From Mariannaea sp. PMI_226 (Eukaryota > Ascomycota > Sordariomycetes > Hypocreales > Nectriaceae): a DNA stretch of 64,000 nucleotides. Shown here in pieces: positions 1 to 64,000 of this stretch (the stretch's first letter is position 1; each line of letters starts with the position of its first letter). The position numbers and the translations under genes were made by a program. Location: NCBI GenBank assembly GCA_024336345.1, contig JANFOG010000007.1, forward strand, positions 1,798,001 to 1,862,000. The letters run 5' to 3'. Below the pieces are notes generated by a model. It saw only the letters and a program-made list of their open reading frames with translations, was not told the DNA's origin and searched no databases.

Positions 1-2
1 CT

Positions 3-725
3 GTATCAGTTCCGTACGACGCCATTTATGAAAATAATCCAAGGTACCTTGATGTCGATCACTATGTTAATTCTCACTTGCTGCCAGAGGACAGGAATGA
101 CCACTACATAACCTTGGAAAATATCCGGCGCAAGTCTCTCGCCTCTGGGCTCCCGGACATAGCTTGCTCTTCGTCTCAAGCGAAATTCCTCATGCTCCAG
201 ATCCAAATGACAGGGGCGAGGAACGTTCTTGAACTGGGCACCCTGGGTGGATATAGCGCTGCATGGATGGCGTCGGCTGACCCCGGCGTCAAAGTGACAA
301 CAATTGAGGTTGACGAGACACATGCATCTGTTGCGCTGAGAAACATTGAAGAAGCAGGGCTAGCATCCCAGGTTGAGATCCTCCGAGGGTCAGGTCTTGA
401 CGTTCTTCCAACACTTGTGTCTCAAGTCCAATCTCATCAGCGTCAGCCGTTCGATTTTGTCTTCATCGACGCCAACAAGCAAGACAACCTGGCCTACTTC
501 AATTTCGCACTCTCCATGACGCGACCACGCACTGCAATCATTGTTGACAATGTCGTGCGCAACGGAAAAGTTGCTTCCTCAATTGAAGCCGAAAAGGACG
601 GCCGCGTCTTGGGAACTCGGCAATTGATCGAAGCGGTGGGGAATGACCAGCGCGTCGATGCAACTGTTATCCAAACAGTTGGAGAGAAGGGCTACGATGG
701 CTTTCTTCTTGCAGTCACAAAGTAA
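3..725 (+). CDS. SAM-dependent O-methyltransferase (family 3, CCoAOMT/COMT-like), 5' end outside window
   Basis: This small soluble methyltransferase transfers a methyl group from S-adenosylmethionine to a hydroxyl, probably of a small phenolic or secondary metabolite. The reading frame is open from base 3, so the true start or an upstream exon lies left of the window; the first in-window ATG is not in this frame. Seen in the sequence: the SAM-binding glycine motif LELGTLGGYSAAWMA, the acidic ribose-binding end TTIEVDE, the metal-binding DFVFIDANK and VDNVVRNGKV, all in the order typical of the catechol/caffeoyl-CoA family. The C-terminus (GYDGFLLAV) is the usual family end, so only the N-terminus is missing. 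The natural substrate cannot be read from the sequence. Confidence 0.9.
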   Translation, partial: VSVPYDAIYENNPRYLDVDHYVNSHLLPEDRNDHYITLENIRRKSLASGLPDIACSSSQAKFLMLQIQMTGARNVLELGTLGGYSAAWMASADPGVKVTTIEVDETHASVALRNIEEAGLASQVEILRGSGLDVLPTLVSQVQSHQRQPFDFVFIDANKQDNLAYFNFALSMTRPRTAIIVDNVVRNGKVASSIEAEKDGRVLGTRQLIEAVGNDQRVDATVIQTVGEKGYDGFLLAVTK

Positions 726-1257
726 GGGCTGATGTTACTGTTCGGCTTCCCCTATCACAACCCATCTTGGGAATGAAAAAGATAGTCTCTCCCTCTTGGT
801 CTAATGCGAACATGATAGCGGTTATCTATAAAAACAATCACTCAAACTAATAGTCAATACCAGTCAGCAGCACTTATAAATTGTATATTCTCTTTTGACT
901 CGTTGATGATGGAACACCAACCCACTTGTGAGCATGGGTGATCCTGTACTGTTGGTGCGTGAAATGTGACGCGATTATCGGCAGTGTGAGTGCAGGGTAA
1001 GCATACGGCAGAGGAGGTGGGGTTCAGTCGCGTGACCATGAGGCGGAGACTTGGTCAAAGATGATAGCCATGCTAATAACTACAAGGCATAGAAAGAAAT
1101 ATTTTTGTGTTCCACGCTTAAATGTAACATATCGAGATGAGCAATGGCGATATCCACACAAACCTATCTTTTTGAAAAAGAGTGCCTAAGAAAGCCAAAG
1201 TGGAGCAGCACTGACAGTTCTTGTACAAGTCTATTGGCGCTGGAGTCAACAACATCC
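726..1257. other. Intergenic, nothing recognised
   Basis: This is the stretch between the methyltransferase stop and the tRNA. Small open frames on both strands show no family resemblance and no splice-supported extension. I see no repeat or regulatory site I can defend. Confidence 0.5.
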
Positions 1258-1359
1258 GGTGAGATGGCCGAGTTGGTTATGGCGTCAGGTTAAGGTCACC
1301 TTAACAACCTAAGATTCCTGATGGAGCAATCCTCCTGGGTTCGAGTCCCAGTCTCATCA
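1258..1359 (+). tRNA. tRNA-Leu (anticodon AAG) with a 20-base intron
   Basis: The acceptor stem GGTGAGA (1258-1264) pairs with TCTCATC (1352-1358, one G-U), followed by discriminator A at 1359. The T arm is CTGGG-TTCGAGT-CCCAG (1335-1351) and a class II variable arm occupies 1322-1334. The anticodon stem TCAGG (1285-1289) pairs with CCTGA (1317-1321). The loop begins TTAAGG, giving anticodon AAG at 1292-1294. A 20-base intron sits at the canonical position after base 37 (1296-1315) and contains CCTTAA (1299-1304), complementary to the anticodon loop, as expected for the pre-tRNA helix recognised by the splicing endonuclease. A run of six T starts about eight bases after the tRNA end (1367-1372) and would serve as the Pol III terminator. 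Confidence 0.93.
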
Positions 1360-2367
1360 GCTTTAATTTTTTGTTATTTTTTCCTTTTTGTCCTAAAAGA
1401 CTGCTCTCTTTTATGCAAGGACCTGTACTGCATGCAGCCTACTATGTACAATTTTTTTTTGTTCCTACTCCGTCCGCCTGGTGCAAATACGCAGTAGAGA
1501 GAGGTGCGATTAGACGCAAACTGCAGCTCATTGATGTGAAGATCAACTCTATGCGGTACCATCGAGTGTTTGTTGATGCATGCCATTGCCTTAAAGAAGA
1601 TGTTTTCTTGAGTATCAACCATGTCACTCACTCATGGGAGCACTGCGAAGATTGACTGAAGAAATAACCACAAAATACAGAATGGTGAATGGGATACAGG
1701 CATCAATCATTCAGTCCCAAAATCATACGATTCTGGTTCAGGGTACACATTTGCTGCGCAATGAGTTTATGCAAGGGTCTCGGATATTTGCTAGCAACCA
1801 GAGAATTCTTCCTCACATTCAGCAATAAATTCAGCAATAAGCAATGAGTGAGCAAACGATGGGTGGGCTACAGCCTCTCTTTGCCTAAGTTTGGGTAACT
1901 CCGGATGCAAAGCCCAGGTGGCATTGTCGACAATGTTCCGCTGATCGGTGCCAGTTGCGGACGTCCCGGGCAGACCAATAAGACCGAGAGGGGAATAAAA
2001 GCATAATTTGGGAATCGAAATTACTTATCATCATCAATTTGTTGCCTTGCCTCCTTTGTTTCCAGTATCACGCATCATACGGATATGAGGGGTCTTGATT
2101 TGCTAGCCTGAAAACCTCGATGCAAATTGTGGTAGCACCAGCTCGGTTACCTATTTGGGAATGGCGGATGGTGGCAACTCAGCCCCCGACGGTGGCCGAC
2201 TCAACCACTCTCCGACTCTGATGGGCATGGTAAGGAAGCAAATGCTGTCAAGCGACCAGAATTGTAACCGGGTTTCGGGCAGCGGTGCGAGCTGAATTCC
2301 GTGACAATATGCGGTTTCATTTGTCAAGGGGGGCGGGGAGGGAAGCATGTTGAAGTAGTTGAGATTC
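1360..2367. other. Intergenic between tRNA and SDR gene
   Basis: T-rich sequence immediately follows the tRNA, then about 900 bases with no gene I can support. Overlapping short frames at 1371-1655 on both strands look random. The last part is the promoter of the dehydrogenase gene. Confidence 0.5.
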
Positions 2368-2375
2368 TATAAATA
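2368..2375 (+). promoter_or_regulatory. TATA box of the SDR gene
   Basis: TATAAATA lies about 150 bases before the start codon at 2524, with a pyrimidine-rich stretch between. The position fits a fungal TATA promoter with a 5' leader of roughly 100 bases. Confidence 0.5.
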
Positions 2376-2523
2376 CAGCCGCGATATCCCACCCACCCCA
2401 AATAGAACTAGAAGGCTTTCAACTTATTCCTTTGCTCCTGATTGCCAATTATCGTTTGTATTTTTTGTTTAAACCTCCCTTCGACTGACTTCATCTTATC
2501 AGTTACCAAATACCCTTTACACC

Positions 2524-3679
2524 ATGCCGTCCAAATGCAATCGCCGCGATCAAGCCCCTGCTGCCGCAGGAACAGTCCCTTCCAAGCTCATGGATCCTCT
2601 CCCCGAAAACTTCGGTCCAGTCTTCTTCCAAAACCAATTCAAGACTAAGATTGAGCTTCCCACCAAGGAGAAATTCCCCAACCTAGAAGGTAAATGCGCC
2701 ATCATCACAGGTTCCAACACGGGGCTTGGCTTCGAATCCGCAAGGCAGCTGCTCGGTCTCGGCCTCTCTCATCTTGTCATGGCTGTCCGAACCCTTGAGA
2801 GGGGTGAAGCTGCTGCCTCCAAGCTTCGTCCTGTCAACCCCTCGGCGCGTATCGATGTCTGGCAACTGGACATGGAGAAATATGACTCTATACAGTCCTT
2901 CGTCGCTAGATGTGAGACTAATCTCTCATGCATCGACATGGTCATTCTGAATGCTGGCATGGCCCCAGTCTCATTCGCCACAGCTTCGTCTACTGGCCAC
3001 GAGAAGGCTGTTCAGGTGAACTTTCTCAGCACTGTATTACTAGCCGTCCTCCTGCTCCCTGTCCTGAAAAGACAACCGTCCAGAGATACCCCCATCCTCA
3101 CCATCGTCAATTCAGTTACGGCACACCTTTGCAAGTTCCCCAATAGAACCCACAAGCCAGTCTTGCCATCATTTGATGACACAAATGTCCTCCCGTGGGA
3201 TCCTCAGGAGAGGTATGGGGTCTCTAAGCTGCTGGGCCAGTTGTTCATTGTCAAGCTAGCGGACAATGTTGACCCCAATGACGTGGTCATCAACATGGTA
3301 GACCCTGGCCTCACCAAAGGCACCGGCCTTGCGCGCGATGCTAAGGGCCTTCTTGGTGTGGCAGCCTGGGCTTTTAACGCTGCCGCTGGCAGGCCGGTAG
3401 AGAAAGGAGCTGCAACATATGTAGATGCTGTGTTGAAGCAAGGCAAACAGTCTCACGGCTGCTTCCTTATGAACTGCAAGATTTCGCCGTAAGTCCCGGA
3501 CAGCTATTTCTTGATCGCACACCGAATAGTCGCTCACTTTTTCGTCTAGGCTTGCGCGATTGTATTACACTGAGGGTGAGACATTGACGGACGTGATCTG
3601 GAAAGAGACTCTTGAAGAGTTGAAATTTGCCGGGATTGAGCAAATCATTGCTTCCATGGGTTATCCCAAGGTAAAGTGA
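2524..3679 (+). CDS. Short-chain dehydrogenase/reductase (SDR), two exons
   Basis: This is an NAD(P)-dependent oxidoreductase of the classical SDR fold, closest in style to fungal retinol dehydrogenase/WW-oxidoreductase-like enzymes of about 330-370 residues. Coding is join(2524..3488, 3550..3679), 364 residues; the intron 3489-3549 has GTAAGT...CTAG borders and splicing extends the frame to a family-like C-terminus ending in GYPKVK. Seen: the Rossmann glycine motif TGSNTGLGFE near residue 60, the LNAG structural motif, a Ser in the catalytic position of strand 5 (IVNSVTAH), and the catalytic pair YGVSK. The first ATG was chosen because a TATA box lies upstream; a second in-frame ATG 22 codons later would also leave the whole domain. 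The substrate is unknown. It is not visibly in an operon-like group with its neighbours. Confidence 0.9.
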
Positions 3680-3820
3680 GTGGTTTCTATTGGGGCTGAA
3701 GGCAATGTGAGGGTATAGGTTCATTTACAGCTTATTATTTATTTGAAGGTAGAGACACACATCATTAATCGAGGTGTTGAGCTAGGCTATTGATTCATAG
3801 CGCCTTCAACGTCGGCGCAT

Positions 3821-3896
3821 CAAATCCCTTCGATGAATTCAAATCCCTTAGATGAATTCAAATCCCTTAGATGAATTCAAATCCCTTAGATGAATC
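3821..3896. repeat. Four tandem copies of a 19-base unit
   Basis: The unit CAAATCCCTTAGATGAATT occurs four times head to tail; the first copy has one change (TTCG for TTAG) and the last ends in C. It lies between the convergent 3' ends of the SDR and purine permease genes, so it is probably a neutral minisatellite. The rest of 3680-4124 shows nothing else. Confidence 0.9.
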
Positions 3897-4124
3897 CACA
3901 CCCCTCAAGTTGTTTTTGCTAGAAGGATTTAACAATTAGCCTACAAGGGCCTAAGGTTCTATTTAATACATATGCTGTTTTCTATTGTTCCGCCGGCCGT
4001 CTATTCTTACGATCAATGAGGCGTCGTGAGAGCCATAGATAAAATACAAGCCAAAATAAACAAATAAATAAAAACAAGAGAATGAATCCAGGTGTGGCTT
4101 GATTGATACAAGAAAATGCATTTC

Positions 4125-6412
4125 TTAATGATAGGGCTTTGCTTTTAGGACTCGCATCGGCACTGTGACAGTCTTACCATCGTCTCCGAGGTCTGATGAA
4201 TTTGGCCTAGAAAGGGAGCCAAAGACACCGTCTGGCCCGTCACTTGTACGCAATGACCGTGTGCTCGACTTATCGTCCTCCTTTTGAGTAAACATATGGC
4301 GTTTAGCAGCTCGAACAAACCAGGGCTTTTTGCCTGGGGCTTTCCAGGACCAGTGCTCTTTGAAATCGTACTCGCTAGGCTCGATCCTACCACCAGATAG
4401 TCTCACAGTGATGGAAACGAGGCCATTGAGTACAGCATAAACCAACACACCGCTGGGAGAGCATAGGTCAGTTGTACCGCACAATCATCTTGAGGCATGT
4501 TTTCACTTACGCGATCAGTCCGTAAGCCACGCTGTATGAGAATGGAATGAAGCTGATAACAACAAAAGCAGGGAGGACGTCTCCTAGATACCGCCAATTG
4601 ATCTGCGCCATTTGACGCGCCATAATGCAGCCAACCTATATTTTGTGTAAGGGTGGTGATTAGTACATCGCCGCTCAGGTGTCTGCCAGGTCAACACTCA
4701 CCAGCACCAAGGTAGGGCCAGTAGCCCAAGGTGGGATCGAGGCGAATATTGGGGCGAAGAATATCGCTATAATGAAACAGATGCCAGTCGTCACAGCCGT
4801 CAAACCTGTCCGCCCGCCTTCCGCAATTCCAGCGCCACTCTCAATGAATGCTGTGACTGGAGAGCAGCCCAGCAAAGCGCTGATGGAGATACAACTCGCG
4901 TCACAGCAAAAGGCTATTGTTGACCGGGGGAAATCTCCAGCCTTTGGATCAACCACGCCGGTAAGTCGCACCATGGCGTATAACGTGGCGGTGGCGTCTA
5001 TAATGTCAACATATAACAAGGTAAAGAGGGCAACAACAAATTCTCCAGTATTTTTAGAAATGTCCCAGTCCAGTCTGTTCAAAGTTTTGGTCATAGGATG
5101 GAAGGAAACCACACGCTTGAAAAAGTCGAAGCGAGAACTACCAGCGTCGGTGTATGGGAAGTAGGTAATGGACGTTGTCCGCCTGTCATTGGTTAGTAAA
5201 TAATCCACTGTCGAAAAAAATATATCTCGAGCTTACGGCCAGGAGAGAATAGAAACAAAGGCAATGCCAATGATAAAGGCGAACCTGACTCGAAATGACA
5301 TGAGGTATGCAGTCAAGACACCTCCGGCAACGATACCCGTCCACATCTATTTTTTTTATCTTTAGCTTTTGTTTGATGCTCAACATCTGTTTATGACAAA
5401 TCAATACCTTTGGACTTGACATTATGCCTCCGTTACACATATTCGTATCTGGGTCTAGCATCTCCTCCGGGCATCCGGCAATCGTGAGTGGTGTCGTCTG
5501 CCATCCGCCGGTGATGGCGCCTATGCCGGATGGGTATGAAAGACCAATCTCTGTGAGAAAAAGGCCAATGCCAACACCAGTAGCTGTTTTGATACTTGCG
5601 GGGATAAGTTTGACCAGCCACTGTCGCATGCCTGTGAGAGCAAGGAAAACGAAGATTAGACCTTCAACAAAGACAGCGGTCAACGCGACTTGATATGAAA
5701 TAGGACCTGACCCATTAGTGCCGACGACCTGGAATGCGAAATATGCGTTGAGGCCCATGCCGGGACTTTGAGTTGTTAGTTGTATCAAGCGGTTTCTCGG
5801 AAGACACGGAAATACTCACGCCAAAGCGACTGGTAGGTTGGTGGAGAGGCCGAAGAGAAAACTAGAAAGGCCCGCCATGGCGGTCGTTGCAGTGATAAGA
5901 TCAAGTCTAACATCTAGAGAATAAGTTAATATCGCGAAGATAGTTGTTTGATATAAAAAAAGATTTGTATCCTTACCCTCTTTGCATTCTCTATAGCTGG
6001 CAATCAAGTCACAATCCAGTCGATTCTTCAGGTCACACTCACAGGGTCCTCCTGTTTGTGAAAGGATAGATGACTATAACACATAGTGTCAGCATGACCA
6101 GAAAATAATGCGAGGGGAGTATATGTGGATGCGATTTACGTTGACAGCTATAATATATGCCATGGTGGTGAAAGTTGTAACACCTGCACGGAGCTCACCG
6201 AAGAGTGAGGATCCGCTGATCTCTTCCGACTGAATAGGATTTTTTCCCCCATTAGTTGGAACTCCGCAGAAAAGGAAACGGTTCACCGAATAACATACAT
6301 GACCACTTCCATTGAGTCGGAAGAAACGACCAAATGCAGACGAGCAGAGCCTCTTGTCGAGTGCATCAATGGACTTCCGCATGCTGCGGAAGTTGGAATA
6401 CAACCTATCCAT
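4125..6412 (-). CDS. azgA: AzgA-family hypoxanthine/adenine/guanine permease, nine exons
   Basis: This plasma-membrane proton symporter for purines belongs to the AzgA branch of the nucleobase transporters. The coding path, minus strand, is 6412..6299, 6229..6140, 6073..5977, 5913..5820, 5765..5408, 5346..5237, 5182..4702, 4635..4511, 4452..4125, giving 598 residues, the normal length of the family. Seen: the N-terminal FGRFFRLNGSGH signature, GVTTFTTMAYIIAVN of the first helix, the Cys-containing loop TGGPCECD, LPVALAPGMGLNAYFAF, the long periplasm-side loop with GAITGGWQTTPL, and ESGAGIAEGGRTGLTAV, the substrate-pathway segment conserved in AzgA. All eight introns have GT-AG borders and keep the frame. 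A match to the 14-helix fold is expected but was not computed. The promoter shows no obvious UaY-type site. Confidence 0.93.
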
Positions 6413-9234
6413 TGTAGCGCCCCTTAAGAACCCGTCGCATAAGCACGTGTGGACAGAGAGGCTTTATTCGGATATATGTTGTATGTTACCTTGCCAGAGG
6501 GAGGATTTCAACCTTCCCAAGGTCTTGTTGTTAACGGGACCAGCCAGTGCAAGGAAATAGTCGGCACATACGGAGTCGGTGGGACTAGGAATGTATATAT
6601 CAGGAGCAAGCTTTTGAGACCCTGTCATTTTGGCTATGCGGAGTCTTGGTCTATTTGGCTGAATCGCACGGGTGAATAAGGACCCCCAATGCTCGAACAA
6701 GACTATGGAAGCACGATAGATCCCCGTGCATAATACGTGGGACGCTAGCTCTCTGTGGACGTTGCAGCAATTTTTTATTGACGGGGCAAGCTTCCATGTC
6801 AAATTGTCATCTGCATCCTTCTAAACAGCATTGGTTCGCCGTCTCTCAAGGCCTTGCTTGGTGGTCAGCAACCAGGAAGGCAAATAAGCAAGTAGATAGA
6901 CAGGCAAACAGGCAGGCAGGTAGAGAGACGAACTGAGAAAATAAATTAACTAACAGTGACGAGTGGCATCTCATACGTCGATGTTGTCACGGAATGCTCA
7001 GAGATCATTGGACCAAAATTTCTTCACATTTATCTGGCCACGAAAGTTGAGATGTCCTTGAAATACCAAAGTTCTTCGCGATGTCAGACCAGCTAGCTAC
7101 ATACCTAAATGGCCTTGGTGCATTGATATTTATTGTAGTTAATATGCTGGGGACGTAGTATCCCGGCTTGCCGATCCCGATTCCCATGGCCCTGGTGCCC
7201 CCATATCCCCCTTGTCTATCCGCAACAGCTTGCCACCAGGGAGCAAAGCGAAAACATGCCCAATAGCCTCCACGTTCTTGAACAAACTTCAAACTTGCCT
7301 CTCCACTTGTGAGGAATTGGCCATTTTTTTTTACTGGGCATATCCTTGAAAACCTGTGTCTTTTTTTCTCTTTTCGTAACATCTTTCACTTTTTCGATTT
7401 GTGATAACATCAGTCTGGGTTGGAGAAACTGGTGTGAAAATTCTTCTGCAAGCTAACTACGCCTCAAATGCCACGGGGGCCTGTAAGGGAATAATTTTAA
7501 GACTGAGCCCGCTTAAGGGGTGACAACCCTGCTTCCAGACCAATAAATCGGGCACTGATTGTCAGTGACATGCTTGAGGAATATGTGTATGCAGATGATC
7601 TCAGATGATCTCATCTCCATCCCTTTCCTAGTCCTAAGGCACCTCAAGCTTTGAAATACATAGTATCTGATGTGTTAGCATCATTATTTGATACTCCCCA
7701 CTTGCCTTGGGACCGTGAAAGGGATGGCACAGGAGCTCTAGCTCAACTAGAATAAACTGGGGAGCGCGCGGGCCGAGAAGACAAGACCAGCTGGCCTTAA
7801 TGTCTAACCGCTTCATTCAATTAGTTGGATGCCCCTCGGACAGGACGAGCAGGCTAAGTTTCAAAACCCTGGTGTCGCCCGGCACTTGTACAGCTTCGTC
7901 AATCCCCGTCTCCACAGTTCGGGTTTGCTCCGTCAAGAGGTTTAGAGGGATGTGCATCCGTGCCCCTGTCTAGTACCGGGCTAAAGTATCCGGCGCCCGC
8001 AGGACATCCATCCAGGCGAGGCACAGCTGTGTTGTAAGATTTGAGACTGCTGAATCAGCTGCTGGAGGTTTCAACGGCTTCTGTGCCAGTCGGCACTCGT
8101 TTCCCTCGTCCCGGTTGCATAGTCCAGCGATTATCTTCTTGGAATGTACTATCCTGGTCAAGACTGATGTCTCATCTACCAATCGAATTGTCATGTGGCG
8201 TGCTACGTACGTCAACGTTGCGTGTATAATGCGTGTGAGTGCAAGGTATCAGATCCCTCATTCCAATACGAGTTTCGGGCAATTACAGTACTACATCCCC
8301 TCGCCATCCGCGGCTGTTCTATGACGGCTGTATGGAGCACTATTGTTATTAACTCGGGGCGCGATGAACGCCACTGGACCCCTCAAGCCCCTCAAGATAA
8401 TAACCACATGGCATGTACAAAGCATTCTTACACACACCTCAACAACTCGCACTATTAGCTGCTGCTTTTTCGGGAATGTGGAGAGGGAACAGGACCAAGG
8501 GTAAAGAACCCATGGAACGAGAAAAATTGGTACATACACACAAATAATAAACCCCCAGTCAATGTCGTTCTGCCATGATGTCGTCTTGTTTAATCTCAAA
8601 AGACAACGGGGTCTCCGCAGTTTTCAGGGCTCCCAATCCCTGCTTCATACTGTATTATGCCGGGCGCTCCAAGATCGATTGTGAAAATAGCCTGTCTAGC
8701 TCGTCCAGTCGTCACTTTTTACAGTGGGAGCTCCCAACATACCCCCTCATGGACGATGCTATTTTTCCAACAATCTTGACTTGGCACCCGTATGTATAGT
8801 CGTCAGAAATATCACGAATATCTCTGGACTACGCGAAACCTTTACATTCATTATTGTCCATCTTGCCAGCTGGCTGCTGAACCACTCGCTACTAGTTCAC
8901 TTCGATCGTATTCACCGGCACTGTTTTTTTTTTTGTGTCTACAATTAAGGGCGGCAAACGCGTCTCCTCAATCATTCATCACCTCCCCACGCAGTTTCTT
9001 TCCAGCTGCCATCCTCATCAAGATTTCCTTGGCCTACTTTTGTTTCCTCGTCTCGTTCCCCCCGTTTCTCGGGATCAAAGAAGCGGCGCTGCAGGTCAGC
9101 CACACCCGCCAGGCCTGCATAGGCTCAGGTTCAGCTGGTGCAACCCCAGTCGAGCTTTCTTGCGCAACTATTCGTCTCCAAAAAAATTCACCGATAATAA
9201 TCGCCACTATCGTCATCATCTGTTGTCGTCGAGT
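6413..9234. other. 2.8 kb without a supportable gene; degenerate tetranucleotide tract
   Basis: Several frames of 60-125 codons exist on both strands but none shows a recognisable motif or a splice path that lengthens it. At about 6880-6935 there is a degenerate GGCA/AGAC/GATA tetranucleotide tract, and at 7594-7612 a short direct repeat of AGATGATCTC. The last several hundred bases are T/C-rich leader sequence of the following gene. Confidence 0.5.
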
Positions 9235-10125
9235 ATGTGGGACGTTGTATGGACTGATCCCGACCGGGAACTCAGAAAAGACCGCATCGAAAGGAAGAAG
9301 GGTGGACGAGGGACGAAACACAAAACAAAAGATAAATACCAGTCTTCGAGGAGTTCTACTTCGACTGGGAGCTCATCAACTTCCAGCAACAAGCTACTTA
9401 CTACCCATTCGTCATTGTCAAAAATCCGATCAAACCCTCAGGCACCATCATCACCAACTACATCCTCCATATCCAATGCTTCCTGGACGAGCCACAGCTT
9501 CTACGCTGCTGACAGAGGGTCTATCCTAACTGTTGAGTCCGAAATACCATCAGTTGAGCTGGATTCTAGCCATTTCTCTGAAGGGAATTGCACAGAGACC
9601 AACGACCCGGCTGGAGTATCAGACCAGCCAACTTCGCAACCTGACTTGCCCGAGTTCTCAATACCCTCTATCTGGGATGCGGCATTGGCTGAGCCTATCG
9701 CGATTGGGTCGTATCACCTCACACAAATCCTTGGCCCAGATTCGATCATTACTAGAATTACAGAAATAGTAATAAGTTGCCGGGCGGCGGATATTGACGC
9801 TGCATATGCGGATTCAAAAGTCGTCATAACAGCCAACATATCAGAAGAATGTCCTGAGATACCTGACATACTCGATGAATCCGAAGTTTGGACGCCACCA
9901 AACCATTGGGATTACAAGGCGCAACAAGAAATGCCAACACTAGTGGTCAATAATACAACGACGACAGTTACGGATGCAGCCGATGTCAGTGACGACGACG
10001 CTACATCAGTGGATGAGGTACAAGATGACCGACGAGTAGCTGCAAGGAGTAATCGAAATTGGGTAACTCAGCTGACAGAGCTTGAGAGCAGTGGTCGTGG
10101 TTATGACTATACAAGCTGGCCTTGA
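9235..10125 (+). CDS. Uncharacterised acidic, low-complexity fungal protein
   Basis: This is a 296-residue protein of no known function. The frame is open for another 100 codons upstream, but the upstream residues look like translated leader, while MWDVVWTDPDRE is the kind of start seen in a group of uncharacterised fungal proteins, so the ATG at 9235 is preferred. Seen: a Lys/Arg-rich stretch near residues 15-40, a long Ser/Thr-rich low-complexity region to about residue 100, then a mostly acidic region with short hydrophobic segments (IWDAALAEPIAIGSYHLTQI) and a C-terminus ending in DYTSWP. No signal peptide, membrane helix or catalytic motif is visible. The protein is probably largely disordered, which would suit a scaffold or nuclear role; this is inference only. 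Confidence 0.6.
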   Translation: MWDVVWTDPDRELRKDRIERKKGGRGTKHKTKDKYQSSRSSTSTGSSSTSSNKLLTTHSSLSKIRSNPQAPSSPTTSSISNASWTSHSFYAADRGSILTVESEIPSVELDSSHFSEGNCTETNDPAGVSDQPTSQPDLPEFSIPSIWDAALAEPIAIGSYHLTQILGPDSIITRITEIVISCRAADIDAAYADSKVVITANISEECPEIPDILDESEVWTPPNHWDYKAQQEMPTLVVNNTTTTVTDAADVSDDDATSVDEVQDDRRVAARSNRNWVTQLTELESSGRGYDYTSWP

Positions 10126-10623
10126 TTTCGAGATTGATTGAAGTGGCAATATAGCTGGAGTGTACACGGTCAAAGAATTTCCCAACGGGAGCATTACTTT
10201 CATTTGTGTTATTTTTTTTCGGAGGCATTATCATTTCAGCTTCCTTTTTTCTATCCACGTAGCCAACAGGCAGGTAGATCACTAGATTCCCCTGGCGTTT
10301 AGGGAGTAACTAAAGCATTCCTTATTACAGGGAATGTCCAATTGAATTCAGTAAGCAATTATCTTCCGTCAAGTTAGTTTGGATAAATCGGAGTGAACGT
10401 ACATCTAGCCGCGTGGTGATAGATGATGAGGTCTTTGAGGCCCAACTCTTGTGCTGATCCACCAAGCAGCAGTCCCCGGTATGTCAAATGATTGGGTCTA
10501 AGGTAATAAGTGTACAAGAATAAAGCTTAAGCGTAGTATGTTTTTTTTTTTTTTAATATGTTTGATTCATGAATTATCGTCTTTTTTTTTCATCGGGGCT
10601 TTCAAAATGTGTTTCTAGTCTAT
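10126..10623. other. Intergenic with long T tract
   Basis: This is 3' flanking sequence of two convergent genes. It contains a 14-base T run at about 10541 and another of nine T near 10581. No gene or structured element was seen. Confidence 0.5.
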
Positions 10624-11639
10624 CTAATTAATTCCCTGCGCCTTCTCGGCTGTGAGCCTCTCATTGTTCGTGTCAAACCACCACTTGTGCATCTCCTGTT
10701 TGCCTGTCCACTCTCCATTGGAGCCAATCTCATCCCAGGGCTTGGGGCTTAGGATGAAGTGCACATTCTTGACATGGTCGTCTCGCCAGATAGCATCGTG
10801 AACTCCAGGAGAGCGTAGCGTTTTGAGTGCGTTGTAAATGTAGGGCAAGGACACCCAGCGTCCCGCGTACAGCTCGGCGAGAAGGTCTTGATCGGGGAAC
10901 TGGTACTCGGTACCCCGGATGTTCATGTGATCAATGATTTGCTCAAAAATGACATCGGATGGGTTGAGGACGAGCAAGCCGCTGTTCAACTTTCCGAGAC
11001 CAGAGCTGGGATCTGCTGCAATGGTTTGAGCCGCCACTGGATCCCCATGTTGTGAGGTAAACGCGCAATTCTCGGCTATCCAGTCCGCTGGATAGTGAGT
11101 ACGCTTGAGAGGATTGCAGACACAGGCATGACTTGCAGCAAATACACGAGGGCTTGTTTGCGCATCACCCGTTGCGCTAACTGAAGGATGATCGAGATCA
11201 AGATCCATCAACTCATCCATGTTGCGGAGGACAAGCATGTCCGAATCCAGCTGTACGACCCGGTCATACTGAGTGAGAGAGAACACAACGAGCTTTGTCC
11301 AGCAGTCGTTAAAGCGAGGGTCGTCGGCATAGTTCTTAGAATTTGACGGCGCGAGAAAAGGAACAAGGTGCGACGAGATGCCACGGGCTGCCAATGCGGC
11401 ACGTCCAGACTCGGGGAAAGACTCTGTGTAAAGGGCAACAAGGGGGTACTTGGAGTTCACACGACGGAGACAGTGATTGAGAGTCAAAAGCCCAGGCAGA
11501 TAGTTGAGGTTTGTGATTAAGCTAACCCAGACTGAGGACGAAATAATGTTGTTAGCATTGCGAAGGGGTCGTGGACAGTGTGTTTGAGAGGTTATATCTT
11601 GCCTTTACTAGAGTTGACAGCACGCTCTTTGTCTGCCAT
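10624..11639 (-). CDS. Glycosyltransferase family 8 protein (glycogenin/GNT-like), GC-AG intron
   Basis: This is a nucleotide-sugar-dependent retaining glycosyltransferase of the GT-A fold. The coding path is 11639..11603 and 11531..10624 on the minus strand, 314 residues. Seen: KVWVSLITNLNYLPGLLTL, the family's first beta strand; the substrate-binding segment with KYPLVALYTESFP; the metal-binding DxD in VVQLDSDMLVLRN; GLGKLNSGLLVLNP; and FPDQDLLAELYAGRW, all in the order of GT8 fungal glycogenin-like enzymes. Without signal peptide or membrane helix, it is probably cytosolic. The first intron uses a GC donor (GGCAAGA) if the conserved KVW is to be kept; a GT donor six bases upstream would also hold the frame but would give SIW instead of SSKVW. 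Acceptor sugar and substrate are unknown. Confidence 0.88.
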
Positions 11640-12529
11640 TTTTTGCTAGAGGATATTTTTTTCCCTTTGAGAAGAAACGAAAGATTGTCTTCTTCGAGAT
11701 TAAAGTCCAGGGAGGAGATTCTTTGGTAAATCTAGTCGAACCTTGTATGGTGATGTCCAACTGTTTGACATTTGCTTACCAATGACTTCACCAAAGTCAA
11801 TCCCCTCCCCTCAAAGTGAAGAAATTATTCAAACATATGACGCAACCCACTCTGCTAACTGTTTCTAACCAGGCTGGATATTGGGTTGTGTTAGTGCATC
11901 CCGTTCCATTCAACACCAAACCAGACTGGTGGCACAAAATAATTGGGGCCCGCGATCGGCGGCGACTCGGACATGATGACATATTCAGAAAGGCGTTGCT
12001 ATTGGCAGCCCGGATGGAGACAGGCTCCATTTCATGTCTTGCAGGCATGCCAAGCTTGGTGGATCGATCAATTGGGGGACGGACAATTAATTGTCCCGAT
12101 AAGTTCATGCATGTCTGATCTATTTTTTTCTGTTTCGCTTTGTTGCTTGGCAAGATTATATATTTTCCTGAGGAGGAGAACTTGCGCGATTCATGGATGA
12201 GAGCACGAAAACCCAAATACAAATCACGTCGTTCCAATGGTGGCGGTGCGCATGGCATTTGCTTGCTTCCCTTTCTAATTCATCCCTTTCTAATTCATCA
12301 CTACTCTTCGCACCGGACAATGAGATTGCTGGGCCAGGCCGAATAAGTCGGAGCCGGTTGTTAATGCACTGATTTGGTATATTTGGCTAGGTATCATATA
12401 TAATAAGAGAGGAGCCTTAAAAATCCATAATATCGCTACAAAAACCCGTACTTATAAACGACTGAAGGAAAAAGAAATCATCACAATTCAACCCCTGAGT
12501 ACTGAAAAGAGACCGTATGGGAGATGATC
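11640..12529. other. Intergenic, nothing convincing
   Basis: About 900 bases hold only short frames (the longest, at 11797-12258, overlaps another on the opposite strand and looks random). A 14-base direct repeat CCTTTCTAATTCAT occurs twice at about 12269-12297. No promoter element could be assigned with confidence. Confidence 0.5.
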
Positions 12530-15500
12530 TCATTTGGACTTGGTTTTTTTGGGCTTGAACCTCAACGACGATAGCCTCCATTTAGAAGTGGACGAGCCGT
12601 CACTCTTGCTCTTTCTCACGGGCATAGAGCCTTCCAACTCCTCTCTAGGCTCGCCGGCGAGAGTATTGCCTTCCAGCTCAGGTGGAAGCACTGGAACTGG
12701 AAGCTCCAACTCAATGGTTGACTTCATGTGCGGTTCATCGCCAGTCATAGTTGTGCCCGTCATAGTCGGCTCCGCCTGGGCTTCAATCATGCTCGGCGTG
12801 ACGGATGCCGTTGATGATATCTTGGTTATCTCTTTGGACTCCAACTCAGCAACCCGCTTCACATCCTCCCTGTCTGGAAGCTCAGATATCTCACGAGTTG
12901 CCCAGAGCTCCGAGGGCGTGCTTTGGGATTTGTCAAGTGTCAAGCTGGGAGTGCTTCGGAGTGAGTCAGAATCGAGCGACTTGTCGAAGCGATTGCTGTA
13001 GATAATTTCATGGACAGAATCTCTCATCTTGTTAAATTTAAAGCCGACCATGACATTACGGAGAGGAATCAGCCGTTCGACCTCGTCGTGCACTTGCTGC
13101 TGGCGCCGCTTCTGCCTGCCGGAAAATGCCGTGATTGTCGTGGTCGTGTAGTACTTTGCCGCATCTTCGATCTGCTTCACCGACACATACTTGCCGCCAT
13201 ACCTGAAAGCGCGCTCAAGGATCAATATCATGTCACATGAGCACTTTAATAGCATTCTAGCTGTTGGTGGCTGGCCCCAAATACACCCAGCTATACCCAC
13301 GATGACACCGATCCCGGCCGTCGGCACCGCTGTGCCTACGGCGACTATGCTCACAGCAAGGAATTGAGTAAGCGACACTGTCATGAATTCCCTTAGGTTG
13401 CCCATGACGATATCTTTCATGATCCTTTCAACCTCAGCCGGCGCTGCTTTTGGGAACCCAAAACACTGGAGGACGTGCTCGCAAATAAGACGCGACACCG
13501 TTGGCGTTCCAATTATGCTGGAGAAGGGTAGTGGGACGGCGGCGGTGCGGATTGCATGAGTACCTAGCCTCATGCACTCGGTTATGGCTGAGTTGATTTT
13601 CTGTTCAACATCAACGACTTGTGCAGCGACGCAGAATAAACGTACTCGTTCGTCGGTAATGAGCGCGAGAGTTTGAGAAAGAAGGTCCTTGATGCCGGGC
13701 TCATCATCTATTCCAATACTTAGAAGCAATTCTTAGGAATCAGAAGCACTTAAGTGCGTGAATTCACCTTTTGATAGACAGCAATACCCATCGGCTTTAT
13801 AGTGCTCGATCAGAGAAAGCTGGTTTCGAAGTAGAGCAAATTGGTCATTGGCCATCTTGTTTGCGTGCTCCTCTGAAAGTCGTTTTGCCTCCTTAAAATC
13901 GTGCGTCGTCTGCATCAGTTCTTCTAATATCTGCATTTTGTGATATGCAGTGATTTTATCCTTCTTCGTCCCGATCACGAATACGGGAACATCGTGAGAA
14001 AATTTCGCAATGGTAGCAAACGTTCTTTTATCTGCTTCTTCAATTCGACTCACGTCTGAGTCCACACAGAACCTAGTGTTCGTATTTTAGTCAATACCGC
14101 AGTAAAAGGAAAATATAAAAAAAAACTTATAAAGATATGTTCGCTCTCCCAAACTCACCATATCACATGGAGAGCCTCAGCGGCGTCTCGTTGGAACGCA
14201 CGATGTCTGAGAAACTTCGCTATCAACTCGAGCTCTGCATCACTGCCAGCTTGCCAGCCCCTGGAGTCGTGAATGAGCAATCCTGGATGCCGAGGGGACT
14301 CGAAAGCTACATTGATATCATGGACACCCTGGGTGTATGTGTTTGACTCTGGTGTCATTTCAACGCCAAACACTTTGTTGATCAGAGTTGACTTTCCCAC
14401 GCCAGTCTTGCCGCAGACTAGGATTCGAAACGCCTTTACGCCGCTTGCCTGCAGTTGCATGCCACGAAGCCATGGGGCCAGCACGTCGCCATCATCAGAC
14501 ATGCACTCATCTTGAAACTTTGCAATTTTCGCCTTCAGAGGCGACAAGTTGGGTAGATCAAGATATCGCGGGTATCGATCTAGAACGCAGAATACGGACG
14601 GGTGGATGATTGTGCCAGATGACCCTGTTTTGAATATTAGCAGAGGCAAGGTGGTGCAGTGGTTGAAAAGCTAGTACGCACTTGAATAGCTCCAGCCTTG
14701 TAACCCAAAAGCTGTAAAGGGTCTACGAATTGCCTTGCGAGAAAAGCACTGGGGATCAAATTTGAGGGCGTGCACATTAATCTGTGTCGGTGACCGTGGC
14801 ACATGCACAGTTTGAAGGTCAAACATGCTTATGGAGATGCCATTCGAGTACGGGGTACGCCACTCGATGTCTTCAGATGTATCAACAGGAGGGACGCTCC
14901 CAGCATACTGAGGAAAAACAAGGGTCAAAGGATTTTCACCAGTCGTAGTCTCCTTGGTTGAATCAAGGCTCAAGCCTGCTCTAATGGAGTCGAGCAAGAT
15001 CCATTGCAAGGGGTATAGTGAAAGACCGTCGTTGGTTTTCCCACCGCATATATCGTTTGTTGTGCCGAGGAACCAAGCCTGAATGAAAGATTGCTTGGCC
15101 TTGTAAGCCTCGCTTGAGGGTTCGAGAATTTCGGGTGCCTGGCTGGACCGATTCTCGTTCATCGCCAATGCGTGCCTCATAGTCTCAATGGAAGGCGCCA
15201 GAGAGATATTGTAAGGTGTCTTCGATAAGGGTTTCACCATATCAAAAATGCCGACAAAGGGGATACGAGGTGCCTCGTTGGTCCGACTCTTGAGTGTCTG
15301 CAACAACGGCAGGCCACTCCGCGAATCATCCTCTATTTGTGCCTTGATCACAGCGCAAGTGGTGTCAAACAGTTCATCAAAGGCCTCGCAATATTCCACC
15401 TTTGGCAGGCCCATTTGATGTACGATGCCAGCGACGGCGACGGTGACAAATGCGCCCAAGCCAGATCCGAATAACCACAGTTCATCCTCGGGGCGTTGGA

Positions 15501-15845
15501 GCGTAGACACAACCTCATAAACGATAGCCTTGATTAGCTCGGCGGTGTTGTCGCTTGCACTCTTGGACTTGAACATCTCACTACGCTTGGGAGAAGTAGC
15601 GACGATGACATGATACTTGAGGGTCTGCACCAGATGAGGGTCTGGACATGGTCCTTCGTGAATAACCTGCTTGATCCTCTGGATAGTTGTTGGTTGGCCT
15701 GATGCGAATGAGCGTCTGCAAAGGCTAGGTCCGTCCCCAAGGAGGGCACAAAGAAGGGGCGGCTAGACTTACCAGTGCTCTCCTGTCTCTCGCTCCCGTC
15801 CACGAGAACCACCAAACGTTTTATTGGCGTTTTCTGATCAGCCAT
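12530..15845 (-). CDS. DUF2235 hydrolase-like domain fused to a P-loop GTPase with hydrophobic C-terminal domain
   Basis: This is a 1012-residue fusion protein. Coding path on the minus strand: 15845..15773, 15698..14682, 14624..14159, 14072..13768, 13707..12530. Residues 1-400 form a DUF2235 (Tle1-like) alpha/beta-hydrolase-like domain beginning KRLVVLVDGSE and ending in IHPSVFCVLDRYPRY, but the nucleophile elbow reads FGSGLGAF where active members have FGxSRGAF, so the serine appears replaced by glycine near residue 100. Residues about 425-620 are a GTPase: Walker A CGKTGVGKST (about 432-441), G3 DSRGW (about 482), G4 TKKD (about 552). Around 720-765 lie hydrophobic segments (FLAVSIVAVGTAVPTAGIG, then GIAGCIWG), as in GTPases with a DUF697-like membrane tail. 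The C-terminus is Ser/Glu-rich and then basic, likely disordered. The role is unknown; a sensor-GTPase acting at membranes is plausible. Confidence 0.8.
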
Positions 15846-17450
15846 CTTCGCTTGGTTGTGATCACGCGTCGTGCTGCGTGTGGCATGGAGATTGGTGTTT
15901 GCAGGAGAGTTGACCGAAAAAAAAATTTCCTTCACAGAACCGACTGTGTCCTTTTGGACGGCGGACAGCATGTGCGCTCAGGTCCTACGTGGTAGGCCAC
16001 AGCCGCATCTGCAGGTAAGGCGATCATCCTGGCGAGGAGCCTGCAGTACTACGTATTGGCGTCATGCAGCTGGGCAGCCCATGTGTCCTCAGCAGGATCC
16101 GACAAGGCTGAATTTGGGCAGAGCTGGATTCTCTTGTTGTTATTGACCTGCAACTAAACATGCAACCTCGTGTGATAAACGAGCGAACCTGTTATATGCT
16201 TGTATTTCTGGTGCGCTACCTGTTGGTGCCTGATACGAGTGGCTCTGACTGGCAGAGGCGCCGATCAGGCTGATTATTGGTCACCAATCAAGGAAAACAT
16301 GCCCCCCTTTCATTCAACCATGATGATGTAGGCATAAAGTGTTTCCGCAGCTCGCGATAGAGGAAATAGTCCCACGAATTAGTGACAGGGCTGGAGTATC
16401 ATGACCACATTCACGCTAGGGACCACAGCCATCTGCCAAACCTACTTCGCTGCGAGCTACTCCATATTCTGCCTACAGTGTGCACTCACGTCTCCTCTTG
16501 GGCATCCCTTCTTTCGCTGCCGATCGTTTGCTGGCCTGTGCTAGACTGACAAGCGAGCTCCACAGGCCAGGCTCTTCGTGGTGCCAGTCTAAGCTAAAAT
16601 CTGACAAGCCTTGTTTTGGGGGGTTTGGGGGCCAACGCGCAGACATGCATTGAGGCGGCGAGAGCCGGGTGAGTGGTCTGTCATTTTTGTTTGTCGGGGG
16701 AGGTTTTTTTTCCCTCTGCCGCTCAAGCATTGACCGACCGCAAGGACATACTATGGTGGATAGCTGTACGGAGTAAAAAAAGGAAAAAAATACAATCTTC
16801 ATATTTATGATTATTGATTGACATCTTTATTTTTCTCCCTTTTTCTTGGCGTTGTTTGACTTGTGCCTCATCTTGTCTCCACGGTGCGTGCTTACGCCAC
16901 ACTCCAACACCAACAGTCACATTGCACAGCACCTTTGATATATTTCTCCTGGCAAGCGCTTTAAGCAGACCGCCAGGAAAATACAGCTTCCAGAATGTAC
17001 TTTGGTGTCTCCTGCTCCCCATCAATTTATAATATTCTGTGGAAACCAATCATTATTGACCATACGCATGCAACACAAAGGACTATTTCTCCTGAATCTC
17101 ATCCCTAGGCTTGAGGGACTAAGGGATAAATAACGCGCTAAGCAAGGATTAATGTGGCCCAAGGTAATGATAAGAGGCTCATTTTGCAGCACGAAGTGCT
17201 CTGAAATGATCAAGTGCCCCATTAGCTTCTCCGACTTTTGTTTACCTAAATGCCCCGGCCATGAAACGCAGGTGTATTACCAATTTGACTAAGATCTAAC
17301 TCTATGGGATGAATGGCTTGGACGGAAGTCGCCCTGTCAGATAAATAGCCTTTGTAACCTGTGCGCTACATTTCGTCAGTCTGATACTCTCACCGTCTGT
17401 CACTATTACTCGTCGAGGGTGGCGGACAAACACCCCTCACATTCTCAGCC
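15846..17450. other. 1.6 kb intergenic, divergent promoters
   Basis: This lies between the divergent starts of the GTPase fusion and the P450. Short frames (for example 15871-16146 plus and 16473-17049 minus) lack motifs or splice extensions. No repeat or site is claimed. Confidence 0.5.
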
Positions 17451-19157
17451 ATGGACGGCGTAACGCTCCAGGCTGGTGATGCCAATGGCCACTGGCTCCT
17501 CTCTCCCATGGCACTCACGCTTCTGGCAATCGCTTCGCTGCCGATTGCCCACTTCCTCAAAAAGCTTCTGTGGCCGACCTTTGATGCGAGGGAGCCTCCA
17601 ATCATCAGACCCAGGATCCCAGCCATTGGCCACTTGATCGCTCTAGCTACGGAAAAGAGCGGCTTCTATCGTCGCCTGTACAAGGAAAACACCCTGCCCA
17701 TCTGCACTCTACCGATGCTCTCAGGTAAACTGTACGTCATCAACTCACCAGGTTTGGTATCGGCCGCGATGAAGAACAAGGACCTTTCATTCGACCCTTT
17801 CTCTTTGGAATTCTCTTCTGGTGCTGTAAGTTAGTCTTTTATACCACCGCACGACTGCTGCCAGTTTTCATCTCAATTTCTCTTTCTTTTTCGGCTTGTA
17901 TCTTACCCGTCGTTGCTAGATGGGATTGACCAAGGAACACATTCGTCTCTACTCAAAACCAGGCACGATTGAGAAAATATACAACGTTATTCATATGTCC
18001 TTGACGGGAGAGAATCTCGGTAAGATGACAATTGTCGGACTCGATGAGATTTCCTTGATATTGAACGCTATTCCTACGGATGAATCACGCATTCCCAACT
18101 CCCTAGAATGGTTCCGGCGCCCAATGTTTAACACTGTGATGAAGTGCCTGTATGGGGAGAAAAACCCATTTGGCGAGGAGGAAATGCAATGTTTGCTGTA
18201 GGGCCATTCTACCAACCCGTCTTTGACGTCCAACAACGGGGACTGACATAAGTTAGGGAATATGACAAGGGCATCGCCCTCTTGGGTCTCAATATCGCGC
18301 CAAGTCTGGTTGCTCCCAAAGCCTTCGCAGCCCGTGAGAAATTGAAGGACACTGCGAACCTGTTTTATATGGCAGAACACTACAACAATTCGGACGTGTC
18401 CGCATTAATTCGGAACCGCGTAAAGCTCATGCTCGAATTCGGTTTCGAAAAAGAGGACCTCGCAGTGATTGAATTTATTCTCTGTTGGGTATCCTCAACA
18501 AACACTATTCCGACTCTGTTTTGGCTTTTCACCAGCGTCTTCTCGTCACCAGAGCGACTTCAACGTGTTCGCGAGGAGGTGGAATCTGCAGTTGTCATCA
18601 CTGGCAGTGGGTCGGATCGCACAGCAACGATTAGCATCGCCAAACTTCGAAGCCAGTGCCCACTGTTCATTGCATGCTTCCAGGAAACTCACCGCGTGTA
18701 CAATGACAGTACGGGAAACCGACGTGTAATGGAGGATGTGATACTCAAGGACCCTGCTGAGGGTAGAGACTACTTGCTCACCAAAGGTACCAATGTGCAA
18801 TGGATCTCATCTGTGCTTCAGACGGATAAGGCGGTTTGGGGCTCTGAGGCTGAGCAATTCGATCCCACAAAGTGGCTTACTATGCAGCCTCAAGACAATC
18901 GGCCCCGCAAATCGATGATTCCGTTTGGAGGCGGAAAGAATTTGTGTCCTGGGAGGATCTTTGCTGAAGCAGAGCTGCTAGGCTATGTCAGTGGACTTGT
19001 CCTAGCTTTCGAGGTCGAGGGCGTGCAAGTACCTCAGGCATTGGACCCCTATCCAGGAGGTTCAGTGAAGATCCCTAGCTTTGGGGATGCCGACCCAGGA
19101 TGTAAGATGAGACGGAGACCCAACTGGGAAAACGTCACGATTAAACTTGCGCTATAA
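17451..19157 (+). CDS. Cytochrome P450 (CYP7/CYP8-like fungal class), three exons
   Basis: This haem-thiolate monooxygenase is anchored in the ER membrane. Coding is join(17451..17825, 17920..18197, 18257..19157), 517 residues, normal for a microsomal P450. Seen: an N-terminal hydrophobic anchor (PMALTLLAIASLPIAHFL), a proline-rich hinge, an I-helix-like region CWVSSTNTIPTLFW which, as in CYP7/CYP8 enzymes, lacks the standard AGxxT, the K-helix ExxR as ETHR (about residue 361), and the haem loop FGGGKNLCPGR with the ligand cysteine near residue 447. Introns 17826-17919 and 18198-18256 have GT-AG borders and keep frame. The absence of the I-helix acid/threonine pair suggests oxygen chemistry like prostacyclin-synthase-type rearrangement, or an unusual hydroxylase; this is inference. 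The substrate is unknown. Confidence 0.9.
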
Positions 19158-19794
19158 TGAATCAAGACGAAAGCGCACTTTGGATTTGTGCGATCGGGAT
19201 GTTCTTGTCGTTGCATTGTTTAATGCAGTGACGTTCTCATTGAGACAGAGGGCGCCTACCTACCTATCTGAAATATCTAAACTTTGTGCTGGAGGACAGT
19301 TTGCAGCAGGGATAAAAATGATGGTTGGGAAGGGATTCGGGGTCTCTGGGCTTGCAGATGCTAAACATTGTGTAGCCAGATTCAGGATCTATCAGATGAT
19401 TGATGAGGGAGTAGACTGGAATGAAACTGAGCAATGCGACAACGCATGATGCATGAGGAACAGAGAGAGAAGAAGTGGCAGAACTGTCGGTAATATTTTA
19501 CCGATCACAATATATTTCTTCGTGCTTATAACTACCTAAGGTACATAAAGTAAAGCCTTCTTAGTTGAATAGGGGCGCGAGTAATATGCCACGCGACGCC
19601 CAATTTCCCTTATACATAGATTTACCACCTGGTAACTTATTTCGTTTCCATTAATATTCCATCCGATACTATCTTTGTATCCGCTTATTGCAAAACCTTT
19701 GCATTTAATGCCAATGCATATAGTAATAATTTGGCCTGTTCTCCTTCTCATTTTCATCCAGTGCCTCGTCAGTTTTATTTCTGGCTTCGGCCTT
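19158..19794. other. Intergenic, nothing recognised
   Basis: This is the 3' flank of two convergent genes. A 100-codon frame at 19147-19449 overlaps the P450 stop and has no features of a gene. Confidence 0.5.
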
Positions 19795-21458
19795 TTACTT
19801 TTGGCTGATCAGGTTATCTGATCCAATCTTGTAGTCAGCTGTATAGCCTGACTGCGATGGGGCGGTAATCGCCCTTGGAGGCGAGGAGGATGAGCCTCCG
19901 GGTCCAGTGGACCCGATAAGTGCCGTCCTTGGCAGCACAGGGATACCAGGAGAAGAACCTTTTGAGAGTACATCGTGTCAGTTGTGTGTTATCTCTTTCG
20001 CTCTACATTTTCCTACCTATATGGCTTTTTCTTCTGGAAATCTGTGGGAATCATGTGCTTACGTACCCTTGTTGTTAGAAGAAGGTTGGCGAATCCGCGC
20101 TGTTCGAGTCATCTCCTTGATCCTCGCTCGAACTTTCTCGTACTCATCATCATGAAGCCCAAACCTGACCATGCTGGAGTGGGATCGAGCCACTGAACAA
20201 ATATACTCGGGTCCCTCTTCCCAAGGACGGCAGTGGGTAGCAGAAACCTTGCTTACAAGGACTGTTTCGGGTCCGGTCATCTTCCATGCTCCATCCTTGT
20301 CCTGCTTTATATATCAGTGTCAACAGATCAATAAAAGAAGATATGAATCATTCTGAAGACCAAAAAAAACTGGCCGGGGAGACATACTTTGATAGCGGTT
20401 GGAGACAGTTCCGTTTCATAAAAACAAACTATCTGAGCCTCTCCCTCACCATCTAACGCGTGATGGAACGCTCGGTGCAAAGTGCTAAGGATCTGAGAGT
20501 TGTTGAAGTTTAGAGATTCCACAAGGAATCGGTTAGGCCTATTCCCTATCATGGGCACGAGAGAGCTGATAGCCATTCCATGATGTGGGACCCCAAAAAA
20601 TGCGATTCCACATACCGCTCGGCTGAGCTTCAAGAGAGTCTCATTTTTAGACTCTGACAATATGACCAAGGCCTATCACAAATGTAAATCATGCCTATAC
20701 ACGGGTGCGACACATCATGCGATATTTACGTACCTGTTTCACAATCAACCCTCCTAGGCCGTGGGCAATGAGAATGATTGGCCGCATCACGTCGCAGTCA
20801 GCCAGGGGCAGGAGGGCCGTGTAGAAAGACGTTGCAAGGTCTTCGAGATTCTGCATGCTTTTGCTGCCTGCTACATTCGACCTATAGCCATAGACCATAA
20901 TGCGAGCCGTGGGTATGTCGACTGGCAGCGAATCACGTATCCACATATGATCACCGCCCTTCTCCTTGAAGGAGGCAATAGCGTGTCCCCCCAAGCCAGA
21001 TATGGCAACGATGCTGAGTGAAATGTTAGTCTTCATTCGTGGAGCCTTCTGATAGTTCTTTCTAACTCAACGTTGTACTGGCCTGGTCGAGGGTCGTAGA
21101 AGGTCGTCATGCCTAGGAACTCAGTATCAAGTTCGAGAATTCTTCTTTGCCTGTTCTGTGGTTGACCTTCAGCAAGGAAGGGAATACGCCAAGACTTAAG
21201 TTCCCGAGGCGGCTGTTGGTCTGGAAAGACAATGGTGGCACTCTGGGTTCGGCCATGGACCTCAGGAGCGAGCGACATCACGTTTAGTGGGCTAAAGCTA
21301 ACACTCTCGCGCAAAAATATCTGTAACTGGTTCAAGTTCCAGTTCCTAGGCACCCCGCGGACGCGGAAGGTCTTCGGCTCCTTGGGCGCGCTAGGGTCGT
21401 CATCAAAGCTATCCGGCGAACTTCCGTGGTTAGCCTGGCGGATAATTGACAGTTCCAT
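19795..21458 (-). CDS. SERAC1/DUF676-like alpha/beta-hydrolase with substituted nucleophile
   Basis: This protein has the lipase-like domain often found at the N-terminus of fungal NB-ARC/NACHT proteins, here without an NTPase. Coding path on the minus strand: 21458..21067, 21013..20734, 20672..20388, 20304..20067, 19958..19795, 452 residues. Residues 25-130 are an RRM-like N-terminal domain (TFRVRGVPRNWN) seen in the same family. The hydrolase begins DIVAISGLGGHA; the elbow reads IAHGLGGLIVKQ near residue 212, so glycine stands where active enzymes have serine (AHSLGG). FFGVPHHGM follows as expected. The C-terminus (SHSSMVRF, then a Gly/Ser/Pro tail) is a typical end. The start is the ATG at 21458; the frame extends upstream without another ATG. 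One acceptor is ambiguous by three bases (20304 or 20301). It is probably a pseudo-enzyme acting as a binding or sensing module; this is inference. Confidence 0.82.
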
Positions 21459-23016
21459 GTTGAATGTAACGTGATCAAAGAAGCTCAAAGAGACACAAGG
21501 CTTCAGATCACATATTTCGGTGTTAGTCCTAGTGCATCGAACAAGTTGTTAGGATGGAGCTTTCCTACTTTGAGGTGCAAGAAGATAGAGGTATTTCTTA
21601 GTCGTGAGTACAAACTGGATTGGAAACGGTTGAAAGCAGAAAATAGAAGAGGAGGTTCGTAGGGAATGAGGGGAAAGACGAGGCAACGGCCTGGCCACGT
21701 GTGGGCTGGCAATAAGCCACAGCTGCGGCATGGGGGAGCCTCAAACGCCCATTAAACCAATCAACGATAAACACCTTCTGTGGCATATATGCATGTTAAG
21801 CGCCGTCCTTGATCAAGAATATTGCTTTTGATGCCAAGACATAGTAGGCATCGGTCTGAAGGCGACCTTGCGTTGAGATCATCAACGACCCATGGAAAGG
21901 AGGGTCAAGAAGACGCGCAATGTGTAATGAATTGCCTGTGAATATGCTGTCGATTTTCTGAATCATTAACACTCCACTCGGCAACAGGCTATCACAAACG
22001 CCGCTCTGACAAACGAGATCAAACAAACATGCGGTTGACTTTGGGCCATCCTCGAACCCTTGTCACCCAAGTCGGTAGTGTGTTGTTGCAAACAAGTCGC
22101 GAACCTGTCCTCCCACGATTGTGACTAGTAATGTCGTGCTGACAGGCGCATTTGCCGAGATTGATGCTGCTGAAACCTAGCCGGAGCAAGTCAAGTCTGC
22201 TATATAGGATATTGGAAGTTTAGAGGGAGGTCCAACAGCAAACCTGGCATGTCATTTTACTGAATACAACCGTTTCTTCGTAGGAAAGATGAAGACCGCC
22301 GAAGCAATGTAATCAAATTCAATTGTTATTTACTACCATCAGCCTTGACTTACCTTATCTAAAAAATTACTTCCAGCACCCTAGTCGAATCACGCCCAAC
22401 AAAAAGCAAGTAGGAGATGATTTGGGGCTATAGGGTAGCAAGCTTAGTAATGCTGTTGTCAATCACTGGCGTGCTAATTAATTAGGGACGTAGGAAGAGT
22501 GGACATGTCTACGCTATTTATGCTGCTTGGACAATTTTACTACATCTGTTACTATCTAGGATAATGAACAGGGGGAATGTATCCTCTCAGAGTTGTCGAC
22601 TTTTTGGGTGTCTTCTTCCCACTCCAACTCAGTCTTGATCGCCCTTTGGAATGACGCCCTGATTATAACCACAAACCTGGAGGTTCCTCGTGCAGATCAG
22701 GGGGCACCATGCATACATAACATAATACATGCAACAGTCACTATATGGAGCGCGCTCCACCATCTGACAAAGCTACTCCAGCCAAAACGCGAATGCCCGA
22801 AGCCCGATTTGAGACCGTAAATGACTAGCTGACTGATAGCGACAACCCGGAACCGCGCTCCCTAGTGCCGTGGCCAATAACAAGACACGTGACATACAAA
22901 AAACTGGGGTCGAGTAACCACCCCCGACTCTGTCAAGATCTATGTATACCTAGCGACAGGCGTTCCCTCTGCCCTCCGGCTTTCCCGTCAAGCAAACCTG
23001 CATAGGTTGGGCCAGG
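21459..23016. other. 1.5 kb intergenic, nothing convincing
   Basis: Only frames below 80 codons occur. The stretch separates the hydrolase start from the Zn2Cys6 gene, and its last few hundred bases must contain the promoter of that regulator. I found no CGGAWWWYCCG site here. Confidence 0.5.
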
Positions 23017-25037
23017 ATGCCTCGAGCGTTTACAAGAACCCCGCTTGCCTGCGATTCATGGTATGTATGCCTTCACGGCAGCGTGCCGGAATGAGTGCCA
23101 CTAGCCATCCCATCCACTGATTCCACTTCCCTTGCTCTTCTCTTCCCCTGCTTACGCCCAAAACTCTTCTGTAGCCGACGACGGAAGACTAAATGTGACG
23201 GCATCCATCCTCGCTGCAAGCACTGTACTAGTAAAAAGCTGCAATGTATCTGGTCTATGCCCAGCCTTGATACTCCGGCCACCAGCGCCTTGGCCCTAAC
23301 CCCTGAGTCTGGGGATGCGGCAACGCTGGTGACGGAGCCATCTTCGGCAGGCGAACCTCCAGAGGGTGGTCTTCAAATATGTATTGATCTCTTCTTTGAG
23401 CGTCACTTCGCCAGTGACTTTTGCTCTTTCGACAGCCGGCCGGACTTTGAACAAAAATGCCGGCAGGATCCAACCCTAGGGTCCTCAATCATCGCTCTCT
23501 GTGGCCGATACCTCACAGCCGACGATGCCCAAGCATTGTTCGGTCTTTCATCTGGCCGTGCTGTCTTTAGACATTACATGTATAAGGCCCGAACCTTGGT
23601 GAAAGCTGTGTCAGATGAGCCGAGTGGTAGCCTACCCCCCCTCCTACAAGTGTTCTGTCTTACCATGGCCAATGCTGACCTTTTGACTTTCGTGGGGGTT
23701 ACATAGTTGCCCACATTCAGGCGAGCCTTATCCTAGCACTTACCGAGCTTCTATCCGACTCTGGATCACGGCATTGGCTTTTCGCAGGCATGGCTATCCG
23801 TATGGCGGAGATCATGCGGTTGAATAAAGAGTTTCACCAAAAGCACAGCCTCAAGGAGCAAGAAATCCGTAGACGGACGTTTTGGGCTTGTCTGCTATTT
23901 GACAGGGTGCTCGCTTACTTTCTCGCCAAACACCGCACTATTCATGACGACACCATCTCTATTGCTGTTCCTGGTACAGATCTATCCATTCTCTATCAAG
24001 AAGAAACTCGGGCCATCACTCTGAATGGCCTGGCAGCCTATCGGCATCCATCCGACCTGGGGTTGAGCTCATATCTGATCAAGACAGTGTGTGTCTGGAG
24101 TGACCTTGCCGACTTTGCTGCGTATTCAAGGAGGCGTCTGGAACCACACCCACCCACCGATCCACGTAGTGCATTCTTGATACGGTCTGATGCGTTGCGT
24201 GCATGGACTGACTCTCTTCCACAAAGCCTGCGTTGGGGTGTTCAGAACTACCGAAACCACCAAGCGCTTGGGCAGGCTAGGACGTTTGTTGGCATGCAGT
24301 TTGTGTTGCATGGTGCGTCTTGTATTGCCCACCAATGTTACCTACCTCATCCAACCCTCTACACCAAGCTTGTGGACTTGGTTGACGCCGCAGGGTGGTC
24401 CTATCTCTTCAGAGATGAAATGCTGGTTGGGACGTGTGTATCCAACGCCCTCGCCATTGGGGAAATCCTTGACTACCTGATGGATCCACAGCAAGGCAAC
24501 GACCAAGTCGTCCTCCAGACCATCTGGGTTGCTGCGTCGACCCTAACTGCCGCAAATGTTTTTCTTTGGATACAGTACGCGCAGGATGAGACGTACTCGA
24601 CCAATGAACTCCGACAGAAGGCTGCACACTACTATAATTTGATTCACCAGCTCACATCATCTTGGGTCTCGGAATGGGATGTGTCCGGTCAGTGGCTACT
24701 CGCTCTTGATGTGATGCATGATTTATACAAAGCAGCCTATCTTGGCGAAGTCAACGAAAGAATTCTCAGGCAGGATAATACACATTCGCCTCGAGACAAT
24801 GATAACTTCCGACCCCAGCCAGGTGACGGATACCCCACACTCATTACTCTTCCTAACTTGCAAGCTTCGATAAAGTTTGCGACCTGCGATACCTCAGCGA
24901 GATCTATCAATATTCCGGCGATTTGGTTACAGCTATCGGGAGGTTGGCCATATGGCTATGCTGGACCGGAATCCGAGATCAATCTTCCCATGGAAGCCCA
25001 GTTTACTGGGAGTGTAGACTCGGCTTCGTCAGTGTAG
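23017..25037 (+). CDS. Zn2Cys6 transcription factor, candidate regulator of the amino-sugar island
   Basis: This is a fungal binuclear-zinc transcription factor of 608 residues. Coding is join(23017..23060, 23175..23626, 23707..25037). The zinc cluster is split by the first intron and is restored as C-X2-C-X6-C-X6-C-X2-C-X6-C (ACDSCRRRKTKCDG, then PRCKHC) at residues about 12-40, at the extreme N-terminus. The 80-base second intron (GTAGCC...CATAG, with branch-like TGCTGAC) bridges an apparent frame break at 23700; after splicing the frame reads PSVAHIQASLILALTELL, then GMAIRMAEIMRLN and RRRTFWACLLFDR, the fungal-specific middle homology region. Zn2Cys6 proteins bind CGG half-sites, and the five metabolic genes to its right carry inverted CGG sites with a 5-base spacer. 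It is the nearest regulator, but the link is inference. It is not the Ndt80-like RON1 type known from Trichoderma GlcNAc clusters. Confidence 0.9.
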
Positions 25038-25173
25038 GCTTTTGTATCCGGTGACTCTGTTCACTGAGACAAATTTCATCATCATCACGCGACCTTGATA
25101 CTCAGGCCGCGGTTTTGGGCCCAGTGCATTTCTACAAAGAGCACATGAGGTCCGCCCACCAACCAGCACCTAG
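25038..25173. other. 3' flank of the regulator gene
   Basis: Together with 25185-25796 this forms a 760-base stretch between the convergent 3' ends of the regulator and the deacetylase. It contains one CGG-N5-CCG site, listed separately, and otherwise nothing recognised. Confidence 0.4.
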
Positions 25174-25184
25174 CGGAAAACCCG
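25174..25184. promoter_or_regulatory. CGGAWWWYCCG site, copy outside any promoter
   Basis: CGGAAAACCCG, identical to the copy at 29737. It lies between two 3' ends, so it does not sit upstream of a gene recognised here. It could be chance, a distal element, or mark an unannotated transcript. Confidence 0.4.
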
Positions 25185-25796
25185 ACACACCCAGGTGTCG
25201 CCCGAATAACACCTCGAATGCAGTCGAATAGTATAATCCGATTTGTTGTATACTCTCATTTCATATGAGATTATTTTATGTTTATCCTCCAGCAGCGATT
25301 GGGTTAGTAGCACCTCGCGCCCCTATTCCACAAACGCGCGAACTCCTGGACTGGGTATACTGGGTAGAGTGACTGAGCTAACGTGTTCCTCGGTAGCAAA
25401 TTCACCTCTCGATACTTTATGAAGCGTGACCCTCCATGATGAGGAGGTTTTGCGGGTTCACTTATGAAAGAAGCGACTTGATTTCCCATTTGCCATCGAC
25501 ATCTTTATGCAGTCACGACTTGGCACCGACCTTACTCTTAGTGGAAGCAAACTATGATGTTATATCAAGATCCAATCGGGAGCTTATGTTTATAGACTGA
25601 AAATCTAAATAACATTGAATTAACTACAGCGTACTTCTTTGCAGTACAACTTTCATCATGGTGACCTTATAAATTCCAAAATTTTCCATCTATCTTTCTA
25701 CAACCTAGAACCATCTGGCCCAGTACCACGGAACCTTTTCAATGACTTCTATTCCTCAAATCTCAATCAAACCTTGCATATTCGCGTCAGGGAGTA

Positions 25797-27216
25797 TCAT
25801 GATTCGTACACCTGCTGTCCAAGCTTCCACACTTCATCAACAACTAGCTGAGAAGCTCCGTCTGGAAGCCGGATCTCAGAAAAGATGACAATATCTGCAT
25901 CTGCACCGGGAGCCAAAGACCCCTTCTTCCCCTCCAAGCCAAGCATGGCCGCCGGCGTTGCTGTGGCGGTCTTCAGAGCCTGGGGAATACTCGTGCCTGA
26001 CCATGCGAGGAAGTTGTTGACGCACTCAATCAAAGTGACACAGCTGCGAGGGAAATGAAAGTTTCCTGTTAGTCGTGTTCTCTTGGACCCAGAAGAGCTT
26101 TGCGTAGTTACATACCTTCCTGCAATCTTGTCTGTTCCCTCCAACTGCAGCGTTGAACCGACCTTTACGATCGTGCTATCAACATTGCCATTTTTCCAAA
26201 GGTATGCTCCATCCGGAAGGCCAACTAGGTGCTGAGCGTCTGTTACTAGGATGAAGCCCTCTGGATGAGCGTTGAAGGCTAGATTAATCGCCGTTGGGTG
26301 GAGATGGATTCCATCAGCGATGATGCCAAAATATGGCCTCGGGTGCTGCTGAGGAGTGCCTAGTGTGCCGAAAATACCAGTGTCACGATGGTGAAGAGGT
26401 GTCATAGCGTTGAACAGGTGGGTAATCATGGTAGCCCCCGCTGCAACGGCTCCTGATGCTTCTTTGTATGTAGCTTCAGAATGGCCAATCGAGCAGATTA
26501 TTCCTTGTTCCCTAAGCCGCGGAATAATGTTCAACATGTTACCACATTCAGGGGCCACAGTGATCTTTCTGATGGGAGCCAAGCCTGCAACTGAGCTTCT
26601 CAAGTTCTCCTCGCCATAGCACGCTTCAAGGTCTTCGAACTTTTGTGCCTGCTGAATTACGTTCACATCATGGATGCCGTTTTTGTTGACATTCAGAAAA
26701 GGCCCTTCAGCATGTACACCGAGAGATTCAGCGCCATCGGTGGCTAGAGGGGATGATGATGGGCGGAGATATGGCGCCAACTAACATATTTACTGGTTAG
26801 CGGTGCGAAAATTCCCAGAAGCTGACAGGCTGACAAACCTTCTGGTATACCTCCGGCTTTTGGCTGGTGAGTGTCGGGAGATATGAGGTGAGTCCTGTCG
26901 AAAGAACCTGCTTGTTGAGTTTCGCGACGCTTTTGGGATACTCGGCAATATTCTCTGGTAACTCAGAAAAGTTGAAGCCGCAGTAACCATTGAACTGAAC
27001 GTCTATCAAGCCGGGGGAGACGATGCGACCTCCGATGTCAACAATTTTGTCAGGAACAGTTGCTTGATCAGAAACTGTCTCGTCGCTAGAGAGGATAGTG
27101 CCAGTGGTTGAGTTGATCCAGAGATCACCAACCTCAAGTTGATCCCCCCTAACGAGACGGCAGTTGGTGAACTTGATAATGCCACTAGGGGCTACGGAGG
27201 AGATTGATATGGGCAT
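25797..27216 (-). CDS. nagA: N-acetylglucosamine-6-phosphate deacetylase
   Basis: This cytosolic amidohydrolase converts GlcNAc-6-P to glucosamine-6-P plus acetate, the second-last step of amino-sugar breakdown (DAC1 in Candida and Trichoderma). Coding path on the minus strand: 27216..26839, 26780..26116, 26043..25797, 429 residues, normal for fungi. Seen: SPGLIDVQFNGYCGFNF near residue 65, the metal-binding HAEGPF, GHSEATY, HLFNAMTPLHHR, the substrate-phosphate region IIADGIHLHP, and the catalytic aspartate in ILVTDAQHLVGLPDG. The last intron joins KIAG to SCVTLIECVNNFL, restoring the usual segment. The next gene upstream is the MurQ homologue in the same orientation. Two CGGAWWWYCCG sites lie 390-440 bases before the start. 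The function is assigned with high confidence from active-site motifs and from the neighbouring deaminase. Confidence 0.95.
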
Positions 27217-27603
27217 GGTGTATAGGCGTCCAGTCTGAGATAGGTAGGAGGGGTTGCTCGTTGGGGACTGGGGCTGAATTGTTGATATTTTAAGCCTTGA
27301 TTCGAACTACATATCAATCAACACCTACTGTAGAAACACGCTCTTATTGGCCGGCTCTTCCTTTCCAGATACAATCAAAGATTTCCTGTACTTGCATCAA
27401 ACCAGAAGCCGTGTCTCTGCCACAAGGTCATCGGGCTTACTGAGGAGACTCTTTCAGTGGACGGAGTTGGTCTGCCACCACCCAAAGCCCCAAAAGGGAA
27501 GGTCAACTTCGGAAGCCATTAGCATGCAAAGGTCTAACCATTTGTGGAGAAGATTTTTTTGCTTTTCTTGATTCATGAGAGAGGATGGGGTCATTGGCAC
27601 GGC

Positions 27604-27614
27604 GGATATCCCGT
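27604..27614. promoter_or_regulatory. CGGAWWWYCCG site 1 of deacetylase promoter
   Basis: CGGATATCCCG, an inverted CGG pair with 5-base spacer, the classical layout for a Zn2Cys6 dimer site. It is repeated in opposite orientation at 27651. Confidence 0.6.
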
Positions 27615-27650
27615 TGCCATCCCTCCACCTTTGCCGGTTCCGGTCTCTAC

Positions 27651-27661
27651 GGGATATCCGT
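27651..27661. promoter_or_regulatory. CGGAWWWYCCG site 2 of deacetylase promoter
   Basis: CGGGATATCCG, the exact reverse complement of the site at 27604, 47 bases away. The pair forms a larger inverted repeat in the deacetylase promoter. Confidence 0.6.
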
Positions 27662-28075
27662 TGTTTGGCGCGGCTCCCAAAAGTCTTCCTATTTCGCCAC
27701 GATTGCGCTCAAGAAAGGTTCGATATTGTACTATCACGATAACCTCGTAACTGAGCGGCGATAATGGTATTTTCTTTTAGCAGAATATCCTACTTTGAAG
27801 AGTATTTGAAGAGTATAGAGACAATCTGTAGTAACAGACTAGCATACAACTTCGGCCACAGATAGACATAATATCGTAAATTTTCACAGACGCTCTTTTT
27901 TTGTATCAGCTGAGCAAACACACATCATTGACACACTCTCTTCCTAGGTTGTTGCTGAACTGGGCATTTGGCTTCAGTCTCATTCCTGGCATATCTTCGT
28001 GACATTTTAGATGATGATTAATTTCTTTCTATGACTCTAAGTAAAATTATGCAGACATTTGTATTGTATGTTCCT

Positions 28076-29360
28076 CTAGTTCAATTTCAGGGCTTGTCTC
28101 AGAGATCCTGATGCTGCTTGTAGCTTCCATCTTCCTTCCTCGGGCGTGCAGCCCAGTTTTGCTACCACGATGCTGAGCTTGACTTGTCCGTCGCAGCTGG
28201 CTAGGATGGCATCTAGCACTTCGTCTCTGCTGATATCTAGCGCTGCTGTTGACGGAACGCTAGATCGGATCACGCGCCTGGCTCTATCCTGTAGCTTCTC
28301 GTTTGACATCTTCAGGTCTACCATCTGTTTGGAAGTTAGTTTGGAGGGGAAGATGATAGGCTATCAAGTCGTGTGCCACTCACCAGATTTCCGAATGTTT
28401 TCCCTACGCGAACTTGCGAGCCAGTAGATATCATATTCAGGATCTGAGAACAGTGTCAGTGCAAGTCCACCATCATGTATATGTAGGTATACATATTTCG
28501 ATGTATATATATATAAGTATTTACGTACCATTTTAGTTGCTGTTCCGGCCTTCAGACGAGTGCTTCCCGTGATGACCTCAGGACCCGTAACGCATTCGAT
28601 CAAAACGTCGCAGAAGTTCCTCAGCGCACTGGGCTGTACGCAAGCAATTCCCACCGTGGCAGCACCAATGGATCGAGCGTACTCTAAACCTCCAAGAACG
28701 TAGGGAGTTCTTCCTGAGGAAGCGATTCCGACAACCACATCGTTCTCATTCACTGGAGGATCCAAGTTCATCAGGTCCGTCTTTCCGGCCTCAACGGAGT
28801 CTTCGGCTCCTTCAATGGCATTTCTGATGGCCCTCTCACCTCCTGCAATCAAACCGATGAATTGCTGAGGGGGAGCTGAGAAGGTAGGTGGGCTGGGCAC
28901 GAAACGTTAGTAAGTAGGCAAGGAGATACGACCAAAAAAGACTTTGGTATGTGTTAAACCACCGTAGAGTATCATACATTTCAGAAGCATCCAATACACC
29001 AAGTCTGTGAAAAATGATCAGTACAGGCACATAAAAAGTAGTCATCAAATAAGGGAATAAAAAAAGTCAATACCTTCCGCTTGTTCCTGCTCCCGTGTAA
29101 ATAACTCGACCTCCATCCAGGATGCGAGGCACAATCGTATCAATAGCGGCAGCTATTTGAGGCAAGCAGGTCTTGACAGCTCTGGATACCGTAGCATCTT
29201 CTTCATTGATAATCTCTAAATTCGAATAAGCAACTCAAGTGTCATGTGTGGGAAATCAATACCTCAACTCACCGCATAATTGAAGCGTTGGAACGACATC
29301 TATGTCCACCGTCTTAGCATTTTTCTGCTCTGTTTGGAGGTCTGCAAGGGCGGAAGGCAT
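28076..29360 (-). CDS. murQ: N-acetylmuramic acid 6-phosphate etherase homologue (MurQ), stand-alone
   Basis: MurQ enzymes cleave the D-lactyl ether of MurNAc-6-P, giving GlcNAc-6-P and D-lactate. Coding path on the minus strand: 29360..29273, 29215..29074, 29004..28978, 28892..28529, 28443..28384, 28324..28076, 309 residues, the length of bacterial MurQ. Seen: the SIS sugar-phosphate motif [80 protein letters not shown] and MVDLKMSN. The two glutamates matching E. coli Glu83 and Glu114 are present (residues 85 and 116, the same 31-residue spacing), so activity is expected. The six exons, one only 27 bases, show full adaptation to a eukaryotic genome. It shares a bidirectional promoter with the deaminase. 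A glucokinase-regulator-like role is the alternative, but GKRP is larger with two SIS domains. Confidence 0.92.
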
Positions 29361-29736
29361 GGTCAAATGTGGCTAGACGTGAAAGCGGTTGTATTATCCT
29401 CTGGTGGTGGGATAAGGTAGAACGACAACAAGTGATGGGCTGTAGATACGGCTTTCAAAAGAGGGAAATGAGGGTACTTAGTCCTGTCAATCACGGTTTT
29501 GACTAGAGTAGGAAAATGGAAATAAGATTATCACGCATCAATTGGCAACTAGGTTAGAGACCCCATTCCATTTGCAGCACCTGTGGCTCTCCAACCTCGC
29601 CAAACTAGACGGTTCAATCTGTTTTGTTGGCTACTACTAGGGAGCTCAGGCGTCGATCCTCTCCCAAGAGGACCCGTATCCGAAAGGAGGGTCCTGTGAG
29701 AAAATCCTGATTAACCACATCCGCTGCTTGAGTGGC

Positions 29737-29747
29737 CGGAAAACCCG
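29737..29747. promoter_or_regulatory. CGGAWWWYCCG site, murQ side
   Basis: CGGAAAACCCG, 377 bases before the murQ start codon. It has an inverted CGG pair with 5-base A/T-rich spacer. Confidence 0.6.
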
Positions 29748-30445
29748 TTCACAGGTGGCGATATTCTGCCTTCTCTCCCCGCCTGTGGAATACCCTTTCT
29801 TTCATTATTAGTCAGACACAACGAGATAAAGGAAATCTGAGATAGATTAGCGGAAGCTTAGAGATAATAACCATAAAAAATTAGCGTGTCGTATTCAACA
29901 AGATTCTCATGTAGATATATAAGTTTGTCAAGTGTGAATCCATCATGGATACCAAACTGATCCATACTCAAAATAGATATTGTTGGGCACGTGAAGTAGT
30001 GTTCGCAATGTGCAATGTGCCACTGAGTCATAGTCGTTTGGATCACTCTTTCAATTACAGGCTAATGCATAAGCTGGACGCTCATTGAACACGTAAAACA
30101 TTGTCTTGGCGGCATCTGAATGGAGACTTCCGAGCACTTACAGGAACTTGATCTGTATCTGTTCTTTTTAGTGCACCACTCATGGTGTCTCTACTTGATC
30201 AGCTGACGCCAATAGCCATGGATATAGGCAAGGAGGGGCTGTACTATTGAGATATCCAACTCCTGGCTCATTAACCTCTAATTGACAGGACCCCGGGTCA
30301 CCCGACAACCACTAATCACCCAGAATCGGAAATGATAGCACGGGTTTATCATCCTCGGTAATTTATGCTGGTTTCATTTCTCTTTGCAGATGGCCGTGCT
30401 GACATGGGTCGGGATGTCCCCGCCACTACTTGGGCCACTAACCGC

Positions 30446-30456
30446 CGGATAACCCG
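30446..30456. promoter_or_regulatory. CGGAWWWYCCG site, deaminase side
   Basis: CGGATAACCCG, about 320 bases before the deaminase start codon; identical in core to the sites at 35664 and 35729 (reverse orientation). Confidence 0.65.
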
Positions 30457-30778
30457 CTCTTTGATCACCAGTGATAGACACCGAGAGAGGTAGCTGGAGG
30501 AGTGAAACGTGCCGAAACCATTTGTCCGCTGAACACTTGAGAAGTTGAAAGCCTGTGAGAATTCTTCAAATGCTCTATGATTTTGCCAATCATCGGGGCA
30601 CCATCTCCGTGCGGTGGAGCACCAAGAATCCGTCGGACAGTGGGTAGTTGTATGTAAACAATGCTGTATTTCGATATATGGACTACAAGTTCCTCTTTTA
30701 CGGTAGTGTGGTTAGCTCGGAATAAAGAATACACAAACTCTAAAGGCTTACCATCGCTGCTCACTTACACCGTCCAAT

Positions 30779-32038
30779 ATGAGACTTATCGTTCGTGATG
30801 ATGCCAGCTCGGCGGCTGAGTATGTCGCAAACTACATCTTGAACAGGCTTAGGGAGTTTGATCCATCTCCTACTCGACCTTTTGTTCTCGGACTTCCAAC
30901 TGGGAGCAGTCCGATTGAGGTTTACCAGATCCTCGCAGCTAAGTATAAAGCCGGAGAGGTATGCGGACAGATCAAGCGTTTCTGGTCGGGCATGGGCTGA
31001 CTTGGGAACACTCAGGTTTCATTTCAAAATGTCATTACTTTTAATATGGTTAGTAAATCTATATTCAAATTGTTTAAGTTGCTTCATCATCAGGCTACAC
31101 CAGCGTATCTGTCTGCTCCTAATTCACCCTACGTTTGAGTTTCCTCTTTTATTTTACTAAGATGCCCAACTTGACAGGATGAGTATGTTGGTATCCCCCG
31201 GGACCATCCAGAAAGCTATCATTCCTTCATGTGGCGGCACTTCTTTTCACATGTCGATATCCACCCAAAGAACGTGCACATTCTAGATGGTAATGCACCC
31301 GACTTGGAACTCGAGTGCTCTCAGTATGAGGATGCAATTCAAGCAGTGGGAGGTATCGACCTCTTCCTCTCTGGGATCGGTGAGGACGGCCACGTTGCCT
31401 TCAACGAACCCGGGTCTAGTCTGTCGAGTCTAACTCGTGTCAAGACCCTGGCCTATGACACCATCCTTGCCAACTCCCGGTTCTTTAATCATGACGTCGA
31501 CCAAGTACCCAGAATGGCGCTCACAGTCGGTGTCAAAACGGTGCTTGATGCTAGAGAAGTCGTCACAATTGCCCTGGGTGCCCGAAAAGCCATGGCTTTG
31601 CAGAAATGCATAGAGGGTGGTATCAATCATATGTGGACACTATCCGCGCTCCAGCTTCATAGACACTCCATGGTTGTTGCCGATGAGGACGCGACACTGG
31701 AGCTGCAAGTTAAGACAGTCAAGGTACCTCAAGCCTGCCAGTCTGCTGCCCAGATGAACGTAAGAGTAGCTAACGTGCAACAGTACTTCAAATCCATCGA
31801 ACAAATCGCTCGCCAGGAGGGCTTCGACCAAACTATTTCAAAGAAGTTGCGTCAGGGAGCTAAGCCTGAGCTTTCCAATGGTATCTTGAAGATGGATAAG
31901 GCTCAGTTTTCTGATAACCTTCAATCTGGCCAAACTGATTCATATTTATTGCGTGTAAACACTCCGATGCTCTCAGCGCCATCATCTCGGCCAGTAACAC
32001 CTGATTTGATATTTGACAACATGGGATCCCGAATATAA
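30779..32038 (+). CDS. nagB: Glucosamine-6-phosphate deaminase/isomerase
   Basis: This enzyme converts glucosamine-6-P to fructose-6-P and ammonia, feeding glycolysis (DAM1/NAG1 in fungi). Coding is join(30779..30958, 31016..31048, 31178..31723, 31784..32038), 337 residues; bacterial NagB is about 266, and the extra C-terminal 60 or so residues, Ser/Pro-rich, are common in fungal forms. Seen: [14 protein letters not shown] (phosphate loop), VITFNM joined by splicing to [18 protein letters not shown] with the catalytic aspartate, [24 protein letters not shown] with the active-site DGH, and [10 protein letters not shown]. The second exon is only 33 bases. The last intron (31724-31783) is 60 bases, lacks a stop and is in frame, so retention would insert 20 residues before YFKSIEQIA. 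It is divergent from murQ and shares its promoter. Confidence 0.95.
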
Positions 32039-33144
32039 GGGAATGTATTTCTAATGAGAATTAGCTGGGGGGCCCGATGTCTAGAAAGTCGAAGATTTAG
32101 ATACTGCTTATTTTGATGGAAATTGAATTACATAATTATAGGACGAGCAAGGCTGAGATGCGTGGCGCTGCAACAACAATAACAACAATACAGGTTCATT
32201 CCTAGCCAAATAGACAAATACATATACATTTAGTCCATCCCCACCACTCAATCACAGTCCTGTATTAAGTTTCATTCTATGTGGGAGTCCCTATAGACGG
32301 GGAGGGGTGGAGTTAAGGTGCATGGATTGATCCTCACTGCATATGTTCTATTAATTGCTATACCCTTGTATGTGCATATGCTGTATCCTCTTACCACGTG
32401 GAACAAATGTTTAAATCACAGTCTAAGACAGGATGGGTGATAGGTTGCTTGTTCTGCCAGGAATTGTTCTTCACTTGGCTCTCGTACTATAAGTTCTACT
32501 TGTCTCATTCCACGTTTGAGATATTGTCGCATTACTGGTGATTTCGTTCCCCAAATCTTAAATGTGTCGACGGATTTACTTTTATCATGGACTCAGCAAT
32601 CACGCTGCTTGTTACTATCATTGATACTGTACCTTATGTTAGACGAGAGATGGAAATGGTATGACTAATCGGGTAATTTTGCCATATTGGACAATTCGAG
32701 CAAACTTATGATGAAAGGAATATAAACACCTTCTGCCTCAGCCTAGATATTAGTCTGATTTTCTCATCATCAATACATTGGTCTATTCAGGCTGCATTCT
32801 GTTGGTCCCTATTTCATAGCGTGCAGCTTGTTTAATACCTTATGATTGCTACCCTAAACAATCTTTCCTGTTTGAACTAAGCCTCTATCTTGAACGGAAA
32901 CCCAGGAGAGGATTGAGTCAGATGGACTTCGCTCCAATAGTCTTAAACTTGTCTGGAAAGAAGCATGTTGGTTGGCTAGGAAGAGGGCTAAATTTTCAAG
33001 TAGGCACAATTTTCAAGTATCATCTGACTCGTGCTGTATTATTCAACTCAAATTGACTACATCTTGCCGAGGCATCTATGACTCTATAAATTATTCAATA
33101 TCGTACAACTAATCTTTCAGAACGCAACAGTGCACCTCCTGTAT
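32039..33144. other. 1.1 kb between convergent 3' ends
   Basis: AT-rich 3' flanking sequence of the deaminase and the MurQ-kinase fusion. No gene, repeat or CGGAWWWYCCG site was found. Confidence 0.5.
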
Positions 33145-35299
33145 CTAATTCAAATCTTGAGCTTCGCGACGTAATGATTCAGCAGCAGCCATGGCGGGCT
33201 GTTGCACAGCATAGACCAGGGGGAAGTTGATGCCTTGACTTGAAAGATGTTTGTCGATGAGCTGTCGATACGTCTCGTTCTGTGTCAAGCCCCCAGCTAA
33301 CACAAGCGCGGTATTGGATGGGTCGATATGCTGCTTGGTGATGAGCGAAGTCACTAATTTCGCTAAACTGCGTGCTCCGCTTTCAAGAATCGTCTTTGCC
33401 GCCGGAGAGGTTGTGTAAGTGTCGAACACGATCTTGGTAAAGTTGGCAATATTCTTGAATGGATCGTTTGTATGACCTTGTGCCCCAGCAGGTGCTTGTC
33501 TGACCACATCCAGAAGATCACCCCCAGAGTCCGGATAACTGACAGCAAATTGTGCTGTGATTTGCTTCACCAAAGGATCATCACCCAGATGTTGTGAGTC
33601 TTGGCCCTCTGGGCCTGGGCCAGTGCCATCAACCTCTCCAAGATCCGTAGCCTCTAGCGCAACCCTAAGGCCTTCATTGCCGACCCAATATCCTGACCCT
33701 TCATCTCCAAGCAGCGGGCCCCAGCCGCCAACGCGGGCAGTGCGGCTGAACCGGTGTCGATCTTGCCTCTTGAAGCTCATAGCCACAGATCCTGTGCCTA
33801 CAATTAACACGATCACCGAGTCGACGCCTGGCTGGTCTGCCACAGATGCGGCAAGAAGGTCGACGTCAGCCGTTGCTTGCAGCTTGTTCGTGTCTTCGAT
33901 CCGCAGCATCTTTATCAGTCCAGATCTGATCAGGGGCTTCACCGCAGGGCGGTCGTATCCTGCCATGCCAACCCAAACGCTTGATATTGGCAGCGCCCTG
34001 AAAGGCTTTCCGGCCAGTATAGGGTGCGCATCAACTGCTCGCTGGAGAGCATCTGAGACAATAGACATGGCTGTGCTGACACCAACCCTGGAGACATTGC
34101 ACGGCTTGCCCTCGCCTATCCATGCTTGGCCGGAACTGTCCATGATGACCGCCTTGCAGCTGCTGCCGCCTGCATCGACAGCAACAACAAAGCTTTCTCC
34201 TCCTTCTCCCTGAGCATGTCCGTTCTGCATTGATTGTCGACTTGCTTCCTCAATTAAACCAGCCAGAACACCATTATTCCTCTCCAAGCTCTTACGTGCT
34301 TCAACAATAGATGTTTGCAAGATGATTGTAGCCGCCGCCAGCTTCACGCTACCGTCACAGTCCTGTAACAGCTTCTCAAGCTCCTCATCTGACTGTGAAC
34401 ACAGAGAACCTCCGACAAAACGTAATATGTTCTTAGATCTCTGCCGCAGTTTAAAATTTGAGCACTTCATGTCGACCATCTGTCTTTCGTGTTAGTATAT
34501 GCTGCTCTCTGAGAATGCTCCTCTGCTCGCAAACAAGATTGCGTTTTATACATACCATGTTCCCATACGTCTTGCCCACCTTGATCATGATGCCCGTGCT
34601 AATCATGTTCAGGGCCATCTTCGTCGCCGTCCCGGCTTTCATTCTTGTGCTCCCTGTCACAATTTCGGGGCCTGTGACTGGTGCAATCACAAAGTGCGCA
34701 TTGCCCTCTGCCTCAAGTGCACTTGGTTGAACACACACAATCCCAACCGTCACGCAACCCAAGGCGTTGGCATGAGCAAGGCCGCCTAACACATATGGAG
34801 TTCGCCCAGATGATGCAATGCCTATCACGCTATCTGTCTCTGGGTCCAGCTGGAAAGAGTCGAGATCCCGCACTGCTGCACTACGATCATCCTCGGCACC
34901 CTCAACTGCGTGACGGATCGCACCATCGCCTCCGGCAATGAGAGCAACAAATCTGTCCGAGGGAACTGAGTATGTAGGCGGAATTTCGGAAGCGTCTAGT
35001 ACGCCGAGTCTACCAGATGTGCCTGCACCAATGTAGAAGACTCGACCTCCCAGACGAACGCGCTTGGTCAGGGCATCTATTGCTTCAGCAATATCTCCCA
35101 GGCATGGTTCCACTGTAGCAGCCACTGAAGTATCTTCGCGGTGGATGGCTTGTACCATCTCCAGTGTAGACACCCGGTCTATGAGGGCACTGGCTGGATT
35201 TCGGCCTTCAGTTTGAAGGCTGCCCAGCTCGTTGCCTGACAAGCCCTTGGAGATGCCATTTGGCTGCTGTTGTTGTTGGTGGTATTGTTTAGATGACAT
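33145..35299 (-). CDS. Bifunctional MurQ-like etherase fused to BadF-type GlcNAc/MurNAc kinase
   Basis: This 692-residue fusion is encoded by 35299..34556 and 34479..33145 on the minus strand. Residues 1-330 are a MurQ/SIS domain: [73 protein letters not shown], and MVDMKCSN right after the single intron. The glutamates matching E. coli Glu83/Glu114 are residues 105 and 136. Residues about 345-690 are a BadF/BadG/BcrA-type sugar kinase like human NAGK and clostridial MurK: VVAVDAGGSSCKAVIMD (phosphate loop), SVWVGMAGYDRP, IVLIVGTGSVAMSF, RVGGWGPLLGDEGSGYWVG and VLAGGLTQNETYR. Known: MurK phosphorylates both GlcNAc and MurNAc at C6, and MurQ then removes lactate. Inference: the fusion carries out both steps. 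The start is the ATG at 35299, just ahead of a glutamine run; the frame extends upstream without ATG. It shares a bidirectional promoter with the permease. Confidence 0.92.
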
Positions 35300-35663
35300 T
35301 GAAGTTGTAATTTCGTGTATACTGAAGCCCAAGGCAGACGGAACTGCTCCTATCGGCTCGTGGCCAAGCCGCAGTTCTTCACTTTGAGAGCCATTCACCA
35401 GACCCAGGCAGACTATCTAACTTGCCCCTGGGGCCCCGTATTACCGTATTACGGTGGCGAGAAAGGAAAAAAAGATAGCAAAAGTGGAGGACTAATGGGT
35501 TAGGGAAGCCAATAGAAGGCTTGACTGGGGAAATGAACCCAACGTTGCAGCGGATCTTTTTACTCCTGGACTCAGGCTTTGCAATCTAGTCCGGAGAAAT
35601 CAACTCCACGATCCCCAAAGAGGGTTAACCTGGGGATTATTTGTCAAGGGGGACCACAGGATC

Positions 35664-35674
35664 CGGGTTATCCG
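35664..35674. promoter_or_regulatory. CGGAWWWYCCG site a of the triple
   Basis: CGGGTTATCCG, reverse complement of CGGATAACCCG. First of three sites in the divergent promoter. Confidence 0.65.
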
Positions 35675-35690
35675 CAGCACCCAAACGTGG

Positions 35691-35701
35691 CGGATTATCC
35701 G
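35691..35701. promoter_or_regulatory. CGGAWWWYCCG site b of the triple
   Basis: CGGATTATCCG, 27 bases after site a, start to start. It is the only copy with T at the pre-CCG position. Confidence 0.65.
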
Positions 35702-35728
35702 CTCAAAGGGGAATTTGCTGCATTACTG

Positions 35729-35739
35729 CGGGTTATCCG
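35729..35739. promoter_or_regulatory. CGGAWWWYCCG site c of the triple
   Basis: CGGGTTATCCG, identical to site a and 38 bases after site b. It lies 270 bases before the permease start and 430 before the kinase start. Confidence 0.65.
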
Positions 35740-35998
35740 CCAGGTCGCCTGACTCTCTGCACAAGAATGGCTGGTAAACCCGATATCTGTTTGCTAATCT
35801 GGTCCCGGTCCCATGGGCAAGGCGAAACCCCGTATACCCCACAAAGCCATGCATGCTTGATGATCGCCGCAATGGAGCACAGATGTCAGAGACTATTTCC
35901 ATGACGGTCCCGCCCCCAGACTTGATCATCGAATTCTTCACATCTCAGAGTTCCTGTCTTTCCAGCAGACAACGACTTCAAACCTGTGAACGCAAGCC

Positions 35999-37611
35999 AT
36001 GGATGACAAGCACAACTCAACGGAGCAGCAGGTCAGCTCTGACCCTGGGCTGAGCAGAGCCGAGGAGGGTCTCCCTGAGTCGAGGTCTCGTATCGTCCGC
36101 ATCTATGCCCACCCGTGGACGCAGATCTTGCTGATCAGCTTCATCTGCTTCTGTCTGCCTGGAGTACGTTGTCTAACTATTGCAAATGATTCAGAAACCT
36201 CCCTCAAATGCGAACTACTGTGTACTGACGGTGGACTTTAGATGTACAATGCCCTTGGAGGACTTGGAGGATCTGGCCAGGTTGACCCTACTGTCGCTGC
36301 CAATGCTACAGTTGCTCTCCTGTCATGCACTGCCGCAACTGCTCTCTTCATCGTTGGACCCATCTTCTCCTATGTTGGCCCACGAAACTGTTTCATGATT
36401 GGCGGATGGACCTATGCCTTGTATAGCGGCAGTCTGCTCAATTTCAACCGTAAGACCTATTGATTCCTCCGTCCTTGTTTCCCTGATACGGACGATGCTC
36501 GAGTCCCCTTTTCTCGTTTCTTTGTTAGCTGACACGAGGGGAAAAAACAGATCACGACAATGGCGCATTTGTCATCGCTTCCGGTGCCATTCTGGGTATT
36601 GGAGCCTCTTTCTTGTGGATCGTCCAAGGTGCTATGATGACCACCTACGTGGTCGAGTCCCAGAAGGGCCGCGCCATCGCTGCTTTCTGGATCATCTTCA
36701 ACCTGGGCGGCGGCATCGGTTCTTTGGCTGCCTTCGGACTTAACTTCCACAGCACGAGTGGCACCGTCAGCGACAGCACCTACATCGCCCTGATGGTCAT
36801 TATGCTTTTCGGCTGGCTGCTGGGCGTCTTCATCTGCAACCCCAAGCGTGTCAGACTTGCGCAATTGCACGCCGCCACGGAGACAGAGAAGACTACTATC
36901 AAGGGCAACCTCGAAATGGCCCTCAAGACCATCCTGAAGTGGCGTGTTGCGTGTATGCTTCCTCTCTTCTTCTGTGCCAACCTGTTCTACAGCTACCAGC
37001 AAAACAACGTTAACGGAATGACCTTCAACATCCGTTCCCGCAGTCTCAACGGTGCCCTGTACTGGATGGCTCAGATGCTCGGTGGCCTCATCATTGGAGC
37101 TCTGCTCGATTTGCCCTTCCTGAAGCGACCTGCTAGAGCCCGCCTTGGCTGGGCCTTCTTGCTCATCACTGGAATGGCCATCTGGGGCGGTGGCTATGCT
37201 TTCCAGAAGTGGGAGGACGTCCGCCTCGCCAAGGGCTTGAAACAGGACCTCGACTACACTCAGGGTTCCGTGAGCACTGGCCCCATTTTCCTGTACATCT
37301 TCTACGGCGCGTACGATGCGCTCTGGCAGGGATTCTGCTACTGGTTGATCGGCACTGAGTCCAACTCTACCGGCCGTGCTGCCGTGCTTGTTGGTGCCTA
37401 TAAGACCTTCCAGGCTACCGGTGGTGCTATGGCATGGCGTATCAACGCGCTGAAGGTCTCGCCCATGCACCAGCTGGCGATGAACTGGGGTCTGTCCATG
37501 GGTGCCCTGTTGATTGTCCTGCCAACTGTGTGGACCGTTTCGGAGCATACTGGTGCCGAGGCGGAGGCGGGAGCTGATCCCATCGCGGCTACTGAGAAGT
37601 CTGTAGAGTAA
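35999..37611 (+). CDS. UNC93/DUF895-type MFS permease, candidate GlcNAc/MurNAc transporter
   Basis: This is a multi-pass plasma-membrane carrier of the major facilitator superfamily. Coding is join(35999..36163, 36242..36449, 36551..37611), 477 residues, normal for the UNC93-like branch. Seen: a hydrophilic N-terminus of about 38 residues, first helix ILLISFICFCLPG directly before the first intron, MYNALGGLGGSGQ (the family's first loop), TAATALFIVGPIFSYVGPR, GASFLWIVQGAMMTTYV, GRAIAAFWIIFNLGGGIGSL, FYSYQQNNVNGMTFN, and a C-terminal half with further helices ending in LSMGALLIVLPTVW. Fungal GlcNAc permeases (NGT1) lie in catabolic clusters, and this gene shares a promoter with an amino-sugar kinase, so GlcNAc or MurNAc is the inferred substrate. 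Codon use is more GC-rich at third positions than in neighbours, suggesting high expression. Confidence 0.88.
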
Positions 37612-38234
37612 TCCTGGCTATAGTGTTACAGCGCTATTGTGTATAGTCGGTTATACATTTCTATATCTAACACAAATTTCACTTATATAACTTTAGGGAC
37701 CGGTGGAACTCATTCAGAGGACTACTATAATAAAATAATATTCTCCCTTTCATTCTAGACTCTTACAGGACAGACCATGATAGTGGGGTGGCTACAAGTC
37801 GAAGCTGTCGTGCTTTTTAGTAAGATTGTAAGACTGTAAGAGCCAGTCGACCCGCTGTTGTGGATAGTGATCGTCTTGTTTTGTTCTCATTATAGATAAC
37901 AAGTGTTGTAATTTATTAATCTGAGAATATTTCTTGTTGCACCAACACCAGAATCGCTAATGAGATGATGGGTAAATTGTTGGTAACGAGGCAAAAAAGC
38001 AATGAACGGCATGTGTAAGGGATGCCCCAGGAGAAAAATAATTTGATGAACGAGTTTCAATCTTCAAAGAGATCTCTTATCACTAGTAATAAGATAGTGT
38101 CATCATATACTCATTAGCCGTCCGCAGTATTGAGACACTGGGATGTCACTATTAATCTGCGTAGAGCAACTATCACTCTTAAGATACAATGCTGGTCAGC
38201 CATAAGAGCCTCACTAAATATCTTCTATGCAAAA
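37612..38234. other. Intergenic, convergent 3' flanks
   Basis: AT-rich sequence between the permease and the SesA-domain gene. Nothing recognised. Confidence 0.5.
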
Positions 38235-38891
38235 TTAATCGTCACGTCGCTTTTCTTTGTGCAGAGTCACAGCTCCCGTGAAGAAATCTCCAGACCCGGT
38301 GTTCCTGTTGTTGGTTTGTTGACCATAGTCGCCAACAATGCCGTCATTGCTGTAGACGTTTGTTGTGTTACCCGATGAGCCCTCAAAGAACGTCTTGGGT
38401 ACAGATGAAGGCACTTTCGCTATGTCCTCCACGGCCTTTGTCAGCTTTTCGACTTGGTCCTTGGTTGCTGCTTTAAAGACTTGATGTTCTGACAGGATCT
38501 GAACATCCTGCAGAATTGCTTTCAACAGTACTTCCACCTCGTTTCCCTTGCCAAGTTTACGCATCAGAGTGTAGTAGACAAGTCTCCAGGTGTCCAATTT
38601 TGGGAGAATTTCTTGGACGATGCTCTCGAGTCGGCTGATTCTCGCAGTGCAGGCCTCGACGGTTGGCTTAATGGCTGCTAGAGAGTTGTCATCGGGTGTT
38701 TGCCCCTCCATCTCCTTGTGGGCAATCTCCAAAATATCCTTTGCCACCGGAAGCTTTTGCGCAACCGCCCGGAAGGCCTGCGGCAGCTCGTCTGGGTTTT
38801 TTACGGTTCGGTACAGGTCGATAATCATTCCAGAGATTGCGATCGAGTCTGCAATGAGACCGATGATGAGGCCAGCTTCAGCACCAGACAT
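38235..38891 (-). CDS. SesA-domain protein with C-terminal amyloid-like motif
   Basis: This single-exon protein of 218 residues has the form of a small effector paired with a fungal NLR. Residues 1-165 form an alpha-helical SesA-type domain (N-terminal STAND-associated domain): it opens SGAEAGLIIGLIADSIAI and contains LPQAFRAVAQKLPVAKDIL, the most typical SesA segment. The last 50 residues change to Gly/Asn/Thr-rich low complexity with TTNVYSNDGIVGDYGQQ and NTGSGDFFTG. That tail resembles the N-terminus of the NACHT protein encoded divergently 645 bases away (TTNIWGERHIVGNHNTQ, NSGSGTF). Known: in such pairs the short motif forms an amyloid fold templated by the NLR and triggers cell death through the effector domain. 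Inference: this is the effector of that pair. A basic end (KEKRRDD) follows the motif. Confidence 0.85.
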   Translation of the reverse strand: MSGAEAGLIIGLIADSIAISGMIIDLYRTVKNPDELPQAFRAVAQKLPVAKDILEIAHKEMEGQTPDDNSLAAIKPTVEACTARISRLESIVQEILPKLDTWRLVYYTLMRKLGKGNEVEVLLKAILQDVQILSEHQVFKAATKDQVEKLTKAVEDIAKVPSSVPKTFFEGSSGNTTNVYSNDGIVGDYGQQTNNRNTGSGDFFTGAVTLHKEKRRDD

Positions 38892-39536
38892 TTTGCCGTT
38901 GAGAAGAAGTGAGCTGTTCAGTATTCGAGTTGGAGATGATGAGAATTGGTATTGAACGCGATAATAGCAGTGGGGAAGAAGCTAACGCTCTCTTCTTCTA
39001 CTTTGTATGACTTCTCTTAATTTAGCCGAATTGAGAGTTGAATGAAGAGAGTGCAGAGGAAATCGGGCTTGAGGCCCAACGCCAACCAATATGGTCGCCT
39101 ATTAGGCATTCTCTTCCCCACATCAGCCAGATTCAGCTTCATGCAGGTCTGCCTTCTTGAGTGATTTATCGCCTCATCGTCTGACCAAAATGTATCCCTG
39201 TGGCGCTTGGGCGGCTGATGGGCTACTCCGTGATTGGCCAAGATAGATGTATCGCAGAGCGCTGCTTCAACGTATCCTCCAATAGGACCTGGGAAGGCTT
39301 AGGCACTGCTGATCAGCGTAACAACGCGCCATAGATAGCCGCTCAGCTTCTGCCAAGGATGGAGTTTGCCTTGACTACTTCAGGCCTGGGAGGTGCATGC
39401 GGGGCGGGAGTTCTCGCTTGGAGCTGGTACGCATGGAATATTGATTGATGAGTGCATCTCTTGACTCCGACTCTGCGGATTGTCGCGTCCCTCCAGTCCG
39501 CATCGAGCAGCAGCTCGTTCGTATACAGCCTCTGTA
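38892..39536. promoter_or_regulatory. Divergent promoter of SesA effector and NACHT-ankyrin genes
   Basis: 645 bases between divergent start codons, with no gene features. The head-to-head layout is itself evidence for joint function. Confidence 0.5.
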
Positions 39537-42500
39537 ATGAGCGAAACCAGTCGGACAACGAATATTTGGGGAGAGCGACATATTGTGGGGAACCATAATA
39601 CGCAGGAAAACTACGAAAACTCTGGCAGCGGCACTTTCATCGCCAAGGCAGAGCATGTCACGGTCAAGAATATTGGTCCCTCTGGTGAGTGTAGCCTGGA
39701 CACAAAGATGCCGAGAAGTCGACTCACATTGTCGCAGAGGAGGAAGAGCTTCTCAGGGCATGCATGAACGAGCTGCCCTTGACAGATCCCAGGGTAGATG
39801 TGACAACGATCCGGGCGAACAAGGAAAGACGACTCCCGGGGACTTGTGAATGGATCTTGAATAGGCCCGAGTACAAGAGCTGGTCCGATGGCAAAGGCGC
39901 TCAAGATCTCTTGCTCATCGGCGGTCCCGGGATTGGAAAGACTATGCTAAGTATGTTCCTGGTCGACACGTTAAAGGAGAAGATTCAGCAAAGCAAGCAA
40001 ATGCTGGTTTACTTCTTCTGCGACGACAAAGATGCGCGGAGACGGAGCGACACGGCTATTCTACGAGGACTCCTCTACCAGTTGCTGGACGGTGAGCTCT
40101 GCAAGCACATGCTGGCTCCGTATAGGCGGCTTGGAAAGTCCCTCTTCACACAGTTTGACGAGTTGGCTCAAATATTCTCTAGTGTGCTCGAAAGCATTCC
40201 CAATGGACCAGTGCATATTCTCATAGATGCCATGGATGAATGCGGGGCAACCTCTCTTGGGAGAGTGATGAAGCTGCTGGGCGATTTAATGACCCGAAAG
40301 GCGAAGATGAAACTTCTTGTCACCAGTCGACCTCATCGCACGGTAGAAGATTGTTTCAAAAAATGTGTACAGGTTGACTCGGAGCGAGTCAAAGAAGATG
40401 TTGACAGGTACATCAAGTCCAAGGTAAAAGATCTCGCCAAAAATGAACGGTACTCCGATGACCTAAAGGAGAGCGTTCTTTCCGCGCTGCAAGAAAGGTC
40501 TGATGGCACATTCCTGTGGACTTCCCTTATTCTCGAACACATTTCGGATGCAGCATCAGATGAAAAGGCCGTCCTGAAGACGCTGCAGGTGCTGCCTCGC
40601 AACCTCAACGGCGTTTACCGACGCATCCTCTCCGAGATAGAGAGGAAGTATTCCAAGGAAGCCAGGTTCGTTTTTCGGTTGCTGGTCGCTGCCCGTCGAC
40701 CGCTTACTGTTGACGAAGTTGACGTCGCCTATCATTTATGGACCAACAAAGAAGCAGCATACCTTTCAGATCATCAGATCCGCAAAGACATATACAAGTG
40801 CTGCGGTTCCCTTGTCTATTTAGATCGTGAGCACAGAACCGTTAACTTCTCGCACCAATCCGCTAAGGACTATCTCATGAATGCCGACCATCAGTTGGCC
40901 TCATCAATCTATTTCATCTTCCCTCTTGCCACCATAGTGTGGTTTGCTCTCACCACCAAGAAATTTGGTGGTCTCTTTTACGTCTCCTCGACCATGCTGA
41001 CCGCAGTGACCCTCATACCATATGCACGCTCTGTATCAAATATTATTGAAGCATTTAGGTCGATGCTTGATCCGGACTTTGTTGGTTGCAGATATCGTGT
41101 TCTTCTGGATGAATCGAACCTACAGTTATTTAAGATCTGCTGGCAGTACCTCGTTTTGGTACTACCCTCGGAAAAGAAATCTCAGCCATCAGATAGGGCA
41201 GATGCTCGCAAAGCTCTCGACAAAAATAAACAATTCCAATACGCCAAGGAAGAATGGATAGAACACGCCCTAGCTTCGAGTCCGGCCTCCATTTCTCAAG
41301 TCTTTTGGGCCAGTGACGATCTGGAGAGGTTTCCTACCCTTCGAGAGGAATGGCTTCTCGCATCAGCTCGCCAGGGTCACTTGCGAGTGTTGAATCTTCT
41401 TCTCGAGAAGGGAGCCAACGGCAGGGCGGAAAGTGAAGATGGTCTGAGAGCCATAGACATGGCCGCAGAAAATGACCATTGGGATGTGGTACAGGTCCTC
41501 CAGAACAAATATCCGGACCTTATCCCGAAGAAATTCCAGGCCGTAGCGGGGAAGGGAACTGTGCCTCCACCGGATCAATGGACTGACAACAACAAGGTGG
41601 TTTCTAAGTGGCATCAAAATTTTACGGAGATCAGAGATGATCGTATTCTCCTGGGAGTGACCTGGGGCCTCCGACTTGTAGCTCTCGCTCTCATATGGTG
41701 GATGAAGTGCCTGCCTGAACAGTTCCTCTCATCTTTCAAGGCTAGGAGTGGCCCCTGGATACTCTCATTTATTTTCGACCTTGGTCTAGACCATGTTGGG
41801 GAGGAGTCATGGAGTGTTTTTCTCGTAAGTCAAATAGGAGGGCTAGTGGTCATGGCCATTCCAAGCCTCATTCTGCTGTCTTTCTTTCAGTGGTGGGCTC
41901 ACTATTTCATTTGTCGGATGAGGGATCAAGTGCGCAAAGACGGAATAATCCGGTCTGCCCTTGGCTTTGCTCAGGCGGTCGGGCGATTTGCCCTCATCGA
42001 GACCTTGGTACTTGCTTTAGACGAGGATATTCATCGTTTGGCTAAAATCCTGCTCTGGTTGCCTATGAAGCTCGACGCCAGGGACAGTGATGGTGACACG
42101 CCGCTCCTCGTCGCAGCTCGTCGCAAGAGCGCCGTCATGGTCAGCTATCTTCTCGACAAGGGTGCCGACCCAAATTATACGCCAAGCAATGGAACGCCCC
42201 CGATATGCTTTGCTGCGAGAAAGGGATATACCGAAATCGTCAAGGTTATTATCGACACCGGAAGGTTAAATCCAAACAGTACTGACTTTCGAGGGTGCAC
42301 TCCAATGATCCTGGCCGCGTGGGAGGGGCATCACTTGATAGTAGGTCTACTGTTGAACTGCGAGGGATTCGATGTGAATCGCGTGGACATTGACGGCGAC
42401 TGTGCCTTAAACTCTGCCGCTTTCAAGGGCCGAGACAAGGTTGTGAAAATTTTACTCAACAGTGGAAGAGCGGACGTCAACATCAGGAATAAGCGTGCTT

Positions 42501-43471
42501 TTACGCCACTGCTTTCCGCGCTCGACAGTGCGCACGAATCTACTACTAAGATTCTTCTCGGTGCCGACAATGTTGATCTCTCTTGCCGAACGGATGAAAA
42601 TCGAACAATGCTTTCTTATGCGGCTGCGAATGGGTACGAGGATGTTGTCAAAATCCTGCTTCAGCACTCTGAGCTTGACCTGAATGTTAGATGTTCGAGA
42701 GGCTACACAGCTTTGGCATACGCAGCAAAAAATGGACATACCGCCATTGTTGAGGTTCTCCTCAGGTGCGCCGGTATCGATGTCAACGTACAGAATGTGT
42801 GGCAGGAGACTGCGTTCTTACTTGCCGCTGGAAGAGGCCATGAAGCTATCGTGAAACTGATAGCTGCTCGTCCTGAAGCAGATCTTGACCCGAAGCTTGG
42901 GCCAGGTCGGAATGCCATGTTTTATGCTGCCATGAGTGGACATGAATCTGTCGTCAAGTTTCTGATAGACAACACGAACGTCGAAGTTGATCGCAACAAA
43001 CACTTTGGCAAGACACCACTGGCATCTGCAGCCAATGGAGGACATGCAGGTGTTGTCAAGTTGCTGATGGAAACTGGCAAGGTGGATGTCAACAACAGGG
43101 ACAGGTGGGACTGTACTCCCTTCCTTCGAGCAGCTAAAGGGGGGCACGAGGAGGTAGTTAAGCTCCTCATGAAGGTTGAAAATCTTGACTTAGATCCCAG
43201 AACCGAAGTGCACCGGACTCCGCTGTCGTATGCCGCGGAAAAGGGCCACGAGAGCATTGTCACGCTTCTGCTTGAGAGTAAAAAAGTCGATGTCAATTCC
43301 AAAAGTAAGGAATTGAAGCAGTCACCACTGTTTTATGCGATTAAATACGAACATGAGAGGATAGCAGATAAGTTGCGGGAAGCGGGAGCCACGATAACAG
43401 AAGAAGAAGAGAGGGAGGCTGAGGAGGCTGACAAGGAGGGGGGGCACCGGTGGTCCAATGATTATGAGTAG
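39537..43471 (+). CDS. NACHT-ankyrin STAND receptor with N-terminal amyloid-like motif
   Basis: This is a fungal NLR-like protein of 1293 residues. Coding is join(39537..39684, 39738..43471). Exon 1 encodes almost exactly the Gly/Asn-rich motif (TTNIWGERHIVGNHNTQ, NSGSGTF) shared with the SesA gene. NACHT NTPase follows: Walker A LIGGPGIGKT (about residue 108-117), Walker B HILIDAMDECG (about 209), sensor LLVTSRPH. A winged-helix region (FRLLVAARRPLTVDEV) comes next. Hydrophobic helices occur at about 437-480, 687-706 and 743-773. Ankyrin repeats occur as one short block (about 583-643) and a long array of roughly twelve repeats (about 827-1270; e.g. GDTPLLVAARRKSAVMVSYL). Inference: ligand sensing by the repeats, oligomerisation through NACHT, and templating of the SesA partner. 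A stop-free GTAAGT...TTTCAG segment at 41825-41890 may be an optional intron. Confidence 0.9.
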
Positions 43472-44554
43472 CGATTGCTGGCGGGTTTTTAGAACACGGT
43501 CAAGTCCTACCAAAGCAGAGAGAAGAAGAATAGCATAAAATAACTTGATTAAATGGCTAACATGGTGAGGTGCTCGTTCCAGGCTGGGGATTTCGTGCTG
43601 GCTCTGGCTTCAAGTTACAGAGCTGATTCGGGTCGGGGCATTGGTGTCAAGAAGTGATGGAAGCGATTCCCATTAATGCCTTAGGTAAGCCAGGTAAGGT
43701 GTATATCTCAAACTAGCAAGCAAAATATCAGGAATTCAAATTTTTGGTAGCAGTGGTTCGTCGCTCTCAGATCATGTTGCGCAGAGTATAGCAGTGTTCT
43801 AGCCAGCAAAGTTATCGCATCTAAGCGCCGAAGTTTCTCTGGATGCCTAGAACTTAGACGTTCGTGAGTAGAGTGACGACGCAAGTAAAATCTTATGTAG
43901 CTGAAATGCGTTATGAATATCAAGGATTCGCGCTGGTTGAACTGGGACATTTGATGTGAGCGACAGAAACTACAGACGTACAGCCTACAGTAGCCTCAGG
44001 TCAAAGGTATTCTTAGATCATTTAGCTTGGACAGCTGAAACAGCCATCGACCCCAATGTAACGCTGTGTTGGTTATGAAGTGAAAAGTCGTCTGGAACAC
44101 GCCATAATGGTCTGTCGGGTAATCGGCGTCGGATGCAATATGCTTATTGGTTCTATGGCTTGCACCTTATGGCCTTGTGAGATACCCGCCCCACATCATC
44201 GCCTCGCTTTCACGCTCTCATAAGACGGGAGTACCAGGGAAAAATCACAGGAGACCCAACACGGGGACAGTCACTATCGATTTCTCAAATACTGTCTTGT
44301 GCCTGCCTGCCTGCATGTCAGGCTATAACTCAGCGTACCTCTCGATTACTTTCTGTCTCGTTCTTGGGTGTTTCTCGGCGATCTAGGTCAGTGACAGCGG
44401 GGATGTCTACAAGTCAGAGTGAAGCCAATGTGTGGTGGTGTTCGACTCTTTCTTACCACTTCTGTTTTAATTCTGCTGCTCAGTCCATTAGCGTGTTTAT
44501 ATTTACGCTTAATAGTATTTCTGCTAACAGTATGCTAGCGGTCAACGATAGAAT
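43472..44554. other. 1.1 kb intergenic, nothing recognised
   Basis: Short frames only (80 codons or fewer). It includes the promoter of the CorA-like gene. Confidence 0.5.
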
Positions 44555-46437
44555 ATGGAGCGCAGAAAGGTCGCACGTGAGCTCTCATCTTATGATTTGT
44601 CAGTCATTCCTGGTATAACTAACCATTGTATTACCAGTTACTCCCGAAAAGTACGCCCGAGCAATCATCTTGCTCTCAAAAAGATATTCCAGCAAGTCCG
44701 TCTTTCCGGGGAACAATTATGTCGACATTGGAGAATGGTTGCTACAAGACCGAAGTCTTCTCAGCTCGGCGAAACCGGACGAGGAGATTGACGCATTCGC
44801 TTCCATGTCGGAGCAGCCTCACGATTTGGTTGTGGTATACAACACCGGAGATAAAAAGTGGGATGTGCAACAATATCGTCAAGACCAACATGCAGCCTTC
44901 TCCTCTACCACCTCTATTTTAGCTGGAGGTTTGGGGCAATTAGTTTTCATCAGAGGCTTCATATCACCGTCGTGGCTGTCGGCCATTGGGAGTAAATACA
45001 AAATCGACCCGGAATTCTTTAGGCGACATATGGATTTCCTTTCTGCGAGCATTGACAGACATGCGTACAGTTTCCCATCACTTACCAGTTCCTCCAATAA
45101 CATATTTCGTCTTTGTGTGAGCACTCTTCTTCATCGCGATGATTTCGGCGGACAGGATCTCCACTCGCAAAGGGTTAGTCAACTCAATGAGCTTGGAACA
45201 TACAAGATACAACAGCTTGGGTCTACTCGAGTTCGCTGCGGAGATTCCCTAGTGCGCGAGTACTCTACTGTGTGCTCGTGCTTCTCTGTGATCGAACAAT
45301 GGATCTCATTATGTATTACGAAAACGGATACCGGATGGGCTGGTAAGAGACAATGCTACATACCATGAAGGAAAAATTTGCTGACATATGCATTCAGTCA
45401 TTGCCTGGATGGATCAAGGTAGACCCTTGGAAAAATCTCCTCCAGGGCCATGGACAAGTCACATTGAATCCAAGGCGACACCCCTACCTATCCTCCAGCA
45501 TCATCCCAAAATGGCATTTCGAACTACGATCAATGATCTAGATCCAGATGCCAACGTTTCGGCAGAAATTCAGCAAAGTACCTCCATCCTTCCCTTGCAA
45601 TACGAATCATTGATTGCGCTCGTCGACCTAGCCCGCCGCGCGCCCCAAGATCCGCTTTCCATGTGCATCCCGCTATTTGCACATGCAGCTTTCTCCGAAG
45701 TTCAATTCTTGAATCTCATGGACTCAAGAATCCAAACCCAGATAAATTCTATAGCCGAAGGAATTTCAGATGATGCTTTGGGAAATTTCCACTACTTCTC
45801 CAACATTCTCAACCGACATTGTCAGCAGCTGAAAGATAGCATCCATGCACTTTGCAAGTTGGCCGAGAAAAGTGGTCAAGAGCTGACTGGAGTCAAAGCT
45901 GAAAGTCCGATGCCAAAAAGTGTTGCGTCAGTGTGTCCTAGCATCCTGGGCACACGTCGGCAGTCCTCAGAGACCCAAGTCAAAAGCATCGGATCGAGTA
46001 GTTCCGATGGCCCCTTTACAATGAAAGGCCTGTTGGAAGATTACGAGCAACTGCATGTTCGTTGCACCGACTTGTCCACAATGTGCACTAGGGGTATAAC
46101 TCTGGCAATGAACAAAGCCACAATCGAGGAATCCAGAAAAGCCATTGAGCAGTCTGAAAGGGTCAAGAAGTTGACGCTGCTTGCTACGCTCTTTATTCCT
46201 CTTAGCTTTAGCTCCAGCCTGTTTGGTATGAACATTGACCTCCTTGAACAGGGCACGGTGAGATTTTGGTGGTTTCTTGTCATTTGTGTTCCAATTATTT
46301 TGTTTACCTACATTCTTTATCTTTGGGATTCTCAAGTCCTGAAGCGGTTTTGGGTGAAGCTTTGGAGACGATGTCGGGGTTATGGACGAGACATGACTGG
46401 TGGAAGGAGCGGGAGGGATCCGAGTCATATTGTGTGA
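44555..46437 (+). CDS. CorA-like membrane protein
   Basis: This is a 588-residue protein with a C-terminal CorA-type membrane module. Coding is join(44555..44576, 44638..45342, 45398..46437); the first exon is 22 bases (MERRKVA) and is joined by a good intron (GTGAGC, branch ACTAAC, CCAG) to LTPEKYARAIILLSKRY. The N-terminal half is a soluble domain of no clear family. The C-terminal quarter has a long helix ending in KKLTLLATLFIPLSFSSSLF, the CorA signature GMN right after it, a short loop, and a second helix (FWWFLVICVPIILFTYIL), followed by a basic tail. Known: GMN forms the ion selectivity loop of CorA/Mrs2 magnesium channels; fungi have many CorA-like proteins of unknown role. Its place between two NLR genes suggests, but does not prove, a role in the same island. 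Confidence 0.82.
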
Positions 46438-46646
46438 TCTTGGTGCTTTGATGCCTGTATAAACCAACATTACTTCCAGTACTGATAATATGAAAACATT
46501 TCTATAGTACCTACTCGTAGCAGGGAGTAATCTGGTTTTGAGATGGGATTACCGGATGCATTTCACCATTGAGGCGTAGGGCCGACTTTTCGTAGCTACT
46601 GTACAGGCTAGTAGTTGGTGCGTCCAGGTCCGATTCAGGTACCGTA
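46438..46646. other. 3' flank of the CorA-like gene
   Basis: Together with 46898-47414 this is intergenic sequence around the MITE. No other feature is claimed. Confidence 0.4.
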
Positions 46647-46897
46647 CAGTGGGTCGTCATATGTTTCGCTCACTCTCTCGCTATTATATTCTCACTTGGA
46701 AATTTGCAATAACCATTTATAGCCATACCTAGAATAATATATTCAAAATGAGAATAGAGTAAAGTTATCGTGAGAAGTTAGTCAATCTGTGTACTTATTT
46801 ACCCTATAATATCCAATACAGATCCATAGTTAAAGAGTAAATATTTGCTGTATTTTTTAATACCTCTGGAGTGAGCGAAACTTATGTCGACCCACTG
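46647..46897. mobile_element. Tc1/mariner-type MITE, 251 bp, with TA target duplication
   Basis: The ends are inverted repeats of 28 bases with two mismatches: left CAGTGGGTCGTCATATG, then TTTCGCTCACT; right (reversed) CAGTGGGTCGACATAAG, then TTTCGCTCACT. Each end is flanked by TA (46645-46646 and 46898-46899), the mariner-class target duplication. The interior is AT-rich and non-coding. CAGTGGG-like ends are usual for pogo/Fot1-type elements, so an active relative elsewhere in the genome is the likely source of transposase. Confidence 0.85.
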
Positions 46898-47414
46898 TAC
46901 CATCAACGCCCGAGCTACCTGGACCCTTGTGCCAGGCGGTACGGCCCGGCGCTAAAAACAGGACCAACTGGATGCTAAAGTTGCGTGGCGTAAGTGGTGC
47001 AAGTAAACAGAACTCACAACTACCTGCGACCCTCGACTGACAACAGTGAGGATTCTAGTGACTAACTGCGATGCTACAGTGAGGATATATCTATGTGTAC
47101 AGTGCACTCATTTGTATATTACATAGTGGAGGGTTTCCGGGGGGGTTACAGTAGGGAATGTATGTCAAGTTCGGTCAACCACCAAGTCCCCATAATGTTG
47201 GTAGGACAAAGCCCCTCCACTGTCATTGCGGGCCTGAAGGTCCAGGCATCCCCACATCTATGCACGAAAACCCCGCACCTCAAGCTAAAGTCCGGGACTT
47301 GAATCGAAAGATAAACCGTTGAATATATTCCATCAATCTTCTACATAGCTGTTCAAGTTTGAGTTCGTCTTACTTACATCCCATAAAACGTCACATTTCT
47401 CGTGGCGTGTAGCC

Positions 47415-50400
47415 ATGGCCACTACGGCGAGCTTCGCGACCGCCGGCCGCCTTCAGGTACTGCGGGATCCTGTTAATTCTTCTCAGGATGGCGTTGAGTA
47501 AGTCAAAACCCACTTCTAGCCACTTCTAGGCTCAGCTACTTACGCTCATATCTAGCATCGTCCTCGTTCCCGGAATTGGGACTACTGCACCGGAGAACTG
47601 GCCGTTTGCTGACCAACAGTGGCTCGCTACGCTACCCGGCTCCAGTGCTGGGGCACGCATCCTCGCGTACGGATATACTTCACCATTTGCCGGCAGTAAG
47701 CCTTCGTGGGAGTCGATTTTGATGCTAGGTTACGATTTCCTCCAAGATTTAAGTGACATGCGAGTACAATCAGACCCAGATCAGGTAATTCAAATAGCCA
47801 GGATACTTTCGTTTGAGCTCTCGGCATGCATGCTTACTGATGTACTTTCTCTAGACCACCAATAAGCCAATTGTGATCGTTTGCCACAGCCTAGGTGGTC
47901 TTGTAGTCAAACAAGCCTTGTGTGTCGCCAATAAGCAATTTCCTCGGTATGGATCAATCGTCAACCTTATAGCTGGCGTCATATTCCTAAGTACTCCGCA
48001 TCGCTACGGCGATAAGGCCACAAGCTTGATGCGATTTCGAGACGTCTTGGAAGCAACGGCCAGCAGGAACCTGAAAATCCCCAGCGCGAATGTCGAGCAA
48101 GAAGGTGCCATTTTGCTTGACCTCGCGGATAGATTCGAAGGGATCTCGTTCCGTACACCTATGTTATCTGTCTATGAACTGAGAGAATCGAAAATCAGTT
48201 CAACACCTTTGCGCCCAAAGTATCAGCAAGTTAGTTAGTCTCGATACTTTTATCAAGCCTATGGAAGCTAACTTAGATGCTAGTTGGTCAACCGCGAAGC
48301 ATGTTCAACCCATGCTCCAATGGAAACAGTCATTGGCCTCAATCTCAACCATCATGATACGTGCCTTTTTACCAAGAGCGTTGGCGGCGAAGGCTTACCC
48401 GAGTTCAATAAGTTTGTTTACGAGACTTTGAATGACGCCGTACGTCTTGTTGCCCTAAGGCTAGAGGACCGTACGTTCTAGAAATATTGGAAAACTGCAA
48501 AATGGTTCTAATGGTCGCAGAGGAATATCAATACGCAACGATGAGTGCTTACTCACCCACAATAAGCGAAATACCACTTAAAGGTGAATTTAGAATTAAT
48601 ATTTCAGCAGCTCAATGTACTTACGTCGATTAGTTGAGAATTTGGAACTTACCGACTCATCGAACAAAGCAACAGAATGGCCATCAAACAGAGCAACAGA
48701 AGGAACGTCTCTGTCAGGCTTTGAGATGGTACATCCTACAACACCAAGTTTTGAACTTGGGAAAAAGCTTCACTTACCCTGTTTCCTTCTCAATACACAT
48801 TCGACAAATGAGGATTTCTGCGGCCGCGAGGATATACTGGAGCGTCTTGCAGCCGAGCTGTTGCCTTCGAAGAACATAGTGACAGCGTCGGACACCAGTC
48901 TTCGGCAATTTGCGCTTTGCGGATTTGGGGGAATTGGAAAGACAGAAATAGCCCGCGAGTTCTCCCGCCGTCACAAGTCTTCCTTTGATGCAGTATTCTG
49001 GATCGTGGCGGACGAAGTCGCGAAGCTTGACCACCATTACCAGCAAATTTCCTTAGCGTTGGGGCTCGAAGATTCATCTGAGTGCAAGAGTCAGGTTGTT
49101 AGCAGAGAAATTGTGAAAGGGTGGCTCTCTAATCCTCGGAAACATTTATCAGGATCAGATGAGTTTGTTCAACCTGGTGAAGCTGGATCAGAAGCGACCT
49201 GGCTACTGATATTCGACAACGCAGATGACCCAATGATCCTGGCAGACTACTGGCCTCAGGGCAGTGGGTCAATCCTTGTCACTAGTCGCGACCCGCTGGC
49301 TAAAACCATGTTTACGAGAAGACCTTCAGGTCTAGATCTCGGTCCACTTACACTGCAAGACAGCCTATCCCTGTTGAACCACCTTACCGCCATTCTCAAC
49401 GAGCCGGAAGACGATACAGCGCAAAAAGTCTCGAATGCATTGGGCGGCATCCCTTTGGCCATCTCCCAGATGGCAGGTATCATCCGTCGACAGGAACTCA
49501 CATTGTCCGAGTTCCTTGAGCTGTATATGGATCATGAAGAACATGCCAACCTTTACGAGACGAAGTTCGATACCGGCCTTGTCACGTATCGTCATTCTCT
49601 CTCCACTGTTTGGGCCTTTGAGAAATTAAAGCCTCAAGCTCGACAGCTGTTGGAGCTGATATCATTTCTTGACCCAGATGTCATTGAAGAGGACTTGTTG
49701 ATGAAAGCATCGGTGGAACTGCTGTCGGGTGATGGACAGTTCAAGAAGAGTAGCTACATTGAGGCCCGAACCGATCTTTTGCAGTCATCTCTGGTCCAGA
49801 GAGATAAGCAAAAACGACAATTATCGGTACATCGCATCGTACAAGATGCAATTTTGGCAACGATGGATGTTATGAAGAAACGGCTCATGTTTGACCAAGT
49901 TGTACAAGTTTTGTGGGCAGGCTGGCCTTCGGCTATGCCTAAGCCATCAAAAGAGCCAACGTTACCCCAGCCCAAATCAACAGGCGGTAGATTACATGTT
50001 GGAAGGTGGCCTATTTGCGCGGCAATCTACCCCCATGTTTTGAGGATACATCAGCTCTGGCCAACCATTTCAGACCTCTCCGACGCGACCAGAATGCAAT
50101 TTGCAAAGTTACTGAATGAGGCTGCATGGTGCGTTTATCATATTGAAGCCTTTTCTATGCTATCTAATCTAATGTTACCAGGTATCAAAAAGAGCGTGGG
50201 CGAACAAAAGACTTTGATGGCTTTTTTGAATCAGCTCTTGGTATCAGCGAATCCTCAACCCATGCAGATCGGGATTCCCTGCTTGCAGATATCTACTTCT
50301 GCTTAGGTGCTATCGCCATGGATGCCAGCGATTTCGATAAAAGCCGCATTTACAAGGAGCGTTCCCTCGATCTAGTTTCAAAAATCTGCACAGAGCTGGG

Positions 50401-51156
50401 AACTGCCGATGAGAGATTATACCTCGCCTATGCAGAGCGAGGGATCTCACGCATCCAGGATAGACGGTACGAGGAAGGTGAAGCCGATCTCAAAGAGGCG
50501 CTGCGGATTCGTAAAGCTCTTGGTAACTACATTCCCCGGTCAGGCGAGGCCAATCTGAGCTGGGCTCTTCTTGCGCAGGGTAAGCTTGAAGAGTGCAACG
50601 CGCTTCTTCTGGACAGTTTGGCGCGCCGAGAAGAGGCTTTAGGCAAGGATGATAGGGAATCCGTCCGCACGGGCCTGATTCTTTATGCACTTGGCAACCT
50701 CCGTGCTGCGCAAAACCAATTCGATGAGAGTTTTGGATACCATCAGCGAGCATGGCGCCACATGAAGGCGACAGTAGGCGAGAGAGATTTCTACACGGCG
50801 AACGTCGCTCATAAGATTGCCGAACACCATTTCCGCCAACGTCAGTATGAAGAGGCCATGTAAGTGCTACGATTTTCAATTGAATAGCGGGAGCACTCCT
50901 CTGACTTTCTCCCAGTTCTACAATCAATAAGGCGTTGGAAATATGGTCCGTTGATCCTAGTGCACACAAGAACGAGATTGCTCGCAGCACCTTTCTCAAA
51001 GGGAAGTTATTCGAGGCGTCAGGCAAGACTCAGAAAGCTACCATTGCCCTTAGAGTTGCTGGTCGCTTGAGGAAGGAGATTACCAAGGAGGATCGAGACG
51101 TGAAGAGCTTGACGAAGGAAGATTTTGACGAAATTGTTGCCTTTTGGGCTCGTTGA
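47415..51156 (+). CDS. Hydrolase-NB-ARC-TPR STAND protein
   Basis: This is a fungal NLR-like protein of 1116 residues. Coding is join(47415..47497, 47556..47784, 47855..48229, 48284..48470, 48521..48583, 48634..50128, 50182..50859, 50916..51156). Residues 28-270 are a SesB/SERAC1-like alpha/beta hydrolase: IVLVPGIGTTAPENWPF, the intact nucleophile elbow VIVCHSLGGLVVKQAL (Ser116), and IFLSTPHRYGDK. Residues about 380-700 are NB-ARC: P-loop LCGFGGIGKTEIA (about 405-414), Walker B TWLLIFDNADD, ILVTSRD, and GGIPLAISQMAG. The C-terminal third (about 811 on) contains tetratricopeptide repeats (LYLAYAERGISRIQDRRYEEGEADL). The 63-base exon 48521-48583 and its two introns are the least certain part. 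Inference: ligand binding to the TPR region clusters the NB-ARC and activates the lipase-like domain. Confidence 0.88.
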
Positions 51157-52535
51157 CGAGCCACCTCCTCTCCTTCTCTTTTGTCTTTTTTTTGCTAACG
51201 GTGCGAGCGCTCAGAAAATGACCGGTGTGTTTTCTGTTTGTTGTTCAAATCAAGTCTGAGAATCTAGTGGCATCTATGATTACTGCTGCAATTTCAAAAG
51301 AAGACGCCAATGGATATCCAAAACCCCGTAGCGAAAATCGGGCCGTGTTGCTAATGGCGAGATGGAGATGGGCTCGAGCAAGTCTCGAGGCGGTCGCAAA
51401 TACCTCGGCTAGCCAGTATAGCTCATATCCAGCATCGATGGCGGACAAACGCGGACCAACCAATGGGTCCACTCTATCTCGTAGTCTATCTATGATATGA
51501 CGAATCCGGCTTGCTATCTGATAGAGACATGTAGCTGACCGGAGCACTCGTTAGCAGGAGGTGGAGGCAGAGTGCTGCAGACGGAGGGAGTGTCACTTTG
51601 TATACACGCCTCTGGCTGTCGGGGGTAAAGTTAACTGTCGTCAGAGTGTCTCTGTATCTTCTATCTGGGAGAGATTGATGACTGCTAGGACCTTTTCCTC
51701 ATGAAATGGAAACCCTGGGATTTCGACAATGTGCCGATGTGCGCGGCAATTCGTGAACATGGCGGGAGATGGAAGTTTCTATCATGGATAAGTGTCGTCT
51801 AAGTCGTTGGCAGATCTTTAGTTTATCGTCACCGGATATCAATACTGGTCTCACGTCTTTAGATTCAGCCGCCATCGACAAGAACAGCATATGACGGAAT
51901 AATCACACCTTTTGGACTTGGGCGGCCGTAAGCGCTATTAGAATAGCCGAATCTGTACATGATTCTGACTAGCAACTTAGATCGTCGAGGGATAGTGATA
52001 GAGTGCTTGCCTTGCCTTTTCTGTCTCCGATTCGACTAATTGATCGAAAACCTAGCTCAATTATCGGCGGCAATCCAGCCTTCGTCGCAGCAAACAGTGA
52101 GTTCATGGGGTGGCGGATGGCTTGTGGGAAAGACGAAGCAAAGTCGCTGAACTGGGAGAAGAAATAAGTAGCGTAAATAACGGCTAGCAATCACCACGTA
52201 TGATTAATTATCCTATCCTTATGTTTTGAAGGAATTCCGACTCTAGCGAATCAGAGACCGGCCGCCCCGGTCGTCCGCGGTATTACTGTGGACTCCCCTC
52301 CCAAGATCCCCAGGAGAATTAACGTAATGTTAGGTAGTATCGCTCCGTAGCTTGCGAGCTGTTTATCACGCAGACATTCTCTTTAGCACCGTGAGCGGAT
52401 ACGCCATCGTCCAGGGCAAACCCCTCCACCCCGGTGGCTGTTGCATTCAAATAGCGCGACCCAAATCCCAACTCCGATCTCCTCATTTCGCTCTCGGAGT
52501 CATCAATTTCGATCAAAGCTGGCCTTCAGGCAGTA
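51157..52535. other. 1.4 kb without a confident gene
   Basis: Several minus-strand frames (51245-51547, 51699-51890, 51969-52190, 52319-52516) read without obvious low-complexity but match no family I recognise and I could not join them by plausible splice sites. A decayed gene is possible. Confidence 0.35.
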
Positions 52536-53479
52536 ATGATGGCTCTTCTTAAGACAGAGTAAGTGCCTTTAAATGGAGACATCTGCTGTGTGTGTGGCCT
52601 TCGCCGGGCGTCGACGTCGACGTGGAATACCGTAAAATCCCGAAGCTCACAGGACTAACCGCCAGATTCCCGGCAATTCGGGCCTGTATCTTCGACATGG
52701 ACGGGCTTCTCATCAACTCCGAAGACATGATCACTCTAAGCACGAACGAACTTCTTGTGAAATATGGAAGGCCTGCTCTTACTCGGTCGATACGAGCTCA
52801 GCTCATGGGTGTCGCAAACTCGACAAATAGCGACCTGTTCCATAACTGGGCCAACTTACCCATCTCCCGCGAGCGGTTCGCCCGCGAATCGAGTGAACAA
52901 ATGCGACTGCATTTCCCGAATTGCAAGCCTCTTCCCGGCGCGGAGAAGCTTCTATCGAATCTCAGCCGTGCCCGGGGCGCTTCTGGAAACAGTATTGAGT
53001 TGGCGTTGGCGTCTAGCACTAAGAGCCATAGCTACGAATTGAAAACTTCGGGCCCGGAATCGAAACGACTGCTAAACTTCTTCCAGCCTGACAGGAGGGT
53101 ACTGGGTGATGACCCACGAGTGCGACAAGGTCGAGGAAAGCCGGCACCCGACATCTATTTAGTAGCATTGCAGTCCTTGAACTCGACGGCAAACTCCGGC
53201 GGAAAGCCCATTATGCCTAACGAGTGTTTAGTCTTCGAAGATAGTGTGGCTGGGGTAGAGGCTGGAAGACGGGCCGGGATGCGGGTTGTTTGGGTCCCGC
53301 ATCCAGATGTGGCAGTGGAGTATGAAGCGGTACAGAAAGATGTACTGGCCGGCAGGACGGGACGGTTTGAGGTTGGAGATGACTGGCAGTTAGGAGAAAT
53401 TGACGATGGCTGGGCTGAAAGTATACCGAGTCTAGAGCACTTCGATTACAAGAAGTATGGCGTCGATGTTCCATCTTAG
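52536..53479 (+). CDS. HAD-superfamily phosphatase (pseudouridine-/glycerol-phosphatase-like)
   Basis: This is a 278-residue haloacid-dehalogenase-fold phosphatase. Coding is join(52536..52558, 52666..53479): the frame upstream of 52666 has no ATG, whereas a short first exon (MMALLKTE) ending at GTAAGT and an acceptor at 52665 give EFPAIRACIFDMDGLLINSED, the standard start of this fungal family. Seen: motif I DMDGLLINSE with nucleophile and acid aspartates, motif II as LALASSTKSH, motif III Lys in RGKPAPDIYL, and motif IV EDSVAGVEAGRRAGM. The cap lies between motifs I and II, as in subclass I. It probably dephosphorylates a small phosphosugar or nucleoside phosphate; a substrate cannot be named. 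The tail after residue 235 is acidic and ends with FDYKKYGV, common in fungal members. Confidence 0.87.
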
Positions 53480-53998
53480 GAACAATTTTGAAATATCGCG
53501 GCAGATAGAAGAGGTCTCTGCAGCTATTCAAGAGTCATTTGTCTTTTGCGACGTGAAATATTCCAGGGTGCCAATGTCCGATGAAGTTGGCATAAGACAT
53601 GCTAAGACAGAGAAGTGGCCGTCACTTATTATACGACAACCGAGAGTGGGAACATGGTGCATTCAACCATAGCTAAGAATGCCACTTGCACATATGATGG
53701 GAAGTGCAGATGTCTAGTCTTCAAATTCTTTCACGATTTTAGCATCTTTTTGTCATGTATGGTACGAAGCGTGGCTATTACGCGACACCGTCAACCAGAT
53801 GCATAGGGAATTAGTAACGGTCTAAACTAAACCAATATCTAAACATCAATAAAGTAGCTATAGTAATATTTGGCAATAATAAAAGAGTCATACAACCTGA
53901 CCTTGGATATTGTCCCGAACCAATATGCACCATCCCAAAACACCATCTACCTTGATCCCAACAACAAAACCCCCTCTAGCCTGGATCACCCACCTTTA
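53480..53998. other. Intergenic between convergent 3' ends
   Basis: About 520 bases of AT-rich flank with no recognised element. Confidence 0.4.
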
Positions 53999-55012
53999 TT
54001 ACCCAGACAATTCCCACCTGGGCCTGACATCTGACCGTGGGTCTTGGGGGTCCAGTAGCTGTGGTCTTTCCTGCGTCTCAAGTTGGTAAATCTCCTTCTG
54101 CGCCGGTGTTAATTTGTAGAGGATTGGACTGAAGACATTGGCGCTCTGCTGCTGCCTTTGTTTGCGACGGCGACGAAAGAAGACAGCACCGATGGCAAGT
54201 AGCGCAACACCCGCGATGACTCCGACAGTAATTCCCACAATGCTACTCGTTCCCAAGGCATTTGTTTTCAGAGTGCCTTCTACCTCGGAACTTGCCTTAT
54301 ATGTTGGTTCTGCTGATGAGCTCGTCGTACGCTCCGAGGTATTTGAGGTCTCATGCGTAGAGACGGTTGTCCGTGGCGTCGTCGTCGTTGTCGAGTGAGA
54401 TACCTGCATTTATGAATCAGCATTTAAAACTCTGCCTTATCCATAAAACGGAAACTGAAATGACCTACTGAAATAAATTTGATGCCCCAAGCCTCGCAGC
54501 CTTCGTCTGTCGATGGCGTACGTGTGATTGGCCTCTCTGTTGGTGTGTCTAGCCCGATGTCTGTGACCACACCGGTCCATATTACGCCTTTTGTAGCTGT
54601 TGCGTGGCACCCATACTGGTTACCCCTACACATGAAAGAGAAGACATCGCCAGTAACACTAGATGGCGTTATGGGTTTCATGCACATAATAACAAGCATG
54701 GTGGAGGTAAAACAACCTTGGACAGCATGTAACCGTACTCACAACTTGTCCCGCACTGGATCCAGCCGTCGCGCAAGCCTTTGTGTAACCAGATGGACAG
54801 CCACCATCGGTCAGATACGGTATGTCTATTGTGAACGAGGGCGGGAAACAGTTGCCAGTCGGTTTATTTCCCGTCAACACTGGTGTTGGTGTTCCATACA
54901 TATTACTGAAATATCCTCCCCCAAGCAAGACACGATAGTAATTGGTGCTGACGAAACATGATGTTGGGGCGGTCCATGTCGAGGGAAGGGTAGGGAGATC
55001 GTCGAACGACAT
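53999..55012 (-). CDS. Fungal single-pass surface protein, Ser/Thr-rich stalk and cytoplasmic tail
   Basis: This is a membrane protein of about 285 residues with an extracellular cysteine-containing domain. Coding path on the minus strand: 55012..54717, 54625..54469, 54403..53999. The extracellular part has TWTAPTSCFVSTNYYRV, GNCFPPSF, GGCPSGYTKACATAG and VSTVTCCPRGNQYGCH, a cysteine pattern shared by a group of uncharacterised fungal surface proteins. A Ser/Thr-rich stalk (HSTTTTTPRTTVSTHET) leads to one transmembrane helix (SSIVGITVGVIAGVALLAIGAVFF) and a basic stop-transfer RRRRKQRQQQ. The start is placed at 55012; a GTATGT donor in front of a pyrimidine-rich stretch suggests that the upstream open frame is a 5' leader intron, not signal peptide. 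The first coding intron has a weak GTTGTT donor. Function unknown; a cell-wall sensor is plausible by architecture only. Confidence 0.72.
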
Positions 55013-56260
55013 GAAAAACCTGGCTTCAGCCCCGGAGAACCAGATATTGCACGAAGGTGAAATCGAAGTAAATTTTATCAAGAACGCGAGAAAGAGAGAA
55101 AAAAAACATACCGAGTTCTGATGCGAATGTTCTCTCACAGCCTTCCACACTTTCAAAATCATTAAGCGCCGCGGTCTCCTGTATTACGCATGACGAGAGG
55201 CCCAGGGAGCTCAGGCAATTTGTCGAACCATGGCAATATAGTCTGCTCCGTTTTTAGACCAGCCAGATTTTCCCAATTCGCTCAAATGCTAAATCTGTTG
55301 GTCGTGAAGCACAACTAACTACGTTCTAACTGGGGCAATGATTGGCTGAGTTCCACCGGCCGTAATCCAAACCTGGACCAAGAAGGATGCTGGTAAAGAT
55401 TATTTGAGTATTTGCTGTTCTTCTACTCTTTGTTTGTTTAATTTTCCTATGTCTTTTCTTATTGGGAGCTGTATGATTAAACAGCCATCTCCTTATACGC
55501 GGCTCAGGTTTTGCATTTGCCGTACGCCTACATGTGTCCATTTACTTTACGTGTGAACTGCGCTCCACAGTCGGTGAGATAATAAGATACAAAGTGCATA
55601 AAAGTCATGTTATCGCCATCCTACACGGAACCCCCCAGTTTTGAATACGAAAGCCGGAGACAAGGATTGCGTGATGTGGCCAAGTCCCGGAGCTTTTTGC
55701 TGTTGGCCATCAGCCTTCTTGTTCTCCACCAGACCCATGGCGTTTTGAGGTTTTCTCGATCTCTCGCTCGCCTATTAAGGCAAGATTATTATTAGCTAAG
55801 GTAGATGGGGTTTAGGTATGTACAAATCGGTAAACGAGGGTGGGCCGGGCTGGGCGCCCTACAGGACGTGTCATTCTTGGACTGGTTGTGATGACGTCTG
55901 GCAAACTGGGAGGAACTGCGGCGGACAGGAGCTCGAATGGATTGACGAGAGCTCGACACCACTTTGGATCGAATATATTTGGCACAGGGAGCTTTGTGTT
56001 CTTTTGGATGAGAACAGGATCCCAAGCCTATTACTGATTCGTAGCCTTGGGCGGTTGGCTGCTTCCAGCGGTCCGTCCACTTCAGGTTTCTCAGGTGGAT
56101 GAGGTATAAGGGTCTCCTTTGCTCATCCTTCATCTTTTCTTTAGCCATTTTTAAAGACACTCTCATATAAAACTGCCATCTTCTGGCCAATACTTGTCCT
56201 CCTTGTTTTTTTTTTATTCCTATTCCAGCCTGCCAAGCTCTCTAAACTACTCACACCATC
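55013..56260. other. 1.2 kb intergenic, overlapping spurious frames
   Basis: Frames at 55792-56190 (minus) and 55818-56102 (plus) overlap and neither resembles a known protein. The pyrimidine-rich 56200-56260 is the leader of the next gene. Confidence 0.45.
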
Positions 56261-57461
56261 ATGTCACACTCAGAACTCCCAAGATCGTCGTGGCAAGGGC
56301 AACTACTGCATTTTATCAGTCGCCGTCGACACAAAGTATACTTGAGTTGTGGCATTGCCATGTTCCTGATGTTTACTATTTGGATTTGTGGCACTTTAGG
56401 TCCCTATGATGGGTTTTCAACCAGATTTGACACCAGCAAACGACTACCGGCGTCACCAGGGGAGGAAGACAGTGGCAGGGGGAAGAAATCTTCAACAAAC
56501 ACTATTCAGCTCATCCCGCCAAAACTTTGGCAGATATTGTTGCCTCAAAAGGATACAAAAGTCGTCCTGGACGCCAAAACACTTGAACACACGGCCTCTT
56601 GGCTAGTTCTCAATCCAGATTACGCATAGTGAGTACTTTCGACTTTTCTTCGCACGTCAGTCTGTTTCACGATATTATCTTCTGCCAATAATGATGAAAT
56701 TTGAGATTGGACAGACGACGATAATTAAGGTGCACGTCACTAACCTTGACTTTCTTTTTTTTTTCTTTTTTTTTAGCACACTCGTGGGACAAAAAGGCAG
56801 CCAGGAGTTCATCGAAAGCCGCTTTGCCAACAAACCCAAAGTGATCAATGTTTACAATAGCCTTCCAAATGTCGGGATGAAGGCTGACCTCCTCCGGTAT
56901 CTTATTTTGCATTCTGAAGGAGGTACATATACGGACATCGATACCGTCGCCATAAAGCCTGTCGATGCTTGGGTACCCCAAAATCTTCGCGATAAGGTCC
57001 GCTTAGTGGTCGGCATCGAATTTGACCGACGTGACGGTGGTGGGTGGGCAGACATCCCACACTGGCTCCAGTTCTGTCAATGGACTATTTCAGCGGCACC
57101 AGGCCATCCTATATTCGAGAAGATGGCTGCTCGTGTGCTGCAGTCGGTAGAGGATTTATCTCTCAAGCACGGAGTTCCCGTCAACAAGCTGAAGCCCACC
57201 AATTTCGAAGTTATGAACTCGACAGGGCCGACGGCGTGGACAGATGTCGTTTTTGAGCACCTTCAGCAGTACGACCCTTCGCTGCAAACGACAAAGGATT
57301 TGTCGTTCATGACGGAACCGAAACTCTACGGTGACGTACTGGTCTTAACTATTGATGGTTTTGGAATGGGACAGTCACACTCGCATAGCACTCATGATGG
57401 GACTATCCCCGACGCTGCTCTAATAAGACATTTATTCCGAGGGTCTTGGAGGGGGGATTGA
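56261..57461 (+). CDS. GT32 glycosyltransferase (Och1-like), type II Golgi membrane protein
   Basis: This is a mannosyltransferase-like enzyme of family GT32. Coding is join(56261..56628, 56777..57461), 350 residues; the 148-base intron ends in a long T tract and TAG. Seen: a short cytoplasmic basic N-terminus (SRRRHKVYL), one signal-anchor helix (GIAMFLMFTIWICGTLG) at about residues 30-48, the GT32 strand IPPKLWQIL, and after splicing GMKADLLRYLILHSEGGTYTDIDT, which holds the metal-binding DxD, then FCQWTISAAPGHPIFEKM and a distal STGPTAWTDVV. This is the order of Och1/Hoc1-type alpha-1,6-mannosyltransferases that start or extend N-glycan outer chains in the Golgi. Most fungi have several paralogues, so the exact linkage is not certain. 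Confidence 0.88.
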
Positions 57462-58150
57462 TGCAACTGGAGGACAGACGGTATTCCTGACAGGAGAGCA
57501 ACCAAATACTGACAATACAACGGAATTTCCGGCGATTTGGAGCGACATTACTGATACAGAAACTGAACGTATGTCATTGTCTGGAGGAAAAAGTGGTAAA
57601 TCCTCTCGTGCAGCAAGCCACTAGGCTAATATCACTACCGAAGCGAACATCGTCAACATCATCGGCAATTGGGACCACAAGTGTCACTCCCACGCCAATG
57701 GGTACGACAGCAGACATATGACGAGCGAGCCTCATCAGAGCCTTAAGTTAACACGAGTTTCTCTACTGATCTAGCAGCCTTCAATCGCCTAGGTTGGTAG
57801 CCAGTGTGACGAATTGAGATCTATGTCATGATATTTCGTTATTATGAAGTATAGAGCAGGATAGAAGGATTGGATTCAATTGGATACCTAATTATTTCCC
57901 TTTTCACTACGGCGTTAGTAGGCGGTAGGCAGGTATTAGTTGTGAGACGCAAATGGGACCGAAAGAGGTTTGAGCTTCAAATAAGGACCGAACTTTTTTT
58001 TTGGTATCACAAATACAGTCAATTCATTAATCAGATATGGGAGTCCCAATTCTACTCTCATATAAAACACAAAGGCTTCCGAGTTCGTCGAGCAGACCCG
58101 CTTTTTCAAGTCTTCTCGGTAGCAGCATTCATCCGTCAGAGGTGAGACGC
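57462..58150. other. Intergenic with a short coding-like remnant
   Basis: At about 57446-57565 a stop-bounded open stretch reads DATGGQTVFLTGEQPN and AIWSDITDTETE, protein-like but without a start; further on a Ser/Thr-rich stretch (RTSSTSSAIGTTSVTPTP) can be read. This may be a decayed gene for a secreted protein. Nothing else was seen. Confidence 0.25.
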
Positions 58151-59963
58151 TCAGGCGGCGGCTACCTTGTCTCCGTTCAGCTCGACGACCTCTGTCTTGG
58201 CCTCGACCACCTTTTCGGCTTCAGCTTGTCTGGGTGTCACCTCCTTGGTGTCGACTACCACAGGTTCGGCATCCTTGGTAGCAATCACCTCGTATTCAGG
58301 CTCCTCGGGCTCAGGGTGAGCTTCTTCCTCGACCTTCTCGACGACAACGGGCTTCTCCTCCTCAACAGGCTGCTCAACTTCGACAGGCTTTTCCTCAGCA
58401 ACTGGCTCCTCAGCTTTTACTGGTGCCTCGTCCACAACAGGCTTCTCCTCCTCAACGGGCTTCTCTTCCACAGCAGGCGTCTCTTCAACAGCTGGCTCCT
58501 CAGCCTTGACTGGAGCTTCCTCTACAACGGGCTCCGCAGCCTCGACAGGTTTCTCAGCTTCCACCGGCTTCTCCTCCTCAACGGGCTTCTCCTCCACAAC
58601 AGGCGTCTCTTCCACGGCGGGTGTCTCTTCCACAACAGCTTGCTCAGCCTCAACTGGCTTTTCTTCAGCAGCAGGCTCCTCAGCAGCAGGCTCCTCAGCT
58701 TGGACAGGCTTCTCCTCCTCAACGGGCTTCTCTTCCACAACAGGCGTCTCTTCCACAACAGCTTGCTCAACCTCAGCTGGCTTCTCTTCAGCAGCGGGTT
58801 CCTCAACCTTAACAGGCTCCTCGGCTTCTACTGGCTTCTCCTCCTCAACGGGCTTTTCTTCCACGGCGGGTGTCTCTTCCACAACAGGTGTCTCTTCCAC
58901 AACAGGTGTCTCTTCCACAACAGGTGTCTCTTCCACAGCAGGTGTCTCTTCTACAACAGGTGTCTCTTCTACAACAGGCTGCTCAGCCTCAACGGGCTTC
59001 TCTTCCTCCACAGGCTCCTCAGCCTTGACGGGTTCCTCAGCTGCCACTGGTGTCTCCTCAGCTGGTTGCTCAACCTCCGTGGGCTTTTCTTCCGTAGCAG
59101 GTTGTTCGGTCTCGATAGGCTTCTCCTCCTCAACAGCCTTCTCCTCAACTGGTTGCTCAACCTCGGCAGGCTTCTCCTCCTCAACAGGTTGCTCAGCCTC
59201 GACTGTCTTTTCCTCTACGACAGGCTCCTCGGCAGGTTGTTCAGCCTCGACTGGTTGCTCTTCCGCAGCAGGTTGCTCAGTCTCAGCTGGCTTCTCCTCT
59301 TCAGCGGGCTTCTCCTCGGCGGGTTGCTCAGCTTCCACAGCCTTCTCTTCCTCGACAGGCTGTTCGGCCTCAACGGGTTGTTCGGCCTCGACAGCCTTTT
59401 CTTCCTCGGCTGGCTGCTCACCCTCTACTGGCTTGTCCTCCTCGGTAGCTGCTACCTCAACAGCAGGCTCCTCGGTAGGCTGCTCGGCAGGCGTCTCCTC
59501 CTCCACAGGCTTTTCAGCCTCGACTGGCTTTTCCTCTTCAACCGGAGTTTCCTCGACAGCTGGTTCCTCAGCTTCGACAGCCTTTTCCTCTGCAGCAGGC
59601 TGTTCCTCCTCAACCGCCTCGGGCTCGGCCGGCTTGGCCTCCTTCAGTTGACTGATGGCATCATGGGCAGCGGCGAGCTTTCCTTCAAGGTCTGTCTTGG
59701 CGGTCACCAGGGCCTCAATCTCGGCTGCTGCGTCAGAGAGGTGCCTTAGGAGATCGTGAACAGTCTGCGATTCGACCTTGTGCTTGGTCAAAAGATCAAT
59801 TGCTTGCTGGGCAACACCTCCGTATTTCTCAACAGAGCCAACATCTGGCGGTATTCTTCTTAGTTGCTGCTGAGATATTACCATCCCCCCTAAGGGGGAG
59901 AGGCATATGGAGAGAAAGCTTACCTGTTTGCTTAATATCCCAGGAACCCTCATACCACGCCAT
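58151..59963 (-). CDS. Pro/Glu/Val/Ala-rich repeat protein, two exons
   Basis: This is a 577-residue protein. Coding path on the minus strand: 59963..59924 and 59844..58151; the short first exon gives MAWYEGSWDIKQT and joins to DVGSVEKYGGVAQQAIDLL. Residues 1-85 form a probable helical head with heptad-like spacing (DAAAEIEALVTAKTDLEGKLAAAHDAI, shown in part). From about residue 90 to 520 it is built of imperfect 5- to 15-residue repeats around PVEEEKPVEAEQP and VVEETPVVEE, almost free of aromatic and cysteine residues and strongly acidic. The last 50 residues are non-repetitive (EPEYEVIATKDAEPVVV). It resembles PEVK-like extensible or disordered linkers; in fungi such proteins can sit at septa or membranes, but no family is recognised. 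Repeat number is probably variable between strains. No signal peptide or membrane helix. Confidence 0.75.
58330..59600. repeat. Coding minisatellite (GAAG/CTCC-rich imperfect repeats)
   Basis: The DNA behind the PVEEEKP repeats consists of imperfect units, often 15, 30 or 45 bases, such as the near-identical TCTTCCACAACAGGTG copies at about 58875-58940. The bias keeps long frames open on the opposite strand as well. Confidence 0.85.
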
Positions 59964-62900
59964 ATTGAAAGCAGAAACTGAACTGTGATCGAGGTAATGC
60001 GGTGAGGAGCTTAGAGACTTGGAGAAGAGGGGGGTCACGAGACTATTTTCAAGTCTTCGTGTTAGTGTGAAAGGGCCTGGAGAGATGGGTGACTTTTGTC
60101 TTCATCCCATTGAGAGATAACTAGCTCTTATATAGTCACCGAGACTGCTTAGTATCAAAGACCCAGGACAAACAGGCAAGTCAGTCTTGACCGACTAATC
60201 CCCAATCGACTCACAGGTGCTTGCTCTCAAGCACGCCACACAGACGACGTAGTGCCGGGGAGCGGGGTTCCTTTCAAGGGGCCTTGCCACGCCCGACCAC
60301 CGGAATTCAGCATCCAACCTGTAAGGTGTTGATGCGTAGACTCTTCTCGGGCGAACGTGACCAATTGAGCTCTTCCACGAACTCCCGGAAAAGCACACCA
60401 CTGATGATCATTGACGCATTTTCCGCTCAGTAGCGAAGCTAGCGACAGTTGCTTGGGAGAGAGCAGCTAACCCCCGCGCCATGCACAGTCATGGCACGGC
60501 CGTGCCCCCCAACTCCCCTTGTCAAGGAGCTTTGTCCAAGCCAAACCAAAAAAAAACAATCACAGACAGGGGGCATGGCATGGGGAGTCTCTGCCTTGCA
60601 AGCGTCAGCGGCGTAGTGAATGAAAACTCCAGGGCCAGAAATGTTAGGCTCGGTTACGAATTGATCGTTGTAGAGCTGCTTGGCCTGGCTTAAGGTGGCT
60701 GGCTCACCGGTGGAATATACCTATTCTGATGATACGGTACCGTCGACAAAGAAATGAAGCGGGGGAATAACAAGAGGTCATCAGATCATAAGTCCTCGCT
60801 CTCGCCCCCCGCCTTCCGACAGGCCCACCAATACCCTGGAGATTTTGGTGCACATATCAGTAGATCAGCCCAGTGGTCTTCTCCAGGGGTCACACGTAAA
60901 GTACGGTGGCTGGGGATTTTCTTAGCGGAACTACCACGACATAACTAAAAAGTGCCAAAAGTGTACGTCCGTATTTTGAAGGGTTCTGAGTACTTGAACT
61001 GCTAGTACCACTGTGGGCTTGAAGCTGCAGCTCTCCGTTCTTCGTTCTCCCTCACCTTTGCGCAAGTGTGTAATTTACTCCCTCAATGGCCTGTCCTTTA
61101 CTTAAGTCTGGTCCACATTGAGTTACTTAGCCCAGATATACAGAATCGTAAGAGTTTCCTTAGCTGTCATGCGCCCGTAGACCGTGTACACCATTCGCCG
61201 AGAAATTGTCTCATTCATGACGCGTCTGAGTGAGACTACGATAAACAGCTCATAACGGTGGAATACGCCGTCCGTCCTTTGGCTTGTCCCCCTCCTCCGA
61301 GTTGATGGTAACTCGTAGGAACTCCGTCCTAGGAAGTAGACTACAAACTCCCCAACAAATCACACAAGACGGCTCAAAAAAGACAGAACTAACATTTACG
61401 GATAGTTCCAGCGGCCAATCCCCTGAACCGGGAGGCTGGCTAGTCGGACCAACCTAGTCCCCTATTGTCAGGAGGATGAAATCGAGCCCTTGATAATTGC
61501 AAGGTACTTTATTTTCTGAGCACGCGCATGCCATGAGGGGCACACCGCTATTTACTGCATTTAACCATCATCCCAGCAAGCGTCACATCCCGATCCTTAG
61601 TCCAAGCCGACCCACCGCCTGGTGGTACACACCTGCTCAGCCGAGTCGTCCTAGGATAGCTACCTTGATGGACGTATCTTTCCATTCGTGATGGGCCAGA
61701 GCCGTAAGGGTCCCGAGGCACGCCGGGTCGGAGGACGGAGCAGTGTGGACCCTTTCGCGGAGGAGGGGGCAAGCAACCCGGAGCTTCACCGTACGGCCGA
61801 CTCTGAAGCCTCTCGCTGAAGGTTCCCCAGATCTATGCAAAAGAATAACAAAAAAAGAAAATGGTATTTATTAGACGACCTAGAATTTTTTTTACCCATG
61901 GTCGGCCACCCTTTTCCCGGCGACAAAAATTGATTAGGTATTGAGATGATGTAGGGTAATCTCATCTCACCGAAAAGTGATTTTTCGACTCCAATACTGC
62001 TGCCGTAACCATCATCAATCAACCAAAAATAGACAAGCTATTGAAATGTAGGGTAGAGATTTCTCGCTCATTTCATGTCATGGCTTTAACCACGGATTTA
62101 ATCTAGAGAGCATGAGCATTTTCCGACCGAGTATGTTGCTTTGGTTTTAGATAGCCCGACCCTCTTCTTCCTCTCCCCCACCTACACACCACATAAAAAT
62201 AATGCATCTCTGTGAATAACGCACCTCTAGTCACATTTTAGTGTGATGGAGAGAGGACACTCCAACTATTGGATACGTCCACAGATAGCAAAAGAAGGAG
62301 GGAATTGCAAATTAGTTTCCTCCACAAGGCTGACTAGAATCTTGGAAACAGTATTTGACTTGATGGCCTGGTGTCGAACAACCTACAGATACAGCCAATC
62401 AAAGGGAATTCCCCTGATTAGTCTACAAGAGTACAGACAATTATTAGTTGCTACTTAATAATTTGAGTGTCTCCATTGCTTCTTTTGTCAGGTCCATGCA
62501 GCTTGACATCTCCACTGAGGTCAGTGTGTCTGCAATCCTGGAGAAAACGGTTAGAGGCAGAAGAGGGCTCGCTTATTTCACAGCACAGATATTCCTGTGG
62601 ATGGTGGATGAGATTGCTCCATCCAAAGATGTTCCAATACTCCACAAGCATCCCCCCCCCGGCCTGGGAGAGATCCGCGCTCAAATCATCTCTAATCAGA
62701 CCCGTCAGTTCGTTGCCTATCTGCACTAACTCTGTGCGTCTTTGCGAGCTAGAAATATTCCGTAGTGAGATCTAGGCGAGAGCGGGCTGCAGTCAGCGTC
62801 AGCAGGTAGACTCCCTCCTCCGTACGAGCCACTTGCTTGGTTCAAGCCCTGCACAACACCCCAACTCCCGAAAAGGTTTGCTATCCCTCGTAAAAAATTA

Positions 62901-63482
62901 TGATTCTCAGTCAGCTGAAGGACTCAAAGTCTGAGAGCTGACATTTGAAACGCAATCAATACGGCAACAGCCGGTTCGGGAGCGGGAACACGGGAACAGC
63001 CCCCCCTCTCAAACACCATCACTAAAAAAAGACGACTCCAGCTCTCCAGTCACATCCAATCTCTGTCCAGTTTGCCGACCAGGGGTGCCTTTGGGGGCGG
63101 TTTAACCTCAAAATAATTGGGTGTTAATATGGGCCCATGGGGCTGATCAGACCCTGAGCGTCTCACCAACCAGCCCTACTTGCTCTGGAACCGATGGTGG
63201 GCCGGGTAAGGAGAGTGGGATGATAGTCTGACACTGTTGGCCGTGTCATTGAGCCAACAGCAAAGAAAGAACCTATCAGATGTCAACTAAGGGATTACGT
63301 CGTGTATGTGTCACACTCTTCACGCGCTTGGCGGTGTTCTTTATTTGTGAATAGCCTACTGTATAATACAAACTTGTCTGCCTGTCAGTTGTCGGTGATA
63401 TGCGTGGGACTTTGAACGAATTTCTGCCTCGCCTCTCGTCGCCCCCCAAACTTCAACGGGCGGGCGCTGTCACAACCTTGAC
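59964..63482. other. 3.5 kb without a convincing gene
   Basis: Only frames below 95 codons occur. One on the minus strand (62451-62755) reads coherently (ELVQIGNELTGLIRDDLSAD, then WNIFGWSNLIHHP) and follows a possible TAG acceptor at its upstream side; it could be the last exon or a remnant of a gene, but I found no partner exon. A run of eight C lies near 62653. No tRNA, repeat family or terminal inverted repeat was found. Confidence 0.4.
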
Positions 63483-64000
63483 ATGAGTAATACGACTACC
63501 ACTTTCGTCGGGTGGACGTCGTCTCCCGATGGGAGAGGCACCTACGACATTATTCTGACATGTGCTGTTACCACATTCTTGTGCTGCTGGACATCAGTGT
63601 ATCCTAACATTCCCGGCCCCAACGATGGCTTCTGGCTTGCACTGCGAGACAAACTGGGCCTTGCGTTGCTTGGACTTCTCGGTCCAGATTTCATTATTAC
63701 TCTTGCCCTTGGTCAGAAATCTTCAGCGCGACGGTCCGTCAAAGTAAGAATAGAGAGCCTCTTTCAATCCCCCATCATATCCCCCATTCTTCCCCCCACG
63801 AACCACCCACGCTTGGATTGCTTTGTTGTCAGACTAAGACTTATCGATTCCTGGACACGTAGAAGTTCCACAGCGCGGGTTATCTGAGTTGGACAATGAC
63901 CCATGCATTTTTCGCCGATATGGGCGGGTTCGTCCTACACGCGTCAGATTTCGAGTCGCCGATACCTCTCGACGCCGAGCAAGTCTTTTACCTGGTGCAG
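63483..64000 (+). CDS. Fungal multi-pass membrane protein, 3' end outside window
   Basis: This is the N-terminal part of an uncharacterised membrane protein common in ascomycetes. Coding so far is join(63483..63743, 63863..64000), 133 residues, still open at the right edge. Seen: TFVGWTSSPDGRGTYDII at the start, a first helix (ILTCAVTTFLCCWTSVY) followed by PNIPGP, a second hydrophobic segment (LGLALLGLLGPDFIITLALG), then across the intron SVK-KFHSAGY and WTMTHAFFADMGGFVLHASD, all typical of that family. The intron has GTAAGA and CGTAG borders and restores the conserved KFH. Function unknown. Confidence 0.82.

Follow-up and report, generated by a model that had tools for sequence, protein, structure and literature searches.

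The stretch of DNA analysed here (the window, 64,000 nucleotides) carries at positions 23017..37611 six intron-bearing genes, encoding a Zn2Cys6 regulator, NagA, MurQ, NagB, a MurQ-kinase fusion and an UNC93-like MFS permease, which very probably form a dedicated, jointly regulated island for MurNAc catabolism in a filamentous ascomycete. This reading draws on the gene content, the intact domains, linkage in other fungi, a common promoter element, a separate GlcNAc cluster in the same genome and phylogeny. More broadly, we consider it likely that filamentous ascomycetes of several classes possess a dedicated MurNAc-eating system, so far undescribed, in which a bifunctional kinase-etherase and an UNC93-like permease are neighbours, that in Mariannaea another etherase, a Zn2Cys6 factor and an additional NagA and NagB join them in one regulon, and that the fusions are independent in fungi and planctomycetes.

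Introns were placed by hand, with the reading frame and family motifs rather than transcripts as guides; all are GT..AG, and each CDS is open with a length that is a multiple of three. A preliminary description had read these six genes, two MurQ domains with intact catalytic glutamates and a kinase of the family that includes MurK in the interval; the spliced models, which run from the regulator ATG (23017) to the permease stop (37611), bear out its content and limits, and the alignments and matches given below agree with it on the domains. The regulator gene (23017..25037, forward strand; exons 23017-23060, 23175-23626 and 23707-25037; 608 aa) encodes a Zn2Cys6 transcription factor that is the candidate regulator of the island, with single exons scoring 24.6 bits for PF00172 (cut-off 21) and 60.9 for PF04082 (cut-off 23) in Pfam. 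The permease gene (35999..37611, forward strand, three exons, 477 aa), a candidate MurNAc importer, is divergent from the fusion gene; its single exons exceed the cut-off for PF05978 (29.3 bits vs 22.9) and fall just under that for PF07690 (33.0 vs 33.4). Both the fusion and the permease models are identical to database proteins at 100% over the full length (P0001; P0241).

The stand-alone MurQ (28076..29360, reverse strand, six exons, 309 aa) and the MurQ domain of the fusion (34243..35230, reverse strand, about residues 24-327, containing the intron 34480-34555) both pass the NCBIfam MurQ equivalog TIGR00274 (362.1 and 337.5 bits, respectively; cut-off 302), and the stand-alone protein matches H. 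influenzae MurQ (4lzj) at 276 bits. The glutamates that align with the bacterial catalytic pair, which we take to be E83 and E114 in E. coli MurQ, are present in both proteins and in 45/45 aligned fungal fusions. In the stand-alone gene, the first of them is encoded by a 27-base exon (28978..29004, reverse strand), which is missing from the database model P0121 (300 aa), the sole difference from our model, and is retained in Clonostachys (P0122). Equivalog-level similarity and intact glutamates suggest that both are MurNAc-6-phosphate etherases. A six-frame search found GKRP_SIS_N at two places in the genome, both inside the island. A recent tandem duplication was ruled out, the two MurQs being 53% identical over 302 positions and belonging to two old fungal lineages.

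The fusion gene (33145..35299, reverse strand, two exons, 692 aa) continues into a BadF/NAGK/MurK-type sugar kinase domain (33148..34197, reverse strand, about residues 343-692), the one BadF-type kinase that the six-frame search found in the genome. As a single exon, this half scores 79 bits for PF01869 (Pfam cut-off 31.5); it did not reach the NCBIfam NagK equivalog NF046058 (52.7 bits vs a cut-off of 370). In the predicted structure of the fusion (pLDDT 84.4, pTM 0.58), the folds match MurQ and MurK/NAGK kinases, and the kinase half, whose fold matches 8zo3 and 8oqw, resembles the C. acetobutylicum MurNAc/GlcNAc kinase, human NAGK and T. forsythia MurK in both sequence and fold. According to the available extracts of PMC10465942, MurK enzymes have a lactyl pocket with small residues instead of Glu or His. 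At the positions named there for the lactyl pocket, mapped by ourselves by counting backward from the GD motif, the fungal kinase has Gly-Gly-Trp, as do the two other enzymes. Among the fungal fusions, G499 is conserved in 44/45, G500 and W501 in 45/45 each, but the position of D424 is Asp in 36/45. Family, fold and pocket together suggest that the kinase half makes MurNAc-6-phosphate, and it possibly makes GlcNAc-6-phosphate as well.

The remaining two enzymes are a NagA-type GlcNAc-6-phosphate deacetylase (25797..27216, reverse strand, three exons, 429 aa), just over the NCBIfam cut-off for TIGR00221 (229.9 bits vs 225.65), and a NagB-type glucosamine-6-phosphate deaminase (30779..32038, forward strand, four exons, 337 aa), which scores 384.6 bits for TIGR00502 (cut-off 236.9). 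These are an extra set, since a canonical GlcNAc cluster lies separately in the same genome (C19:2543-2558 kb), where Pfam detects GH3, an Ndt80 factor, a deaminase and a hexokinase, and similarity identifies a deacetylase. Island NagA is the second copy, with 51-62% identity by exon to the NagA of that cluster, and the best match of island NagB elsewhere in the genome is the GlcNAc-cluster copy (77% over residues 60-264). These relationships bear on the possibility that the locus is a second, broader amino-sugar island with mainly a GlcNAc kinase and a GlcNAc carrier, in which the etherases clear accidental traces of MurNAc-6-phosphate. NAGK-like kinases do accept GlcNAc, the structures of human NAGK and C. 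acetobutylicum MurK contain it according to their entry titles, and NagA and NagB are common to both routes. Nevertheless, the GlcNAc cluster elsewhere in the genome is complete, includes a hexokinase and lacks the island promoter element, and two etherase genes, one of them fused to a kinase and both retained across many fungi, are hard to see as a side function; we therefore regard this as unlikely and favour MurNAc as the substrate.

The island promoters have a CGGGWTATCCG element in common. Two exact copies lie upstream of NagA (27603-27613 and 27650-27660), a one-mismatch copy (CGGAAAACCCG, 29737..29747) precedes the stand-alone MurQ by 377 bases, an exact copy (30446..30456) precedes NagB by 333 bases, and three copies (35664, 35691 with one mismatch, and 35729; together 35664..35739) lie in the promoter common to the fusion and the permease. 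Another one-mismatch copy (25174..25184) sits where the regulator and NagA genes converge, flanked by their 3' ends. In five island intergenic stretches, the element family has 8 members; across 1000 shuffles CGG-N5-CCG words never formed a family of more than 2, and across 300 shuffles no family of any 11-mer exceeded 7. The 11-letter element was found 9 times vs 1.21 expected, a count reached in 0/100 shuffles. A 12-letter pattern, CGGRWWAYCCCG, was rejected as near chance (5 found vs 2.03 expected, a count reached in 5/100 shuffles). Genome-wide, exact copies number 28, five of them in island promoters, vs 18 for a control read backwards. The element is absent, even allowing one mismatch, from 28 kb around the GlcNAc cluster. 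At seven of the 23 element places outside the island, we found no further regulon member: six have a single site, and the seventh (L134) has one exact and three one-mismatch sites in 6 kb, with no open frame above 101 aa and no clear target in its flanks as judged by eye. The Zn2Cys6 protein most likely acts via this CGG-N5-CCG element.

The coupling of fusion and permease extends to other fungi. Among the matches listed (the best 120 of 6892 for the fusion, 120 of 614 for the permease and 120 of 7999 for MurQ), the two genes have consecutive locus tags in all 11 species that print both, and lie on contigs of equal size in 34 of the 120 fusion rows; this linkage is read from printed locus tags and contig sizes, a measure of proximity rather than of orientation or gene limits. 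The stand-alone etherase and the fusion are both retained in many fungi.

The substrate of each protein and each regulatory step in the following route are what we infer from these observations. The UNC93-like permease would import MurNAc, which the kinase half of the fusion would convert to MurNAc-6-phosphate; the fusion's MurQ half, like the stand-alone enzyme, would then cleave the lactyl ether to give GlcNAc-6-phosphate and D-lactate. NagA would release acetate and NagB ammonia, leaving fructose-6-phosphate, and the Zn2Cys6 factor would act on the island promoters through the CGG-N5-CCG element. The island genes cover each element of a bacterial-type MurNAc pathway (a kinase or PTS, an etherase, a deacetylase, a deaminase and an importer, the last by its presumed substrate). 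The order kinase, etherase, NagA and NagB had been put forward in the preliminary description, and the extra NagA and NagB, the fusion-permease neighbourhood, the promoter element and the folds all support it. Its further proposal that bacterial peptidoglycan serves as food is supported for free MurNAc and not for the polymer, since a Pfam search of the genome that ignored introns returned no match for four hydrolase families (GH25, GH24, Amidase_2 and NlpC/P60). That result would also suit a role in salvaging or detoxifying MurNAc or muramyl compounds from living bacterial partners rather than in feeding, as would the phosphorylation of muramyl peptides by human NAGK, described in extracts of PMC9477735. 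That the island combines a permease with every step down to fructose-6-phosphate and ammonia points instead to catabolism, and we judge salvage to be quite improbable.

Among the matches listed, databases name many of these proteins "glucokinase regulator family protein". Taken literally, the MurQ-like parts would be GKRP-type kinase-binding regulators and no longer etherases, which the database label itself, the Pfam domain name GKRP_SIS_N and the reported descent of GKRP from MurQ would favour; we rule this out as extremely unlikely on domain architecture and scores, since vertebrate GKRP is a tandem SIS pair of about 600 residues with no kinase domain whereas the fungal protein has one MurQ unit and a kinase, and since both MurQs, besides their equivalog-level scores, match solved MurQs at 248-276 bits and GKRP at no more than 82.5. 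In Xenopus GKRP the C-terminal half also aligns Glu at both positions (the N-terminal half has Ser at the first), so the glutamates alone cannot separate MurQ from GKRP.

Muramic acid is a marker for bacterial remains in soil science and, to our knowledge, is not usually connected with fungal metabolism. If the MurNAc reading is true, fungi have direct access to the carbon and nitrogen of bacterial walls, with the core pair retained in many ascomycetes, and the permease would become the first MurNAc importer known from a eukaryote. It would also correct the glucokinase regulator label, as well as a Monascus annotation that, in the extracts of PMC9159588, assigns murQ to the chitin biosynthesis pathway. 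A protein of this kind is also listed for Aspergillus nidulans (P0180, ANIA_11038), which would make the question accessible to genetic tests in that species. We found no report of fungal MurNAc catabolism in the open-licence PubMed Central literature, a collection separate from most subscription journals, and none is described in the available extracts of PMC9159588, PMC12584764, PMC10465942, PMC4950302, PMC3613411, PMC7052976 and PMC12332128.

In a quick MurQ tree with SH-aLRT support alone, built from sequences other than protist MurQ, the sampled fungal MurQs formed one clade. The fungal kinases likewise formed one clade, with no firm bacterial neighbour (the nearest, L030, with support 88). 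Planctomycetes also encode MurQ-kinase fusions, with the same domain order in a single open frame: L114 (= G118, 648 aa), 38.7% identical to the fungal fusion over residues 25-689, and L033 (= L117 = G002, 633 aa), which is a long branch. A clade of the fungal fusions with L114, the subject of the test and a group named after tree inspection, was rejected (p-AU 0.00036). Inheritance of a ready-made fusion from planctomycetes is not supported by this rejection or by the kinase clade, and judging from the trees the fungal and planctomycete fusions look independent.

Compared with known systems, the island resembles the GlcNAc cluster of Trichoderma reesei, given in extracts of PMC4950302 as hxk3-dac1-dam1-ron1-nag3 with ngt1 unlinked or linked, in its NagA and NagB steps and in clustering catabolic genes with a regulator. 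It differs in that none of its six genes encodes a hexokinase, an Ndt80 factor or a GH3 protein, and MurQ and a BadF kinase are present instead; the initial assumption of a hexokinase and no etherase in known fungal GlcNAc clusters fits these extracts, in which "muramic" and "BadF" have 0 occurrences (PMC4950302). Free-living protists (Naegleria gruberi, Bodo saltans and diplonemids) offer another eukaryotic case of a bacterial-type MurNAc-6-phosphate etherase, proposed for bacterial wall digestion; the extracts of that account concern the etherase gene only and do not mention a fused kinase, cluster, permease or regulator (PMC7052976). In bacteria, murQ is often a neighbour of a BadF-type kinase gene, with both present at 29 of 104 MurQ loci examined, which were chosen by similarity to the fusion (five of the 29 counted twice), and the MurK and MurQ of Clostridium acetobutylicum and Tannerella forsythia represent the same two enzyme families with the same predicted intermediates. 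In contrast to these, the island genes are eukaryotic and intron-bearing, the kinase and etherase are fused, and an UNC93-like permease, a Zn2Cys6 regulator, NagA and NagB are brought together.

We strongly favour reading the island at window positions 23017-37611 as a dedicated gene set for N-acetylmuramic acid (MurNAc) catabolism, a view that draws on gene content and sequence comparison. The window occupies positions 1798001-1862000 of contig C23 in a genome of 42.2 Mb and 25 contigs. The six gene models were built by hand on the DNA and then verified by splicing, which showed that 100% of the introns are GT..AG and that all frames are open. Their order is regulator (+), NagA (-), MurQ (-), NagB (+), MurQ-kinase (-) and permease (+). 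The preliminary description had recognized a six-gene island from the sequence; the spliced models and family matches confirm it, and its family assignments for all six genes agree with profile searches. Full-length identical database proteins of the fusion and of the permease both come from Mariannaea sp. PMI_226, and their entries lie on contigs of equal size (2552786). Near the island are NLR-like genes (38235-38981 (-), 39695-43471 (+) and 48600-50863 (+)), comprising a SesA-domain protein, a NACHT-ankyrin protein, and adjoining NB-ARC/DUF7779 and TPR frames. Elsewhere in the window, 14671-15762 (-) encodes a fungal protein whose catalytic domain is of the T6SS Tle1-like type (PF09994, 88 bits). 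Dense tandem repeats with units of 18, 36, 54, 87 and 123 bases (58345-59444) show a strong strand skew, and long open frames overlap one another on both of their strands.

The database model of the stand-alone MurQ (P0121, 300 aa) would misleadingly suggest a dead enzyme: it lacks ten residues, including the first catalytic glutamate, which are encoded by a 27-base exon at 29004-28978 (-). With this exon the protein reaches 309 aa, like its Clonostachys relative P0122, in which the glutamate-bearing motif is present. Because the exon restores the first-glutamate residues, as in P0122, the enzyme looks intact.

The island promoters share an element, CGGGWTATCCG, an inverted CGG-N5-CCG site. 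Inverted sites of this type are bound by Zn2Cys6 factors. The window scan placed it twice upstream of NagA and once upstream of NagB, and the divergent fusion/permease promoter holds two exact copies and one with a single mismatch. Further one-mismatch copies lie upstream of the stand-alone MurQ and in the gap that separates the 3' end of the regulator from that of NagA. Allowing one mismatch, the window contains 9 elements versus 1.21 expected, a number reached in 0 of 100 shuffles; CGG and CCG are both intact in 8 of these, every one of which lies in non-coding island DNA. Genome-wide there are 28 exact copies, 5 of them in the island; the pattern read backwards occurs 18 times. Since the element was first spotted by eye, we ran an open contest among all 11-mers in five island intergenic stretches (excluding the convergent gap, 32039-33144). 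CGGGWTATCCG came first, with a family of 8; in 300 shuffles the winning word had 2 to 5 members, and on one occasion 7. With the contest restricted to CGG-N5-CCG words, the family again counted 8, and none of 1000 shuffles exceeded 2. Another group of copies (one exact and three one-mismatch copies, at sites 3001, 3031, 3615 and 4226) lies at C24:2414573-2420583, a 6-kb stretch whose longest open frame is at most 101 aa.

We compared the island with other fungi, using the best 120 of 6892 fusion matches and the best 120 of 614 permease matches. Precomputed Pfam data gave both domains in 119 of the 120 fusion homologs, and all those with an organism name, read by eye, were fungal. Linkage was judged from listed tags and contig sizes rather than gene maps. 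Among the matches listed, fusion and permease tags were consecutive in all 11 species giving same-series tags for both: Cladophialophora psammophila, C. chaetospira, Capronia coronata, Aphanocladium album, Xylaria grammica, X. hypoxylon, X. curta, X. multiplex, Nemania bipapillata, Conoideocrella luteorostrata and Metarhizium humberi. A permease on an equal-sized contig was listed for 34 of the 120 fusions (32 with an organism name). For the stand-alone MurQ this held in 3 of 31 fungal rows compared (Mariannaea, Cephalotrichum gorgonifer and Niveomyces insectorum). The two MurQ kinds seem to differ in their spread across fungi. In the Fusarium solani group and Clonostachys (P0122-P0149) stand-alone MurQs are listed, with no fusion among the best 120 of 6892.

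A quick tree built from 136 MurQ sequences placed every named fungal MurQ in the sample, together with four metagenome rows, in one clade (SH-aLRT 99), comprising a stand-alone lineage of 13 rows that includes a basidiomycete yeast (support 96) and a lineage of 27 rows uniting the fusions with a stand-alone MurQ from the yeast Trichomonascus (support 93). Next to the fungal clade, though weakly supported (67), stand sequences from planctomycetes, chloroflexota and streptomycetes. In the likeliest history, fungi would have acquired MurQ from a bacterium long ago, followed by a duplication and by a kinase fusion made in fungi. Among 104 bacterial loci examined, 29 contain both murQ and a BadF-type kinase (five of these are places counted twice). 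They form a single open frame in at least two distinct planctomycete genomes, encoding 648 aa (L114, genome G118) and 633 aa (genome G002, L033 = L117); this count is a lower bound, since 20 loci were examined, whereas 125 of 199 planctomycete genomes had a match. A single clade of fungal fusions and L114 was rejected (p-AU 0.00036), and the planctomycete fusions apparently arose independently of the fungal one, the tree test covering L114.

A. fumigatus is reported to secrete a peptidoglycan endopeptidase of the NlpC/P60 family (PMC12332128); an intron-ignoring search of the Mariannaea genome for secreted hydrolases of GH25, GH24, Amidase_2 and NlpC/P60 gave no match in any of the four. Because of this, MurNAc may have to come from the bacteria's own turnover, from neighbours' enzymes, or from fungal enzymes missed by our searches. 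The reactions of the proposed route are already known, and our literature search found no description of a dedicated fungal island that combines a kinase-etherase fusion and an UNC93-like permease with an additional NagA/NagB set and a common promoter element. A third NagB-like gene lies outside both this island and a GlcNAc cluster (C25:286380-287213; 64-70% identity by exon to island NagB). The GlcNAc cluster, on contig C19, contains the genome's second copies of NagA and NagB, about 4 kb apart; Pfam identifies genes for a GH3 enzyme, an NDT80-family factor and a hexokinase between or around them, and the cluster's deacetylase is called by similarity to island NagA. Within 28 kb around it no element was found at up to one mismatch. 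The C19 set shares the gene composition of the Trichoderma GlcNAc cluster (PMC4950302), and since C19 thus has its own NagA and NagB in a Trichoderma-like cluster, the island copies would not be needed for plain GlcNAc use.
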